NCBI GenBank assembly: GCA_033220425.1
Contig: CM065646.1
Location: 1,185,501-1,249,500, forward strand
Length of the DNA: 64,000 nucleotides
Direction: 5' to 3'
Origin: Lepraria neglecta
Lineage: Eukaryota > Ascomycota > Lecanoromycetes > Lecanorales > Stereocaulaceae
Part shown: piece by piece, positions 1 through 64,000 of the stretch
Layout: each line of letters begins with the position of its first letter
How positions within the stretch are numbered: position 1 is the first letter of the stretch
The notes under the pieces: model-generated
Databases searched by the model: none
The model's input: the letters and a program-made list of their open reading frames with translations, nothing else
Told to the model about the DNA's origin: nothing
Translations under genes and position numbers: made by a program

Positions 1-660
1 GGGCGCAACGACTGGCGTGCGCGACGCTAGCTTGTGCAAGGAAAGAGTGGCGCTCACCAGAGGCCCAATTGGGGATGAGGTTGGGGTAAGTCTTTGTCTA
101 CTCGGCAGGTGAAGGCGAGTTTTGACTACCGCACAGGCCGCTTTTAGGCTGAGCAGGGCCCCACCCTTGGAACTGATGAACTCACCTGTCCAGTTACCCA
201 AACCCCCACGTCTAAACGGGCCGAAGCCATTGTAGAACTACATACAGCTTTGCCAAATACAGCCATTTTGCGAATTTCCATGATCAATAAATTATGAAAT
301 GACTAGAGATCGTTTCAGATCATGATAACAATTTATCTTAATAAGCAGAGTCTTAACACATACAGCAAGGTGGGCATGTGCTCCTCGTAATGCGAGGTTG
401 TCTATTCAATTCCCACAACTCCCCCTCCGCCAGCATTCCCAATGGTATACGCACTACACCGACACCGCCGGTTTAAATAGTGCGTATCACTTCTGAGGTG
501 GTGTGGTATCGCTTTCGCGGTGTTCTGGTATAGTGCGTGATGGATCTGAGGCACCATTGGTATATATGGTGCCTTTGGTGCATATAGTGCATAGATAGAA
601 GCTGTTCAGGAATAGACGCTTCTGATTGGTCAAATTTGGCAGAAAAGCGATTAGTAAGCA
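1..660. other. Unique-looking flank without RIP
   Basis: This stretch has normal amounts of CA and TG dinucleotides and balanced base composition, unlike almost everything to its right. No open reading frame of convincing length or codon use is present. Short repeated words such as GTGCGTA and TAGTGC occur around 440-600 but form no clear array. It may be intergenic sequence at the edge of the repeat block. I see no supported gene in it. Confidence 0.5.
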
Positions 661-683
661 AAAAAGGATTTGAATCTTTCTCG

Positions 684-812
684 TTGCCTCAGTACCTTAG
701 ACGTGTATCTACCAAGCCCCTGCGGGTTGACCGGAGACCTCGCTAAGCCCCTATCGGGTTAGCGACTACTGACTTCGCAGCCAGGTCTCTACACGTCTAA
801 GCGCAAACTTTC
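684..812 (+). repeat. Left terminal inverted repeat of the split MITE-like element
   Basis: This is the inverse complement of 12099-12206, with small gaps. It has an internal hairpin around CCCCTATCGGG and self-complementary ends (CTTAGACGTG and CACGTCTAAG). Confidence 0.7.
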
Positions 813-1148
813 GTTCCTTTACTTATAAACTCCTTAAAAACACGGCGCCAAATACCAAAATTCTAACTACGATACCCTTACTCCTATACTCAACGCTCGG
901 CGCGAGATCTAATTACGACGATTACGTATTATACGTAAAGATTCTCGAAGTTCGTATAGGGGTTTCTAATAGAATACTTATATAAATTAAAAAATAACTT
1001 AAGTAGAAAAATATTCTATTTGTAAAATTAGTCGACGCGTTATTTACTTATCTATACGCCTTAATCCCGCGGTAGAAAGTAAAGATTATATTTAAATAGT
1101 AGAAATCTCGCTCCGAGTATACTTTTTAAGACTAAAATCGATAGTTTT

Positions 1149-1382
1149 TGTTGCGAGCGCGTATATATAGCAGCTACTATCGTATCGCAAGCCTCAATCG
1201 TTGTATATATAGCAGGCCTTAATAGTACTTCTTAGTACGACTACGTACGTCTTAGCCCGCGTAGTGGCTTGGTACTAGAAGTAATACTAAATATTGTATA
1301 TATATGCTCCTTCTTCTCCTTTAGCTTAGTTATCTTAGTTAATTAATACCTATATAATTCGCTCTATACTAGCTACCTAATA
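1149..1382 (+). repeat. 5' LTR of Gypsy-A
   Basis: A 234-bp direct repeat of 11795-12028, preceded by target duplication GTTTT. The leader just downstream (1412-1505) is shared with the small non-autonomous LTR element at 23237-24635. Confidence 0.9.
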
Positions 1383-4300
1383 CTATAACTAAGCTCCAAA
1401 TTACTTATAAGCTTGTACTAGTTATAACTGCGAGTCGAAACAAAGTAACTATAGCGGTATAGAACCCTGAGTAATCTAAGGACTCCTCTATACCAAAATA
1501 CCCAACCTATAATACCCCCCCCTCGGCGTTCTAATTCGACAACCTATAAGATATATAGTAAGCCCTCGCCCGTAAATCGCGCTCTAAGTAAGTTTCTAGT
1601 ATAGTTTAGCTATATATCGCGTAGTAAGAGTAGGTAGTAATCTATATAAGAGAAGAAGAAGAAATATTAGGATACTAAATCTATATATCCTTAAGTTAAT
1701 AGAGGACTAGCTAAAATATAAGGAGATTATTAATAAGGTATTAAAGATACGGCGTACTTCGGTACTACTAGTAGATATACTAGATAGAGCTAAAGAGGTA
1801 AAGACTACTTAGGAAGTAGTTAGTATAGCTTAGTTATAGTACTAGGCTTAATACTCCCCCCTCGAGTTTTTTAAGATACTAAATAAGCTAAGATATAAGC
1901 GGGATACGGCCCTATATTACTTAGATAAGTAGGATATAATAATTAAGCGAGGATAGAAGGTAGTAAAGATAGGCTATAATACTTAATATTAGAGAAAGGA
2001 GGCTAAGGTAAAGCTTGCCGCTTAAGAGGAGGAGATAATAATACTCTAAGACCGGGTATATATACTAGAAGGGAATATTAGCTAATTAAATAATGCCCTA
2101 CGTATCGAGAGGAGCCGTAAGGTTACTTCTACCCCTTTAATACTATAGGCTAGTAAGAGGAGCGTATATTACCCTAATCTACTAATCTTAACCGATAGAA
2201 AAGACCCCGAGTTCGAGGGTTAGATATAAGATATACAAGATAAGCTAGATATAAATACGGACTATTTCTATAGTAACCTTAAGTAAGTAAAATATATAAT
2301 TAGATAAACTAGAGGCAAAGCGAAAGGTATAGTTATATCTTACCGCGTAGGCGATCTAGACTACTTCTAGAATATATAATCTATTATTATCCTCCTTACT
2401 AGCCTATTTAGTAATTCTAATAAAGAAAACTATTATTAATAAGAATATACCCGCTTATACTAAGGTAATACCCCCTTTAATAAATTCTATATAGAGTTCT
2501 ATAAACTTACTAGCTATCTAGGTTACTAAGATAAAACTATAATAGATAAATTAAAGGATAAGGTTAACCCCCGTCTAAAGGAAGCCCTTACTACTATACC
2601 TACCGATTTTACCTCTATAGAACCCTTAAGGATATATCTATAGAAGGTAGATAATTTATAAGCTATACTTATTATAGACCGCGAACGGGCGAGTAAAGCC
2701 CGTACTACGAGAGTTACCTATTAGCTAACTCCCGGTCTCTTATAGCCTATAGCCCGAGCTCCTATCGGAGGAAAAGACTTCTATCCCTACACCCCGCATA
2801 GTGAAAATAAACCTATATCCCCCTATACGCAATCCGTTCCTATACCCCGTACGCCCTTTATACCTTACGGCTCGTACTATAACTATAGAGAAGACGGATA
2901 CTTTATATCCGACTACCCTAAACCCTATATTATAAAGCCTTATAAGGTAGGTCTAAATAAGATAGATACCGTAGAAGGGGAATATAAGGATAATCTAGAT
3001 AATAATAAGGCGGAAAACGAGTAGCCCTTAATAAAGATACGTTAAGTAGCGGATTATTAATTTCTTCTTTAAGCTTTAATCGAGATCTATTTATAAGGTC
3101 TCTACTTATAATTACCTATATACTATTTAGTTAAAAAATGAAGTATACGATTTCAGCTTTACTAGATACGGGTACTATAGGTTACTCTTTTATCGACGAA
3201 GAAGAAGTGTAATTTATCTATACTAAACTAGGGATTTAGCCTCTACTACTTACTAAACCTCGCCTATTGCGTAGCTATAATAGATAGCTATTAGAAGGAC
3301 TAATTATATATATAATATACCCCTCGTTAGATATTAAGGGCTATACAGAAGTTATAGTACCTATATTTATTACCCGGTTAGGTAACTATAAGGTAATATT
3401 AGGCAAACTATAGATAAATATAAATAGTATCCTTCTCGATATAAGAGAGGATAGACTTATCTTTCCCCGCGATTAATAATCTACTAACCCGAAAGATCGC
3501 GAAGATATATAGCTAAAGACCGTATATATAATCCCCGCTAGGAGAACTATACCGGTAATAATTCTCTAACGCCCTCTTACGGCAAGCCCGTCTCTCTAAC
3601 CCCCTAGTAAAGAAGCTCTACTACCGCGCCTAAAACTAAGCGAAAGACCTACTTCTCTAAATATTATACCTATTAGCGCTAGTACGTTCTATAGATAGAG
3701 TAAATCCTAGGCGAAATAGAAGGGTACCCGCTGCTTCTTACTAATAATATACTAAATCGATAAGGCTATTAAGGGATTAAACGCCGATAAGGCTATAGAT
3801 CTCTATAAGATATCTACCTAAGTAAAAGACGAGATTCGAAATAAGCTACTATTAGAATATTATAACTTCCTCGATATCTTTAATAAAACCTAAGTAGATA
3901 AGCTACCCTCTTATCAGTCCTATAATTATAAGATCGAGCTTAAGGCTAATAAATATCCCCTATATAGTTAAATCTACCGTATATCGGGTAAGAAGCTCTA
4001 AAAGGTCAGGGAATACTTAGAGGAGAATCTGCAGAAGGGGTTTATTAGTCCTAGTACAGCCTCTTATACCTTACTAGTACTATTCGTCTAGAAACTAAAT
4101 AGAAGCCTTAGGTTCTATATCGACTACCGAAAGCTTAACGCTATTACTTAAAGAAACTACTACCTAATCCCCCTAATCGATAAGACCCTCGCGAGGGTAG
4201 TAGGGTATAAGTATATTACTAAGCTAGATATTATTGCAGTATTTAATAAGCTCTAGATATATCCTAATAGTAAAGAATATACTACCTTTATTATATCTCT

Positions 4301-5109
4301 AGGGGCCTATAAATATTATATATTACCTTTCGGATTAACTAATAGCCTATTGAACTATTAGTATTATATAAATAACGTCCTCTTTAAATTTATTAATAAG
4401 TTCTACTAAGTATACCTTAACAATATCCTTATCTATAGTAAGACGAAGAAAGAGTATATAAACTATATCCGCCTAGTATTTATAAAGCTTAGGCAGGCTA
4501 GCCTATAAGTCGATATCTATAAGTACGAATTCTATATCTAAGAAACTATATTCCTAGATATAATACTATTAATAGAAGGATTAAGGATAGACCTAAAGAA
4601 GGTATAGGTCGTTATAGAGTAGTCTACTCCTATATTACTAAAACAGGTATAAGGGTTTATTAGCTTCTATAACTTCTATTACTAGTTTATTTAAGACTTC
4701 TCGAAAATTATCCGACCTATAATAAAACTAACTTAAAAGGATACCCTATTTAAATAGTCGCCCGCTTATTAGTCCTCCTTTAATAGTCTAAAGGAAAAGA
4801 TTACCTTAGCCCTAGTACTATACTATTATAACCGTAGTAAGAAGGTAGTACTAGAGATAGACTTATCGGATTATATTAATAGCGGTATACTATCCTAGGA
4901 AGATAATAAGGGAGACCTCTACCCCGTAGCCTTCTATAGTAAAAATATACTACCCGCGGAGTATAATTACGAGATCTATAATAAGGAACTACTCGCTATT
5001 ATCTATTATTTCAAGTATTAGTACCCTAAACTCGAGTCTACTGATATACTAGTTAAGGTAGTTATAGACTATAAAGGCCTCGAGTATTTTATAAATACTA
5101 AGGAGCTAT

Positions 5110-5560
5110 TATAATACCAACTATTATATTAGAAGGGTCTATCTTATTAGTAAAGTTGTTCCGATATCTCCTAGTGCGCGGAGCGCCGGAGTAGGTCGGG
5201 ATAATATTCGACCGACTTGGCAGACATCAGGAGCTAGGCTCTTAGTAGTGCGTTAGCTGCCTAATAGCGGCTATACGTTACCCGCAGAGAGAAGCTTAAG
5301 GAGCGATCTACCCACTTCTTTCCTGAGGATCCTTAGTAATTAGTTCTAATATAGAATCACCTATACTATACCAGTAATATAACTACTTCACGTCTTTGAA
5401 TACCTTTGTATATAGTAGTATAGTAATAGCGAGAAGCTGAGCCGTAGTCTAATATCGTAGCGCTAGCGGGACGCAGTTCCTAGAGCGCAGTAACGGTCCG
5501 CTAGCGAGGAGTCTATCTTATAGAATAATAACGGCCCGCTAACGGGGAGTATACCTTATA
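5110..5560 (+). repeat. 5' LTR of Gypsy-B
   Basis: A 451-bp direct repeat of 9533-9983, flanked on the left by GCTAT. Confidence 0.92.
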
Positions 5561-8029
5561 GTTCTAATTACTCTAACCTTTAAGGCTAAAGGCCCGGAGT
5601 AGGATATTATAGTAAGACAACCGCGCCTTTTAGAAGAACTAGAAATAGAAACTATACGCCCCGATAACGCGCCGGTAGCGGAGTCCTCGGACTCGACCCT
5701 TTTATCTCCGGTACTCTAGTAGAGGATTACCTAACTTAAGGTAGAAAACCAACGCTTATTAGAAGAAAAACACGTCCGGGAGTTAGAAGCTCGGAACGCG
5801 GAGCTTCGACTAGGAGCTAACGCCGATATAGAAGACTTTAATAGGCTTAGTAATAGTAATACACTATTAGTCTTACTGGCGGTAAAGATAATACGCCCTG
5901 AAAAGATATAACTCTATTACGGGAACAGCGAAGGAGAGTATATATACTAGTTCGCTAACGCCGAAATCAAATTCCTCCTAAGTCCTAAATATTTTACTAC
6001 CGATAGGGCGAAGATCCTCTACTATATATAGTCCCTAGAAGGGGATATAGTAATATAGTAGTACTAATACTTTCGGAAGGAACAGCTGGATAATTATTCT
6101 TTTAAGAACTTTTCTTAGTTCCTCTTAGATTTAGTAGTAGACCTAGTAAATCGCCGACTACTTACCTATAAGCGCTTAAATAGCGCTAAGTAATAGTAGG
6201 GATAGAAGGTTTCCGTCTTTAAAGCTTACCTAGAAGAACTAGAAAGCCGTATTACTCCCCTATCGGAAGAGTTCCGGGTAAATAGCTTTTTAACTAAACT
6301 CCGCCCTGAGTTAAAGTCTAAAATCCTAAGTACCGGTAGTATCCCGACGACGCGTAATGATCTCTTAGTACTTACGATTATATAGGAAAAGAACCTTAAG
6401 CGTTATTTATTAACGCCTAGGTCTAGTAGTAAGGGTAGGCCTTTAGAAGAATAGGTATTTAGTACTCTAACTGAGTCCGCTAGCGGAGAGCTAGCGGGAT
6501 ATCAGCGAGGTAGTAAGAAGAGACGAAATTCTAAGTCTTATCTAGTATCTAAGGCTAACCCTGAATACTATAATAATAATTATTATTATTACGGTAAGAC
6601 GGGGTATTAGAAGCCAGAATATCCCTATAGAGATAATCTAAGCTTTACTCCTACTAATTCGGTATAGTTAGAGAAAGATAGTACCCTACCGCTATCGAGT
6701 ATACGGGGAAAGACCGACGAATAGAAGCTTTAGAACCTCTTTACCTTAAGGGATAAGTAATCCTCCTAGGTAGTCGATAGCCCTTTAAGGGGCTAGTTGA
6801 CCCTAGGGTAATAACTAGCTTGGTCTCTCAGCGGTTCGTAGTACAATATAATTACAGCTAGAGCGCACTATCTTGCCGATACCGGTATAACCGAGCGGGT
6901 AAGGCACTTTTTGTTATAGGGCGTTTTAGTTAAGCTATATAGCTACTAATAACTAGGGGCAAGAAAAGGAATATAGTTTCTTATTCTATACCGTAGACTA
7001 GGAGGGTCCCGACTTGATAATCGGGATACTAGCACTTTATAAGTCAGGTATTATAGTTAATACGCTAGCGCGCTAATAGCGGTACTAAATAAATCCTAGG
7101 CTGATATAGCTAGATAGACCGACCGAATTTAGTAAAGTTTTGTAATAGGAATAGAAAGTATTCGCTATAGTTTACACTGGCGCTATAATAGCGGAGCAAC
7201 CTCGGACTAACGAGTTCGATATAACCCTTCCTCCTGAATTACGGGAGTATAAAGATATCTTCTTAAGTAAGAAAGTAGAGATCTTGCCTAAATAAAAGTA
7301 GAGAGACTATACTATTAAGTTAGACGATAGGGAGCTACCTTATAGTCCTATCTATACTCTATTAAGAATAGAGCTAACGGAGCTTCAGCGGTACCTTAAT
7401 AATATACTAGGAAAGAAGTAGATTCGCTACTCCGTTTCGCCGGTAGGAGTACCTATACTTTTTATACCGAAGAAGGATAGGGGGCTACGTCTTTATATAG
7501 ATTATTAAGGGTTGAATACAGTAACGATCAAGAATCGGCACCTATTACCCCTAATCACGGAGACGCTGGACCGCTTAAGCGGTACTAAAATATTCTCGAA
7601 GTTAGACCTTAAGGATGTGTATTACTATATCCGAATTTAGTATAGCGATAAATAGAAGATAGCGTTCCGTACGCGTTACGGTCACTTTAAATATCTTATT
7701 ATACTATTTAGGTTAGCGAATACCCCTACTACTTTCTAAGCGTATATTAATCAGGCCTTTATAGGCCTAGTCGATGTAATATATATAGTATATTTAGATA
7801 ATATCTTGGTTTTTGCGGGATACGATTATAACCCCGAAATTTATTAGGAAGCCGGGGACGGTTCCCTAAGGGGGGAGATACTATTAGTAAGTATAATAAG
7901 TATATAGGACACGGAAGGAAGTATAGGAGAAAGTTATCTTAATTAGATATAATCTAAGAGGACTAAGCCTAGAAAGTTAGTATAAGCGGTAGTAGCGGAG
8001 CGATATCGCTTACCCTCTTAGCTGCTTTT

Positions 8030-8340
8030 ATAGCTCTCCGCCTCTCTTTTCTCTTCTCTCTCCTTACTACCCTCCTCTCCTCTATCCTCCTCTCCTCCTG
8101 CTCCTCTACTATAGTACCCTGAATAATATTACTCCGAGGTTAGCTTATAGGTAGCTGTATAACTTAGTATATAGCCGTAGTATACGGTGCGCTGGAGCTT
8201 ACCTCTTCCTCTACCTCTTCTTCTTCCTCTATCTCCTCTTCTTCCTCTACCTCCTCTTTATTATCCTCTCTACTTTCCCTAAACCCCTTCTATTCCTCTT
8301 CCTCTTCCTCTTCTTCCTTATTACTCTCCTCCTCCGCTAT
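8030..8340. repeat. Pyrimidine-rich low-complexity tract in Gypsy-B
   Basis: Runs of CTCTTCCTC and CTCCTC dominate the + strand. On the minus strand this reads as a Glu-rich acidic stretch. It sits where RNase H and integrase would normally lie. Whether it was once coding cannot be decided from the sequence. Confidence 0.6.
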
Positions 8341-9199
8341 ACTTACCTCTACGCTTATAATATATAACCCTTCTACCTTATCCTAGAAAAAATTAGTCGG
8401 TATACGCGTAGCGTATAAGGCGTATAAGCGGAGTTAAGGAAAGCGATATAATAGAAGGATAGAGAAGGAAAGAATAGAATATAGCTTACCTCCTACGGCG
8501 AGTTAGCGGAGTTAACTTACAGATTCGGATATTTTACTAATACTCGTACCCTCCCCTCTAGGTCGGCTACCTACTAAGCTAACCGATTGCCCGACGTAGC
8601 AGGGGTTATACTATAGTCCTTACGCTACTAGGTAACCTACCGAAGTAGGTCCCTAATACGCTGGACTAACGGGCGTAATACGCCCGCCGCTGCTATACTA
8701 CCAGCTGACTTAGCGGCGAGTACCCGGACCTCTATCCTAAACTCTAGTAGTATCTTTGACGTTAGCGAGACGTAAATAGAATATTAAGTGATACCTATAC
8801 TATAATATAACGGTTTACTCTATATCGTACCCCCTTATACCGAGTATAAGGAGGTACTAGCCTATAGTAGCACTAGACTTATACCCGAAGGCACGGCCTA
8901 TATAGAAGGTCTACTACTATAAATATTAGCAGCGCCCTGATAACGGAGCTCTTACGTATTAAATTATACTTACTTCTACTACTACTACTATTATTAACTA
9001 TTAAACTATTAATATTATTTTATAGTAACTCTATAATAGCTCTACTTACTTAGGAATTAAGAGTCGTTATAACGAGATAATCTGTTATTAATTAGATTCT
9101 ATACCTACTAAAGGAATATTAGATTATAGGGTATATACTATAAGTAGTAGGAGTTATAAAAGAAGAAAGTAAAAGGGGAATCTATAGAGTTTTAATATG

Positions 9200-9334
9200 G
9201 CGATAGCGGTTAGCTAGTACTATATAAGATTTACTTCAAAATAAATTCACCTTATAATTTCGTTATAGCGATAGCGGTTAGCTAATATTACGTAATATTT
9301 ACTTCGAAATAAATTCACCTCGTAATTTCGTTAT
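9200..9334 (+). repeat. Two tandem 68-bp repeats in the 3' part of Gypsy-B
   Basis: The units start at 9200 and 9268, both with GCGATAGCGGTTAGCTA, and both end in AATTTCGTTAT. They lie in the non-coding-looking region upstream of the polypurine tract. Confidence 0.75.
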
Positions 9335-9532
9335 TTTAATAGTAGATATACTCGTGTTATCTCGGAGCTATATAAAGTAGGGACTCTTTTCCCTCCTTTT
9401 TCCTATTAGGTTTTAGAAGGTTTTTAATAAGCTCTACCTACTAACTATTAAGCCTCTCTGCTACGTATACGCCGCGAAGGCGCGCCGCTATAGCTTTATA
9501 CTAGAGGGCTAGTACTTAAGGGGGGAGATAAT

Positions 9533-9983
9533 TATAATACTAACTATTATATTAGAAGGGTCTATCTTATTAGTAAAGTTATTCCGATATCTCCTAGTAC
9601 GCGGAGCGCCGGAGTAGGTCGGGATAATGTTCAACCGACTTGGTAGACGTTAGGAGCTAGGCTCTTAGTAGTACGTTAGCTGCCTAATAGCGGCTATACG
9701 TTACCTATAGAGAGAAGCTTAAGGAGCGGTCTATCTACTTCTTTCCTGAGGATCCTTAGTAATTAGTTCTAATATAGAATCACCTATACTGTGCCAGTAA
9801 TATAACCACTTCACGTCTTTGAATACCTTTGTATATAGTAGCGTAGCAATAGCGAGAAGCTGAGCCGTAGTCCAATATCGTAGCGCTAGCGGGACGTAGT
9901 TCCTAGAGCGCAGCAACGGTCCGCTAGCGAGGAGTCTATCTCACGGAACGATAACGGCCCGCTAACGGGGAGTATACCTTATA
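9533..9983 (+). repeat. 3' LTR of Gypsy-B
   Basis: Same length as the 5' LTR, preceded by AAGGGGGGAGATA and followed by GCTAT at 9984-9988. Confidence 0.92.
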
Positions 9984-11794
9984 GCTATCCCGCTATTAGG
10001 CCCGGTAGTCTAAGAAACTAGCAGACTATAACTTTAAGATTAGATACTATCCGGGACGAAAGAATAAGCGCGCTGACGCGTTAACTAGAATACTAGATTC
10101 TACCCTAGCTAGCCAAGATAATACGTGTATTAAATACTAATACTAAACCATCCTAATACTAGACCGCCTAGATATTACTCCTATTAAGCTAGGCAACGAT
10201 ATAAAGGAGGACTTAGTATACTAAGAGGTCCTTAAGGCTAACAGGTTAGATAAAGGATATTTAGGCTACTATACTACGGTTAAAAAAGGAGATAAGGCGT
10301 AGAAGGGGATCTCTCTATAAAATTACTCGGTTAAGTAAAGTACCCTCTATAAAAACGACGTATTATAGGTACCTAAGGACGAGCGGCTACTCGCAAGGTT
10401 AATTAGAGAGGTTTATAATCCGCCTACTTCCGGATATCCTAGAGTATATAGAACGATGGATCTACTACGACGGCACTATTACTAGCCTCGTATACGAGAC
10501 GCGGTAGCTTAGTTCGTATATAACTACTATAGTTACTAGAGATCTAAAGCGCCTAGGGACAAGTATAATAGTCTACTCTATCTACTACCAATACTAGAGT
10601 AAAGATAGAAAGATATCTCTATAGATTTTATTACCGGACTACCCGAGGTAGACGGACGTAACGCTATCCTTATAGTCATTAATAGGCTATCTAAGGAACG
10701 CTATTATATCGCGTATACTACGTTAGAAGAAGGCACCTTAGCCGAAGCTACTACTAGATTATTAATCAAGGGCGTATTCCGCCTATATAGTCTGCCGGAC
10801 TCTATAGTCTCGGACTATAGACTATAATTTATAGCGGATATCTAGAAATCCTTCTATAGGAGACTCGGTATTACTAGCAAGCTCTTAACGGCTTTTTACC
10901 CTGAAATAGATAGGTAAATAGAACGAGCGAACCAGGATATCGAGCGCTAACTATATACCTACTACTTCTATATATAAGACGACTGGTTATAGTAGTTATC
11001 TATTACGGAATTCGCTAATAATAATACTACCTCCTCCGCTACTAAGCTAACCCTATTCTTCGCTAATAAGGGTTTCCACCCCCGTATAAGCTTTAGCCCC
11101 GATCCTATAATCTATAGCTCTACGCGTGCTAGATTACAAGCCGCGAAGGCGGGAGATATTACGGGAATAATATCTAAGATACTAGATTATATAAAGACTA
11201 ACGCTAAGGACGCTAGCTAGCGGATAGCCGAGTAGGTAAATAAGAGAAGGAAGGATATAAGCTATAAACCTAGCGATCTTATATTCCTATTAAGTAAGAA
11301 TATTAGAACGGTAAGGCCGTTAAGAAAGCTAGATAATAAGATACTAGGACCCTTCTTTATAGTTGAATAAGTAGGCTATTCCTATAGGCTACAATTGGCG
11401 CTGACGATAAAGATCTATAATATTTTCTATCTAAGCCTCTTACGGAAGGCTTCCTAGGACCTATTACTTAGTTAAAAGATAGGCGTACCTAGACTAGTTA
11501 TAGTAGATAGAACGGAGTAATATAAGATAGATAATATCCTTGATACTAAGATAGACTATAGGCGATTAAAATACTATATTAAATGGCGAGGCTATAAAGA
11601 TAGGGATCTAGACTAGTATAATATAGATAATAGCGAATTCGATATAGCGGCTAAGGTAGTCGCTGAATTCTATAGGAAATACCTATAGAAGCCTAAACCT
11701 ACTACCCTCCGCCGCCTCCGGTCTAATAAGAACCCTATATAAGTAAACTACTCTATTACTAGTACCGTAGGCGTCGCTTAATAGAGGGGGGTGA

Positions 11795-12028
11795 TATTGC
11801 GGGCGCGTATATATAGTAGCTACTGTCGTATTGTAAGCCTTAATCGTTGTACATATAACAGGCCTTAATAGTACTTCTTAGTACGACTACGTACGTTTTA
11901 GCCCGCGTAGTAGCTTGGTACTAGAAGCAACACCAAATATCGTGTATATATACTCCTTTTTCTCCTTTAGCTTAGTTATCTTAGTTAATTAATATCTATA
12001 TAATTCGCTCTATACTGGCCATCTAATA
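11795..12028 (+). repeat. 3' LTR of Gypsy-A
   Basis: Same length as the 5' copy, preceded by a polypurine tract (AGAGGGGGGTGA) and followed by GTTTT at 12029-12033. Confidence 0.9.
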
Positions 12029-12098
12029 GTTTTAGTAGTTATTTTGATAGATTTATATATATTTATTCATACTAAAATCGAAAAGCTATCGATTTTTC

Positions 12099-12206
12099 GG
12101 AAGTTTGCGCTTAGACGTATCGCCTTCTAGCTACGGAGTTAGTAACGGCTAACCCGATAGGGGCTTAGCCGGGGGGTAGCTTGGCACGTCTAAGGTACTA
12201 AGGCGA
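12099..12206 (-). repeat. Right terminal inverted repeat of the split MITE-like element
   Basis: Inverted partner of 684-812. It also holds the fold CTAACCCGATAGGGGCTTAG. Just inside it, 12072-12094 contains a second small palindrome around CTATCGATT. Confidence 0.7.
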
Positions 12207-12239
12207 CTTTCTCGACTAGATATTAAATTCTACTATTTT

Positions 12240-13330
12240 CATCGCTATCGCTCTACTATACTTTTAGACGATAATTTAGAGCTCTTAGAGCTAAGAAATT
12301 TGCCTAGTAATAGGTTCGACGTCATAAGAGCAAGCTAGACGAGCTAGTAAGCAAGCCACAGCCGTCAACGATATTAGAGTCCACAACCAAGTATTCAAGC
12401 TCTATCAAGCTATAGCTTGCCCTATAAGACTCGATATCGTAACAAAAGGAAGTCTAAGGGCTATATTCCTCCTCCTCGAAGAAAGAATACGTTAGCTAGT
12501 CAGAAATAGATATAGACGTAGACGTAATAGTAGCAAAATAACAGAAATCAACCTCCTAGCTAAGCGCCTCCTATAATTCCTACCTGGTCTAGATATACTT
12601 CTATCGAATTAGAGGCTGATTAATATAAAGAAATCTCTAAGTTAGAGGAGTTAGAAGAGAGTCTCCTATCTTCGACGGTCGAGAATAGTAAATCGTAAAG
12701 ATCTACTACAAGTAGCCAATCTGGGCGAGCGTCTTAGATAGTTACCTCTTAGATCTAGAGCGAGATATCTATTATTAAAGAGAATAGAGTTAAATATACT
12801 AAATAACGTTATTATACTATACGCTAGAAGTGTAATAGAGGTATAGCTTTACCTTTTAAATATTAGGAGCCTACCGAGGTATAGTATAACTAGAAGAATA
12901 TATCTAAGGAGAGAAGATAGATGTATGAAGCCTACGCGTCTTGGAGACGCGCCAAGCCGCTAGCTATAAGCGATGAGCAATGATCGAACGTTCTATAACT
13001 ATACTCTATACTACGCGTATCGGTACTAATAGTAAGTAAAGGCCAAGTCGTGACATTAAATATCTAAAAGATCGCTACTAATAGGATTCTAGAGACTCGG
13101 TAATTACTCTAAAAAGATAGTAAGAGTAGAGCGATATTATAGAATTACTTAATCGAGCTAATAAGTAGCTCCGTATCGAGTAGAAAGACGCGATATACCC
13201 GAATACTAGGGGATACGATTAATAAGGATATATATAAGTACGCTTATATCCGATAGATTACTTACTATAATATTAACTTCGACCTCGTTAGAAGCTATAA
13301 ATTTCGCGTCCTCTTAGAGTATATTAACTC
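12240..13330 (+). pseudogene. hAT-family transposase remnant (N-terminal half)
   Basis: Short tracts on the + strand resemble the beginning of fungal hAT transposases. There is a low-complexity acidic/Ser-rich start (about 12400-12700), then a BED-type finger-like segment near 12800-12860 (reading KCNRGIALPFKY). After the solo LTR comes a tract near 13260-13330 resembling the hAT segment with a Pro-Phe/Val-Glu core followed by FR.LLEYIN. Frames are broken by RIP stops and by the LTR insertion, and the DDE core is absent to the right, where the foldback element and Gypsy-C begin. The assignment rests on motif spacing only. Confidence 0.5.
12861..13055 (-). repeat. Solo LTR of the Gypsy-F family
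   Basis: This copy of the LTR of the element at 52935-58839 is slightly shortened near its left end. It is flanked by an exact 5-bp duplication TTAAA (12856-12860 and 13056-13060). No internal retroelement sequence lies beside it, so it is a product of LTR-LTR recombination. It interrupts the hAT remnant. Confidence 0.9.
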
Positions 13331-13929
13331 TATAGCCCGGAAAGATATAGGATATTCTATAGGATATCCCAAGGGTTAGGTATGGGATTCCGGTATAGGA
13401 TGGGATTAGAAGATCCTAAATCCCATATCTTTTAGGAGATATAGGATGGGATCTCAATAGGATATCCTACGGTATAGGATATTAGTAGGATTATCTAATA
13501 GTACGGGATATTTTCGGGATATCCTAGTGGCGGATAAGATAAGACCTATATAAAGTATATTTAGAATTTCTAGTTATCGTTCTAGTTATCAAAACTTCAA
13601 ATATTTTTTTTGAATATTCTATAATTCCTACTAGAATATCCTATATTATAGAATATTCAAAAAAAATATTTGAAGTTTTGATAACTAGAACGATAACTAG
13701 AAATTCTAAATATACTTTATATAGGTCTTATCTTATCCGCCACTAGGATATCCCGAAAATATCCCGTACTATTAGATAATCCCACTAATATCCTATACCG
13801 TAGGATATCCCGTTGAGATCCCATACCTCCTACTAATAGTATGGGATTTTAGACCTTAATACTATACTATACTCCGGGATGGGTAAGAGAGCCAATATCC
13901 TATACCATCCTATATCTTTCCGGGCTATA
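13331..13929. mobile_element. Palindromic foldback element, about 600 bp
   Basis: The whole segment is one long inverted repeat. The left arm 13331 to about 13623 pairs with about 13647-13929 around a short centre (13624-13646). The termini are TATAGCCCGGAAAGATATAG and its complement. Inside the arms the word GGGATATCCTA and variants recur many times. The inner halves of the arms are almost identical, while the outer parts carry more differences. No coding capacity. If TA is counted as the target duplication it would fit a Tc1/mariner-like MITE, but the true duplication length is ambiguous. Confidence 0.85.
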
Positions 13930-16539
13930 AATACTAGTAGTTTCGGACACGCTGAACAAGGCGGCCCGGATGCGTTCGTTCTATAGCTAGAATTTCCCTC
14001 GTTCGGTTACGTAGGCTAAGATACCTTTAGTAATAACTAGTATTATAGGGAGCCTATAGATTACCTATAGAACGAATCTTTCGTAGGATTTATTAGTATT
14101 AAGACTTTCTATTAGTATTATAACGAGTTATTTCTATTAAAATCCCAGCTATATAAATACCTTCGAGCGGGATACTAAGTAAAATCGCCTAGTTAGGATT
14201 CTAGCGGAAGGAAGTTACTAGCCGATACTAATACACTCCTAATAACGTCCGAATCTATAGCGTCGAGCCCTCTAGAGATTATTAAGTTAACTGCCCCAAG
14301 CATAGATATTGGTAGCGGCTTTACGTTCCGAAGCTAGAACTATACTATAGTAAATATACGTCTTAGCCCGGAAGCTGACGATAACGAAGTATACCTAGAT
14401 ACCGGTTATAGCGCCTTATTACTAGACCGCTAGTACCTTAAGGAGAAGCTTTCTAATACCCTAATTACAAGAATAGCGTTACTACTTCGGGTACGAGGCG
14501 TCGGTAGTTCTAAATATAAGACCAGTAAATACGTTTCCCTAATAGCGTACTTTCCTAGTATTAATAAAGAAGGCCAGTAGGTTCTAGCTACTATAACCTA
14601 AGAATTCTATCTCGTAGACGACTTAAGGGCAAAACTACTTATCGGGAATAATATAATTAGCCCCGAATCTATTCAGATAGACATCGCCGGGAAGACCGCC
14701 TATATCGATAGTTATAGCGTTTCTCTAACTATTAACGCTCGATAGCGTAGGTAGTATATAAGACGCCGCGTCTATACTAAGGCAGCTATAGTAATTCCCG
14801 CGTACTCGGAAAAGGTCATTCTAGTAGCCGCCTCTATATTACCGGAAGACTGAGATTTCCTATTTAAACCTACGGTATAACCCAAGCTGGCTTTATTCGT
14901 ACACCTCGTCGATTATAAGATAACCGGAGTACTCGTAAAGAATAACTTAGACTCCCCTATATAAATACTGAAGAAATTTCGACTAGGTAATATATTCGAA
15001 CTCGACTACGAAAACTGCTTCTAAATCGACGTTATCGATTCCCGTAAACTAGCCGAGATACCTATAAAACTAGGATAGTTCAAGAAAGCTATCTCTATTG
15101 CCACCGTAGCTACGTCTATATTAGCACCGACAATCTTTAAGTAGGCTAGTAGAGTCTCGGTCTTACTGACTTCGCTGGAGACTAGACTATCGAATAGTAT
15201 TATAGTTTATAGAGACGGCGCTACGGTTTCGACGCTATCGAATCTAGTAAATAAATTCTCTACGCTTTAGAAGGATAAGGGATTTGTAGATATACTAAAA
15301 GACGAGTGGATAAAAATACCGCTTAGGGATAATTAGTAGGACCGCGTCGCCGGTAAGGTAAAGGTATACCCTTTAGGCCTTAAGGATCGAGAAGTTATCG
15401 ATAAAACCTTTAACGAAATATATCAGTAGGACTATTTAGCCTAGACTTTACAGCCTACCCCTTTTAGCTATCTAGTCTTTATAGTCTAGAAAACTCTACC
15501 GAATAGGGACCGAAAAGGTTATATAGTAGTTAATATTCGCGGACTAAACAATTTAATTATACCTAACGCTTACTCGGTACCGCTCTAAAGTAATATTATT
15601 ACTACGTTATAGGGATATATCTATATTACTATTTTAGATATATCTAGTTTCTTCTATTAGTAGCGCCTCTATCTCGATTATTAGCGTATAATAACTATAG
15701 TTATATATAGGGGCTAGGAGACTTTCAAGGTCCTAGTAATAGGATATATAAATTCAATTACCTACGTCTAATACCAAATTAACCGAATGCTTAGACTAGT
15801 TAGGTATTTTGCTCGGGCCTATATCGACGACGTCGTTTCTAGTACTTAGTTACTTCCGGAGCTCGTTAAGAATCTACGGGAACTATTTCGTATATTCGTT
15901 AAATATAACGTCTCGATTAGTTCTACTAAGACTTATCTCGGATACCCTAATATCGTATTACTTGGGCAAAAGGTAAATTTATTAGGATTATCGACATCCT
16001 AGGAAAAGCTTTAAGCAATTTCCGGTCTACGGTACCCTACTATAGTCGGAGAGCTTAAGTACTACCTAGGCTTTACTAGATACCTCCGGAACTACGTCTA
16101 TCTCTATACCCAAAAGGCCTAACCCCTCTAGGATCTAAAACCCGCCTTTTAAGAGAAGCTCTATCTAGGGGAAATCCTCGAAAAGTATATATATTATAGG
16201 CAAAAGTTCGCGAGCCGATAGTAGCTAAGAGCGTATTATTTGACTTACTCCAGGAAGTATTCGCTTAACTAATACTACTAGTTTATTTTAACCCGGCCAG
16301 AGTGCTCTAGATAGACTTAGACGCTTCTAAAGAATTCGGCTTCGGCGTAGTTATTTTCTATATCAAAGACGGCGTTATAGTTCAACTAAAATCCTGGCCG
16401 CCGCGTACTTCCGTATCTTTCTTCTAATAATAGATTATAAGGACTTTCGGAGCAATTCCGCACTTGTAGCCAATTAGATTGGCCCTATATTCTGTATTCC
16501 CTCTCTCGGCTAGCGCCTTCAACCACCAAAAGTTGAATT

Positions 16540-17110
16540 CGTATCGCAACTTCTTCGCACTACTTCCCCGCGCCACATACGTCATATGATATCGAGATGA
16601 TTTCATATGTTTTGGAGTTAATCATTAGCTTGCTTGCGCATCAAGAATTTTTAGAATCGGCCTATTTGCGCAATAGTTATGACCAAAAGAAGCGTTTTCG
16701 CCATGTTTTGCTGGCAGCGCGAGCTCGGTGGCAAATGCCAAGCATTGAGCTTGGCGCCCCCGGACCTAGAACATCAAAAGTTGAATACGCACCGCAACTT
16801 CTTCGCAGCGATACCCCGCGCCACATATGTTATATGATATCGAGATGATTTCATGAGTTTTAGAACCAAGCATGCGCTTTCTAATACCGTCAAAATTTTC
16901 AAAATCGGTCTATTTGCGCAAAACTTATAAGTAAAAGAAGCTTTTTGCGGGCAGCGCAAGCTCGGTGGCAAATGCCAAGCATTGAGCTTGGCGCCCCCGG
17001 ACCCTAGAACACCAAAAGTTGAATTCGCATCGCAACTTCTTCGCAGCGATACCCCGCGCCACATACATCATATAATATCGAGATGATTTCATGAGTTTTG
17101 GAACCAAGCA
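16540..17110 (+). repeat. Tandem repeats of about 245 bp inside Helitron-like copy 1
   Basis: The word CACATAC plus a GATATCGAGATGATTTCAT block recurs at about 16574, 16822 and 17060. Each unit also holds the inverted pair GCCAAGCATTGAGCTTGGC. Short open frames here simply read through the repeats and are not genes. Confidence 0.8.
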
Positions 17111-17393
17111 TGCGCTTTCCAAGGCCGTTCGAATTTTGAAATTTGGCTAAGACTTGGCTGAGGAAAGCTGAAAAAACATGTTTTTGCCTGCGGACTTCCC
17201 TAAAGCTACCCCCGCAGCCACCCCCGCAGCTGCCCCCGAAGCACTAATATACTAAATCCTTAATACCTTTCGATATATTAGGGTTAGGACTTAGCTTTAT
17301 ATATAAAAAATATACTATAAATAGAGGGCTTTCTAATTCCGCTTAAATTTTTTAAATCGAGTATAAGATAAGTGAGATATAGCCGGTTTTACG

Positions 17394-17414
17394 GTAATCT
17401 TCTGTGAAGATTAC
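17394..17414 (+). other. 3' terminal hairpin of Helitron-like copy 1
   Basis: Perfect 9-bp stem with a 3-nt loop, 13 nt before the element's CTTG end. The same hairpin is at 21661-21681 (inverted copy) and 61406-61426. Such a hairpin is the expected termination signal of rolling-circle transposons. Confidence 0.7.
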
Positions 17415-20400
17415 GGGCACTAACTTGTAACCTATAATATTCCTTTCTAGGGTACTAACTTCCGCTAAGTAGAACTACTAGCCTACCGAACTAGAGCTTA
17501 TAGGACTAGTTTAGGTAGTCAAGAAGATACGCTATCTTATTGAATCCTCCCGCTAGAAAGTCGTAATTTAGACTAACTATTTAGTAATTATAGATATTAT
17601 AAAGTAGAGTTTAATTATTTCGACGTCTTCGATAATACGAATAAACGTTAGACCGGTACGCGCTTCCTAATTTCTACGATAATTCCGATTTAACGTTAGG
17701 TATAAACCGAGAAAAGAGTATATTATACCTAATACCCTCTTACGTCTTATAAGTAGTAATAGGATAGAGTTATCTCTAGACTATACCGAACTTAATAAGT
17801 TAGAACCTAGCGCTTTCTATACCTATACTATAGTAGAAATAAGTAACGAATTTCGCTAGCGAATTCTCGACGGCTATACCGAACCCTCTTAGGCAAGAAT
17901 CTTAAAGATGATTATAGATAATAATACTCTCGGCGAGGATACTATCCTACTTCCCTTTATATATAGGAGACCTCCGCTAACTAATATAGATCTATACTTC
18001 GAGCCTCGCCTCGATAATAGATTCCCGGAGGCCAAAATCGATACTATTGATTCCCGGGATGACGCTAACTTGATATACCACGTTAATAGAATTACCGGGA
18101 AGTATCGACTCTATATTCTAGATTTAGTTACTAAGGAGCTTATTGCCCTGGCGTATAGCGAAGAATACCTAGGTTTTTAATACTATCTCGGGATCTTATT
18201 ATCTTCCTAGTATATCTATAGACTTACTAATAAGCTTCGAGACTACATTCGTTATTATCCTAAGTATCTAATACTATAGACGCGCCGTCACCGTCTCTAT
18301 AGGAGCCTATAGCCTATTTCCTCTCTACTAGTACCTTTCTATACGCTAATAATCGATTTTATCCTAGCGCTCCCAAGATCTTTAGGGCTATAGTACGACT
18401 ATATCTTATTAGTAACTAATAAATTCACGAAAAGAGTTACCTTTATCCCCGGCAAATCGACCTAGTCTACTAGCGAATAGGCGAAAGTATTAATCGATAG
18501 GCTCGATATTACGGACTAGGGTCTACTAAAGGTAATTATCTTAGATAGAGATTATAAATTCTTATCCGAGATATAGAAGGCTCGCTTCTAACGCTTAGGC
18601 GTATCCCTTCTTTACTTAATAGCGTACTACCTATAAACTAATAGTATAAGCGAGCGTACTAACTAAATCGCGGAAATCGCCTTAAGGTACTATATATATT
18701 CGCTCGAAGAACCTAATACTTGGCCAGAAGTCTTACTACGGATCTAGGCGCTATTTAATAATTCGACGGCGTCGAATACGAAGGCCTCGAATAAGGTCGC
18801 TTATAGATTTACGCTGAACCGGCCTCTAGATATATTAGCCTTAATAGTTAACGGATTAGATTAGAGGATAGCACGGGTTTCGGCGGCAGAAGCTATCTCG
18901 TTCGCCTAAATGAATACAAAGTATTATTACGATCGCAAGTATCAGCCTATATTCCTGAAGGTTAGCGAGTACGCTATACTACGCCTATATAAAGGCTATT
19001 CGATTTCTAGTACTCTCGGTATTACTAAGAAGCTAACCTAGTAGTATATCGGCCTATTTAAGATTATCAAGCGCGTCGGCAGATTGGCGTACTATTTAGC
19101 CGTTCCTAGTAACTGGAAAGTCTATCTAGTATTTACCGTCGCCTAATTAGAACTAGTACTATCCCTAGAATCGGATCCATTCCAGCGTCCTCGCCTAGAT
19201 TACCCGCTATTAGTCTTTGTAGAAGGCGATACCGATAATTTCAAATTATATAAAATCGAGCGCCTTCTAAATAAGAGGATTATCCTAAAGGGAAGAGGCT
19301 TTACTATAGAGTATCTTGTTAAGTAGAAGGGATATAGACCTGAATAGGACCGCTAGTATAATATTAAGTAGTTATAAGGCGCCTAAGGACTTATTGACGA
19401 CTATAAATCCGAGATTTTAACGGCGCTATATCGACTATTTACACCTCCGTTAATATCGAAATTATTAGGTACTAAGCGTTCCTAGAGAATAAGAAGGAAA
19501 ACCTAATAGTTTTTCGATAATATCGAATTTCGCTCCTACCGAATCTAGTTTTATATACTTTTACCAACGACGATTTCTACCTAGAAGAATACCGGCTTAT
19601 ATTTCAAGATTCAGGTTTACTTAACGTAGTCGCCGAGCTTTTTATAATTAGTAGGATATTATTACGAAATTACTTAACGCGCAAGCTTCTTGCCAAGCGA
19701 ACTAGTACTATAGTAGTTTAGCTTAGTAGTAGAAAACCGAGCTTCGCTCGCTAAGAATAAGGCAAGTTTTTTACTACTATAATCATTTAGTCCTATACTA
19801 TAATAGCTACTCTAAGAAGGTACTTCTACTAACGGATATTATAAAGAAGGATATCGGATTTATATAGAGATAGAACTAATAAAAGGTATTCGATATACTA
19901 AAGAAAGTATATATAGATCTACTAGTACTATATATATTTTAACCTAACGAGCTAGCTCGTATCGAAATAGACGCGTCGGATCTTATAATTAGAGTATATC
20001 TATATTAAATAAAAGATAGAAAGTAGTATCTAGTTACCTACTATTTAAGAAAGATATTAGTAGCCGAATAGAACTATAATATATACAATAAAGAACTACT
20101 TACCGTAGTCTATATACTTTAGAATTAGAGAGTATACGTAGAAAGCTTCTTAAATCTAACTATCTTTATAGACTATAAGAATCTTCTTAACTTTATAATA
20201 ATAAAAGAGTTAAATAGATAATAGGTTCGATAGTCGAAATTACTTAGTTAATATAAGTTTAAGATAATATATACTCTAGAGAAAGATAATAGATAGGCTA
20301 ACGCTTTAAGTAGATAATCGAACTATATAGAAGAAAAGAATATTACGGAACGACTAATTCTAAAGAAAGAAGCCGATAGATTATTAGTACTATACTAGAT

Positions 20401-21647
20401 ATTAGCTATAACCCTTTATATAACGGGACCTAATATAACTAATAGGATTATAAAGGCCTATAAAGATAATATATTCGCAATAACCCTAAGAAAGGATTAG
20501 CTAGATACTATATTACTTAAATACTAGGAGAGGACTTATCTACCTAAATAATATACTAAAGAAGTAATTAGAGATTACTATAACGATCTATTATAAGGTT
20601 ATCTAGGAGTATCTAAAACTATAGAACTCCTAGAAAGAAGTTACGTGGCGCCGAGGCTTCGGATATACGTTAAATAATATATTAAGGAATATATTTAATA
20701 CTAGTAAAATAAGTCTATATAATATACTAAATATGGATAAATATAATTTATACTAGTCCTAGAATTACTATAGAATAATATTACAATAGACTTTATAGTT
20801 AAGCTACTACTAACTAAGGATCTAGCTACGTAGGATATCTTTAACTTAATTATAGTTATTATAGATAAACTAACGAAATATACTATTATAGTACCTTTTA
20901 AAGAAACCTATAAAGTAGATTAGCTAGTATTTATACTATTATATAGGCTAATTAGAGACTATAGTATACCGGAGTTAATAACGTTAGATAGAGATAAGCT
21001 CTTTATATTAAATTACTAGAAGACCTTAATCGGAGTAATTAGAATAAAACTACGAATATTAACGGTATACTATCCGTAGACGGATAGATAAATAGAATAT
21101 ACAAATTAGATAATAGAAGTATACTTTAGATATTACGTTAATTGGAAATAGGATAACTAGATATCGCTACTTCTAATAGTATAATTAGCTTATAATAATA
21201 AAAGATTAGATATAATAATACTAACACCGTTTTTCGCTAACTATAGTAAGAATATAAATATATTTCTATATTTAAGGGAAGGACCTACTATAGAAAAAGC
21301 CTTAGTTAAGATAGAGGAGCTAAAGAATTTATATAAAGATATATAAAAGTCTATTAAAAGCTCGAATAAGAAGTTAAAGGAATAAGTTAATAAGAAAAGA
21401 AAGAATATTCCTTAGCTTAAAGTAGGGGATAAAGTATATCTCCTAATAAAAAATATAAGAATAATAAGACTAAGTAAGAACTTAGATTATATTAAGGTCG
21501 GACTATTCTTAATTAAATAGGTAAAAGGACCTATTAACTATAAACTCGAACTTCTATCTAATACCAAAGTATATCTAGTATTCTATATCTTACTCTTAGA
21601 GCTAGTAGACTCTAATATACTCTTATAGGAAATATTTTATTATAATT

Positions 21648-23142
21648 CAAGTTAGTGCCCGTAATCTTCACAGAAGATTACCGTAAAACCGGCTATATCT
21701 CACTTATCTTATACTCGATTTAGAAAATTTAAGCGGAATTAGAAAGCCCTCTGTTTATAGTATATTTTATATATATAAAGCTAAGTCCTAACCCTAATAT
21801 ATCGAAAATTATTAAGGATTTAGTATATTAGTGCTTCGGGGGCAGCTGCGGGGATTGCTGCGGGGGTAGCTTTAGGGAAGTCCGCAGGCAAAAACATGTT
21901 TTTTGAGCTTTCCTCAGCCAATTCTTAGCCAAATTTCAAAATTCGAACGGCGTTGGAAAGCGCATGCTTGGTTCCAGAACTCATGAAATCATCTCGATAC
22001 TATATGATATATGTGGCGCGGGGTATCGCTGCGAAGAAGTTGCGGTGCGTATTCAACTTTTGATGTTCTAGGTCCGGGGGTGCCAAGCTCAATGCTTGGC
22101 ATTTGCCACTAAGCTCGCGCTGCCCGCAAAATATAGCGAAAACGCTTCTTTTAGTTATAACTTTTGCGTAAATAGACCGATTTTGGAAATTTGACGGTGT
22201 TGGAAAGCGCATGCTTGGTTCCAAAACTTATCAAATTATATCGATATCATATAGTGTATGTGGCGCGGGGCATTACTGCGAAGAAGTTACGGTGCGTCTT
22301 TAACTTTTGATGTTCTAGGGGTCGTCCGGGGGCGCCAAGCTCAATGCTTGGTATTTGCCTCGTGCTACCCGCAAAAATATGGCGAAAACGCTTCTTTTAG
22401 TCATAACTTTTGCGTAAATAGACCGGTTTTGAAAATTTTGACGGTATTAGAAAGCTTATACTTAGTTCCAAAACTTATGAAATTATATAGATATTATATA
22501 ACGTATATAGCGCGGGGCATTGCTGCGAAGAAGTTGCGGTGCGTATTCAACTTTTGATGTTCCGGGGGCGCCATTTGCTACTGAGCTTATACTACCTACA
22601 AAACATAGTGAAAACGCTTCTTTTACTTATGAGTTTTGCGTAAGTAGACCGATTTTGAAAATTTCGACGGTATTGGAAAGCGCATACTTGGTTCCAAAAC
22701 TTGTGAAATCATCTCGATATTATATAATGTATATGGCGCGGGGAAGTCCTGCGAAGAAGTGCGCAGCGTGTTCAACTTTCGATGTTCGAGGGTCCGGGGG
22801 ACGCCAAGCTTAATGCTTAGCATTTGCTATCAAGCTTGCGCTGCCTGCAAAATATTGCGAAAACGCTTCTTTTGCTTATAACTATTGCGTAAATAGGCCG
22901 ATTCTAAAAATTCTTGATACGCAAGCAAGCCAATGATTGGCTCCAAAACATATCAAATCATCTCGATATTATATGACGTATATGGCGCGGGGAAGTAGTG
23001 CGAAGAAGTTACGATGCGAATTTAACTTTTGGTAGTTGAAGGCGCTAGCCGAGAGAGGGAATACAGAATATAGGGCCAATCTCATTGGCTACAAGTGCGG
23101 AATTGCTCCGAATATCGCGATAATCTATTATTAGAAGAAAGA
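21648..23142 (-). mobile_element. Helitron-like non-autonomous element, copy 2 (in Gypsy-D)
   Basis: Inverted relative to copy 1, same ends and hairpin (21661-21681), but about 1.5 kb long because it carries five tandem units instead of three. It lies between the integrase and chromodomain tracts of Gypsy-D. The flanks meet without a duplicated target, but the site reads A|A in element orientation rather than A|T. Many GC-rich words survive here, so RIP has been milder than in the retroelements. Together with copy 1 it makes a large inverted pair around 17428-21647, which is coincidental nesting, not the ends of one transposon. Confidence 0.65.
21975..22990 (-). repeat. Five tandem repeats of about 245 bp inside Helitron-like copy 2
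   Basis: The block reading GATAT...GTGGCGCGGGG recurs near 22012, 22258, 22505, 22731 and 22980, so the units are about 225-250 bp. Confidence 0.8.
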
Positions 23143-23236
23143 TTAAAGAAGAAACGGAGTTCGAGGTCGAAAGGATTCTATATAAGGTAGATTAGAAGTA
23201 TTTAGTTAAATAGAAAGGGTATAACGATACCGAAAA

Positions 23237-23407
23237 TGTCACGGTGCCGCCTAGAGTCAAGTTATACGGGTGGAATAGACTAGGATATCGAATCTAAGGA
23301 GGAAAACTATATAGGGCGAGCGAAGGATCTATATAGGTAGCAACCCCTGAGCTCGGCCCGAAGGTCCGAGAGGGCTGACTAGGAGGCTGCGAGGTACGTC
23401 TATAACA
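23237..23407 (-). repeat. 3' LTR of the small non-autonomous LTR element
   Basis: 171 bp, TGTCACGG...TATAACA on the + strand; direct repeat of 24465-24635. Confidence 0.88.
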
Positions 23408-24464
23408 TCACCCCCTCCCTAACAAGGCATCGACCGCGATATCTACAGCTGTCCTTTACCTCCAAAACCCTTCTATATCCTATCCCGCGGCGGCGGCGAT
23501 ATCAAACGGATCGATTTGGCTATATAGTAGTGGCCGCCAGGGCCGAAAAGGCGCGCTATAGATCAAGCGCGATATTGAGCAAAAGTGTAGCCGAATTTGA
23601 ATCGATCGAGGTATTCGAAAATATGCCCTAAACTTGGTGGCGTTCCTGATGCTTGGCGCTCATCACGTGATCTCAACACTGCCAGCTATATTGATATATA
23701 CCTATATACTCCACCGCAGTATCCTATATATATAGCCTACTAAGTTTCCTAGCTCTTGCCCTAGCTCGATATTGCTATTACCGGCTAAGTCTATCTAATC
23801 TAGTATTGCTATTACCATCGCAGTAATCGTAATCTCGTAGATTAAATACTAGGAAGAAAAGGGAAGCTATTAAGCGGTAGGCGGATGAATTGAATGTATT
23901 GAGGGTCGTCAACACGGCTTATCAATATTGCTATTATAGTAGGTTTACTGTTACTAGGTATAGGGCGCTTCCCTAGACGAATCGAGGTGCTATTAAAGTA
24001 GGCTTACTAGGTAGTACTATTATAGTAGGCTTACTATTTGGCTTGTCGGTTAGATTATTATAGTTATAGATAGGGTAGAGCTTAAACGAGATACAATTAA
24101 CGAATTGTCTTGATTATTATACTTTGCTGTTCAAGTAGGCTCACTATTACTAGTTATAGAGGTGCTATTATAGTAGACTCACTCTAGTAGGTACTTACTA
24201 CCGTCTCTAGTAATTCCATTCTAGTCTCTTGTCGGTACCATTAGAGTAGGCTTACTATTAGGGGTGTTTTGGTATAGAGGAGTCCTTAGGTTGCTTAGGA
24301 TTCTATACCGTAGCTGCTTTATTTTAACTCGCAGTTATAACTAGTACGAGTAGTCGGCTATTCTTTTAACTCACGTGCCTTTATAAGTACTACGGTTGTT
24401 TAAAGTTACCCGCGCGACCGTACCTTATTTAACATCGCTAGTTAACGATAGAGATTCGATATAA

Positions 24465-24635
24465 TATTATAGTACCGCCTAGAGTCAAGTTATAGGGGTG
24501 GAATAGACTAGGATATCGAATCTAAGGAGGAAAACTATATAGGGCGAGCGAAGGATCTATATAGGCAGCAACCCCTAAGCTCGGCCCGAAGGTCCGATAG
24601 GGCTGACTAGGAGGCTACGAGGTACGCCTATGATA
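24465..24635 (-). repeat. 5' LTR of the small non-autonomous LTR element
   Basis: 171 bp, more RIP-altered than its partner (TG and CA ends read TA). Followed by GAAAA. Confidence 0.88.
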
Positions 24636-25191
24636 GAAAATACCTAGGAACCCCTTAGGAACCTTTAGAACTACCGGGACCTTCTATAAGAGTTTCGGGA
24701 ATAATCGGGAAGGAGGACCAATTAGTTCTATCTAGGAAGCCAAACTGAGATATTAAATATCTAGTCGTTAGGAATATCTAGGATAGACTACTAGTCTTCT
24801 TCTAATTCCTTGATATTCTATATCTCTCGGTCCGTAATCTTCCGCTTTTTATCCTTAAGATACTCGTATTATATCTAAAGATATATTAGTATAGTCTAAA
24901 GACGTATAGTTTCCTCTATATAATAAGCTAACTCCTTATACGTAGTTTTTAGTTAAGCCTATACTTCCTTTCGTTCTTTCTTAATACGACGTATTTTAAG
25001 GGGTAATACTATAAGGTCGTATTTCCTATCGCTACCTATATAGTTAGAATACCTATCGGACCCTATACCTATTAAGTACTATTTGCCGCCGGTAATATAT
25101 CGGGAGTATAGTCGTATTATAACTTTGGTTAGCTTACTAGCTAATACCGTTCGGCGGACGATCGGTTTATCTAAATATTTAGTATAACGGG

Positions 25192-25703
25192 TATTACGAC
25201 CCACGTTACCTACTATATATCGTAGGTAGATTGATTCTTAATAGGGATGGAGGTGTTACTAATAAGAGGTGAAGCAGGCTTCAATGATACTAAGCGATCT
25301 GGTATATAATTAGATAATATATATTTAGTGCCTAGCTTAAGAGATCTATCGTATATAACTAAGTATAAGTAAGATACGAAGTTAAGCACGACGCTCCAAA
25401 TAGTAAGCAGTACTCTATATATATAGATATACGAAATCTATGCCAAGCCTTCCTGATCGTACTAATCGCACTGATCGTATCTACGCTCATTGCGACCACT
25501 GCGCTTATCGCTTAATATACCAAGCCCTTCTAATCGCACTGATCGTACTAATCGCACCTGCGCTTATTGCGACTACTACGCTTATCGCTTAATATACTAA
25601 GCCTCTAGGGTCTATCCGAGTCGGATACTAATTCGTCGACTCGAACTATAACGAGCGCTACGCTCCGCGAGCGTATCCCTAATTATATTTCCTAATTATA
25701 ATA
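25192..25703 (-). repeat. 3' LTR of Gypsy-E
   Basis: 512 bp, complete. It contains several copies of the words GATCGCACTGATCG and CATTGCGACCACTGCGC and one TCCGAGTCGGA palindrome. Preceded on the left by ACGGG. Confidence 0.88.
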
Positions 25704-25759
25704 TTAGCTCCCTCTCCTAGATTTCTCGTCCCGAGAAACTATCTATCCTTTATACTACC

Positions 25760-26300
25760 CCGCTATACTAAATATTTAGATAAACCGACTATCCGCCGAA
25801 CGGTATTGGCTAGTAAGCTAAACGAAGTCGTTATGCGGCTATACTCCCGATATATTACCAGCGGCAAATAGTACCTAATAGATATAGAGTCCGATAGGTG
25901 TTCTAACTATATAAGCAGCGGTAGGAAATACGACCTTATAGTATTACCCCTTAAGATATATTATATTAAGACGAAACGAAAGGAAGCGTAGTTATAGTTA
26001 AAAACTACGCGCAAAGAGCTAGCTCGTTCTATAGAGGAATCTATACGTCTTTAGACTATACTAATACGCCTTTAGATATAGTATAAATATCTTGAAAATA
26101 AAAAGCGAAAGATTATAGATTAAGAGATATAGAATATTAAGGAGCTAGAAGAAGACTAGCGGTCTATCCTAAGCGTTCCTAATAATTAGATATTCAACGT
26201 CTTATCCGAATAGTTCGGCTTTCTAGACGGAACCGATTAGTCCTCCTTCCCGATCGTTCCCGGAACTCCTATAGAAGGTCCTAGCAGTTCCGGAGGTTCC
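25760..26300 (+). pseudogene. Antisense coiled-coil tract in the 3' region of Gypsy-E
   Basis: In the region between the chromodomain and the 3' LTR, the strand opposite to gag-pol reads as a protein-like tract. It has an N-terminal part ending in a Cys-spaced CSN-type motif with basic residues, then a long Lys/Glu/Leu-rich heptad region typical of a coiled coil, then a Ser/Gly/Pro-rich tail. The same tract, inverted, lies in Gypsy-D (about 24760-25180). It is a part of the fossil element, not a host gene. The function is unknown to me. Confidence 0.5.
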
Positions 26301-29300
26301 TAAAAGGTTCCTAGGTATTTTCGGTATCGTTATACCCTTTCTATTTAACTAGATATTTCTAATTAACCTAATTTAGAATCCTCTTAACCTTAAACTCCGT
26401 TTCTTCTTTAATATTATAATAGAATATCTCTTATAGTAGCGTATTAGAGTCTACTAGTTCTAAGAGTAAGATATAGAATACCGGATATACTTTGGCGTTA
26501 GGTAGTAGTTAGAGTTTATAGTTAACTAGTCCCTTAATCCGCCTAATTAAGAATAGTCTAATCTTAACGTAATCTAGTTTCTTACTTAGTCTCGTTATTC
26601 TTATATTTTTTATTAGGAGGTATACTTTATCCCCCTTTTTTAGCTAAGGAATATTCTTTCTTTTCCTATTAACTTATTCCTTTAACTTACTATTTAAGCT
26701 TTTAATAGATCTTTATATATCCTTATATAAATTCTTTAGCTCGCCTACCTTTACTAAGGCTTTTTCTATATTAGGTCCCTTCCTTAGATCTAGAAATATA
26801 TTTATATTCTTCCCGTAATTAGTAAAGAATAGGGTTAGTCCTATAGTATCTAACCTCTTATTATTATACGCTAGTTATACTATTAGAAGTAGTAAGACCT
26901 AGTTATCCTACTTCTAGTTTATATAATACCTTAAATATACTTCTATTATTTAGTTTGTACGTTTAGTTTATCTATTAGTTTGCGGATAATATACTATTAA
27001 TATCCGAAGTTTCATTCTAATCCCTACTATTAGCGTTCTCTAGTAGTTAGATATAAATAACTTATCTCTATCGGATATTATTAATTTAGGTATACTATAA
27101 TCTCTTATTAGCTTATTAAGTAGTATAAAAGCTAGCTAGTCTACTTTATAGGTTTCTTTAAACGGTATTATAATTATATATTTAGTAAGTTTATCTATAA
27201 TAACTATAATTAAATTAAAGGTATTCTATATAGCTAGGTCCTTTAAAGGTAGTAGTTTAATTATAAAGTCTATTATAATATTATTCTATAGTAACTCTAG
27301 TATAGATATAAACTATATTTATCTATATTTAGTATACCGTACTACCTTATTCTATTAGTACTCGATATATCCTTTAATATATTATTTAATATACGCTCGA
27401 AGTCTTAGCGCCGCGTATCCTCGTTCTAGAAGTTCTATTATCTTAGATACTCTAGGGTAACCTTATAAAGGGTTATTATAGTAATCTCTAATTACTTCTT
27501 TAATATATATATCGAGTAAGTAGGTCTTATTCTAGTATTTAAGTAATACTAAATCCTCTTGATTCTTCCTTAGGTCCGTTACGAATATATTACTATTATA
27601 GGCCTTTATAATCCTATTAATTATATTAGGTCCCTCTATACGAAGGGTCGTAGCTAATACCTAGTATAGTACTAGCGATCCGTCCGCGTCTCTCTTTAGG
27701 ATTAGTCTTTCTATAATATTCTTCTCTACTATATAGTCTAATCGCCGGCTAAGGGTATCTACTTAACTATTATCCTTTCCTAGGGTATAAATTATCTTGA
27801 ATTTATATTAACTTAATAGTTCTAACTATCGAACCTATCTTCTATTTAACTCCTTTATTATTATAAAGATAAGAAGGTTCTTATAATCCGTAAAGATAGT
27901 TAGATCCGAGTAGCTCTCTATATATACTCGCTAGTTTTATAATATATAAACTATAGTAAATAGTTCCTTATCGTATATATTATAGTTCTATTCTACTACT
28001 AATATCTTCCTTAAATAGTAGGTAACTAGATACTACTTTTAGTCCTTTATTTAATATAGATATACTCTAATTATAAGATCCGAGGTATCTATTTCGATAC
28101 GGGCCGGTTTATTAGCCTAAAAGGTATAGAGTACTAGTAGATCTATATATACTTTCTTTAATATATCGAATGATTTCTATTAGTCTTTTCCCAATATAAA
28201 TCTAATATCCTTCTTTATAATATCTATTAGAGATAGTACTTTCTTTAAGTAGCCTTCGATAAACTTCCTATTAAAGTTAGTAAATCCTAAAAAGCTCTAT
28301 ACTACTTTGACGTCCTATAGTATAGGCTATTCTACTATAGCTTTAATCTTATCTAGGCTTATACTAATATCTTCTATACTAACTACGAATCCTAGAAATT
28401 CTATCGACTATTAATAAAACTTATACTTTTCTAGTTTAAGGAGAAGTTTCGCTTATAATAGATATCTAAGGATATCCTATATATATAAAATATATTCTTC
28501 CTTATTCTTAGAATAAATTAGTATATTATTAAGGTATACTATCGCTATTCGATCTAAATATACTTATATAATATTATTATTAAGTACTTAGTAGGTTACT
28601 AGTACGTTGGTAAGTCTAAACGGTATTACTAGATACTTATAGTAGCTATATCTTGTTTAGAAGGTAGTTTTCTATTCCTCGCCTTCTTTTATCCGAATTA
28701 GGTTATATATACCTCTAAGATCTAGTTTAGTAAATATCTTTACTTTACTAAGCCGATCCTATAGCTCCTCTATATTTAGTAATAGATATCTATTCTTAAT
28801 AGTAATATCGTTTAACTTTCTATAGTTAATATATAGTCTTAAGCTTCCGTCCTTCTTTAGTATAAAGAGGATTAGATAACCTACTAGTAATTTAGATTCC
28901 TGAATAAATCCCTTTTTAAGGTTCTTATTAATATACCCGCGAAGTACCTTAAGTTCCTTTTCTAATAATATATAAATAGGTCTAAATATCGGCTATTTAC
29001 TAGGTTCGAGTTCGATCTTATAATCCTATAGCTAGTACCTAGATAATACTTCTATATTTATCTCTTCCTCGAATAAATATACTTATCTACTATATTCCTA
29101 AGGGATAGAGGGTATATTAGTTCCTCTCTTAACTCTTACTTCCTTATCCCGCTAACCTTTACTAGTAACTATAGAGTTAGACTACCTTTTAGTACTATTC
29201 TTATATAAAGCTAAGGTAATATATACCTTAACCGGTCTTCGGTTCGACTTCTTATCTACTATTAAATACTACTAATATATAGGTATAATCCTAGTAATAT

Positions 29301-31466
29301 TGCCGGATTAATCTATCTTGAGTACTCCTCGAGCCTAATTGATTATTAGATTATACTTCTTTAACTAAGGTATTCCTAAAATTATATAATAGATAGCTAT
29401 CCTAATAACGTTAAAGGTAATCTCCTTATAGTAGTACTAAATTATAATAGGTAATAAAAGTATCTCTTTATCTACCTTTCCTATTAATAGTATTAACCCG
29501 TTACCTATCTAAAGGTTATACTATTATAACTTCCTTCGAGTTAGTATTCTAGTTATTCGTACTAAGTCTCGCGAGATAAAGTTTCTAGTAGCTCTAGAAT
29601 CTATTATTATAACGGTCCGCTATCTATTAATAATTACTAGTATCTTTATATATATATCGTATTGCGCGGAATATAGATATTATTTAGAAGTTAATATATT
29701 AATCTCCTTATAGCTACCCCTACTATAAGAGATTACTCTTTTCCTACTTATAGGAGTATAAATCTAGCTTCCGACTTTAACTATATATATTTCTCGTAGT
29801 TATCGTATAAGTAAGTATACTATTCTAACTAGTTATAGTTCTTAGAATATAGATTATAGTTCAAGTCTTTTCCAAGCTTTTCTAACTAACTTTTATTATA
29901 TTCTAGAAAGAACTAGTAGATTCTTTTCGTTATAAGGTACTATAGATATTTATCTTCCTAATAATAGTTATAAAAATTATATCCGTAGGGTAGTACTCTT
30001 ATTAGTCTCTAGGCTATATTCCTTAGTATACTATACTATACGTAGTAAAGCGATATATATTCTTCCTATAGTATACTCTTGTAACTATAGTAGTTTCGAT
30101 CTATCTAATAGTCCTTTAAGACTTCTTCTTATTTTGGTTCCTTAGAGTCTTCTTCTCTCCCTTCCTTAGACGTAGTAGTTTTAGGTACTACTTTCCCTAG
30201 TAGTTATACTTCTTCCTACTTAGCTTCTAATATACTAAAGGCTTCTTTCTACTCTAGGTCCGTTTCGCTTTCTTCCTAATCCTACTTAGATTTTCTTTCT
30301 TAAGCCTTACTACTATCTTTAGTATTTAGGTTATCTTTATATTATTCCCTAATATATATATTAAATTTCTTTATAAAATCGTTATCGCCGTTTTCGGATT
30401 CTTTATTAAATTCTTCTTATATTATCCTATTATACTAGAAACTAATATCTTCTTCGACTTTATCCTATACTAGTAGAATCTCCTTAGGCGTATTATCTAT
30501 ATTATCCTAGGTATATACTTTCTCTAGTACGTTCAGCTACTATCGATATACTATATTTTTCGACTTATAGTCTCTAGTAAAGTAGCCCGGTTTACTATAG
30601 CTATAATATATAAGTATTTTCTTTCTACCCCCTTACTACTTCTTGTCCCTTATAGGCCCTCTAAAGGCTTACTTCCCTTTCTTCTCTATAAAGTCTAGTT
30701 CTATAGGCGTATATCCGTAAGGGTCGCGTTCCTTATATTCTAGGCGGTAGCTCTTCGATTTAGTAAAAAAGCTTAAGTATCCTATTCCGCCGACTCTTCT
30801 ATTATACCTTTTCTCTATAGTCCTTTTAAATAACTTATTATTAATTTCGATTACTTCTTTAATTAACTTATCTAGGGTATTAATAATAATCTCTAACCTT
30901 ATAAGCTTGTCTTTAATATTATCCTTAAGACCTCTTCGATATATAGTTATTAATATATTATTATCCTAGTTAGTTTTTACTATATACTACTAAAATTAAG
31001 TCGAGTACTCTAATATAGATTTCTTCTAGGTTATATACTAGATAGTTTATATTACTATATTAACTTTATTCAACGGACCGAATATATAATAGATTTCGAG
31101 TCTAAATATAGTTATACTTTCTATCTATTATTTGATTTCGCCGTCCTTATTATTATCCTCTATATATTTCTTTAGGAATAGATTAACCTACTTTTAGGCT
31201 CTTCTATATAAGTAGGTAATAGTAAAGGTAGAGTATTATTATATAGATATAAGGTCTCCTTAAAACTTTAAGTAAAGTAATATCTAGGATAGCTATCCCT
31301 CGAGCTTATCTCTCTCTCTATAGTATAAGTCGAGCTAGGCTATCTTAATATACCTACTAAGTCCTTCGTTAATAGTTAGGTATTATTATCTACTCCCTCC
31401 TAAGGAGCTTAGGGTAGGTACTCTAGAGTCTCTTAGTATAGTATTTATTCTTAAGAGTACTTAAAG

Positions 31467-31598
31467 TATTATAACCTACGTTATATACTATATATCGTAG
31501 ATAGATTGATTCTTAATAGAGATAGAGGTATTACTAACAAGAGGTAAAGCAGGCTTCAATAATACTAAGCGGTCTAGTATATAATTAGATAATATATA
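31467..31598 (-). repeat. 5' LTR of Gypsy-E, inner part
   Basis: Matches 25192-25322 and stops abruptly where the Plavaka-like element begins. The rest of this LTR is at 49238-49619. Confidence 0.85.
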
Positions 31599-31740
31599 CA
31601 TCGCGCTTTCCCAAAAGATTATATTATTAGCGTTACAGCTAGTTTTGCGCTATTAGTAGGCCGTATAGCGATTAGGGTCTATATCCTATATCGATTGCGG
31701 ACCGAGAAATTAGCTAAATTAGTAACTCGAGGTTACCGAT
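31599..31740 (+). repeat. Left terminal region of the Plavaka-like element
   Basis: The first about 135 bp are nearly identical to 51797-51930 in the short relative, which confirms the left end. The terminal inverted repeat proper is about 17-19 bp. Confidence 0.8.
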
Positions 31741-32059
31741 AGTAGTATCTACAACCTCAAATTGCTGCGCTAGGCGCCTATAATATTAGTATCAAAAGTT
31801 GCTTTCGTAGACTAACGCTACCATTGCGTATTTGTTCCGGAATGCGAAATATATACGCTTAGGTAGTATATCGACAATATTAGTAGATAAGAAGTTATCC
31901 GAGTCGGATAGTTCGGATATATCCTCTACTATAGTAGGTATATTCGAGTCGGACATCTTATCTAGAATTAACCTATAGGTAGTATTATCCGAGCTAGGCG
32001 ATTTTAAAAGACAATACGATAATCATTTTCATATTATACGTTTAATAGCTATATATTCG

Positions 32060-34930
32060 ATTACTAATAGCTTGATTCCGTTAGGCTTCCTCCCGTCTAA
32101 GCTTTATACTCTATCGATCTATCCTCTATCCCCTCCGTAGTATCCTTAGTAGCCTAGTCCTTAGGTTCTTCTCCTATTAGAATAATATTTAGATATACTA
32201 TTTTATCCTCTATAATCTACCTCTCTACTAACCTACTCTACTCTTCGACGTCTATAATACGATCCTCTTCCTAAAGACTCTTATCTACTCGTAGGCCGGC
32301 CTCCTTCCGTATACGCTTAAAGTCCTATATTAAAAATACCTAGATATCTATTATCTCCGCTGAATTATTACCGAAGGTAAGGGAAGCGAAAAAACTATCC
32401 TAGTTTCCAAACTCTAAATTAGTCTCGTCAAGACCCTCCTCGGGAGATAGTTCTTTAGCCTTAATTTTAGTATTAGCCGATAATATATACCTATAATCGC
32501 TTCTTATATATACCGTATATTCTTTATCATTTCCGTACTCTTCTTCTTAGCCTATTATACTAGTATTATTTATTCCTATCTCCTCTAGAACGCTCTAAAG
32601 GTCCGGTTGATTTTTTAGATCTTCTAGAGAATCCTTGAATATATTAGTAACTAGTAGTTAATAGTTCTTACTATACCTATTTATATAGTAGTAGTCTATT
32701 ATTCGACGATAAAGTAGTCTCGTAACTATCCGCGTTTTGATTTTACCTATATCGTACTATATCTCTATTATATATTCGAATATAGCTCAAGATATTATTA
32801 GTATATAGGTTATTCTTCGAGTATCAGGTTAATTTACTACTAACTAATATACCGTCCTATCTCTTAATCCTATAGGAGCTATATTTATATTCTTCGAATA
32901 TATAATAAAGCGCTATTATAACGAAAATAATAGTACTAGCGGGTAAAGGTTTCTATAGATCCGCACTCTTATACCTAAGTCTAATAGCGCTTATTCTATT
33001 AGAAAAAAAACGCGATATAGACTTATTATAATTATCGGTACTAGAAAATAACCCTTATCTTAGACCTATTAGCTATATATTTCGTTCTCGTTTAGAAAAG
33101 AAGAATACTTATACCTTTCTCTAGATCCGCGAAAGTAAATCGTATATTAAATAGTAGGTTCGATATATTATTCTTCCGGTCCTCGACTGTTAGGTATAGC
33201 TATTCTACTACTATTTTAACGGTTAATCTTATTTTCCTTATTATAAAACTTCTGAATTCGCTTAGGCTATCTACAAGCTGCAAAGATATTAGCTATTACG
33301 CGGCGTTATATAAATAGGTAGAGGTTTAGGAGTAATAACCTTGCGAGCTTCTTTAGGAGTTAGTATATTACCTAAGATATCTAGATCGCCGATAACTTGA
33401 GGCCCCTTCGTTCTTTAGAGCTTAGCCTTCTATTCTCTCTATATTCTTATTATAAGGTTACTTAGAGCTACTAGGTTATATTCTAGCCACGGTGATAGGC
33501 TATCGGTATTATTGCCGCCTATAATCTTGGAGAGGAATATAGGCTTCGTTACGTGGAAAATATATTAATATTCCCGTAAGGATTGGTATCTTTGCGCTTG
33601 GCGACGCCTAGAACTACCCTAAGCGATAGGTCCCGCCGCCTCCTCCGCGGTTACCTCCTTATAGTCGTCTTTAGATTCAATATCCGATATATATATAGGT
33701 GTAGATAACGAAGTCGATAATAGTCTAGGCCTTGTCTTTTTAGATGATGGAACCCGATCGTTAGGATTAGATAATCGTCCCGTAGTCGCGGTACTGGAAT
33801 TCGGCCGCTTGCGCCGTATAGGTAGTACGATACGGGTTGGCTGTCGCTACTTATATTGTATCGACTATAACGATTAGTTATTATAAGACCTATATACTAA
33901 GGTAAATATACTATTAATTCATCCTTTCGTCTGCTAATTAGATTCTCTCTCGATTTTCAATATTTCTTACTAGTAGATTTAAACTTATCAGTTATTGTCT
34001 ATTAGGGCGTCTAGGTAGGTCGTCCGGCACGCTAGCTATTCTACTCTATATATAAAGATATTCGGTTTCATTATTCCTATACTATCGGCTATTTTAGCTA
34101 TATTTAATAAATACGCGTCTCTAATTCATTATTTACCGAGCTGCGTAGGTAGTTCCTAGTATCTATATTCCCTTAAGGACCTCGTTTTATTATATAGTTC
34201 TATATTATTTCCTTCTTTCTATATTAGCGTATTAAATATACGCGTAACGTCGATAGGTAACTTATAGTCTTCTTTTGGGTAATACTCGTATCGCTTTATA
34301 ATACGGTATCGATTCTAGACGTCGATAGCCGCGTCTATTTACGCTGTACGGTTAATAGGTTATATCTATTATTATACACTAATCGTACTTATAACGGAGA
34401 AGCCCATCTTTTCCGTCTCCTAAATATAGAGTTATCCAACGGACCGAATATAGGAGTATAGGGAAGTTATACCCCTATAACGATAGTAGGTACTAGTCTC
34501 TTCGCAGGGCTGGTTATAGGGTTATTAGAAGATATTTCGATATCCTTAACGCTAGTTATCTTTAAAGAGACCTCTTCTTTATTTTTTTTTTAGAGATATC
34601 CTTACTAAGGTTACTATTACGTCTTCGACGTTTCCTAGGCTCTACTACTCTGTCGTCCCCTTTAGTACTTCTCTTAGGTTCTAGCTACCTTTCTTTAATA
34701 GCCTTAATCTACTAATATATTAATATATAGAATAAGTTACTCGGTTCGAATCGTATCTTTCGCTTGTTCGCTTTAGTCTCCTAGGCTTTTCTAGTAGCTA
34801 CTAGTTATTCTCCCTTTATCTTAGCTATTATTAGAAGATCTCTATTATCTATCTAATATATATATAGATCTTTACTAGTAACAAGGTAGTATAAGGTATT
34901 AAGGAGTATAATCCACGACGATATAGCTAG
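32060..34930 (-). pseudogene. Plavaka cargo ORF 1 (unrecognised, RIP-damaged)
   Basis: Reading the minus strand gives long protein-like tracts whose only stops are TAG/TAA at positions where RIP of CAG/CAA or TGG is expected. The N-terminal part (about 34840-34560) is basic, with a KRRRR cluster like a nuclear localisation signal. A middle tract (about 34330-34020) reads DAAIDVQNRYRIIK and continues as mixed helix-forming sequence. A central tract lies near 33650-33280. The C-terminal part (about 32600-32060) is acidic (many Glu/Asp). Frames change between tracts, so introns or indels are likely. I do not recognise a domain. It is the leftmost gene of the element and convergent with nothing obvious. 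Confidence 0.35.
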
Positions 34931-35139
34931 TTATAGGTAGCTAGACGGGCGAGGTTCTTAGGGGAAGAAGGCGAAGGTTTTTAGAAAGGAATAGGCTTCT
35001 TTAGCGTATTATTATCGTGTTATTTTAATTAATATAATATTAATATAAAATCGAGTTAGCTTAAAGACTATTAACTAAGTTAGATAGAAACTTAGCCGAG
35101 TCGGATAAAAGTCTATCTGAGTCGAACGAAATTTTCCTA

Positions 35140-35760
35140 CCTTTTCGAATAGGTTGCTACTAGGACTATATCTCTAGCTATAGTTCTCCTACGTATAACG
35201 AATATCGCCGTTTCTTCTATATCCTCGACGAGTATACGCCGCCTCCGCCCTATTGGCCCGGGACCTCAAGACTTTAGATACTACCTACTCGAGTATCTAT
35301 CGATGAATATATACGGAGCCGGACTCACTAGATTCGCGTTAATAATATATATTTTGCCGCCGGCTCTTGAGTTGTATAGGTAGGATATAGAGTTACGTTA
35401 TCAGCTTAACCGATTAAATTAGTTCTTCGACTTAGTTAATAACGATTAGATACCTTCTTCTATTTATAACACGTCCTATAAAGAGAATCTCTACTAGTAG
35501 ATATATATTGAGTTAGCGGAACTATATCCTCTATAGTAGTAACGGCGTTTGGATTTGTTAGAGAAGACGAATCTAGGTTAGGAAAAGCGGCGGGTAGTAT
35601 TAGCTAGGTCTTTATAGCGGGATTCTAGGATATAAATATTATATCGGTAACGTTGAGTTAAATAGTATAGTTTCTCTAGTCTCTAATTCGAACGACGAGG
35701 TCTACTATTTACAATATTTAAACTAGTCCTTAAATTTACTACTAGTAATACCTATAGATT
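35140..35760 (+). pseudogene. Plavaka cargo ORF 2 (unrecognised, + strand)
   Basis: The + strand reads a Tyr/Pro-rich start (about 35180-35270, with PPPPYWPG) and then, in another frame, a Gln/Leu/Arg-rich helical tract (about 35365-35700) that looks like a coiled coil. Stops are of the RIP type. The change of frame near 35360 could be an intron or an indel. The opposite strand is less protein-like here. No family recognised. Confidence 0.25.
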
Positions 35761-35799
35761 GATTCTATTATATTATATCTACTCTTACTAAGAGCTTTC

Positions 35800-37930
35800 T
35801 ATCTACCTATCTAGATAATAATTAAATCAAGATCCCTTTACCTTATCTAGAAATGTACCGTACTCGTATACCTTCTATCTTTGCTATTACTACCGAACGA
35901 CCCGCCTATAGTATTAAATTCTATAGTACTTTATCTAGTCTATATCTATATTTATACTTCTAGAGGTACGGGTAAGGGTAATACCGGTTTCAAGAATATA
36001 GTTCGTAGGGGGAATAAAGTGATAATGGTTATCTCCTTAGTATATCTATACGAATAATTCATCTCGTTTCCCGGAAGGTAAGACTGAGCCACGCTATAGT
36101 TATTTATTAGGACAATACCTTTTAAACTACTAGAGTAAGGTTAATACGAAGCCAAGGCGAAATAGCGGAAGAGCTATAGACCTACTATCGCTAGAATATA
36201 TATAGTAGTAGATAGCTTGGTAATTATAGATAGTTATTGCGGTCTTCCGACGATATCCTCCCTTAGTTTAATAATTAAATCCTTTAATATAACTAACTTC
36301 GGACTATTATTAATAAAATATTCGATATAATAGATATAGATACTAGCTAGCGGGTATTTAGTCTAGTCTTCTCTTAGATTAGCTAACTCTATAAAGTTCG
36401 TGCAACTCTTACCGTCGTTATATAAATCTCCCCCTTCGAGCTTATCCGTATATAGAGATAGATTATCGAGCCGAGCGAATCCTAGAAGGCTTGGGACTAT
36501 AGTAGCGGCGCGTAGTTCATATACACGTTTGAAGTAGTTGGTAGTCGTTGGCGCAGGTATCTCCTTGCTAGCCTTGCGAGCAATTATATATTATCTAGTA
36601 TATTTTACTTTCGCTTCGTCTTAGATCCTTTAATCCTCGGCGCGAAGAGCTATATTTTATACTGGCGAAGGCGGGTATATAATATAACGAATCTCGTAGG
36701 GAGGTAGTTATACTAGATCGGTAGTTCTAGAGATATCTTGAGTATATAGCGTTCGCTTTATGTCGATTATCTTCGTCTACTATTACAACTAATTACCTAC
36801 TACTTTCCCTAGTATAATAGTAAGAACGATACCTAACTTCGCTACGCTAATATTCCGGGTAGCGCTATTCTTGATATACGGATAACTAACATTCCATTTA
36901 TAAGCCGATAGATATATATCGTAATAACTCCGTAGCTTTAATCTCTCTAGCGAGAGATACTTATTATAATAAGGCGACGTTTCGAATTATTAGATGATTT
37001 TATATATATGGATTTCGATCTAGATAGAGTTAGACGTTAGCGTTGCCCGAGTCGAATATCTATATCGTCCGAGTTAACTAGAGTCCTTAATAGAAGTAAT
37101 AATTTAGTTTAGATATCCCTAAACTAGAATCTCGCCCGTAGATAGCTCCCCCTATCAGAAAGCCTACTATCTTATCTAAGCCGCGTAGTATAGCTAATAA
37201 ATAAATAGTACGATCTTCTTTATTTTACCGTTAGGGGCTATAATAGATAATAACCTACGGAGGTTTCGTGTATTCTATATAGACTAGTTTCCCTTCTATA
37301 GCTAAAACAATAACTCTATATACTACTACATTTTCTAAGACTATTACGGACAGTCCTCTACCTTAGTTATATTAATACTAGGGTAGTATTTAGTAGTAAG
37401 TAAATAGTAAGGTAGAGGTTAAAGTACTTATATCCTATCGCGATCCTCCTATTCTAATACCTCTAGATCTTTCGTAGCTACTCTAGCTACTACTACCCTA
37501 TCTATCTCGATATTATATAACTTCGGAACCCTACTATTATAGGCCTTACTAACCTTTAACGCCTTCTCCTCGTCCTCTTCTATAGTATCCCCTTCCTACT
37601 CTTACTCCTTCTCTTCCTAATTACTAGTATAGCTACTATTATTTATATCGGAATAGATAAGTATAGGATCGTTTAGAGGCCGGGTAGGAAATACTAGTAG
37701 GCTTACTTAATTAAGAGGGAGAATTTATAAGGCTTTAGGGCGGTGAATTTAGTAGAAGAGGTAGTAGAGTCTTCGTGTAGAGGATTCTATATATTATAGG
37801 TTATATTCTTAGGTCGCACCGTAAGAGAAGAATATCTAGTCTAGTAAGGTTATATAGAGGTATAATAGGGATAGTAATAATAGGAAGAATAAAATATAAA
37901 GAAGTAGAGGCCCTTTGCTAAGTTAGAACG
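35800..37930 (-). pseudogene. Plavaka cargo ORF 3, copy a (unrecognised, duplicated gene)
   Basis: This minus-strand coding tract has a second copy at 39750-42870 in the same orientation. Towards the start (about 37600-37180) the two copies share an acidic lead and a tract containing PLPYYLLTTKYYPSIN. Towards the end (about 36610-36370) both share a tract reading FKRVYELRAATIVPSLLGF followed by an acidic Asn/Asp/Gly segment. Copy a lacks a middle section of several hundred bases that copy b has (about 40620-41300). Stops are of the RIP type. I do not recognise the family. It is not obviously a TET/JBP oxygenase, which some KDZ elements carry. Confidence 0.4.
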
Positions 37931-37969
37931 AAGAAGAATACTAGAGTATATAATTCAGTAGTATCGGCG

Positions 37970-38990
37970 TACTGTAATTAACTAGGTTTACTAATATACC
38001 GCGGAAACGGACGTAAAGTATATCTATTATTCAATATTTTACGCGGGCCCGCCGTTTTACTAGAGTATAGTTAGTAGGAGTACGATCGAAGTAAAGTATA
38101 AGATATATACCTCGCAGGCGCGTCTTAATATAAAACGAGATAGGATTCTCGCCTATATTATATATCTATAAGGTAGCCGCCTTGAATTTATAGGCGTGAT
38201 TAACTTCGATATCGTTTTTACTAATATAATAAAGAATTTAGTCGGTTAAGCTATTATAGATACCGTCCTTACGTAAGACCTCTTTAAATATTCTAAATTC
38301 GATCTTATCTAATATAATACTAGCTAGAGGTTTTTTCTCCTTAATAATATCGGAGGCGAAGAAAAGCGTATTCGCCGTTATCTCTATCGACCGGATATAG
38401 AATTCTATTTCACTAAAGATAAGCGGACGCGCTATATATAGAGTACTATCCGTAGAGAGAGACGATATAGTACGCCTTCTATAATTACGATAGTGATTAT
38501 AGGTATTATTAATCTTTCTAGCTATACCTAATTTATAACTCTCTAGCTAGGGTTAGAGGATTCTAGATATGAAAACGGAGGGAAATACTATTTCTAACTA
38601 CTATAAGGCCTCGCCGAGTTTAGCCTAGTTCTCCGGTATCCCTAGGGATATACTAACGATATATCTCCTTTCTATCTCTTTCTTTAATACTACTCGAATC
38701 TCCTTATAGTAGGCCTATTTAACTATAAGGCTACGCGAAATAACTAAGACTATCTAATTCCCGGGGTTAGTATTTTCGTAGAATTCGGTAGAAGGTAAAG
38801 AGGCTAGAGAGGAGAGGAAAATATCGGCGGCGATAGCTACGGGCTTGTACTAGTATTCTATAGCGGGTATATATATAATATATAGAGTATTAATCGATAT
38901 GTCGATAGTAAGAGAAAGGAGTATAGGAAAGGATTAAAAGGTCGATATATAATATATAAAGAATAATTCCGTACTAAGCCTATAGTAATT
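37970..38990 (-). pseudogene. Plavaka cargo ORF 4 (unrecognised)
   Basis: One minus-strand frame is open across about 1 kb apart from RIP-type TAG/TAA. It begins near 38860 with an Ala/Ser-rich segment (IAADIFLSSLASLPS), has a Lys/Glu-rich middle (VVLKKEIERRYIV) and a mixed alpha/beta-like C-terminal part (LRGIYLILYFDRTP). It ends near 37970, just upstream of ORF 3 copy a, on the same strand. No recognised domain. The long frame with synonymous-looking damage suggests it was a real gene when RIP began. Confidence 0.45.
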
Positions 38991-38999
38991 AGCGTGTAA

Positions 39000-39740
39000 T
39001 AAGCGATGTCCGACTCGAATACCAAGTATATCAAGCGCTATTCGACTCGGATATCGAGAGTTATCCGACTCGAATACTATCTAATACTTAATATTATTCG
39101 ACGCGTAGGCTATTTCCTATATAGTATCTATATTAAGTACGAGTATAACTACTTGACTTTCGAGTAGGTTTCTCCCTTTATTTAATAATAGTCTTAGTTA
39201 AAAGAGTCTATATTAATAGAAGGGTATTATAAGGAAGATTATAACTTAAGATAATACGTTATAAAGGAGTATAGTAGCGTATATAGTTCGTATTAAATAC
39301 GATTATAATCTAGCAAGTTAGGGCTATAAATTATATTCCCTTTTACCTATAGCTTATATTTAGTATATAAGTACGTAGTATATCTAGATTTTAGTGGCGG
39401 ATATTTAAGGAAGATTATAGCGCGAAATATCTACTAAAGATAGGAGAAAGCAAAGGGGAATAGCTAGTAATCTAAGTACTTTCAAGTCTTCCCGAACTAG
39501 TATAGATTAGATTTAATATTACTATAGAAGGGTAATAAGAGTCTTATATCTATCTTATACGAAGTTAAAGTACCGCCGAGTAGAAGAAAAGAAACCTATA
39601 AAAGCGCGCTATTGCTTAGCTAGAAAGATCTAGCTTATTTATACGCCTATTACCTTGTTATATTATCTCTACTCTATTTAAATAATACCTTCTAATCTAC
39701 TCTATATTCATCGTCTATAATAAAGTAGTAGTTATATATC
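39000..39740. other. Intergenic stretch in the Plavaka-like element
   Basis: RIP-altered sequence with several TCCGACTCG-type words (39006-39080) and no convincing coding tract. Confidence 0.4.
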
Positions 39741-39749
39741 TTTAGATTT

Positions 39750-42700
39750 CGCTAAGATAACCGAACTACCCGCCTATCGCACTAAATATTATAGAATTAT
39801 ATCCAGTCTACATCTATATTTATACTTCTGAATATATAGGTTAGGGTAATACTAGTTCTAAGGATACGTTTCGTAGAGATAAGGAAGCGCTTATTATCCT
39901 CTTCTTGGAATAGCTATATATATAACTTATCTCGCTTCTCGGAAGGTACGGTCGAGCTATACTATAGCTATTTACTAGGAAAATACTTTTTAAACTACTA
40001 GAGTAAGGTTAGTATAAGGTTAAGGTAGAATAGCGGAAGAGATATAGACTTACTACTACCAGAATATATACGATAATAGGAGAACTGGTAAATATAACCA
40101 GTTTCTCTGGTCGCCCGTAGATATCTTCCCCTAGCAAGCCGATTAACTCTTTAAGTTTTACTAACTTTGATATATTACCGGTAAGTTCATCGATATATTT
40201 AGTATAAATACTATCTAGCGGTATCTTGGCCTAATTCTATATTAGGCTAGCTAACTCTACAAAATCTATATAACCCTTTCCGCCGTTATATAAAGGCCCC
40301 CCTTCAAGCTCGTCCTAAATAAGAGTAAGGTAGTTACGCCGAGAGAATTCTAGAAGGCTTAGGATAATAGTAGCAGCGCGTAGCTTATAGGCGCGTTTAA
40401 AGTAGTTATTAATTGCTAGCGTAGGTATCTCCTTGCCAGCCTTGCGAGTAATTATATATTCTCTAGTATATTCGGCTTTTACTATATCTTGGATCCTCTA
40501 ATCCTCAGCGCAAAGAGCTACCTTTTACTCTAAATTAAGTAAGTATATAATATAACGAGTCTTGTGCGGAGGTAGCTTAATAAGCTTAGTAGTCCTATTA
40601 ATATCTATAGTTATAGGTATCCGCTTAATTTCGATAGAGTTTAAGATAGCCTTTATATCTGCGATATTCTTATTATTCTCGCTCTTATTAACCGGATTCT
40701 TTCGCTTTCGGTAGCTAGCGGTTAGTTTCCTAATAACCTCGACTTCGTTATAAGTTATATATCGATACTCTTTAACGGCGTACTACTAAGGCTGCTCGAT
40801 TATATAGATTATAGCTAAGTAGTTAGTTAGGTCGTGTATCTACGGTGTAGTAGAGAAACCCTATACCTAGGGTAAAGATAATCGGTATGTTTTTATACGC
40901 CGATTATCTATAGTATTCTACTTATTCTCGTTATCCTCTAGTATTTTTACTAGGACTTAGGTACTAATCTCATCCTTAATACTAAGGACTATCTTGGGAT
41001 ATTTACCCTTTACTATTCTTATCTTATAGAATTCGTTAATAAAGATCTAGCTAATACGGAAGTTATAGACGAATAGAGACTTAGAGTCCTATAGTACTTC
41101 CTTAATATACCTATTATACGAGCCCTTAGTTATAAGGAGTAGAATACGCTCCTATCTAGGTTTAGATTTTCTATCCTTTTTATATTAAAGTAGTTTAGTA
41201 TTTTCCGATATAAGTAGAGTAGCGTTAATATTATTATATATTTTACCTATATAGATATAGAAGTACCGTAGCTTTAATATTAGATATTAAGTATTAATTA
41301 TCTTCGTCTACTCTTATAACTAGTTATCTATTACTTTTACTAGTACGATAATAAGAATAATACCTTACTTTAGTGTGCTAGTTAAATAGGCGGCGCTTTT
41401 CTTGATATATGGATAACCGATATCCTATTTATTAGCAGAGGGATATATATTATTACTACTCTATACCTTTAATTTCGAGGGTAGGAGTGTTAGAACTCTC
41501 GGTTCTGACAGGACTGTCCTGTAGGACAAGACACTACAGACAGGACTAGCAGCTGAAGCGATGAGCGCAACGAGCGCCGTGCGCTCATGTCGCTCAAGAA
41601 TGATGAGCGCAATGAGCGCCGTGCGCTCATAACGCTCATGGATTGCTTGGCAGGATTTCCTATGTCTACATATACGGGGCTTTGCCCGTTGTTTGGAACA
41701 GGGTGTTCAACTTGATCAATCTTCCTGGTACTCCTTGCACTATACTTTACTAGTTATCAACATAGAACGCATTGACTACCTTCAACCACAAAGACTGCCA
41801 TTCTACCTGAGTGACTCCTCTCCCACAGAAGCATAAGACATCTACACCCCTATACGTTCGGTTATCGCACCGTTAGGTAAACGATCGGACGTGAGGGTCG
41901 TAACAAGGAGATACTTAGTATAATAGATTGACGCTTTAAACTATTCGAGATTTTTATAATCCTATTTATATATTTCGAAAACCTTATACTATCGTAAGGA
42001 GAGTTAATACTTAAGGATATATATAATAAAAATCGTTAGAGTCTAGTTCGAGTCGGATATTAGTATTGTCCGAGTTGATAGCAGGTTTTATTAAAAGCTA
42101 GGAATAGATACGAACCTTACCAAAGCCGGGATCGTCCCTATTAATACCCCCCTCTACTAGTAAATACGCCGGCGTATCCAAGTAGCGTAGTAGAGTTAAT
42201 AAATATATAGTATAATCTTTTTTATCTTGCTATTAGGGGCTATAATAGATAATAACCTACGGAGGGTTCGTATATTCTTAATAGACTAGTTTCCCTTCTG
42301 CAGTTAGAACAATAACTCTATATACTACTACGTTTTCTAAGACTATTATAGACGGTCCTCTATCTTGGTTATATTAACGCTAGGGTAGTATTTAGTAGTA
42401 AGTAAATAATAAGGTAGAGGCTGAAGTACTTATATCCTATTGCGATCCTCCTATTCTAACGCCTCTATATCTTTTGTAGCTACTCTAGCTACTACTACTC
42501 TACCTATCTCGATATTATATGACCCTAGAGTCCTGCCTATATAGGCCTTATTGATCTATAACGCCTTCTGCTCGTCCTTATCTATTAAATTCCCTTCCTT
42601 TCTATTATTCTCTTCCTTATTATTTATACTACTACTACTATCCAAGCTAGAGCTAATATCTATAGGCTCCTTTAGATTCCCGGTAGATAGACTAGTATAC

Positions 42701-42870
42701 TTATTAGTAAGAAGGGAAGGATCGACGAAAGGCTTTAGGGTAGAGGGTTTAGTAGAAGAGGTAGCAGAGTCTTTGCCTAGAGGATCCTATATATTAGGGG
42801 TTTTCCCTTTAGGTTCTATCGTAAGAGAAGAATATTTTAAGTAGTAGGAGAGGGTAAAACTACCTCGGTA
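39750..42870 (-). pseudogene. Plavaka cargo ORF 3, copy b, split by a young solo LTR
   Basis: Second copy of the gene at 35800-37930, same strand. The 42236-42530 segment matches 37205-37500 closely, and 39790-40500 matches the other end. It has an extra middle section (about 40620-41300) that reads as a mixed Lys/Glu-rich tract (VYNFRISQIFINEFYKIRIV). The solo LTR 41488-41905 interrupts it near a stretch where both copies carry TCCGAGT words, possibly an intron or spacer. RIP-type stops are present throughout. No family recognised. Confidence 0.4.
41488..41905 (+). repeat. Young solo LTR without RIP
   Basis: 418 bp, beginning TGTTAGAAC and ending GTCGTAACA, with exact 5-bp duplication AGGAG at 41483-41487 and 41906-41910. 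It is rich in CA and TG and stands out from the surrounding RIP-altered DNA, so it arrived after the RIP episode or was never a RIP target. Its interior (GCTTGGCA, then a CATATACGG region and a GTTCAACTTGATC region) resembles, in order, parts of the Gypsy-D/E LTR, so it is a relative of that family that is still close to its original sequence. Confidence 0.9.
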
Positions 42871-42889
42871 AGGTTAATTTAGATAGGCC

Positions 42890-43830
42890 GTATTACCCTC
42901 GATAGATACTATTATACCTATTAGTTAATATCCTAACTATTAATTAATATAGTATAACTAACGGAGTGCCCCTCGCATAATATAAAGCTCGTAGCGCCGG
43001 TAACCACGTGAATATATATCGCGGATAGTATTTTGTAGATCTTCGTTTATAGTTACCTCTATAATCCTATTAGATATATAGATAAGGGTGCTCCCCCGGG
43101 TATTATCTTCGGCGGTCTAGAATTTCTTAGTTTCTAGGAACTTAATTAGAGTATTGTAACTAAGTTAGTCCTAGAGCTAGTTAGTGTTAGTAAGCGAAGT
43201 ATTATATATAATATACTATAGTTAGACAAGATGGAATTTATTATCGCGCGTATAACCGATTCTAAGGATAATATAAGGCGGGTAGGTATTATCTAGGGCT
43301 GGAGCTAGTGCAAAGAATAGTCCAGTATAATCGGGTTGCTTAGTATAGGTATTATCGTGTCTAGGCTTTTTTAAACTAAACGAGTCGTAAGACTCCTCTA
43401 AGGGTCGTTTACTAGTATATTAGTTAGCTACTCTAGGTACTTTATTAAGTAGTCTTGCGAATATATATATTACTTCGTCTCTAAAAGGTAGTATATAGTT
43501 AGGTAGAATAAAGTTAGTAGTAACGGAGTTAAGGACCTTGGTGAAGTCCTAGCTAGAACCTCGAAGATTTTCGCCCTAAATAGCGGTACCCTATAGGTAG
43601 TCTTTAAGTACTTGACGGAGGGTATTAAATAAGCTATTACTATACTATAAGCCTCTACGGATATTAGGGAGGTTCTATAGGATTCTAGGCGGATTACTAG
43701 ACTTTGGCCTACCAATAAGCGTATAGAAATTGGCCTCGGTTAGCGTAGGCTCTAGCGTTATATCGACCTAAGGGTCGATTAGAGAAGGACCGGCTATATT
43801 AGATAATATTATAGATAATTCTAATATATC
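42890..43830 (-). pseudogene. Plavaka cargo ORF 5 (unrecognised)
   Basis: On the minus strand a tract at about 43800-43470 (with LTEANFYTLIGRPKSSNPP) is followed, in another frame, by about 43440-42900 (with SFSLKKPRHDNTYTK and LFFALAPALDNTYPPYI). Stops are of the RIP type. The frame change near 43460 could be an intron. It lies just upstream of ORF 3 copy b, as ORF 4 lies upstream of copy a, but I see no clear similarity between ORF 4 and ORF 5. No recognised domain. Confidence 0.38.
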
Positions 43831-43839
43831 TATAATAAG

Positions 43840-44590
43840 AAGAATAATAATAGGACGAATAAAATAGGGAGAAGTTAAGGATTCTTCGCTAAGTTAGAGG
43901 GATAAAGCGGGTAATACGACTAGTAGGGTCTATACCGGGTTTTTATTTATAGTAGCGATTGGTTAGTAGTTAGTAAATATAATACTAGTAAGGTAAATAC
44001 GTTACGAAATAGTTTAATACTTAATATAATTAGGTAATATAGATCCTTCTCTATAGAATAGTATATTAGAGTAGTTATAAGTAGATAAGTTTAGCTATTA
44101 AAAGATTGAAAGTAGCGAGCTTTAATATAATAGATAAAGATATTAATTAAAAGCGGAACTTATATATATATAGTACGTAGAAAGCGAATAGCTAATTTTA
44201 AACGTACTATATCTAGCTTTATACTTAATACCTAATATCTAGTAAAGATAGAGTATTAAAACTTATTATCTACTTATAAAGATTAATTAGATTTCTTCTT
44301 CCGTTCTTCGAAATATAAGTCTTAATCAAGTACTCTATTATAAAAACAATCTAAGTTCGACTCGGATATATATTTTGGTAATAGGGGCATATACCGCAAG
44401 GTTTGTAACTAATTATATTTCCTAATGAGATAAGTAACCGGGGTGTTTATTAAATATATTATATAGAAAGAAAATCCCCTTAAACCATCTATTAATTAAT
44501 ACCTTCTATAGGACGATACTCTACTATATATATATTATAATTTAATTAATAGTAACGGTTAAAAATAGGCTATATAAGGCGACGTAAGGA
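43840..44590. other. Divergent intergenic region before the Plavaka transposase
   Basis: Separates minus-strand ORF 5 from the + strand transposase, so it would hold both promoters. A TATATAAGG word at 44570 is a possible TATA-like element. No coding tract is visible. Confidence 0.35.
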
Positions 44591-44899
44591 TAGATTTATC
44601 CTAACCTATAGCGGGTTAGCTTGAAGGATCTAGTAGCGAATATATTTACTAATACCTACCTAGACGTATTAATCTCGATAATAATACCTCTATATTACGC
44701 CCGAGCCAGATGGATCGATAGTGTAAATATTACTAGAAGCAGTACAGTAGCGGAAGCGGCCTAACTAGGTATCTACTACGCTGTAAGGGCCGGGACCCTA
44801 ATTGGACGTGTAGGAGATAGGCACGCCTCGACGAAGATAAAGTTGAGGGCCCTATTTATAAACGCTAAAGAGACGAGGTCGACGTGATCGGCGATAGTC

Positions 44900-47800
44900 C
44901 CCGTGAGGGCGAAGGTAGATAAGTCCCCTAGGAGGACCTGACTATTTTAATAGATAACGATACTCTAGGGCGATTACTTAAACTCACCGACTCTACTAAC
45001 GAGATCTGGTACCAGTAAGACAAGCTAGATATAGTACTCGATTAATCGAAGTCGATAACGGCGTCAAGTGCTATAGGTACTATCTCTACCTTGACCGTTA
45101 GCTCTATAGAGTACTACCTATAGGAGCGAGGTACCGGGAGGCCTTTAGAGGAAGAGGATATAACCCTAGCCGAGTCGTTGTCTATACCCCTGTCCGAGTC
45201 GATATCCGAGTTGATACCCGAGTCGAACCCGGACTGGCACCCTTTCTATTTAGAAGCTAATTATACCCTAGCTTTATAGATATATAACGCCCGACTATCT
45301 AGCGGTATAATAGACAATTTCTTTAAAGATACTCGATTACGACCTTTCCACGGACCCTATAGCTTTAATAGCGCTCTATAACTAAAAGCTAAGCTATATA
45401 CTATAAAGTATTCTGCTACTGCTAGTAGATAGTCTCGGCAAGCGTTTAGTATCCTATCGATTTAACCGGACGAGACGACTAGAATATATTATATACTCTA
45501 CTTCGATATAATAGGTATAATACGAACTCTTATCGGATATAAACCTTTTAATTCGAGTATTAACTATATACTAATACGCTAGCGAAACCTCGACGGGGGT
45601 CTAATCGTTAATAAGATATATATAGCCCGCTGGTAGTAGGAGATACAAGATATACTCCCTAATAGCTTAATAGTAGTACCGGTTATAATATCGTTAGATA
45701 AGACCTATTTATTACGGATACACGGAGATTAATAGGCGTAGCCAGTCTATATTACTATTGGTAACCTCGATCGAGGTATTCGGCGGGTACAGGTTCGGCT
45801 GGGGATAATATTGCTTAGACTAGTACTATTAGTCTATAATAGTATAAAAGCCGAGGTATATTACTATACTATAGGGCTTATAGTCGAGGGTAAGCCAGCC
45901 GAAATACGGATCTTACTTAATATACTAATAATATTCTTTTAAAGTACTTAAGGAGCTAGCGCCGAAGGGGATCCTTATTATATATATAGACGGACGAATA
46001 TAATAATACTACCTAATACTCGCGTCTATACTAGGCGACTACGAGGAACAAGTTTTAATAACCTCGATCAAGAGCGGTAAATACTATCTAGTCTACTTAG
46101 TACCGCTAAATGAATAGGAACGACTATATCCTGAAAAACCGTATCTAAAGTAAATACCTAAATAGACTATAGAGTAGTTATAGATGCAAAAAACGTATAA
46201 TAAGAATACGCCTAGGGTGTTACTAGATATAATAGTATATAACCGGCCTAACTTTATAGACGGCTACTTCGTAGTTAACGTCTACTAACTATAGATATTT
46301 AATATATTATACTAATTAATAGTTAAAGGGCTATTAAACTACCTTCTAGACTGGCTTAGAGAGTATATCGGAGAGGGACGAATAAAGCTTAAGGTATAAG
46401 CCTTAATCGACGCCCGGTTTCGAGCTATACCTAAATTTACTAAGCTGAGGCGATTTCGGGAGTTTAGTAAGCTAAGCTAATAGATAGGAGAGGAGAGTAA
46501 AGAGATATTACGGATTATAATACCCGTCTTCGCTCCTCTATTATCCGAAAAAAACCTAGATATACTATATACGGGACAAGCTATTATTAACTTTATTATA
46601 TTTATAAGATACTAATCCTATAATAAAGCGATACTAGAATATATAAACGTAGCGTTAGAAAGGATTAATCTACTTAAGGAGGTATTTTGAAAATATAGGC
46701 TAGTTAATAAGAAAACGAGCGAGTAAACTTTCAACTTTCCTAAATTCTATAGTATTAGTTATTATATTAATATAATTAGATACTACGGTCCGCCGGATAG
46801 ATATAGTACCTAAGCCTCGGAAAGGGTATATCTAATATTACTAAAGAATTACTATAACCGAATAAATAAGTATAAGGATTACTAGGAGCAATTAATAGAA
46901 TATAACGAACGCTATATTAAGTTAATAATTATACGGGATATTAAAAATTTCTAAGAGACGGAGCCTATATTACTTAGTTAGAGGAGAAAATAAGAAGATA
47001 AGAAAAGTATAAAGGCCGGGGTCCTTCTAGATCTATACTAACTAGAATAGCGAGTAGACGCGGAAGAGCGCTATATATTAAGATACCTATATAAATATAA
47101 TAGTCGTTACTGGCAAACGGCGAGAGATATAGCTGAATGGCTAAATATAGCTGGGTTTCTCTAAAGCCTGGCTGCGTTTCTTAAGGCGCACCGAGCGAAA
47201 ATACTAAGCAGAGGTAGTATAACCTCGAACCTAGATATTAATAGAAGGGAGGCAGACTGCAGCTGGGTTAAGAGCTACCCGGTCTATATCTATTCGGGCC
47301 TCGTATATTGGAAGACTATAGGAGAGGATTCCTCTAATTTAGGACGTCTCTATAAGGATTTAGTAGTCTATAGACCTTATAAATATTCGCAGTATTTTAT
47401 CTAGTGTAGAGATTATATATAGGTCCGAGAATAAGACTATAAGAGTCGAAACCCGGAAACTATATAGGAGGGAAAGTTAGTCGGTAAGGTCTTAGTTATT
47501 GTAGAGGTAAAGGATCTTAGTAATAGGGACTTTAAGTAATAATCTACTTATATATAGGCTACCCTTATAGAAGTCTTTAATTATTAATATCTAGGGTAGG
47601 TATAAGATTACTATAGAATGGTCGAAGTTAAAAAGGTACGGGCGTCGCTTATATTTAATCCTCGAACGATAGGCGCTCGCCGCTTCTATAGACTACTAAA
47701 TATCGAGTAAAGTACTTATCTAGTACCGGGAACGGTTAGAGGAAAAGAGATATTCTATATTAATAGTTTCATCGACTAGGACTAATATACTACGATATAT

Positions 47801-48045
47801 TACCCTAAATTCCTAATAAATAATTCTAAGGCAGCGCGACGAATCTACGCTAAATTCCTACTAAATCCTTCTTAGGTAACGCTATAAAGCTAATTAAAAA
47901 CCCTTAAAAGGAAGAGAGATAATACTATAAATATATCTAGGTCGATAGAGCGGAAGAGACGCTACTACTAACCGCCCTCGCCGCGTCTAAAGTTAAGGCT
48001 TTAGTCTTAAGGAAAACCTCTAATATAAAGAACTAACCTATAGTT
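44900..48045 (+). pseudogene. Plavaka-type (KDZ) transposase, RIP-damaged
   Basis: This is a DDE-type transposase expected to cut and paste the element at its inverted ends. In order I see a Ser/Glu-rich lead (about 45170-45230), then the conserved Plavaka start (DWHPFYLEANYTLAL, then GIIDNFFKD with RPFHGPYSFNS) at about 45230-45400. The first catalytic Asp lies in VPVIISLDKTYL followed by HGD and PVYITIGNLDRGIRR (about 45675-45790). A Cys/His-poor middle follows, then the typical C-terminal tract FYINSFID with YYPKFLINN and ARRIYAKFLLNP (about 47750-47880), and a basic tail (KRKR). Interruptions are mostly TAG/TAA at expected Gln/Trp codons, plus frame changes. The start codon is uncertain. 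No functional protein is possible. Confidence 0.75.
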
Positions 48046-48379
48046 TCAATTACCGCAGCGGTATTAATCCTCTCTTCGGCATATTTAATTATAGCTATAT
48101 TATATTAGTAGGATATATAGTATCTTGCGCGTATAATATTTACTTACTTTAGTATCGAGTCTACGGCCCTCGCACGTTACTAATATTCGGGTACTTCGGT
48201 AAGCTAAGGAGTAGGGAGGTTATTAAGCTCGCGGTATTGGATATAAAGTCTATCGGGGAAGACAGGGAGTAAATTCGTTAGATATTGAGTATCTATAGCG
48301 ACACTTTACTGAAATAATAGCGACGAGACCGTAAACTACGAGAAGAAATATTAAGAAACGTCTAGCTAAATATTTATCC

Positions 48380-48490
48380 GACTCGGACAGGGTAAACCTA
48401 AGTCGGATACTACTCGGATAGTATAAAACCCGAGTTAGATACTACTCGGACAGTATAAAACCCGAGTCGGATACCAATTAGACAAGGGCA
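48380..48490. repeat. Cluster of TCCGA/TCGGA palindromic words near the right end
   Basis: Several copies of CCGAGTCGGA-like words within about 100 bp, with TAAAACCCGAGT repeated twice. Clustered subterminal motifs are typical binding sites for transposases of CACTA-like elements, but binding here is inference. Confidence 0.45.
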
Positions 48491-48952
48491 AAAAAGGGCG
48501 AAATATATGCGCCCCTGATCTACTAGAGTTTTGCTAGGTACCGCTGATAGTTCGGTAACTAGGCGTTGTAACTCTCTATCTCGGTCGGATTAGCGGATAA
48601 TAGGTCGTTATAGAATCGAGGAAAGCGTAGTTAAATAACCCGTGAAGAAGTTGAAGAAGGATTAGTATAAACGCGAGTTAAACTTGTATTGATATTACTA
48701 ATAACAAGCTTTTATATACTGAAGGAGCTATCGGTAGTAGCTATATTTCAAACGGATTGTATATATAGAAGACTTTATTTAGATTCGACTACCTACTTAC
48801 ATCTTGTATAGAAGATATATAGCTACTAATTAGTAGAAATATATAGACTATATAAGAAGTAATCAATTATAATAAAAGAAAACTGGCAGCTATATATTAG
48901 TAGCGTTGTATTATTAATTGAGCTAATAGCTGGCTAAACGTATAATGGACAT

Positions 48953-49083
48953 GCTAATTGGTTAGATATTATACTAATAGTAATATCTAATTGCTAATTA
49001 GTTAGACATTATACTAACAGTAATATCTAATTGCTAATTGGTTATACATTATACTAATAGCAATATCTAATTGCTAACTAACC
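48953..49083 (+). repeat. Three tandem 40-bp subterminal repeats
   Basis: Units begin GCTAATTGGTTAGA (or its variants) at about 48953, 48993 and 49033, each ending TAATATCTAATT, followed by a partial fourth. They lie about 150-280 bp inside the right end of the Plavaka-like element. Confidence 0.85.
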
Positions 49084-49237
49084 TAACATCGTTAAATCAG
49101 CAGTATTGAGTTGCAGATCGAGCTGATTTGATACTATTAGTAACATTGAGTTGCTAATTCCGCTGAACGTAACTATCAGCCCTACCGGCGCGCTCGGCAA
49201 CTCGGGATTTCCCAGCAACTTTTGGGAAAGCGCGATA

Positions 49238-49619
49238 TATTTAGTACCTAGCTTAAGAGATCTATTATATATAACTAAGTACAAGTAAGATACGAAGTTA
49301 AGCACGGCGCTCCAAGTAGTAAGTAGTACTCTATATATATAGATATACGAAATCCATGCCAAGCCTTCCTGATCGTATTGATCGCACTGATCGCACCTGC
49401 GCTCATTGCGACCACTGCGCTTATCGCTTAATATACCAAGCCCTCCTAATCGCACTAATCGTACTAATCGCACCTGCGCTCATTGCGACCACTGCGCTCA
49501 TCGCTTAACATGCCAAGCCTCCAGGGTCTGTTCGAGTCGGATACTAATTCGTCGACTCGAACCATGACGGGCGCTACGCTCCGCGAGCGCATCTCTAATT
49601 ATATTTCCTAATTATAACA
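49238..49619 (-). repeat. 5' LTR of Gypsy-E, outer part
   Basis: Continues the LTR from 31598 and matches 25321-25703. It ends in TAACA followed by ACGGG. It keeps more CA/TG than the left LTR. Short open frames on the minus strand here only reflect the repeats in the LTR. Confidence 0.85.
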
Positions 49620-49679
49620 ACGGGGTAGTATAAAGGATAGATAGTTTCTCGGGACGAGAAATCTAGGAGAGGGAGCTAA

Positions 49680-50109
49680 TATTATAAGCCGTAACCGTAC
49701 TATATTAAACGTATAGTTATCGAACGTTATTAAACGGGTTTAGTATAGAGTACGAGTCGAACGAATTAGTATCCGACTCGGGTAGACCCTAAAGGCTTAG
49801 TATACTAAGCGATAAGCGTAGCGCGATCGGTACGATCGGTGCGATTAGGAATGCTTGGCATGATTTTCATATATCTATATATACGGAGTACTACTTATAG
49901 CTTGGAGCATCGTGCTCAACTTCCTTACTACTTATTTATACTTAGTTATATACGATAGATCTTCTAGATACTAAATATATATTATCTAATTATATACTAG
50001 ACTAGTCTAGTAAATAACTAGAAGTCTATTTCATCCTCTTGTACTTAGTAGTACCTCTACCCCTATTAAGATTATATTTATACGATACCGGTACGTACGG
50101 TTCGTAATA
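49680..50109 (+). repeat. 3' LTR of Gypsy-D
   Basis: Resembles the Gypsy-E LTR in the opposite orientation, including the internal GCGATAAGCG-type words and the end GTAATA. It follows the polypurine tract at about 49665-49679. Confidence 0.75.
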
Positions 50110-50989
50110 TAGAGTTCCTATACTAGTATTTCGAGTAGAGATATCTTACTCTAGAGCAAGATAATATTATACTAGAATATTTGGATACTAGCTATACTAA
50201 GCTTCTAAAGTGTCACGGGCTGGCCATATATACGCATATCTCATTGGGCCTAGCTTAGGGGCTTGCCGCCGTATACCTATATAGATTCCTCGCGCGCGCG
50301 CCCATATAGTCTTCTTTCCTTAGCATTAGTATTTTATCTATATTACTTCATTGATAGCCACCGTTCTATTACTACTAGATTAGGCCGTAATATTAAGTAC
50401 TATAATAAAGCCGATCGTCGGCAAAATCAAACCCGGCCCCAGTACCCCCGGGCCAAAGCGCGAGCTACTTCGGGGGCCCAAGGGCGCCCCGGGCGCCCTT
50501 CAGGCCAAGTCACGTGTTTTCAGCCCTATATAATTTTTTTTGATATTTAATAATCGACCGGAGCACTCAGGAACCCCCTTCTAGAGTAGCCCTAGAGGTT
50601 AGCCCCAACGCGATACTAGAATCGATCGATTCGGGCGATTTTCTCGCGAGGGTGATGTGCGTAGATATTACGACCGCGTTGCGATAGCGTTATAATAGCG
50701 ATACGTGACAGTAGTACGCGATAGTAGTACGCGATAGCGGTACGAGGGTATAGCAGTATGCGCCCCGTAGAGGTTTGCCAAGGGTAGCTACAAGACTAGT
50801 CAGGGGGTTTCCGACGCTATCTTTTACTAATTAAAGGTTGGCCTAAGGCCTACACGGGGCGCCCTTAGCCGTGATTAGTATGGCCCCGGACGCACATCGG
50901 ACCGGTTTCTAGGTAAGGCGCTCGAGCGGCCCTGGGCGCCCGTCGGGCGTCTAGGGCCACGTTCGGGCTACGTTCGATTTTGCCGACGA

Positions 50990-51310
50990 TAGTTTACCTA
51001 TTTATATCGCTATAGTTATTCTTAATCCTCGCTTTAAATAGACGTTATTTAATATATAGGAGGAAACTACTAAGAAGCGAGCTAAAGACGTATTAATAAG
51101 ATTCTAGAGAGCGATATATCGAAGTAATACTAATATTCTATAGTAAAAACTATATCTAGCGTTAAATATTAATAATATATTTTTCCGATAGCTTAATAAC
51201 TTACTAGTAGTTAGCTAGGATAACTCTACTATTAATAAGCTCGATAAATATCTTAGGAATAATATCCCTATCGCTTTTACTAATAGCTAACGCTCTTAAT
51301 AGTTACCTAA
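50990..51310 (+). pseudogene. hAT transposase C-terminal fragment
   Basis: Short tract with the hAT signature LNPRFK preceded by Tyr-Ile-Ala, followed about 90 residues later by a DKYL segment that corresponds to the start of the dimerisation domain. RIP-type stops interrupt it. Only this fragment of the gene remains inside the deleted element. Confidence 0.55.
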
Positions 51311-51320
51311 CTATTTAACT

Positions 51321-51449
51321 TCTTAGCGGTTTAGGTAGTTAGTTTGCCTTTTTGAACCTCGTAGTTAGATCGGTTTAAGGGTTTAATAGTTCCGATTTAG
51401 ACGGTTTAACTTATATATTTAGTAGTTAAAACTACCTAAACCGCTAAGA
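51321..51449. repeat. Small foldback insertion in the hAT fragment
   Basis: TCTTAGCGGTTTAGGTAGTT at 51321-51340 is the exact complement of 51430-51449, about 130 bp overall. It separates the DKYL tract from whatever followed and may be a tiny MITE. Target duplication unclear. Confidence 0.5.
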
Positions 51450-51796
51450 TATAGAGGAGTAGATTTTATAGCTATATTAGGTTAGCGGATTACCTAAAAT
51501 AGTTAGTAGCTCTAGTCCTATACCCGAAGTTTACTAGTAGAAATATAAGTCTTATTCGAGATTTTTTCTATAATACTTAATTTCTTTAACTTCTAACTTA
51601 TTTTATTCCTTATTATTACGGCCTAATCTAGTAGTAGTAGAACGGTAGCTATTAATAAGATAATATAGATAAAATACTAATACTAAGGAAAGAAGACTAT
51701 ATAGGCGCGCGCGAGGAATCTATATAGGTATACGACGGCAAGCCTCTAAGCTAGGCCTAATAAGATATACGTATATATAGCTAGCCCGTAACACTT

Positions 51797-52421
51797 CATC
51801 GCGCTTTCCTAAAAGATTATATTATTAGCGTTACAGCTAGTTTTGCGCTGTTAGTAGGTCGTATAGCGATTAGAGTCTATATCCTATATCAATTACGGGC
51901 CGAGAAATTAGTAGGATTAGTAACTCTAGTTACTATTAGTAACTCTAAGGTATTATTAGTAACTAAATAGCACCTAAAAATTATCCCCGAAGACATGCGA
52001 CCGCGCGCAATAATTACAATACTACGACGCCGTAACTAAACCCCTAGGGTAGCTACGAACATTACCCCCGCGAGAATTTGGGCCCAATCGCACGATTCCG
52101 GGGTCCGTTTTCAGCTGGTATTAATAGGGCTCTAGGGGAGTCGCTATCGTCGATGGCGACGATTATAGAAAATTAACATTTTGCTTAGTTATTAATTATA
52201 TAATTCGCTAAATACTTGCTAATCCTGCTAATCCTACTATTAGTAAGTCGGAGTTACTAAATACGCTGAAATCGCGCTATTAGCGGGCGCTATTTGCTGA
52301 TTACGCTGAAATCGACCTATTAGCGGGCGCTATTTACTGATCCTACTAATAGGCTATTTTTAGCCCTATCCGCGCGTCTAGCAAATTAGAAGTTCTTAGT
52401 AAGATTTGGGAAAGCGCGATA
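51797..52421 (+). mobile_element. 625-bp non-autonomous relative of the Plavaka-like element
   Basis: Begins CATCGCGCTTTCC and ends GGGAAAGCGCGATA, the same inverted ends as 31599-49237. The first about 135 bp are almost identical to that element and the last about 60 bp are similar. The flanking bases are TT on both sides (51795-51796 and 52422-52423), against TA for the large copy, so a 2-bp duplication is likely. It has no coding capacity, and parts of the interior (51960-52200) escaped strong RIP. It sits exactly at the right end of the hAT remnant. Confidence 0.8.
52262..52342 (+). repeat. Two tandem 40-bp repeats in the short Plavaka relative
   Basis: Both units start ACGCTGAAATCG and contain TATTAGCGGGCGCTATTT. 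The same unit length as the subterminal repeats of the large element at 48953-49083, though the sequence differs. Confidence 0.8.
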
Positions 52422-52934
52422 TTATTAATAATAGATTACTCTAATAGCGAATTAATACTCTTAGAAGCTTTTACTATCCCTTTCTAACTATTAAGCTAAG
52501 TAATAAGCTCCGTAATCGGCCCCCGCTCTAAAGCAACCCGTTCCTTTAGGGCTCCGCACCCTAATAGATTCTATATCTCAGTAACCGTTTTTTAATATCT
52601 ACCTTATTCTAGGGACTACTTAACCCTATAATGTCCGAGGCCTACTAGGAGCGTAAATGTCGTATTACTGACGCTATTAACGCGTACTACGAAGGTTTCT
52701 ACTCTAACGCCGCCCAGGCCGCCACGGCGTTCTAGGTCGAAGCGCGTATAGTCCGAAGGCGCTATACAGGCGTTGGATCCAGGTCTATACGGGTACCAGC
52801 CAACCGGAGGCTTAACCTAGCTACTAAGTAGGTAATAGTAGAATAGATAGAGCGTCTAGATCGAATAGGGGCGTCCCCAAGGTCTGGAATGTTAACGTCT
52901 ACCGCGAATTACTTCCTAAATCTAGGGCTCCCTA

Positions 52935-53144
52935 TATTAGGGGCCTGTCTAGAGCGAGTCGATAGGGGTAAAGTATAACTAGAAGAATATATCTAAGGAG
53001 AGAAGATAGATACATGAAGCCTGCGCGTCTTGGAGACGCGCCAAGCCGCTAGCCATAAGCGATGAGCAATAATCGAACGTTCGATAACTATACTCTATAC
53101 TACGCGTATCGGCACCAACAGTAAGCAAAGGCCAAGCCGTGACA
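52935..53144 (-). repeat. 3' LTR of Gypsy-F
   Basis: 210 bp. Contains GCGCGTCTTGGAGACGCGC, a strong palindrome shared by all three copies of this LTR in the window. Confidence 0.92.
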
Positions 53145-56100
53145 CTACCCCCCTTAAGTAAGTATCATCTCTAATATAGAAGGTAAGACGACTATAGCCG
53201 ACTCGGACTACCTGGTTTATTCGGGTAGCGCGTATAGAAGTCGTCGACTATATCCTAAGCGTTGCCAAATTCGCTGCCGTCCGTATAGTACTATTAGCGG
53301 TCCGGTTATTGCTCGTTCTTCTATCGGACCCGGAACTATAGATAGCGTCTACGATCGAATAGTCTAGTATCCAAGACGTCGTCGATCTCCTACTCTTCCT
53401 AGTTATCTACTATAATAGGTCTTAGCGGCTCTATTCGCTGACTAGGTAAAGGGTCTATAGATACTTTTCGTAGTAGACTAGAGTAGAAGACGTTATATAT
53501 TTATATACTAGATAGGAGTTCTAGTTAGTATAATAATCTAACTTTATCTAATACTTTAAACGGTTCTAGTATCTTATTATCCAGTTTCCTACTCGGACGT
53601 TCTATATTTATATTCTAACTAGATAGGAATACTATATCTCCTTTATTATATATAACGTTAGACCGCTTCTTATTAGCTTAATCTATTATTCTCCTACGGC
53701 TTATAACGGATTACTTAGTTATAAAGTCCAAGACTCTCGTTATACGGTCTATAATATCGTTTACCTTAGTATACTAGATATACTTATAAGCTATAGATCT
53801 AGCGTCTATAGGTAGAGAGAAAGATATCTAAGGGTAGAAACCGTTATTAGTAAAGAAGGGAGTTATTCCCGTAGTACTAGTAATAGAGTTATTATCTACA
53901 AATTCGGCTATAGGGAGAAGTTAGACCCAATTATCTTGTATATATAAGTAATACGTTCTTAGGTAACGCTCGACGTCTTAATTAGCCCGTTCTATCTAAC
54001 CGTTAGTTTCCGGATAGAACGCTATAGATAGCTTAACCTTAATCTTTAGTTGCTAATATAGTACCTTCTATACTAATAATATGAACTATAGCCCTTGATC
54101 GGAGATAATCGACTCTAGGAGACTATACGAGCGGAAGATATATCTTATTAGGATATCGGCTGTAGCTTTCGTAGACGTGCCTTAATCGATTATAATATAT
54201 AGAGCGTAGTAGCGCTCTTTGGAAAGCCGATCCACGATAGTATATATAGCGTTGTACCCTTCTAAGACGGGGAGTCTAGTAATAAAGTCTATAGAGATAT
54301 CTTACTAGTGTTACTCCGGTACCGGTAAAGCCTATAGTAGCCTATTATACTAGTCTCGAGGGGCCTTACTTTATTAGTAGATATAGTAATTATAGATATA
54401 GCAAGTAATCTTATCTTTTATACTACGCTAGTAGAACTATCTCTTTACTAACTTAAGCGTCCTATTTCTACCAGGATAGCCGTATATAGGTTAGTTATAG
54501 CTTTCCTTAATTAGGCCCGTACGGAGCTTAGCTATTACTAGAACCTAAAGATAATCCTTATAGAAGAGTATATTATTATAACTAGAGTAATAACGTAGGT
54601 TAACTATCTCGAATATCTAAGACGAATCCTTCGCGAGGGTATTATAGATACGTCTATAGTCGTTATCTTCCTTATTTACTAGTACTATCCTTATATATAG
54701 AGGTAAGTCTTTATTAGCTATCGCGTTGATCCGTTTATCTAATATAGTATTATTACCGCTACCCCCTCTTTAAGGTCTCTATCCTTAGAGAATTTCTAAA
54801 AATACTCTAGAGATAGTAGAGTACGGTATTAATACTTTTAATACTTATCTTGGTTATTAGTAGGAACTAAGTTTAGTATACGTATTAAGGCGTCTACTTT
54901 ACTATTAGATTTACTACTCCGGTATATAATTTTAAAGTTGAAATTAGCTAATTTCTCTACCTATCGAGCTTGATAGCGCGTTAGCTCCTTTATCTATATA
55001 AAATATTTAAGGCTCTTATAATTAGTAAATATTTAGATAGGGATATTAGTTAATTCTAATTTAGGATACTAGTATCCTAGGTAGCGGACGATTATAAATA
55101 GCTCCTTATCGTAGATTTTATAGTTATACTCCGTAGGTAGTAGATTCTTACTATAGAATATAACTAGATAAAGGACTCTATTATCGTCTATTTAGGATAG
55201 GATACCGCTATTAATATAATCGGATAAATCTATCTCTAGTACCGCTAGCCGGGATCTATCGTAATACCGAAGTACTAGAGTACTAGTAACCGTACTCTTA
55301 AGACGCTTGAAGGCCGCCTAATATACTTTAGACTACTAGAATAGATAATCATTTTTAGTAAATAATACTAAGGGTCTAACTATTTTCGAGAAGTCCTTGA
55401 TAAACCGACGGTAGAAGTTATAGAAACTAATAAATACTTATACCTCCTTTAGACGAGTTAGAGGTTCCTAGTTAATAATAACCTTAACTTTAGAAGGGTC
55501 TATATATAGATCTTCTATTAATATAATTAGTCCGAGGAAGGTTATCTCTTAGATATAGAATTCGTATTTCTCGATATTAACCTATAGTCCTACCTCCCGA
55601 AGCTTTAGTAAGACCTTTTATATATATTATTTATACTCTTTTTCCGTCTTACTATAGATTAGGATATTATCTAGATAGACCTAGTAGAAATCGTTCAGGT
55701 ATTCGAAGAGGGTATTATTTATATAGTACTAGAAGGACGTAGGTCTATTAGTTAGGCTAAATAGTAGGATATAGTATTTGAACGCTCCGAATAAGGTAGT
55801 AAACGTTGTAAGATCTTCGCTATCCGGATATATACGGAGCTTATTAAACGCGAAAATAATATCTAGCTTTATAAGGTATTTATATCCGATAATACAAGTA
55901 AGCGTTTCCTCGATAAGTAGTATAGGATAGTAGTTTCGAATCGTAAGGGTATTAAGTTTCCGATAGTCGACGTAGAAACGAAGACTTCTATTATACTTTT
56001 AGATAAATAGGACTAGCGACGTGTAGGGCGCCGTACTAGGTAAGATAAAGCCCTTTTTAAGGTTATCGTCTAAGTACTCCTTTACCTTTTAGAGCTTGAA

Positions 56101-58629
56101 TCTAGATATTAAATATAAGCGACTTTGAGGTAGCTTCTTTCTAGGTTCCAGCTCGATCTTATAATTATATAACCGGTATAGTAGGAGTTCCTTTACCTTG
56201 CTCCGGTTAAAGATATTAATTAGGTTATAGTATTTCTAGGGAAGCTTCTACTTAACTATTTCCTCTGCTTTTTCTAATACCTTATTAATCTAATCTAGCC
56301 TAGATCTATTCTAGATTACTTTCTCTATCTCAGCTATCGTTATAGAGAAATATTAGATATTATACTTCTTTTGATTCCTCGTCTATATATAGAAAGCAGG
56401 TATACTAATTTCGGCGATATCTAGTACCTTGGGTTTCTCAGGTAGCGGAGGCGGAGGATTCGTAGGAATATTTATTATCTAATCTACCTTCTCGGTAGAA
56501 GGCTTAATAAGAGCTTAGGGGGCCCTAATATAGTTATAGCGGCTAGGTAGGAAGATAATATAGTTATCTACTATATCTAGTAGGACCTTATACTTGTTCA
56601 TCTATAGCTTGCCGAGGATAATATATTAGTTACCTAGGCTAGTAATAAGTATAGGTACGGTTGACTCGAGATAATTATAGACTTTTATAGAAGGGTAAAT
56701 AGTATAGGTAACGGGTTTCTTTCGTATCTTACCGTTATATCTATAGAGGTAATATAGTTTAGTAAGAGGTATAGGGACGATATCGAGATATTTAGAAAGT
56801 AGTTATACTTCTTTTTTATCGATGAATGAATATATAGTAGTACTAGTATTAGTAAGGGCTTTAGATTAGTATTCTTTTCCTTAAGTAAGTAATATAATAG
56901 GGTATATAAATAATCTTCTACTATATAGATTATAGATATCTACCGATAATAAGAATAGTAGATCCTCGAGGGCGACTTCCCTGAGGACTTCTAGTTTTCT
57001 AACTCCGAGTAGTCTTCCGTCTCGCTAAAGTTACTAGGTACCTTTTCCTCCTCTCCTTTATCGGCTTTACCTACTTTATCCTATATCCTTTAAATAGTCT
57101 CCTTCCTCTTCTTAGGGTAGTCTATAGTAAAATACCCTTCCTTATTATAAATATAGTATTGCTTAGAGTCTTATAACTTGGTTAGAGGTCTATCTTTATA
57201 AGTTAATATAGGATAGTAAGGTATAATAACGATAGTAGGTTTAATAGATTATTGTTTCGTAGGGGGAATATATATAGATAAGGTATACCGATTCGTGGCT
57301 AGCGGAGCCTAAGTTAACGAGTGTATTAAAGCCGATACTATTCGCTTACGCTTCTCGCTTATATAGTACTATTAATTATCTACCCGCTAATATAAGTTAC
57401 TAAGCTCCTTTAAGGTGCGGAAGTTATAAGGGGTAGCTATAATTATATCTTATAGGCGGAGATTGACTTTATCCTTTAACTTATCGATTATAGTCTCCTT
57501 ATCTAGCTTTAGGTAGTTAGTATATATATAGAACTAGGAGAAGAAGGTAGTAAAGGTATCGGTAGCCTTCTATCTTAGTGTCTTGAAACTACGGTATATA
57601 TCGTCCTTCTTATTCGGATTCCCTATAATATTACTTAATATACTAAAGACTTCTTCCGGATTTATAAAGTACTTAGAATTATTTATTAGATAGGCTTAGA
57701 TATACTTTACTATAGTACCTCCTATATAAGAGATAATATAGATCGCTCGAGTAGTATTATCCTTAAAGTAATCCTTATTAATTATAAGCTTATCGCGAAT
57801 TCGCTAGATCTAGTCCTTAATAGTAAGGTCGCTATCTATCTTATAATATAGCGGTAGATCGGGTACCTTTAGTATACGAGTCTTTGAATCGCTAACTATT
57901 AAATTTGGAGTCTCCTAGCGCTAGGGAGATCTATCCGCTTATAATTCGATAATATATTCCTCCTAACAAGTATTCCGATCTTCTAGATCTATATTCTATA
58001 ATTATAGCGTTCGGACCTTCTCTTAAGCCACTTTCTTCTAGTATTAGGCCGATATAGTAGCGTCGTTGGCTTAATCGACCTTATCGACTATATTACTCTA
58101 TTCTTCGATATAGGAGAGGGTAGCGTTACGCTCCTAACGGAGTTCTTCGAGGGATTATAGTAGCTAAGCTAGCTAATACTTGGCCTAGTACTATAATTAC
58201 GGTATATTACTAATATCCTATAGAGTCTTAGTATCTTTAGTACCGATAGACGCATCTTAAGGGATAACTAATACGTGTCGGTATATTTACGCTTGTTATA
58301 GGATGTCGTCGCGCTATTACTCCGTATCCTAGGGTAAGGATTTGCCTAGTTAGACTCGTACTATAGCGTATATAGTCGGTTGTTTTAGTATAGGAGTGTT
58401 TTTTTTCTTTAATACGGCAACTCGTATTAGCTATAGGTAGACTAGTATATCGTTCTTATACTCCGTAGAGTTCTCTAGTAGTATAGCCTTAGTAACTACT
58501 CCTATAGTATAGACTCAGGGATCTTCCGCGTCGTTTATTTATACTCGCTAACCGGCTTACGAGCCCTATTATTTATTTAACCTCGCTAATAAGCTTACGA
58601 GGGCGGGATAAGGATGAGATATATTCTAA

Positions 58630-58839
58630 TATTAGAGGCCTGCCTAGAGCGAGTTAATAGGGGTGAAGTATAACTAGAAGAATATATCTAAGGAGAGAAG
58701 ATAGATATATGAAGCCTGCGCGTCTTGGAGACGCGCTAAGCCGCTAGCTATGAGCGATAAGCAATAATCGAACGTTCGATAACTATACTCTATACTACGC
58801 GTATCGGCACCAATAGTAAGTAAAGGCCAAGCCGTGACA
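58630..58839 (-). repeat. 5' LTR of Gypsy-F
   Basis: Same length as the 3' LTR and differs mainly by transitions. Followed by CCCTA. Confidence 0.92.
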
Positions 58840-60447
58840 CCCTATACGAAAGCTTCAAGTCGGTCTAGACTAGACTACACGGTTTATTAACCGCTATAAG
58901 CAGCTATTCAAGCGTCGCTAGATACTATTAGCTACTGCCCGAAAGAACGTCTACTCGCCTGAAGATATAGCTATCTAGTTCGAGCGCTTTAGGGACGCCT
59001 ATAGGGAGGTAGGCGTCTAAGTACAAGATATCTACAATTTCGACGAGATAGGGTTCCGTATTGGGTACGGTAGGGGGTATACCGTAATAACCCTCTATAA
59101 GAAGAAGTAAATACGCCTAATCGACGCCGAAAATCGGGACTATATTACCTCTATTAAGTGTATTTCGGCGGATAGTTAGGTTATCCCCTCGATGCTAATT
59201 CTGGCCGGGGTTAATATTTTGGAAAAATGGGCCCTAAAGAATCGTATTCCGGGGGCTACGCTATTAGGTGTAAGCCCTACTAGATATACTAATAATGAGC
59301 TTTCTATAGAGTAGATTCGCCATTTCGATATATATACTACTGGCCGCCGGAGAGGCGCCTGGAGACTACTCCTTATGGACGGCTGCGGGGTCTATATAAC
59401 CTAGGAATTCATAGACTATTACAATACCAATAAGATCAAGTTAGTACTACTTCTAGCACACGCTACGCACTTCCTCTAGCCCCTAGATATCGGAATTTTC
59501 TAGCCGTTTAAGTACTAGCACGCCGAAGGCGTTAATAAAGTAATACGCTTAGGCGCCGAAGATTTCAATAAGCTCGATTTCTTAGATCTATTCCCCCGTA
59601 TATATACTGAAACGTTTAGGTCGTCTACTATTCAAGATACCTAGCGAGCTACTAGGCTCGTTCCCTATAAGCCAGAGATTGTACTTAGGTACCTACGCGA
59701 ACAGTAGGTTTAGCGACTTACTACCCCTCCGCCCCCCGAAATAATAGATTAGTCAACCCTAAAAGGCGCTATTAATATAATTACTAAGGGCCGGTAGCTA
59801 CTAGAGTATATAAAGGATGGGGGAAAGGAGCTTATTAAGCCTAGACTCTAGGCGGATATTATACGCTATATGAAAGGCGTTAAGGCTACGGTACTAGCTC
59901 GAAAGTAGCTGGAGGATAAGGCGCTAGAGTTAGTATAGTACGCCACTACTAGGGCCGCCCGTAAAGCGCTTCTAGGGACAGTTAGCTAGAAGGGAGGGGT
60001 ATATATATTTGAAAATATACGCGCAAAGGCCTTAACTCGGAGGCTTACTAAGCTCTAGAAGGTATAGGAGGCGGCGGATCGGGCCTAAAGCGCCCTGGAA
60101 AATGCCCGCGAAGTAGCTATTATTAGGGCTTATAAGCGTCTAAAAGCTTGGGATATACTCCGTAATAAGGAATGCCTAGTAGCTAATAAATTAGAGGCTA
60201 TTCGACGTGCGTAGTATATAGCTATAGCTAAGAAGGCGTTAAAAAATGAAAACCGGTTACTAAGATATAGAATCCATTAGGGTGCGGAGCCCTAAAGGAA
60301 CGGGTTGCTTTAGGGCGGGGGCCGATTAGCCCTTTCTATCTCTACTAATTATACTTATAATTAACTACTACAAAAAGGTATTATTCCTGCGAAGAATTCG
60401 ACTTAAATCTAATTACCCTTCTCTCCGCCTACTTAAAGAGACTTAGA

Positions 60448-61439
60448 TCTTTCTTCTAATAATAGATTATAGCGAAATTCGGAGTAATTCCGCACTTGCA
60501 GCCAATAAGATTGGCCCTATATTTAGTATTCCCTCTCTCGGCTAGCGCCTTCAGCTACTAAAAGTTGAATTCGTATCGCAACTTCTTCGTACTACTTCCC
60601 CGCGCCACATATATTATATAATATCGAGATGATTTCATATATTTTGGAGTTAATTATTAGCTTGCTTACGTATCAAGAATTTTTAGAATCGGCCTATTTA
60701 CGCAAAACTCATGAGCAAAAGAAACGTTTTCACTATATTTTGCAGGTAGTGCGAGCTCAGTAGCAAATAGCGCCCCCGGACCATCAAAAGTGCACCGCAG
60801 CTTCTTCGCAGCAATGCCCCCAGCCACATACGTCATATGATATCGAGGTGATTTCATAAGTTTTGGAACCAAGCATGCGCTTTCTAACACCGTCGAAATT
60901 TTCAAAATCGGTCCATTTACGCAAAACTTATGAGCAAAAGAAGTAGTTTCGCTATGTTTTGCGGGCAGCGCGAGCTCGGTGGCAAATGCCAAGCATTGAG
61001 CTTGGCGCCCCCGGACCCTGGAACATCAAAAGTTGAATGCGCACCGCAACTTCTTCGCAGTAATGCCCCGCACCATATACGTTATACGATATCGATATAA
61101 TCTCATAAGTTTTGGAACCAAGCATGCGCTTTCCAACACCGTTCGAATTTTGAAATTTAGTTGAAATTTGGCTAAGGAAAGCTCAAAAAACATGTTTTTA
61201 CCTACGGAGTTCCTTGAAGCTACCCCGCAGTCACCCCCGAAGTGCCTCCGGAGCACTTAAATATTTAACCCTTAATAACTTTCGCTATGTTAGGGTTAGG
61301 GCTTAGCTTTATACAAATAAGATATACTATAAATAGAGGGCTTTCTAATTCGGCTTTAATTTTCTAAATCGAGTATAAAATAAACGAGATATAGCCGTTT
61401 TTACGGTAATCTTCTGTGAAGATTACGGGCACTTACTTG
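60448..61439 (+). mobile_element. Helitron-like non-autonomous element, copy 3
   Basis: Same ends as copies 1 and 2 (TCTTTCTTC start, hairpin at 61406-61426, CTTG end) and inserted between A and T. Three tandem units, with the GATATCGA block near 60607, 60826 and 61070. It lies upstream of the hAT gene that begins near 61480. Two minus-strand open frames inside (60666-60992 and 61026-61256) only read the repeats. Confidence 0.65.
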
Positions 61440-61479
61440 TAATTATATACTATTTAAGACTATTCCTATAAGTATTGAA

Positions 61480-62712
61480 AGATAGTTAGAAGATATAGCG
61501 TTAGTAGATAAAGAGAAGGATATATTTTTAGATTTACCTCTCTATATACTAGGGCCTAGATTAAGCGTCTCTTAAATATCTAGAAACTCTCTAACTAATA
61601 AGAAGAGAACTCGAGTAATAACTTTAAATATCTACTCCTACTACTATATTAAGTAATACTCGAATAGTTAATATTACGTCTATAACTATTATCCTAAAAT
61701 ATATATAAAGAACGGTAGTACTAGTAATATAACTCGGTATTTAAAAGAGAAATACTAATAGAATCGCCAAAAAGCGTCAATAGATAGTTCTACTATTAAT
61801 ATAGCTTTTCGTTATAGGGCTAAAGCTAATATTACTATATAAAAGCAAAGAAGAGAAGATCTTCTAGCTATAGAGCTTAATTAGAAGACTCTATAGTATC
61901 TCTATATATAATAGATTATTAAATACAATCTTTCTTTTAACTAGATTATCTATAAGCCTTTCCGAGCCTTCCTTAAATATATTAGTCTATCGATAAATAA
62001 GATACTTCCTAATACCGCCTCGACTATTAGAAACTATATCTTTAAGCTTTTCAATAAGGGAAAGCGCTACTTATATTATATTATACTTTCTATAGTATTA
62101 GATATATATATTATCTACGATATATAGACCTCTCCTAATTATCTCGGAATCCTTATAGTAATTACCTACTTTATAGTAGAAAGCCTTAAAATATAAGAGA
62201 TTATACTTACTATAAAAGAACTATAAAGAGTATACTCTAGAGAGAATTAAGCTACTATCCTTCTATAAGTTCTTAGAGATTATAGAATTATTAGATAACT
62301 AGACTATTTTATTATAGACAACGTCTATTTAAATAATACTTTAGTAAATATTATTTTAGAGGCTCTATTAACGAAATACGATATCGACTATAATCCTTAT
62401 TAATATCGCTTACGCTATTTAGACTATACTATTAATCTCTTAGGGCAAGCCTTCTTATTTAGTAAAGTAGTAGATAACTATAAATATCTAGAAGAGACTT
62501 ATATATCTTCTATAGATAAATAACTTAAGTAATAGCGACAATTTAGTCCTCTCGATAAGCTATATAATATTAATATATATATTATAGGAAGTATTTAGCG
62601 TATCTAATACTTTAAAGTAATTAGTAGTAGCGTTATACCTTACTAAAATAATAGGACTCGCTAGAATTTATAGTATAAGATATTAGACTAGGCTATTTAG
62701 AAGACGAAGTCT
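61480..62712 (+). pseudogene. hAT-family transposase, RIP-damaged, 3' end lost
   Basis: The + strand reads a fungal hAT transposase. A BED-type zinc finger lies at about 61660-61750 (YYVYNYYPKIYIKNGSTSNI; the Cys positions read Tyr, as RIP on TGY would give). Then come FRAFLKYISLSINKILP (about 61950-62010), the catalytic-region tract DIYIIYDI.TSPNYLGIL (about 62105-62160), and LQVLRDYRI followed by DYFIIDNVYLNNTLV (about 62260-62350). A conserved RYRLR segment with INLLGQAFLF follows (about 62400-62465). Interruptions are TAG/TAA of RIP type. The C-terminal dimerisation domain is missing because a pogo-type element begins near 62719. Confidence 0.78.
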
Positions 62713-62718
62713 AACGTA

Positions 62719-64000
62719 ATCTACCCCTAAACGAGATATACCCCCAAACGAGATAGCGCCCTATACCGACGCGTCTTTTCAATAAAATTCGAAAATACCC
62801 CCTAACTATAAAGGCGATCAAGAAGCTAGAATCTCCGAAGCTATTGAAGCTATCTATAATAATAATTCCCTAAGTATATACGCCGTAGCCCGTACCTACG
62901 ATATCCCTCGCTTAACTTTAGCTAAGCGTCTTTATAGGTAGCTAATATATTAATAATCCCGAATAGTAAATTAAAAGCTCCTCCCTACGGAAGAAGAAGC
63001 TCTTTTCCAATAGATTATATCTATAGGCGAACGGGGATTTCTACCCCGGATTTCTGCTATACGCAAAATAGCTGATATTCTTCTTTCAGCGCGCGCTAGA
63101 TCCCCCGCTAACGCGTTACCTACCGTAGGCGAAAATTAGGTCCGCAAATTCGTTAATCGCTATAAGTAGCTCTAATCGAAATATATACGGAAGTACGACT
63201 ACTAACGGGCTTTGTACGAGGACCCTAAAGCTATAGGTAACTAGTTTCGGCTCGTAGAAAATACACGGGCGAAATATAGTATCCCGGACGAAGATATCTA
63301 CAATTTCGACGAAACAGGGTTCTAAATAGGGGTTATAGGTACCGCCAAGGTAGTAACAGGGTTACAAAGAGCTGGAAAAGTATTAATTATACAGCCGAGG
63401 AATCGAGAATAGGTAATAGCCGTAGAAGCTATTAACGCCAATAGCTGGGCCCTGCCCTCTATAATCATTTTCGCGGGCAAAATACATTAGGCCGCGTGGT
63501 ATAAGGCCCTGCCACCGTAGTAGACGATTACTGTTAGTAACAATAGGTGGACTACTAATAAAATTGGCCTGATTTGGCTCTAGACCGTATTCAATGAATA
63601 TATAAAGGCCTGTACAATTGGGCAGTATCGACTACTGATCTTGGACAGCTATAGAAGTCACGCGACCCCTGAATTCGATTGATTCTACCTAGACAACGCG
63701 ATTATAACCTTATATATACTACTATATTCGTTATATCTGCTATAGCTATTAGATATCGGCTGCTTTTCGCCGCTGAAACGCGCGTATAGATATTAGGTAG
63801 AAATCTGTATATAGCTTAGACGCAATTATATCGACAAGCTTGACTTCTTAGAGGCTTTTAAACCTGCCCGCGTAGTAGCCCTAAGTTTATTGAATATCTA
63901 TAGCGGATTTGCTATAGCTGGACTAGTACTATATAATCCTAAGCGAGTCCTATCGCGTCTCCAGTTTAGGCTACGAACGCCTACCCCCTGCATCGGAGAC
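62719..64000 (+). mobile_element. Second pogo-type Tc1-mariner element, cut by the window end
   Basis: Starts near 62719 after a TA, with ATCTACCCCTAAACGAGAT as the probable inverted end; a second AAACGAGAT follows 20 bp later. The right end lies outside the window, so the boundary cannot be checked. It is clearly a different family from the Fot1 element at 52515. Confidence 0.6.
62804..64000 (+). pseudogene. Pogo-type transposase, RIP-damaged, 3' partial
   Basis: The frame opens with a Psq-type helix-turn-helix (DQEARISEAIEAIYNN, SIYAVARTYDIPRLTLAKRL) at about 62815-62945, then a CENP-B-type DNA-binding part (about 62990-63190). The DDE core has its first Asp in IYNFDETGFQIG (about 63298-63333), the second in LLILDSYRSHATPEF (about 63640-63685) and the third region LLDIGCFSPLKRAY (about 63745-63790). 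The same frame continues to the window end. Interruptions are TAG/TAA at expected Gln/Trp codons, and the HSSH box reads LYSLYL. It is less RIP-altered than the retroelements. Confidence 0.85.

Follow-up and report, generated by a model that had tools for sequence, protein, structure and literature searches.

TET/JBP enzymes borne by transposons, with carriers in mushrooms and rusts, are interpreted as a means of countering DNA-methylation silencing. Fungal DNA transposons of the KDZ group (Kyakuja, Dileera, Zisupton) are able to carry an extra DNA-modifying gene of this kind, and the element described here is likewise a fungal DNA transposon with additional genes. Plavaka elements carrying TET have also been described, and the available part of that account moves Plavaka out of KDZ into the CACTA-like CMCT group and gives the target duplications of Zisupton as 8 bp (Kojima, 2025, PMC12730594). 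A different kind of precedent is X3X3R8 of Parastagonospora nodorum, a 26-kb repeat read as an endogenous gene cluster, whose genes, as far as the accessible text goes, comprise a tandem Rad5/SNF2-like helicase, a Rad6/ubiquitin-conjugating gene and unknown genes, the second helicase copy being incomplete and 10-20% divergent (Hane and Oliver, 2010, PMC3017866). Starships are likewise cargo-bearing elements of Pezizomycotina; in the sources available they are classified by a tyrosine recombinase, unlike the present element with its Plavaka transposase and paired inverted ends. Within the open-licence literature, we found no published link of either Plavaka or a KDZ transposase with SNF2.

The locus lies in a window of 64,000 nucleotides from the fungus Lepraria neglecta, and we consider it likely to be a cut-and-paste DNA transposon of the Plavaka type (CACTA-like, CMCT), resident in a filamentous fungus with active RIP, with accessory genes built in as constant components. 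From the left end, a DUF6532-like gene, a shortened SNF2-like gene, a further protein-like tract and a longer SNF2-like gene all point leftward, the last standing head-to-head with a rightward Plavaka transposase that is followed by the right end. The features are as follows (window coordinates).

31599..49237, no strand: whole element, window copy; 17,639 bp, or 17.2 kb without a later insert; defined by inverted ends, TA duplication and unsplit target copy
31599..31617, plus: left terminal inverted repeat CATCGCGCTTTCCCAAAAG, 19 bp
32869..33072, minus: DUF6532-like domain, placed in the window by alignment; part of a frame-broken gene within about 32.2-34.9 kb
35892..37927, minus: shortened second SNF2-like copy, without motifs II-III and without a counterpart of the domain at 42943-43335
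38115..38933, minus: protein-like tract between the SNF2-like copies (37970-38990 in the first-pass annotation)
39650..43898, minus: SNF2-like helicase gene with N-terminal region, extent approximate; from C-lobe PDB matches and motifs read by eye
41483..41905, no strand: later insert found in the window copy only, solo-LTR-like; 423 bp, 5-bp duplication AGGAG, ends TG..CA
42943..43335, minus: domain upstream of the SNF2-like gene (42890-43830 in the first-pass annotation)
44620..47884, plus: Plavaka transposase gene (PF18759), in two frames, broken
49219..49237, minus: right terminal inverted repeat, inverse of CATCGCGCTTTCCCAAAAG with one mismatch (last base G>A)
51797..52421, no strand: non-autonomous element that shares these ends, at 1 and 3 mismatches; 625 bp, 2-bp target duplication TT

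The inverted ends had been proposed to split a repeat, taken to be a Gypsy LTR, and the splitting was borne out by an unsplit target copy at 25191-25701, which matches the sequence interrupted at 31598/49238 in two halves that overlap by 2 bp, giving the target duplication TA. The split repeat occurs twice on one strand, at a spacing of about 6 kb, an arrangement compatible with an LTR element. At up to three mismatches, CATCGCGCTTTCCCAAAAG has four matches in the window, against a mean of 0.01 in shuffled sequence, and across the whole genome an 18-nt end with at most one mismatch occurs 156 times (88 forward, 68 reverse), the reversed-pattern control giving 0 and 0. The 2-bp target duplication is identical in 11 of 14 copies, compared with 39 of 182 for mismatched flanks. 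An Rfam search of the window gave no match at the gathering score.

These 14 copies are the window copy and 13 others, 12 of which were chosen for ends 17.2 kb apart. All are collinear, with lengths of 17.17-17.64 kb, and because they are collinear the minus-strand tracts can be said to travel with the element, as the first-pass annotation had proposed for a large Plavaka transposon mobilizing several distinct tracts; neither a copy lacking the tracts nor a tract with ends of its own was met in this set, which was largely selected by spacing. Pairing among 98 of the 100 listed exact ends (the genome has 156 at one mismatch or fewer) gave 31 pairs; 18 of these were spaced by 17.1-18.0 kb, and four lay 3.5-6.6 kb apart, too short for a full element. 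The domain at 42943-43335 is present at 45 genome loci, and the element itself in about 45 copies. The copies differ from one another by a mean of 15.5 transversions versus 1182 transitions per 17.2 kb, and relative to the best-preserved copy C-to-T changes affect 66% of CpA, compared with 0.5-1.5% of CpT and CpC. These transitions, chiefly C-to-T at CpA, are RIP. Every one of the 14 copies is now broken. Inside the element, the longest stop-to-stop frame of the window copy is 102 amino acids (a 133-amino-acid frame crosses the right end), and the genes were therefore read from better-preserved copies.

The plus-strand gene was confirmed as a Plavaka transposase by Pfam, both in the window (45466-45816, E 5.0e-14, 56.2 bits) and, in two parts, in copy L043/L044 (E 2.3e-31 and 1.1e-12), above the 26.3-bit cut-off of PF18759, the domain that marks the Plavaka superfamily. 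The KDZ label that had been attached to the element was not upheld: in the consulted part of PMC12730594 Plavaka stands in CMCT with a transposase unrelated to that of KDZ, and the duplications here are 2 bp long rather than the 8 bp of Zisupton, whose group carries TET/JBP instead of SNF2. As described there, PlavakaB is alike in its Plavaka transposase, its 2- or 3-bp duplications, its CATC...GATG ends and an extra gene in some members (TET/JBP). It differs in ending CATCA..TGATG where our element ends CATCG..CGATG, so that four of five end letters agree, and in its cargo, which here is SNF2-like plus DUF6532-like with no TET/JBP match found. The Plavaka families of that account come from Agaricomycotina, whereas the present genome shows CpA-directed RIP. 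A TET/JBP-type cargo gained no support; PF12851 had no genome match at E ≤10, a weak negative, as a like search missed this family's damaged SNF2-like gene.

One minus-strand tract had been noted as present twice, and this proved to be the SNF2-like segment, found at 35892-37927 and 39760-43898 and matching in blocks that are 72-77% identical, the shortened copy lacking about 656 bp and another stretch of about 1 kb. For the C-terminal lobe (39650-40524), 23 of 26 PDB matches carry SNF2-type names (best E 0.0072) and one further match is named as a DNA repair protein; each of these matches is weak when taken singly, and a number of them represent constructs of the same protein. A longer piece gave SNF2-type names in four of seven PDB matches, together with the same DNA repair protein, and the N-lobe alone gave SNF2 in none of three. 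The shortened copy retains a C-lobe match at 36144-36650. Read by eye, what we take to be helicase motifs I, Ia, II, III, V and VI follow one another in order in the longer gene. Neither Pfam nor NCBIfam found SNF2 in this element family, the gene being full of RIP stops, and a genome search with PF00176 missed the family's SNF2-like genes while finding one on contig C2. A profile built from the 14 RIP-damaged copies and compared with two host SNF2 proteins gave only shuffled hosts in the best eight rows of hmmsearch, and a probability of 0.3% in hhalign, the best alignment there having motifs V-VI in register. As no score exceeded the Pfam or NCBIfam cut-off, we call the gene SNF2-like and do not file it as a family member.

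None of the minus-strand tracts had been recognized at first, which no longer applies to the SNF2-like genes or to the gene at the left. There, Pfam matched PF20149 (DUF6532; cut-off 24 bits) in copy L035/L036 (E 1.8e-5, 25.1 bits) and, below the cut-off, in L043/L044 (E 0.063, 13.6 bits). At E ≤1 the genome contains 18 DUF6532 matches, seven of which lie at the same offset inside element copies (seven of about 45 copies, two of them above the cut-off). We know of no function for DUF6532, a fungal domain. Of the 11 matches outside this family, seven are oriented divergently to a different Plavaka at a distance of 8.4-17.1 kb, within a 20-kb limit fixed only after the distances had been seen, and four have no Plavaka in that arrangement. 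In the part of a published paper available to us, DUF6532 and Plavaka are both listed among the domains of two Ganoderma species.

The tract at 37970-38990 stayed without a name, having no Pfam match up to E 10, even though it has, on average over copies, the most open frame (open pieces of 144 and 126 amino acids in L043/L044). We considered whether the shortened SNF2-like copy has its N-terminal part here and set this aside: BLASTP of the tract with the region upstream of the longer copy reached only E 3.0, and a 68-bp match places the tract outside the duplicated unit. Shuffling tests of that comparison were mixed, the local score being reached by 14 of 500 shuffles and the global score by none of 500. 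The domain at 42943-43335 also had no Pfam match up to E 10, and its two PDB matches are at chance level; it is in the same frame as the stretch leading into the helicase and is probably part of the SNF2-like gene.

SNF2 also occurs beside other Plavaka transposases. Another SNF2 gene, L048, has four strong genome matches, each 2.8-6.4 kb from, and head-to-head with, a Plavaka transposase of a different kind; the four places (C2:5953902, C6:960595, C6:1696710 and C8:2073214) are copies of one family and hence non-independent. Its motif I region matched SNF2-type remodellers by name in 26 of 27 PDB matches (best E 0.048), and the gene scored E 0.01 and 15.4 bits against PF00176, below the 24.9-bit cut-off. 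We infer that the L048-type gene sits within its Plavaka element, for which a search for ends found none.

For the present element, about 45 nearly identical loci, transitions apart, suggest a recent burst, in which the transposase would have bound the ends and moved the entire 17.2 kb. The SNF2-like ATPase may have remodelled chromatin at the donor or target site and so aided expression or transposition, or alternatively may have aided repair after excision, a role that would parallel the one proposed for TET/JBP enzymes in other fungal transposons. It is also conceivable, if somewhat unlikely, that the SNF2-like genes are passive passengers, captured from the host or another element before amplification, then duplicated and decayed without ever being useful to the transposon. 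Such a history would fit the absence of motifs II-III from one copy, the broken state of the 14 copies, the fact that RIP was not prevented, and the pattern of transversions that separate the two SNF2-like copies, which are not in excess at third positions and so give no indication that the duplicate was under selection. The recurrence of SNF2 head-to-head with a different Plavaka at the four L048 places, non-independent as they are, argues against mere passage, as does the fact that no separate host progenitor of the cargo is evident among the matches, of which some had their ends checked. That the locus is two or more nested, separately inserted elements resembling one is highly improbable: the window copy does carry its later 423-bp insert, and nine of the 31 end pairs among the ends listed are 18.4-39.7 kb apart, as if bearing inserts, but the copies read lie at separate sites and run collinear through all tracts.

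A single Plavaka transposon with fixed accessory genes could, in addition, share a common origin with X3X3R8, whether that repeat is an element or an amplified gene cluster. This kinship, which we regard as unlikely, would add to the main reading without excluding it. The two are alike in plan: both are RIP-degraded and have two tandem SNF2-like helicases, of which one is incomplete, and a third part in reverse orientation comes next (PMC3017866, accessible text). They differ in length (26 kb versus 17 kb here) and in the ubiquitin-conjugating gene of X3X3R8, and the available portion of PMC3017866, with which we compared by description only, mentions no transposase or inverted ends, both of which are present here. 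Among 39 genome matches to UQ_con, none lies at the elements as judged by eye; a damaged gene could escape such a search, so this speaks only weakly against kinship.

Whether Plavaka elements with SNF2 cargo form a general class of fungal transposon with its own remodeller, the RIP-active counterpart of the TET/JBP carriers, with DUF6532 as a standing Plavaka partner and X3X3R8-like 'host clusters' as such elements, is a wider proposition that we hold to be rather doubtful. Were Plavaka indeed paired with an SNF2-like remodeller, the anti-silencing idea derived from TET/JBP would become testable at the level of chromatin. DUF6532 gains a likely home in Plavaka elements. Our observations also suggest that RIP-degraded repeats filed as duplicated host genes are worth re-checking for inverted ends and transposases. 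In the 625-bp element at 51797-52421, 349 bp at one end are 89% identical to L047, a right end beside another Plavaka transposase.

The window, C1:1185501-1249500 of its genome, carries a Plavaka transposon with inverted ends, a target duplication, a transposase and cargo; the element has undergone repeat-induced point mutation (RIP), of which the genome bears marks. The CpA pattern of the changes suggests that the host is a filamentous ascomycete. The features are as follows.

31599-49237, whole element (window copy), bounded by inverted ends and a target duplication
35892-37927, minus strand, second, shortened SNF2-like copy, without ~656 bp and ~1 kb
39650-43898, minus strand, SNF2-like gene (upstream domain, linker, helicase), as read in better copies
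41483-41905, later insert of 423 bp in the window copy only, with a 5-bp duplication (AGGAG) and TG..CA ends, resembling a solo LTR
45466-45816, Plavaka match (PF18759) of the window copy
51797-52421, non-autonomous element of 625 bp with the same inverted ends and a TT duplication

The left terminus at 31599 starts CATCGCGCTTTCCCAAAAG and the right terminus is its inverse with one letter different. The target sequence is present uncut at 25191-25701 of the same window, and the two half matches to it share two letters, TA, the target duplication, which confirmed that inverted ends at 31599 and 49237 split a repeat, as the first-pass annotation had proposed. The 2-bp flanks were identical in 11 of the 14 copies read with flanks, as against 39 of 182 when flanks were paired across different copies; of the other three, CA/TA is compatible with a RIP change, and AC/TA and CT/TA are incompatible. 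The uncut segment and the split repeat (31466-31598 and 49238-49617) are same-strand copies about 6 kb apart resembling the LTR pair of one retroelement, the second being the one cut by the transposon. A tandem 77-bp repeat (49356-49509) and inverted arms (49294-49923) lie just right of the element, partly within the split repeat.

In the genome (42.0 Mb, 11 contigs), the 18-nt end with at most one mismatch occurred 156 times (88 forward, 68 reverse) and a reversed-pattern control 0 times. Pairing neighbouring forward and reverse ends less than 45 kb apart, among 98 of the 100 exact ends listed, gave 31 pairs, spaced at 17.1-18.0 kb (18), 3.5-6.6 kb (four) or 18.4-39.7 kb (nine). A 131-aa query from the domain upstream of the helicase detected 45 loci genome-wide, a further pair of weak matches, with E of 5e-4 and 0.2, being left out of the count. 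We read 14 copies: the window's, 12 chosen for an end spacing of ~17.2 kb, and one on contig C9 (101,624 bases) chosen by its left end and transposase. They are collinear over their full length, which is 17.17-17.29 kb except in the window copy (17.64 kb), lengthened by the 423-bp insert; this alignment, with 12 copies chosen for end spacing, supports the earlier proposal that the tracts are cargo mobilised with the transposase. Per 17.2 kb, transitions averaged 1182 and transversions 15.5 (range 1 to 29) over the 91 pairs of copies, and relative to the C9 copy (L043/L044), the least damaged among those read (GC 0.43), C-to-T changes affected 66% of CpA, 18% of CpG, 1.5% of CpC and 0.5% of CpT. 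We take these few transversions, many transitions and CpA-directed changes to reflect a recent burst, with RIP coming afterwards.

In L043/L044, PF18759 (Plavaka) matched two frames, with E 2.3e-31 for one and 1.1e-12 for the other. The first-pass label Plavaka/KDZ thus keeps its first half and loses its second, since Plavaka is split from KDZ and grouped with CACTA-like elements in the available part of Kojima 2025 (PMC12730594). For PlavakaB the same part gives target duplications of 2 or 3 bp and termini CATCA..TGATG, which our element fits except in the fifth end letter.

Reading frames for the cargo were taken from better copies, with stops written X. In these, helicase motifs could be followed in order by eye, which we take to be I (GFGK), Ia, II, III, V and VI. 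Searched against PDB, a 173-aa query from the C-terminal lobe had 26 matches with E no higher than 1.3, weak one by one (best E 0.0072). By their names we take 23 of the 26 to be SNF2-type (Rad54/SNF2, SNF2, STH1, ISWI, ERCC-6, Rad26, ATRX, Fft3 and others), several being constructs of a single protein; the other three are printed as a DNA repair protein, a WD40 repeat-containing protein and ribosomal. We use the label SNF2-like because these matches are weak, the piece found no SNF2 match in Pfam or NCBIfam, and the N-lobe alone found none in PDB. The domain upstream of the helicase had no Pfam match. One minus-strand tract had been described as present twice, and the SNF2-like copies account for this. 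The second lacks motifs II-III (the ~656 bp) and the upstream domain (the ~1 kb) and so could not yield a working ATPase. Between the two copies, 38115-38933 has on average the fewest stops of the frames and no Pfam match; assignment of this tract (37970-38990) to the shortened copy was dropped, as comparison with the upstream domain of the other copy gave no established kinship. The initial statement that none of the tracts was recognisable therefore holds for 38115-38933 and fails for the SNF2-like gene and the leftmost, DUF6532-like tract.

The latter matched PF20149 with E 1.8e-5 in another better-preserved copy (L035/L036) and 0.063 in L043/L044. With a limit of E 1, a genome-wide search for DUF6532 yielded 18 matches: seven at an equal offset of ~1.3 kb in element copies (two over the cut-off) and 11, all over the cut-off, outside the family. 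Seven of these 11 are divergent from another Plavaka transposase at 8.4-17.1 kb, for which chance would give ~0.004 per match assuming independence, although copies of one family are not independent and the 20-kb limit was chosen after the distances were known. At one of these places, the right end (L047) carries the same 20-nt end as the element and matches the family's left end over 115 bp at 89%; these ends are therefore shared by at least one other kind of Plavaka bearing DUF6532. The 625-bp element matches L047, beside that other transposase, over 349 bp at 89%.

A PF00176 search of the genome gave a weak match adjoining a different Plavaka on contig C2. The DNA there (L048) reads ..GILADEIGFGKV.. 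and, of its 27 PDB matches, 26 carry the name of an SNF2-type remodeller. A 149-aa piece of it had four strong genome matches. Each lies 2.8-6.4 kb from a Plavaka transposase outside our element's family, which is on the opposite strand and head-to-head with the SNF2 gene, an arrangement seen in the element itself too; two further matches were weak, at undamaged SNF2 genes of the PF00176 search. The element's C-lobe query, with an E limit of 0.001, matched none of these loci; the two SNF2 genes are therefore no close relatives. As the ends of the other elements were not found, we infer their SNF2 genes to lie within them at the four loci.

The transposase probably moves the whole unit via its ends, and such a transposase would also have moved the 625-bp derivative. 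The SNF2-like enzyme may have opened donor or target chromatin, or aided repair after excision; that it is a hitch-hiker without function seems to us rather unlikely. The copies were hit by RIP despite the gene.

A search of open-licence literature returned no paper combining Plavaka with SNF2; Plavaka with TET/JBP is already published (Kojima 2025, PMC12730594, as far as available). The accessible text of Hane and Oliver 2010 (PMC3017866) describes X3X3R8, a 26-kb repeat of P. nodorum named an endogenous gene cluster. In it a helicase is repeated in tandem, with the second copy incomplete, and the third part, which is in reverse orientation, holds a ubiquitin-conjugating gene. Judged by this description, its plan is similar to that of our element. 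Our own elements showed no match to a ubiquitin-conjugating gene.

Elsewhere in the window, 19806-21646 and 26413-28253 are inverted repeats of 1.8 kb, 81% alike, and an additional repeat family occupies 16.4-17.4, 21.6-23.1 and 60.4-61.4 kb.
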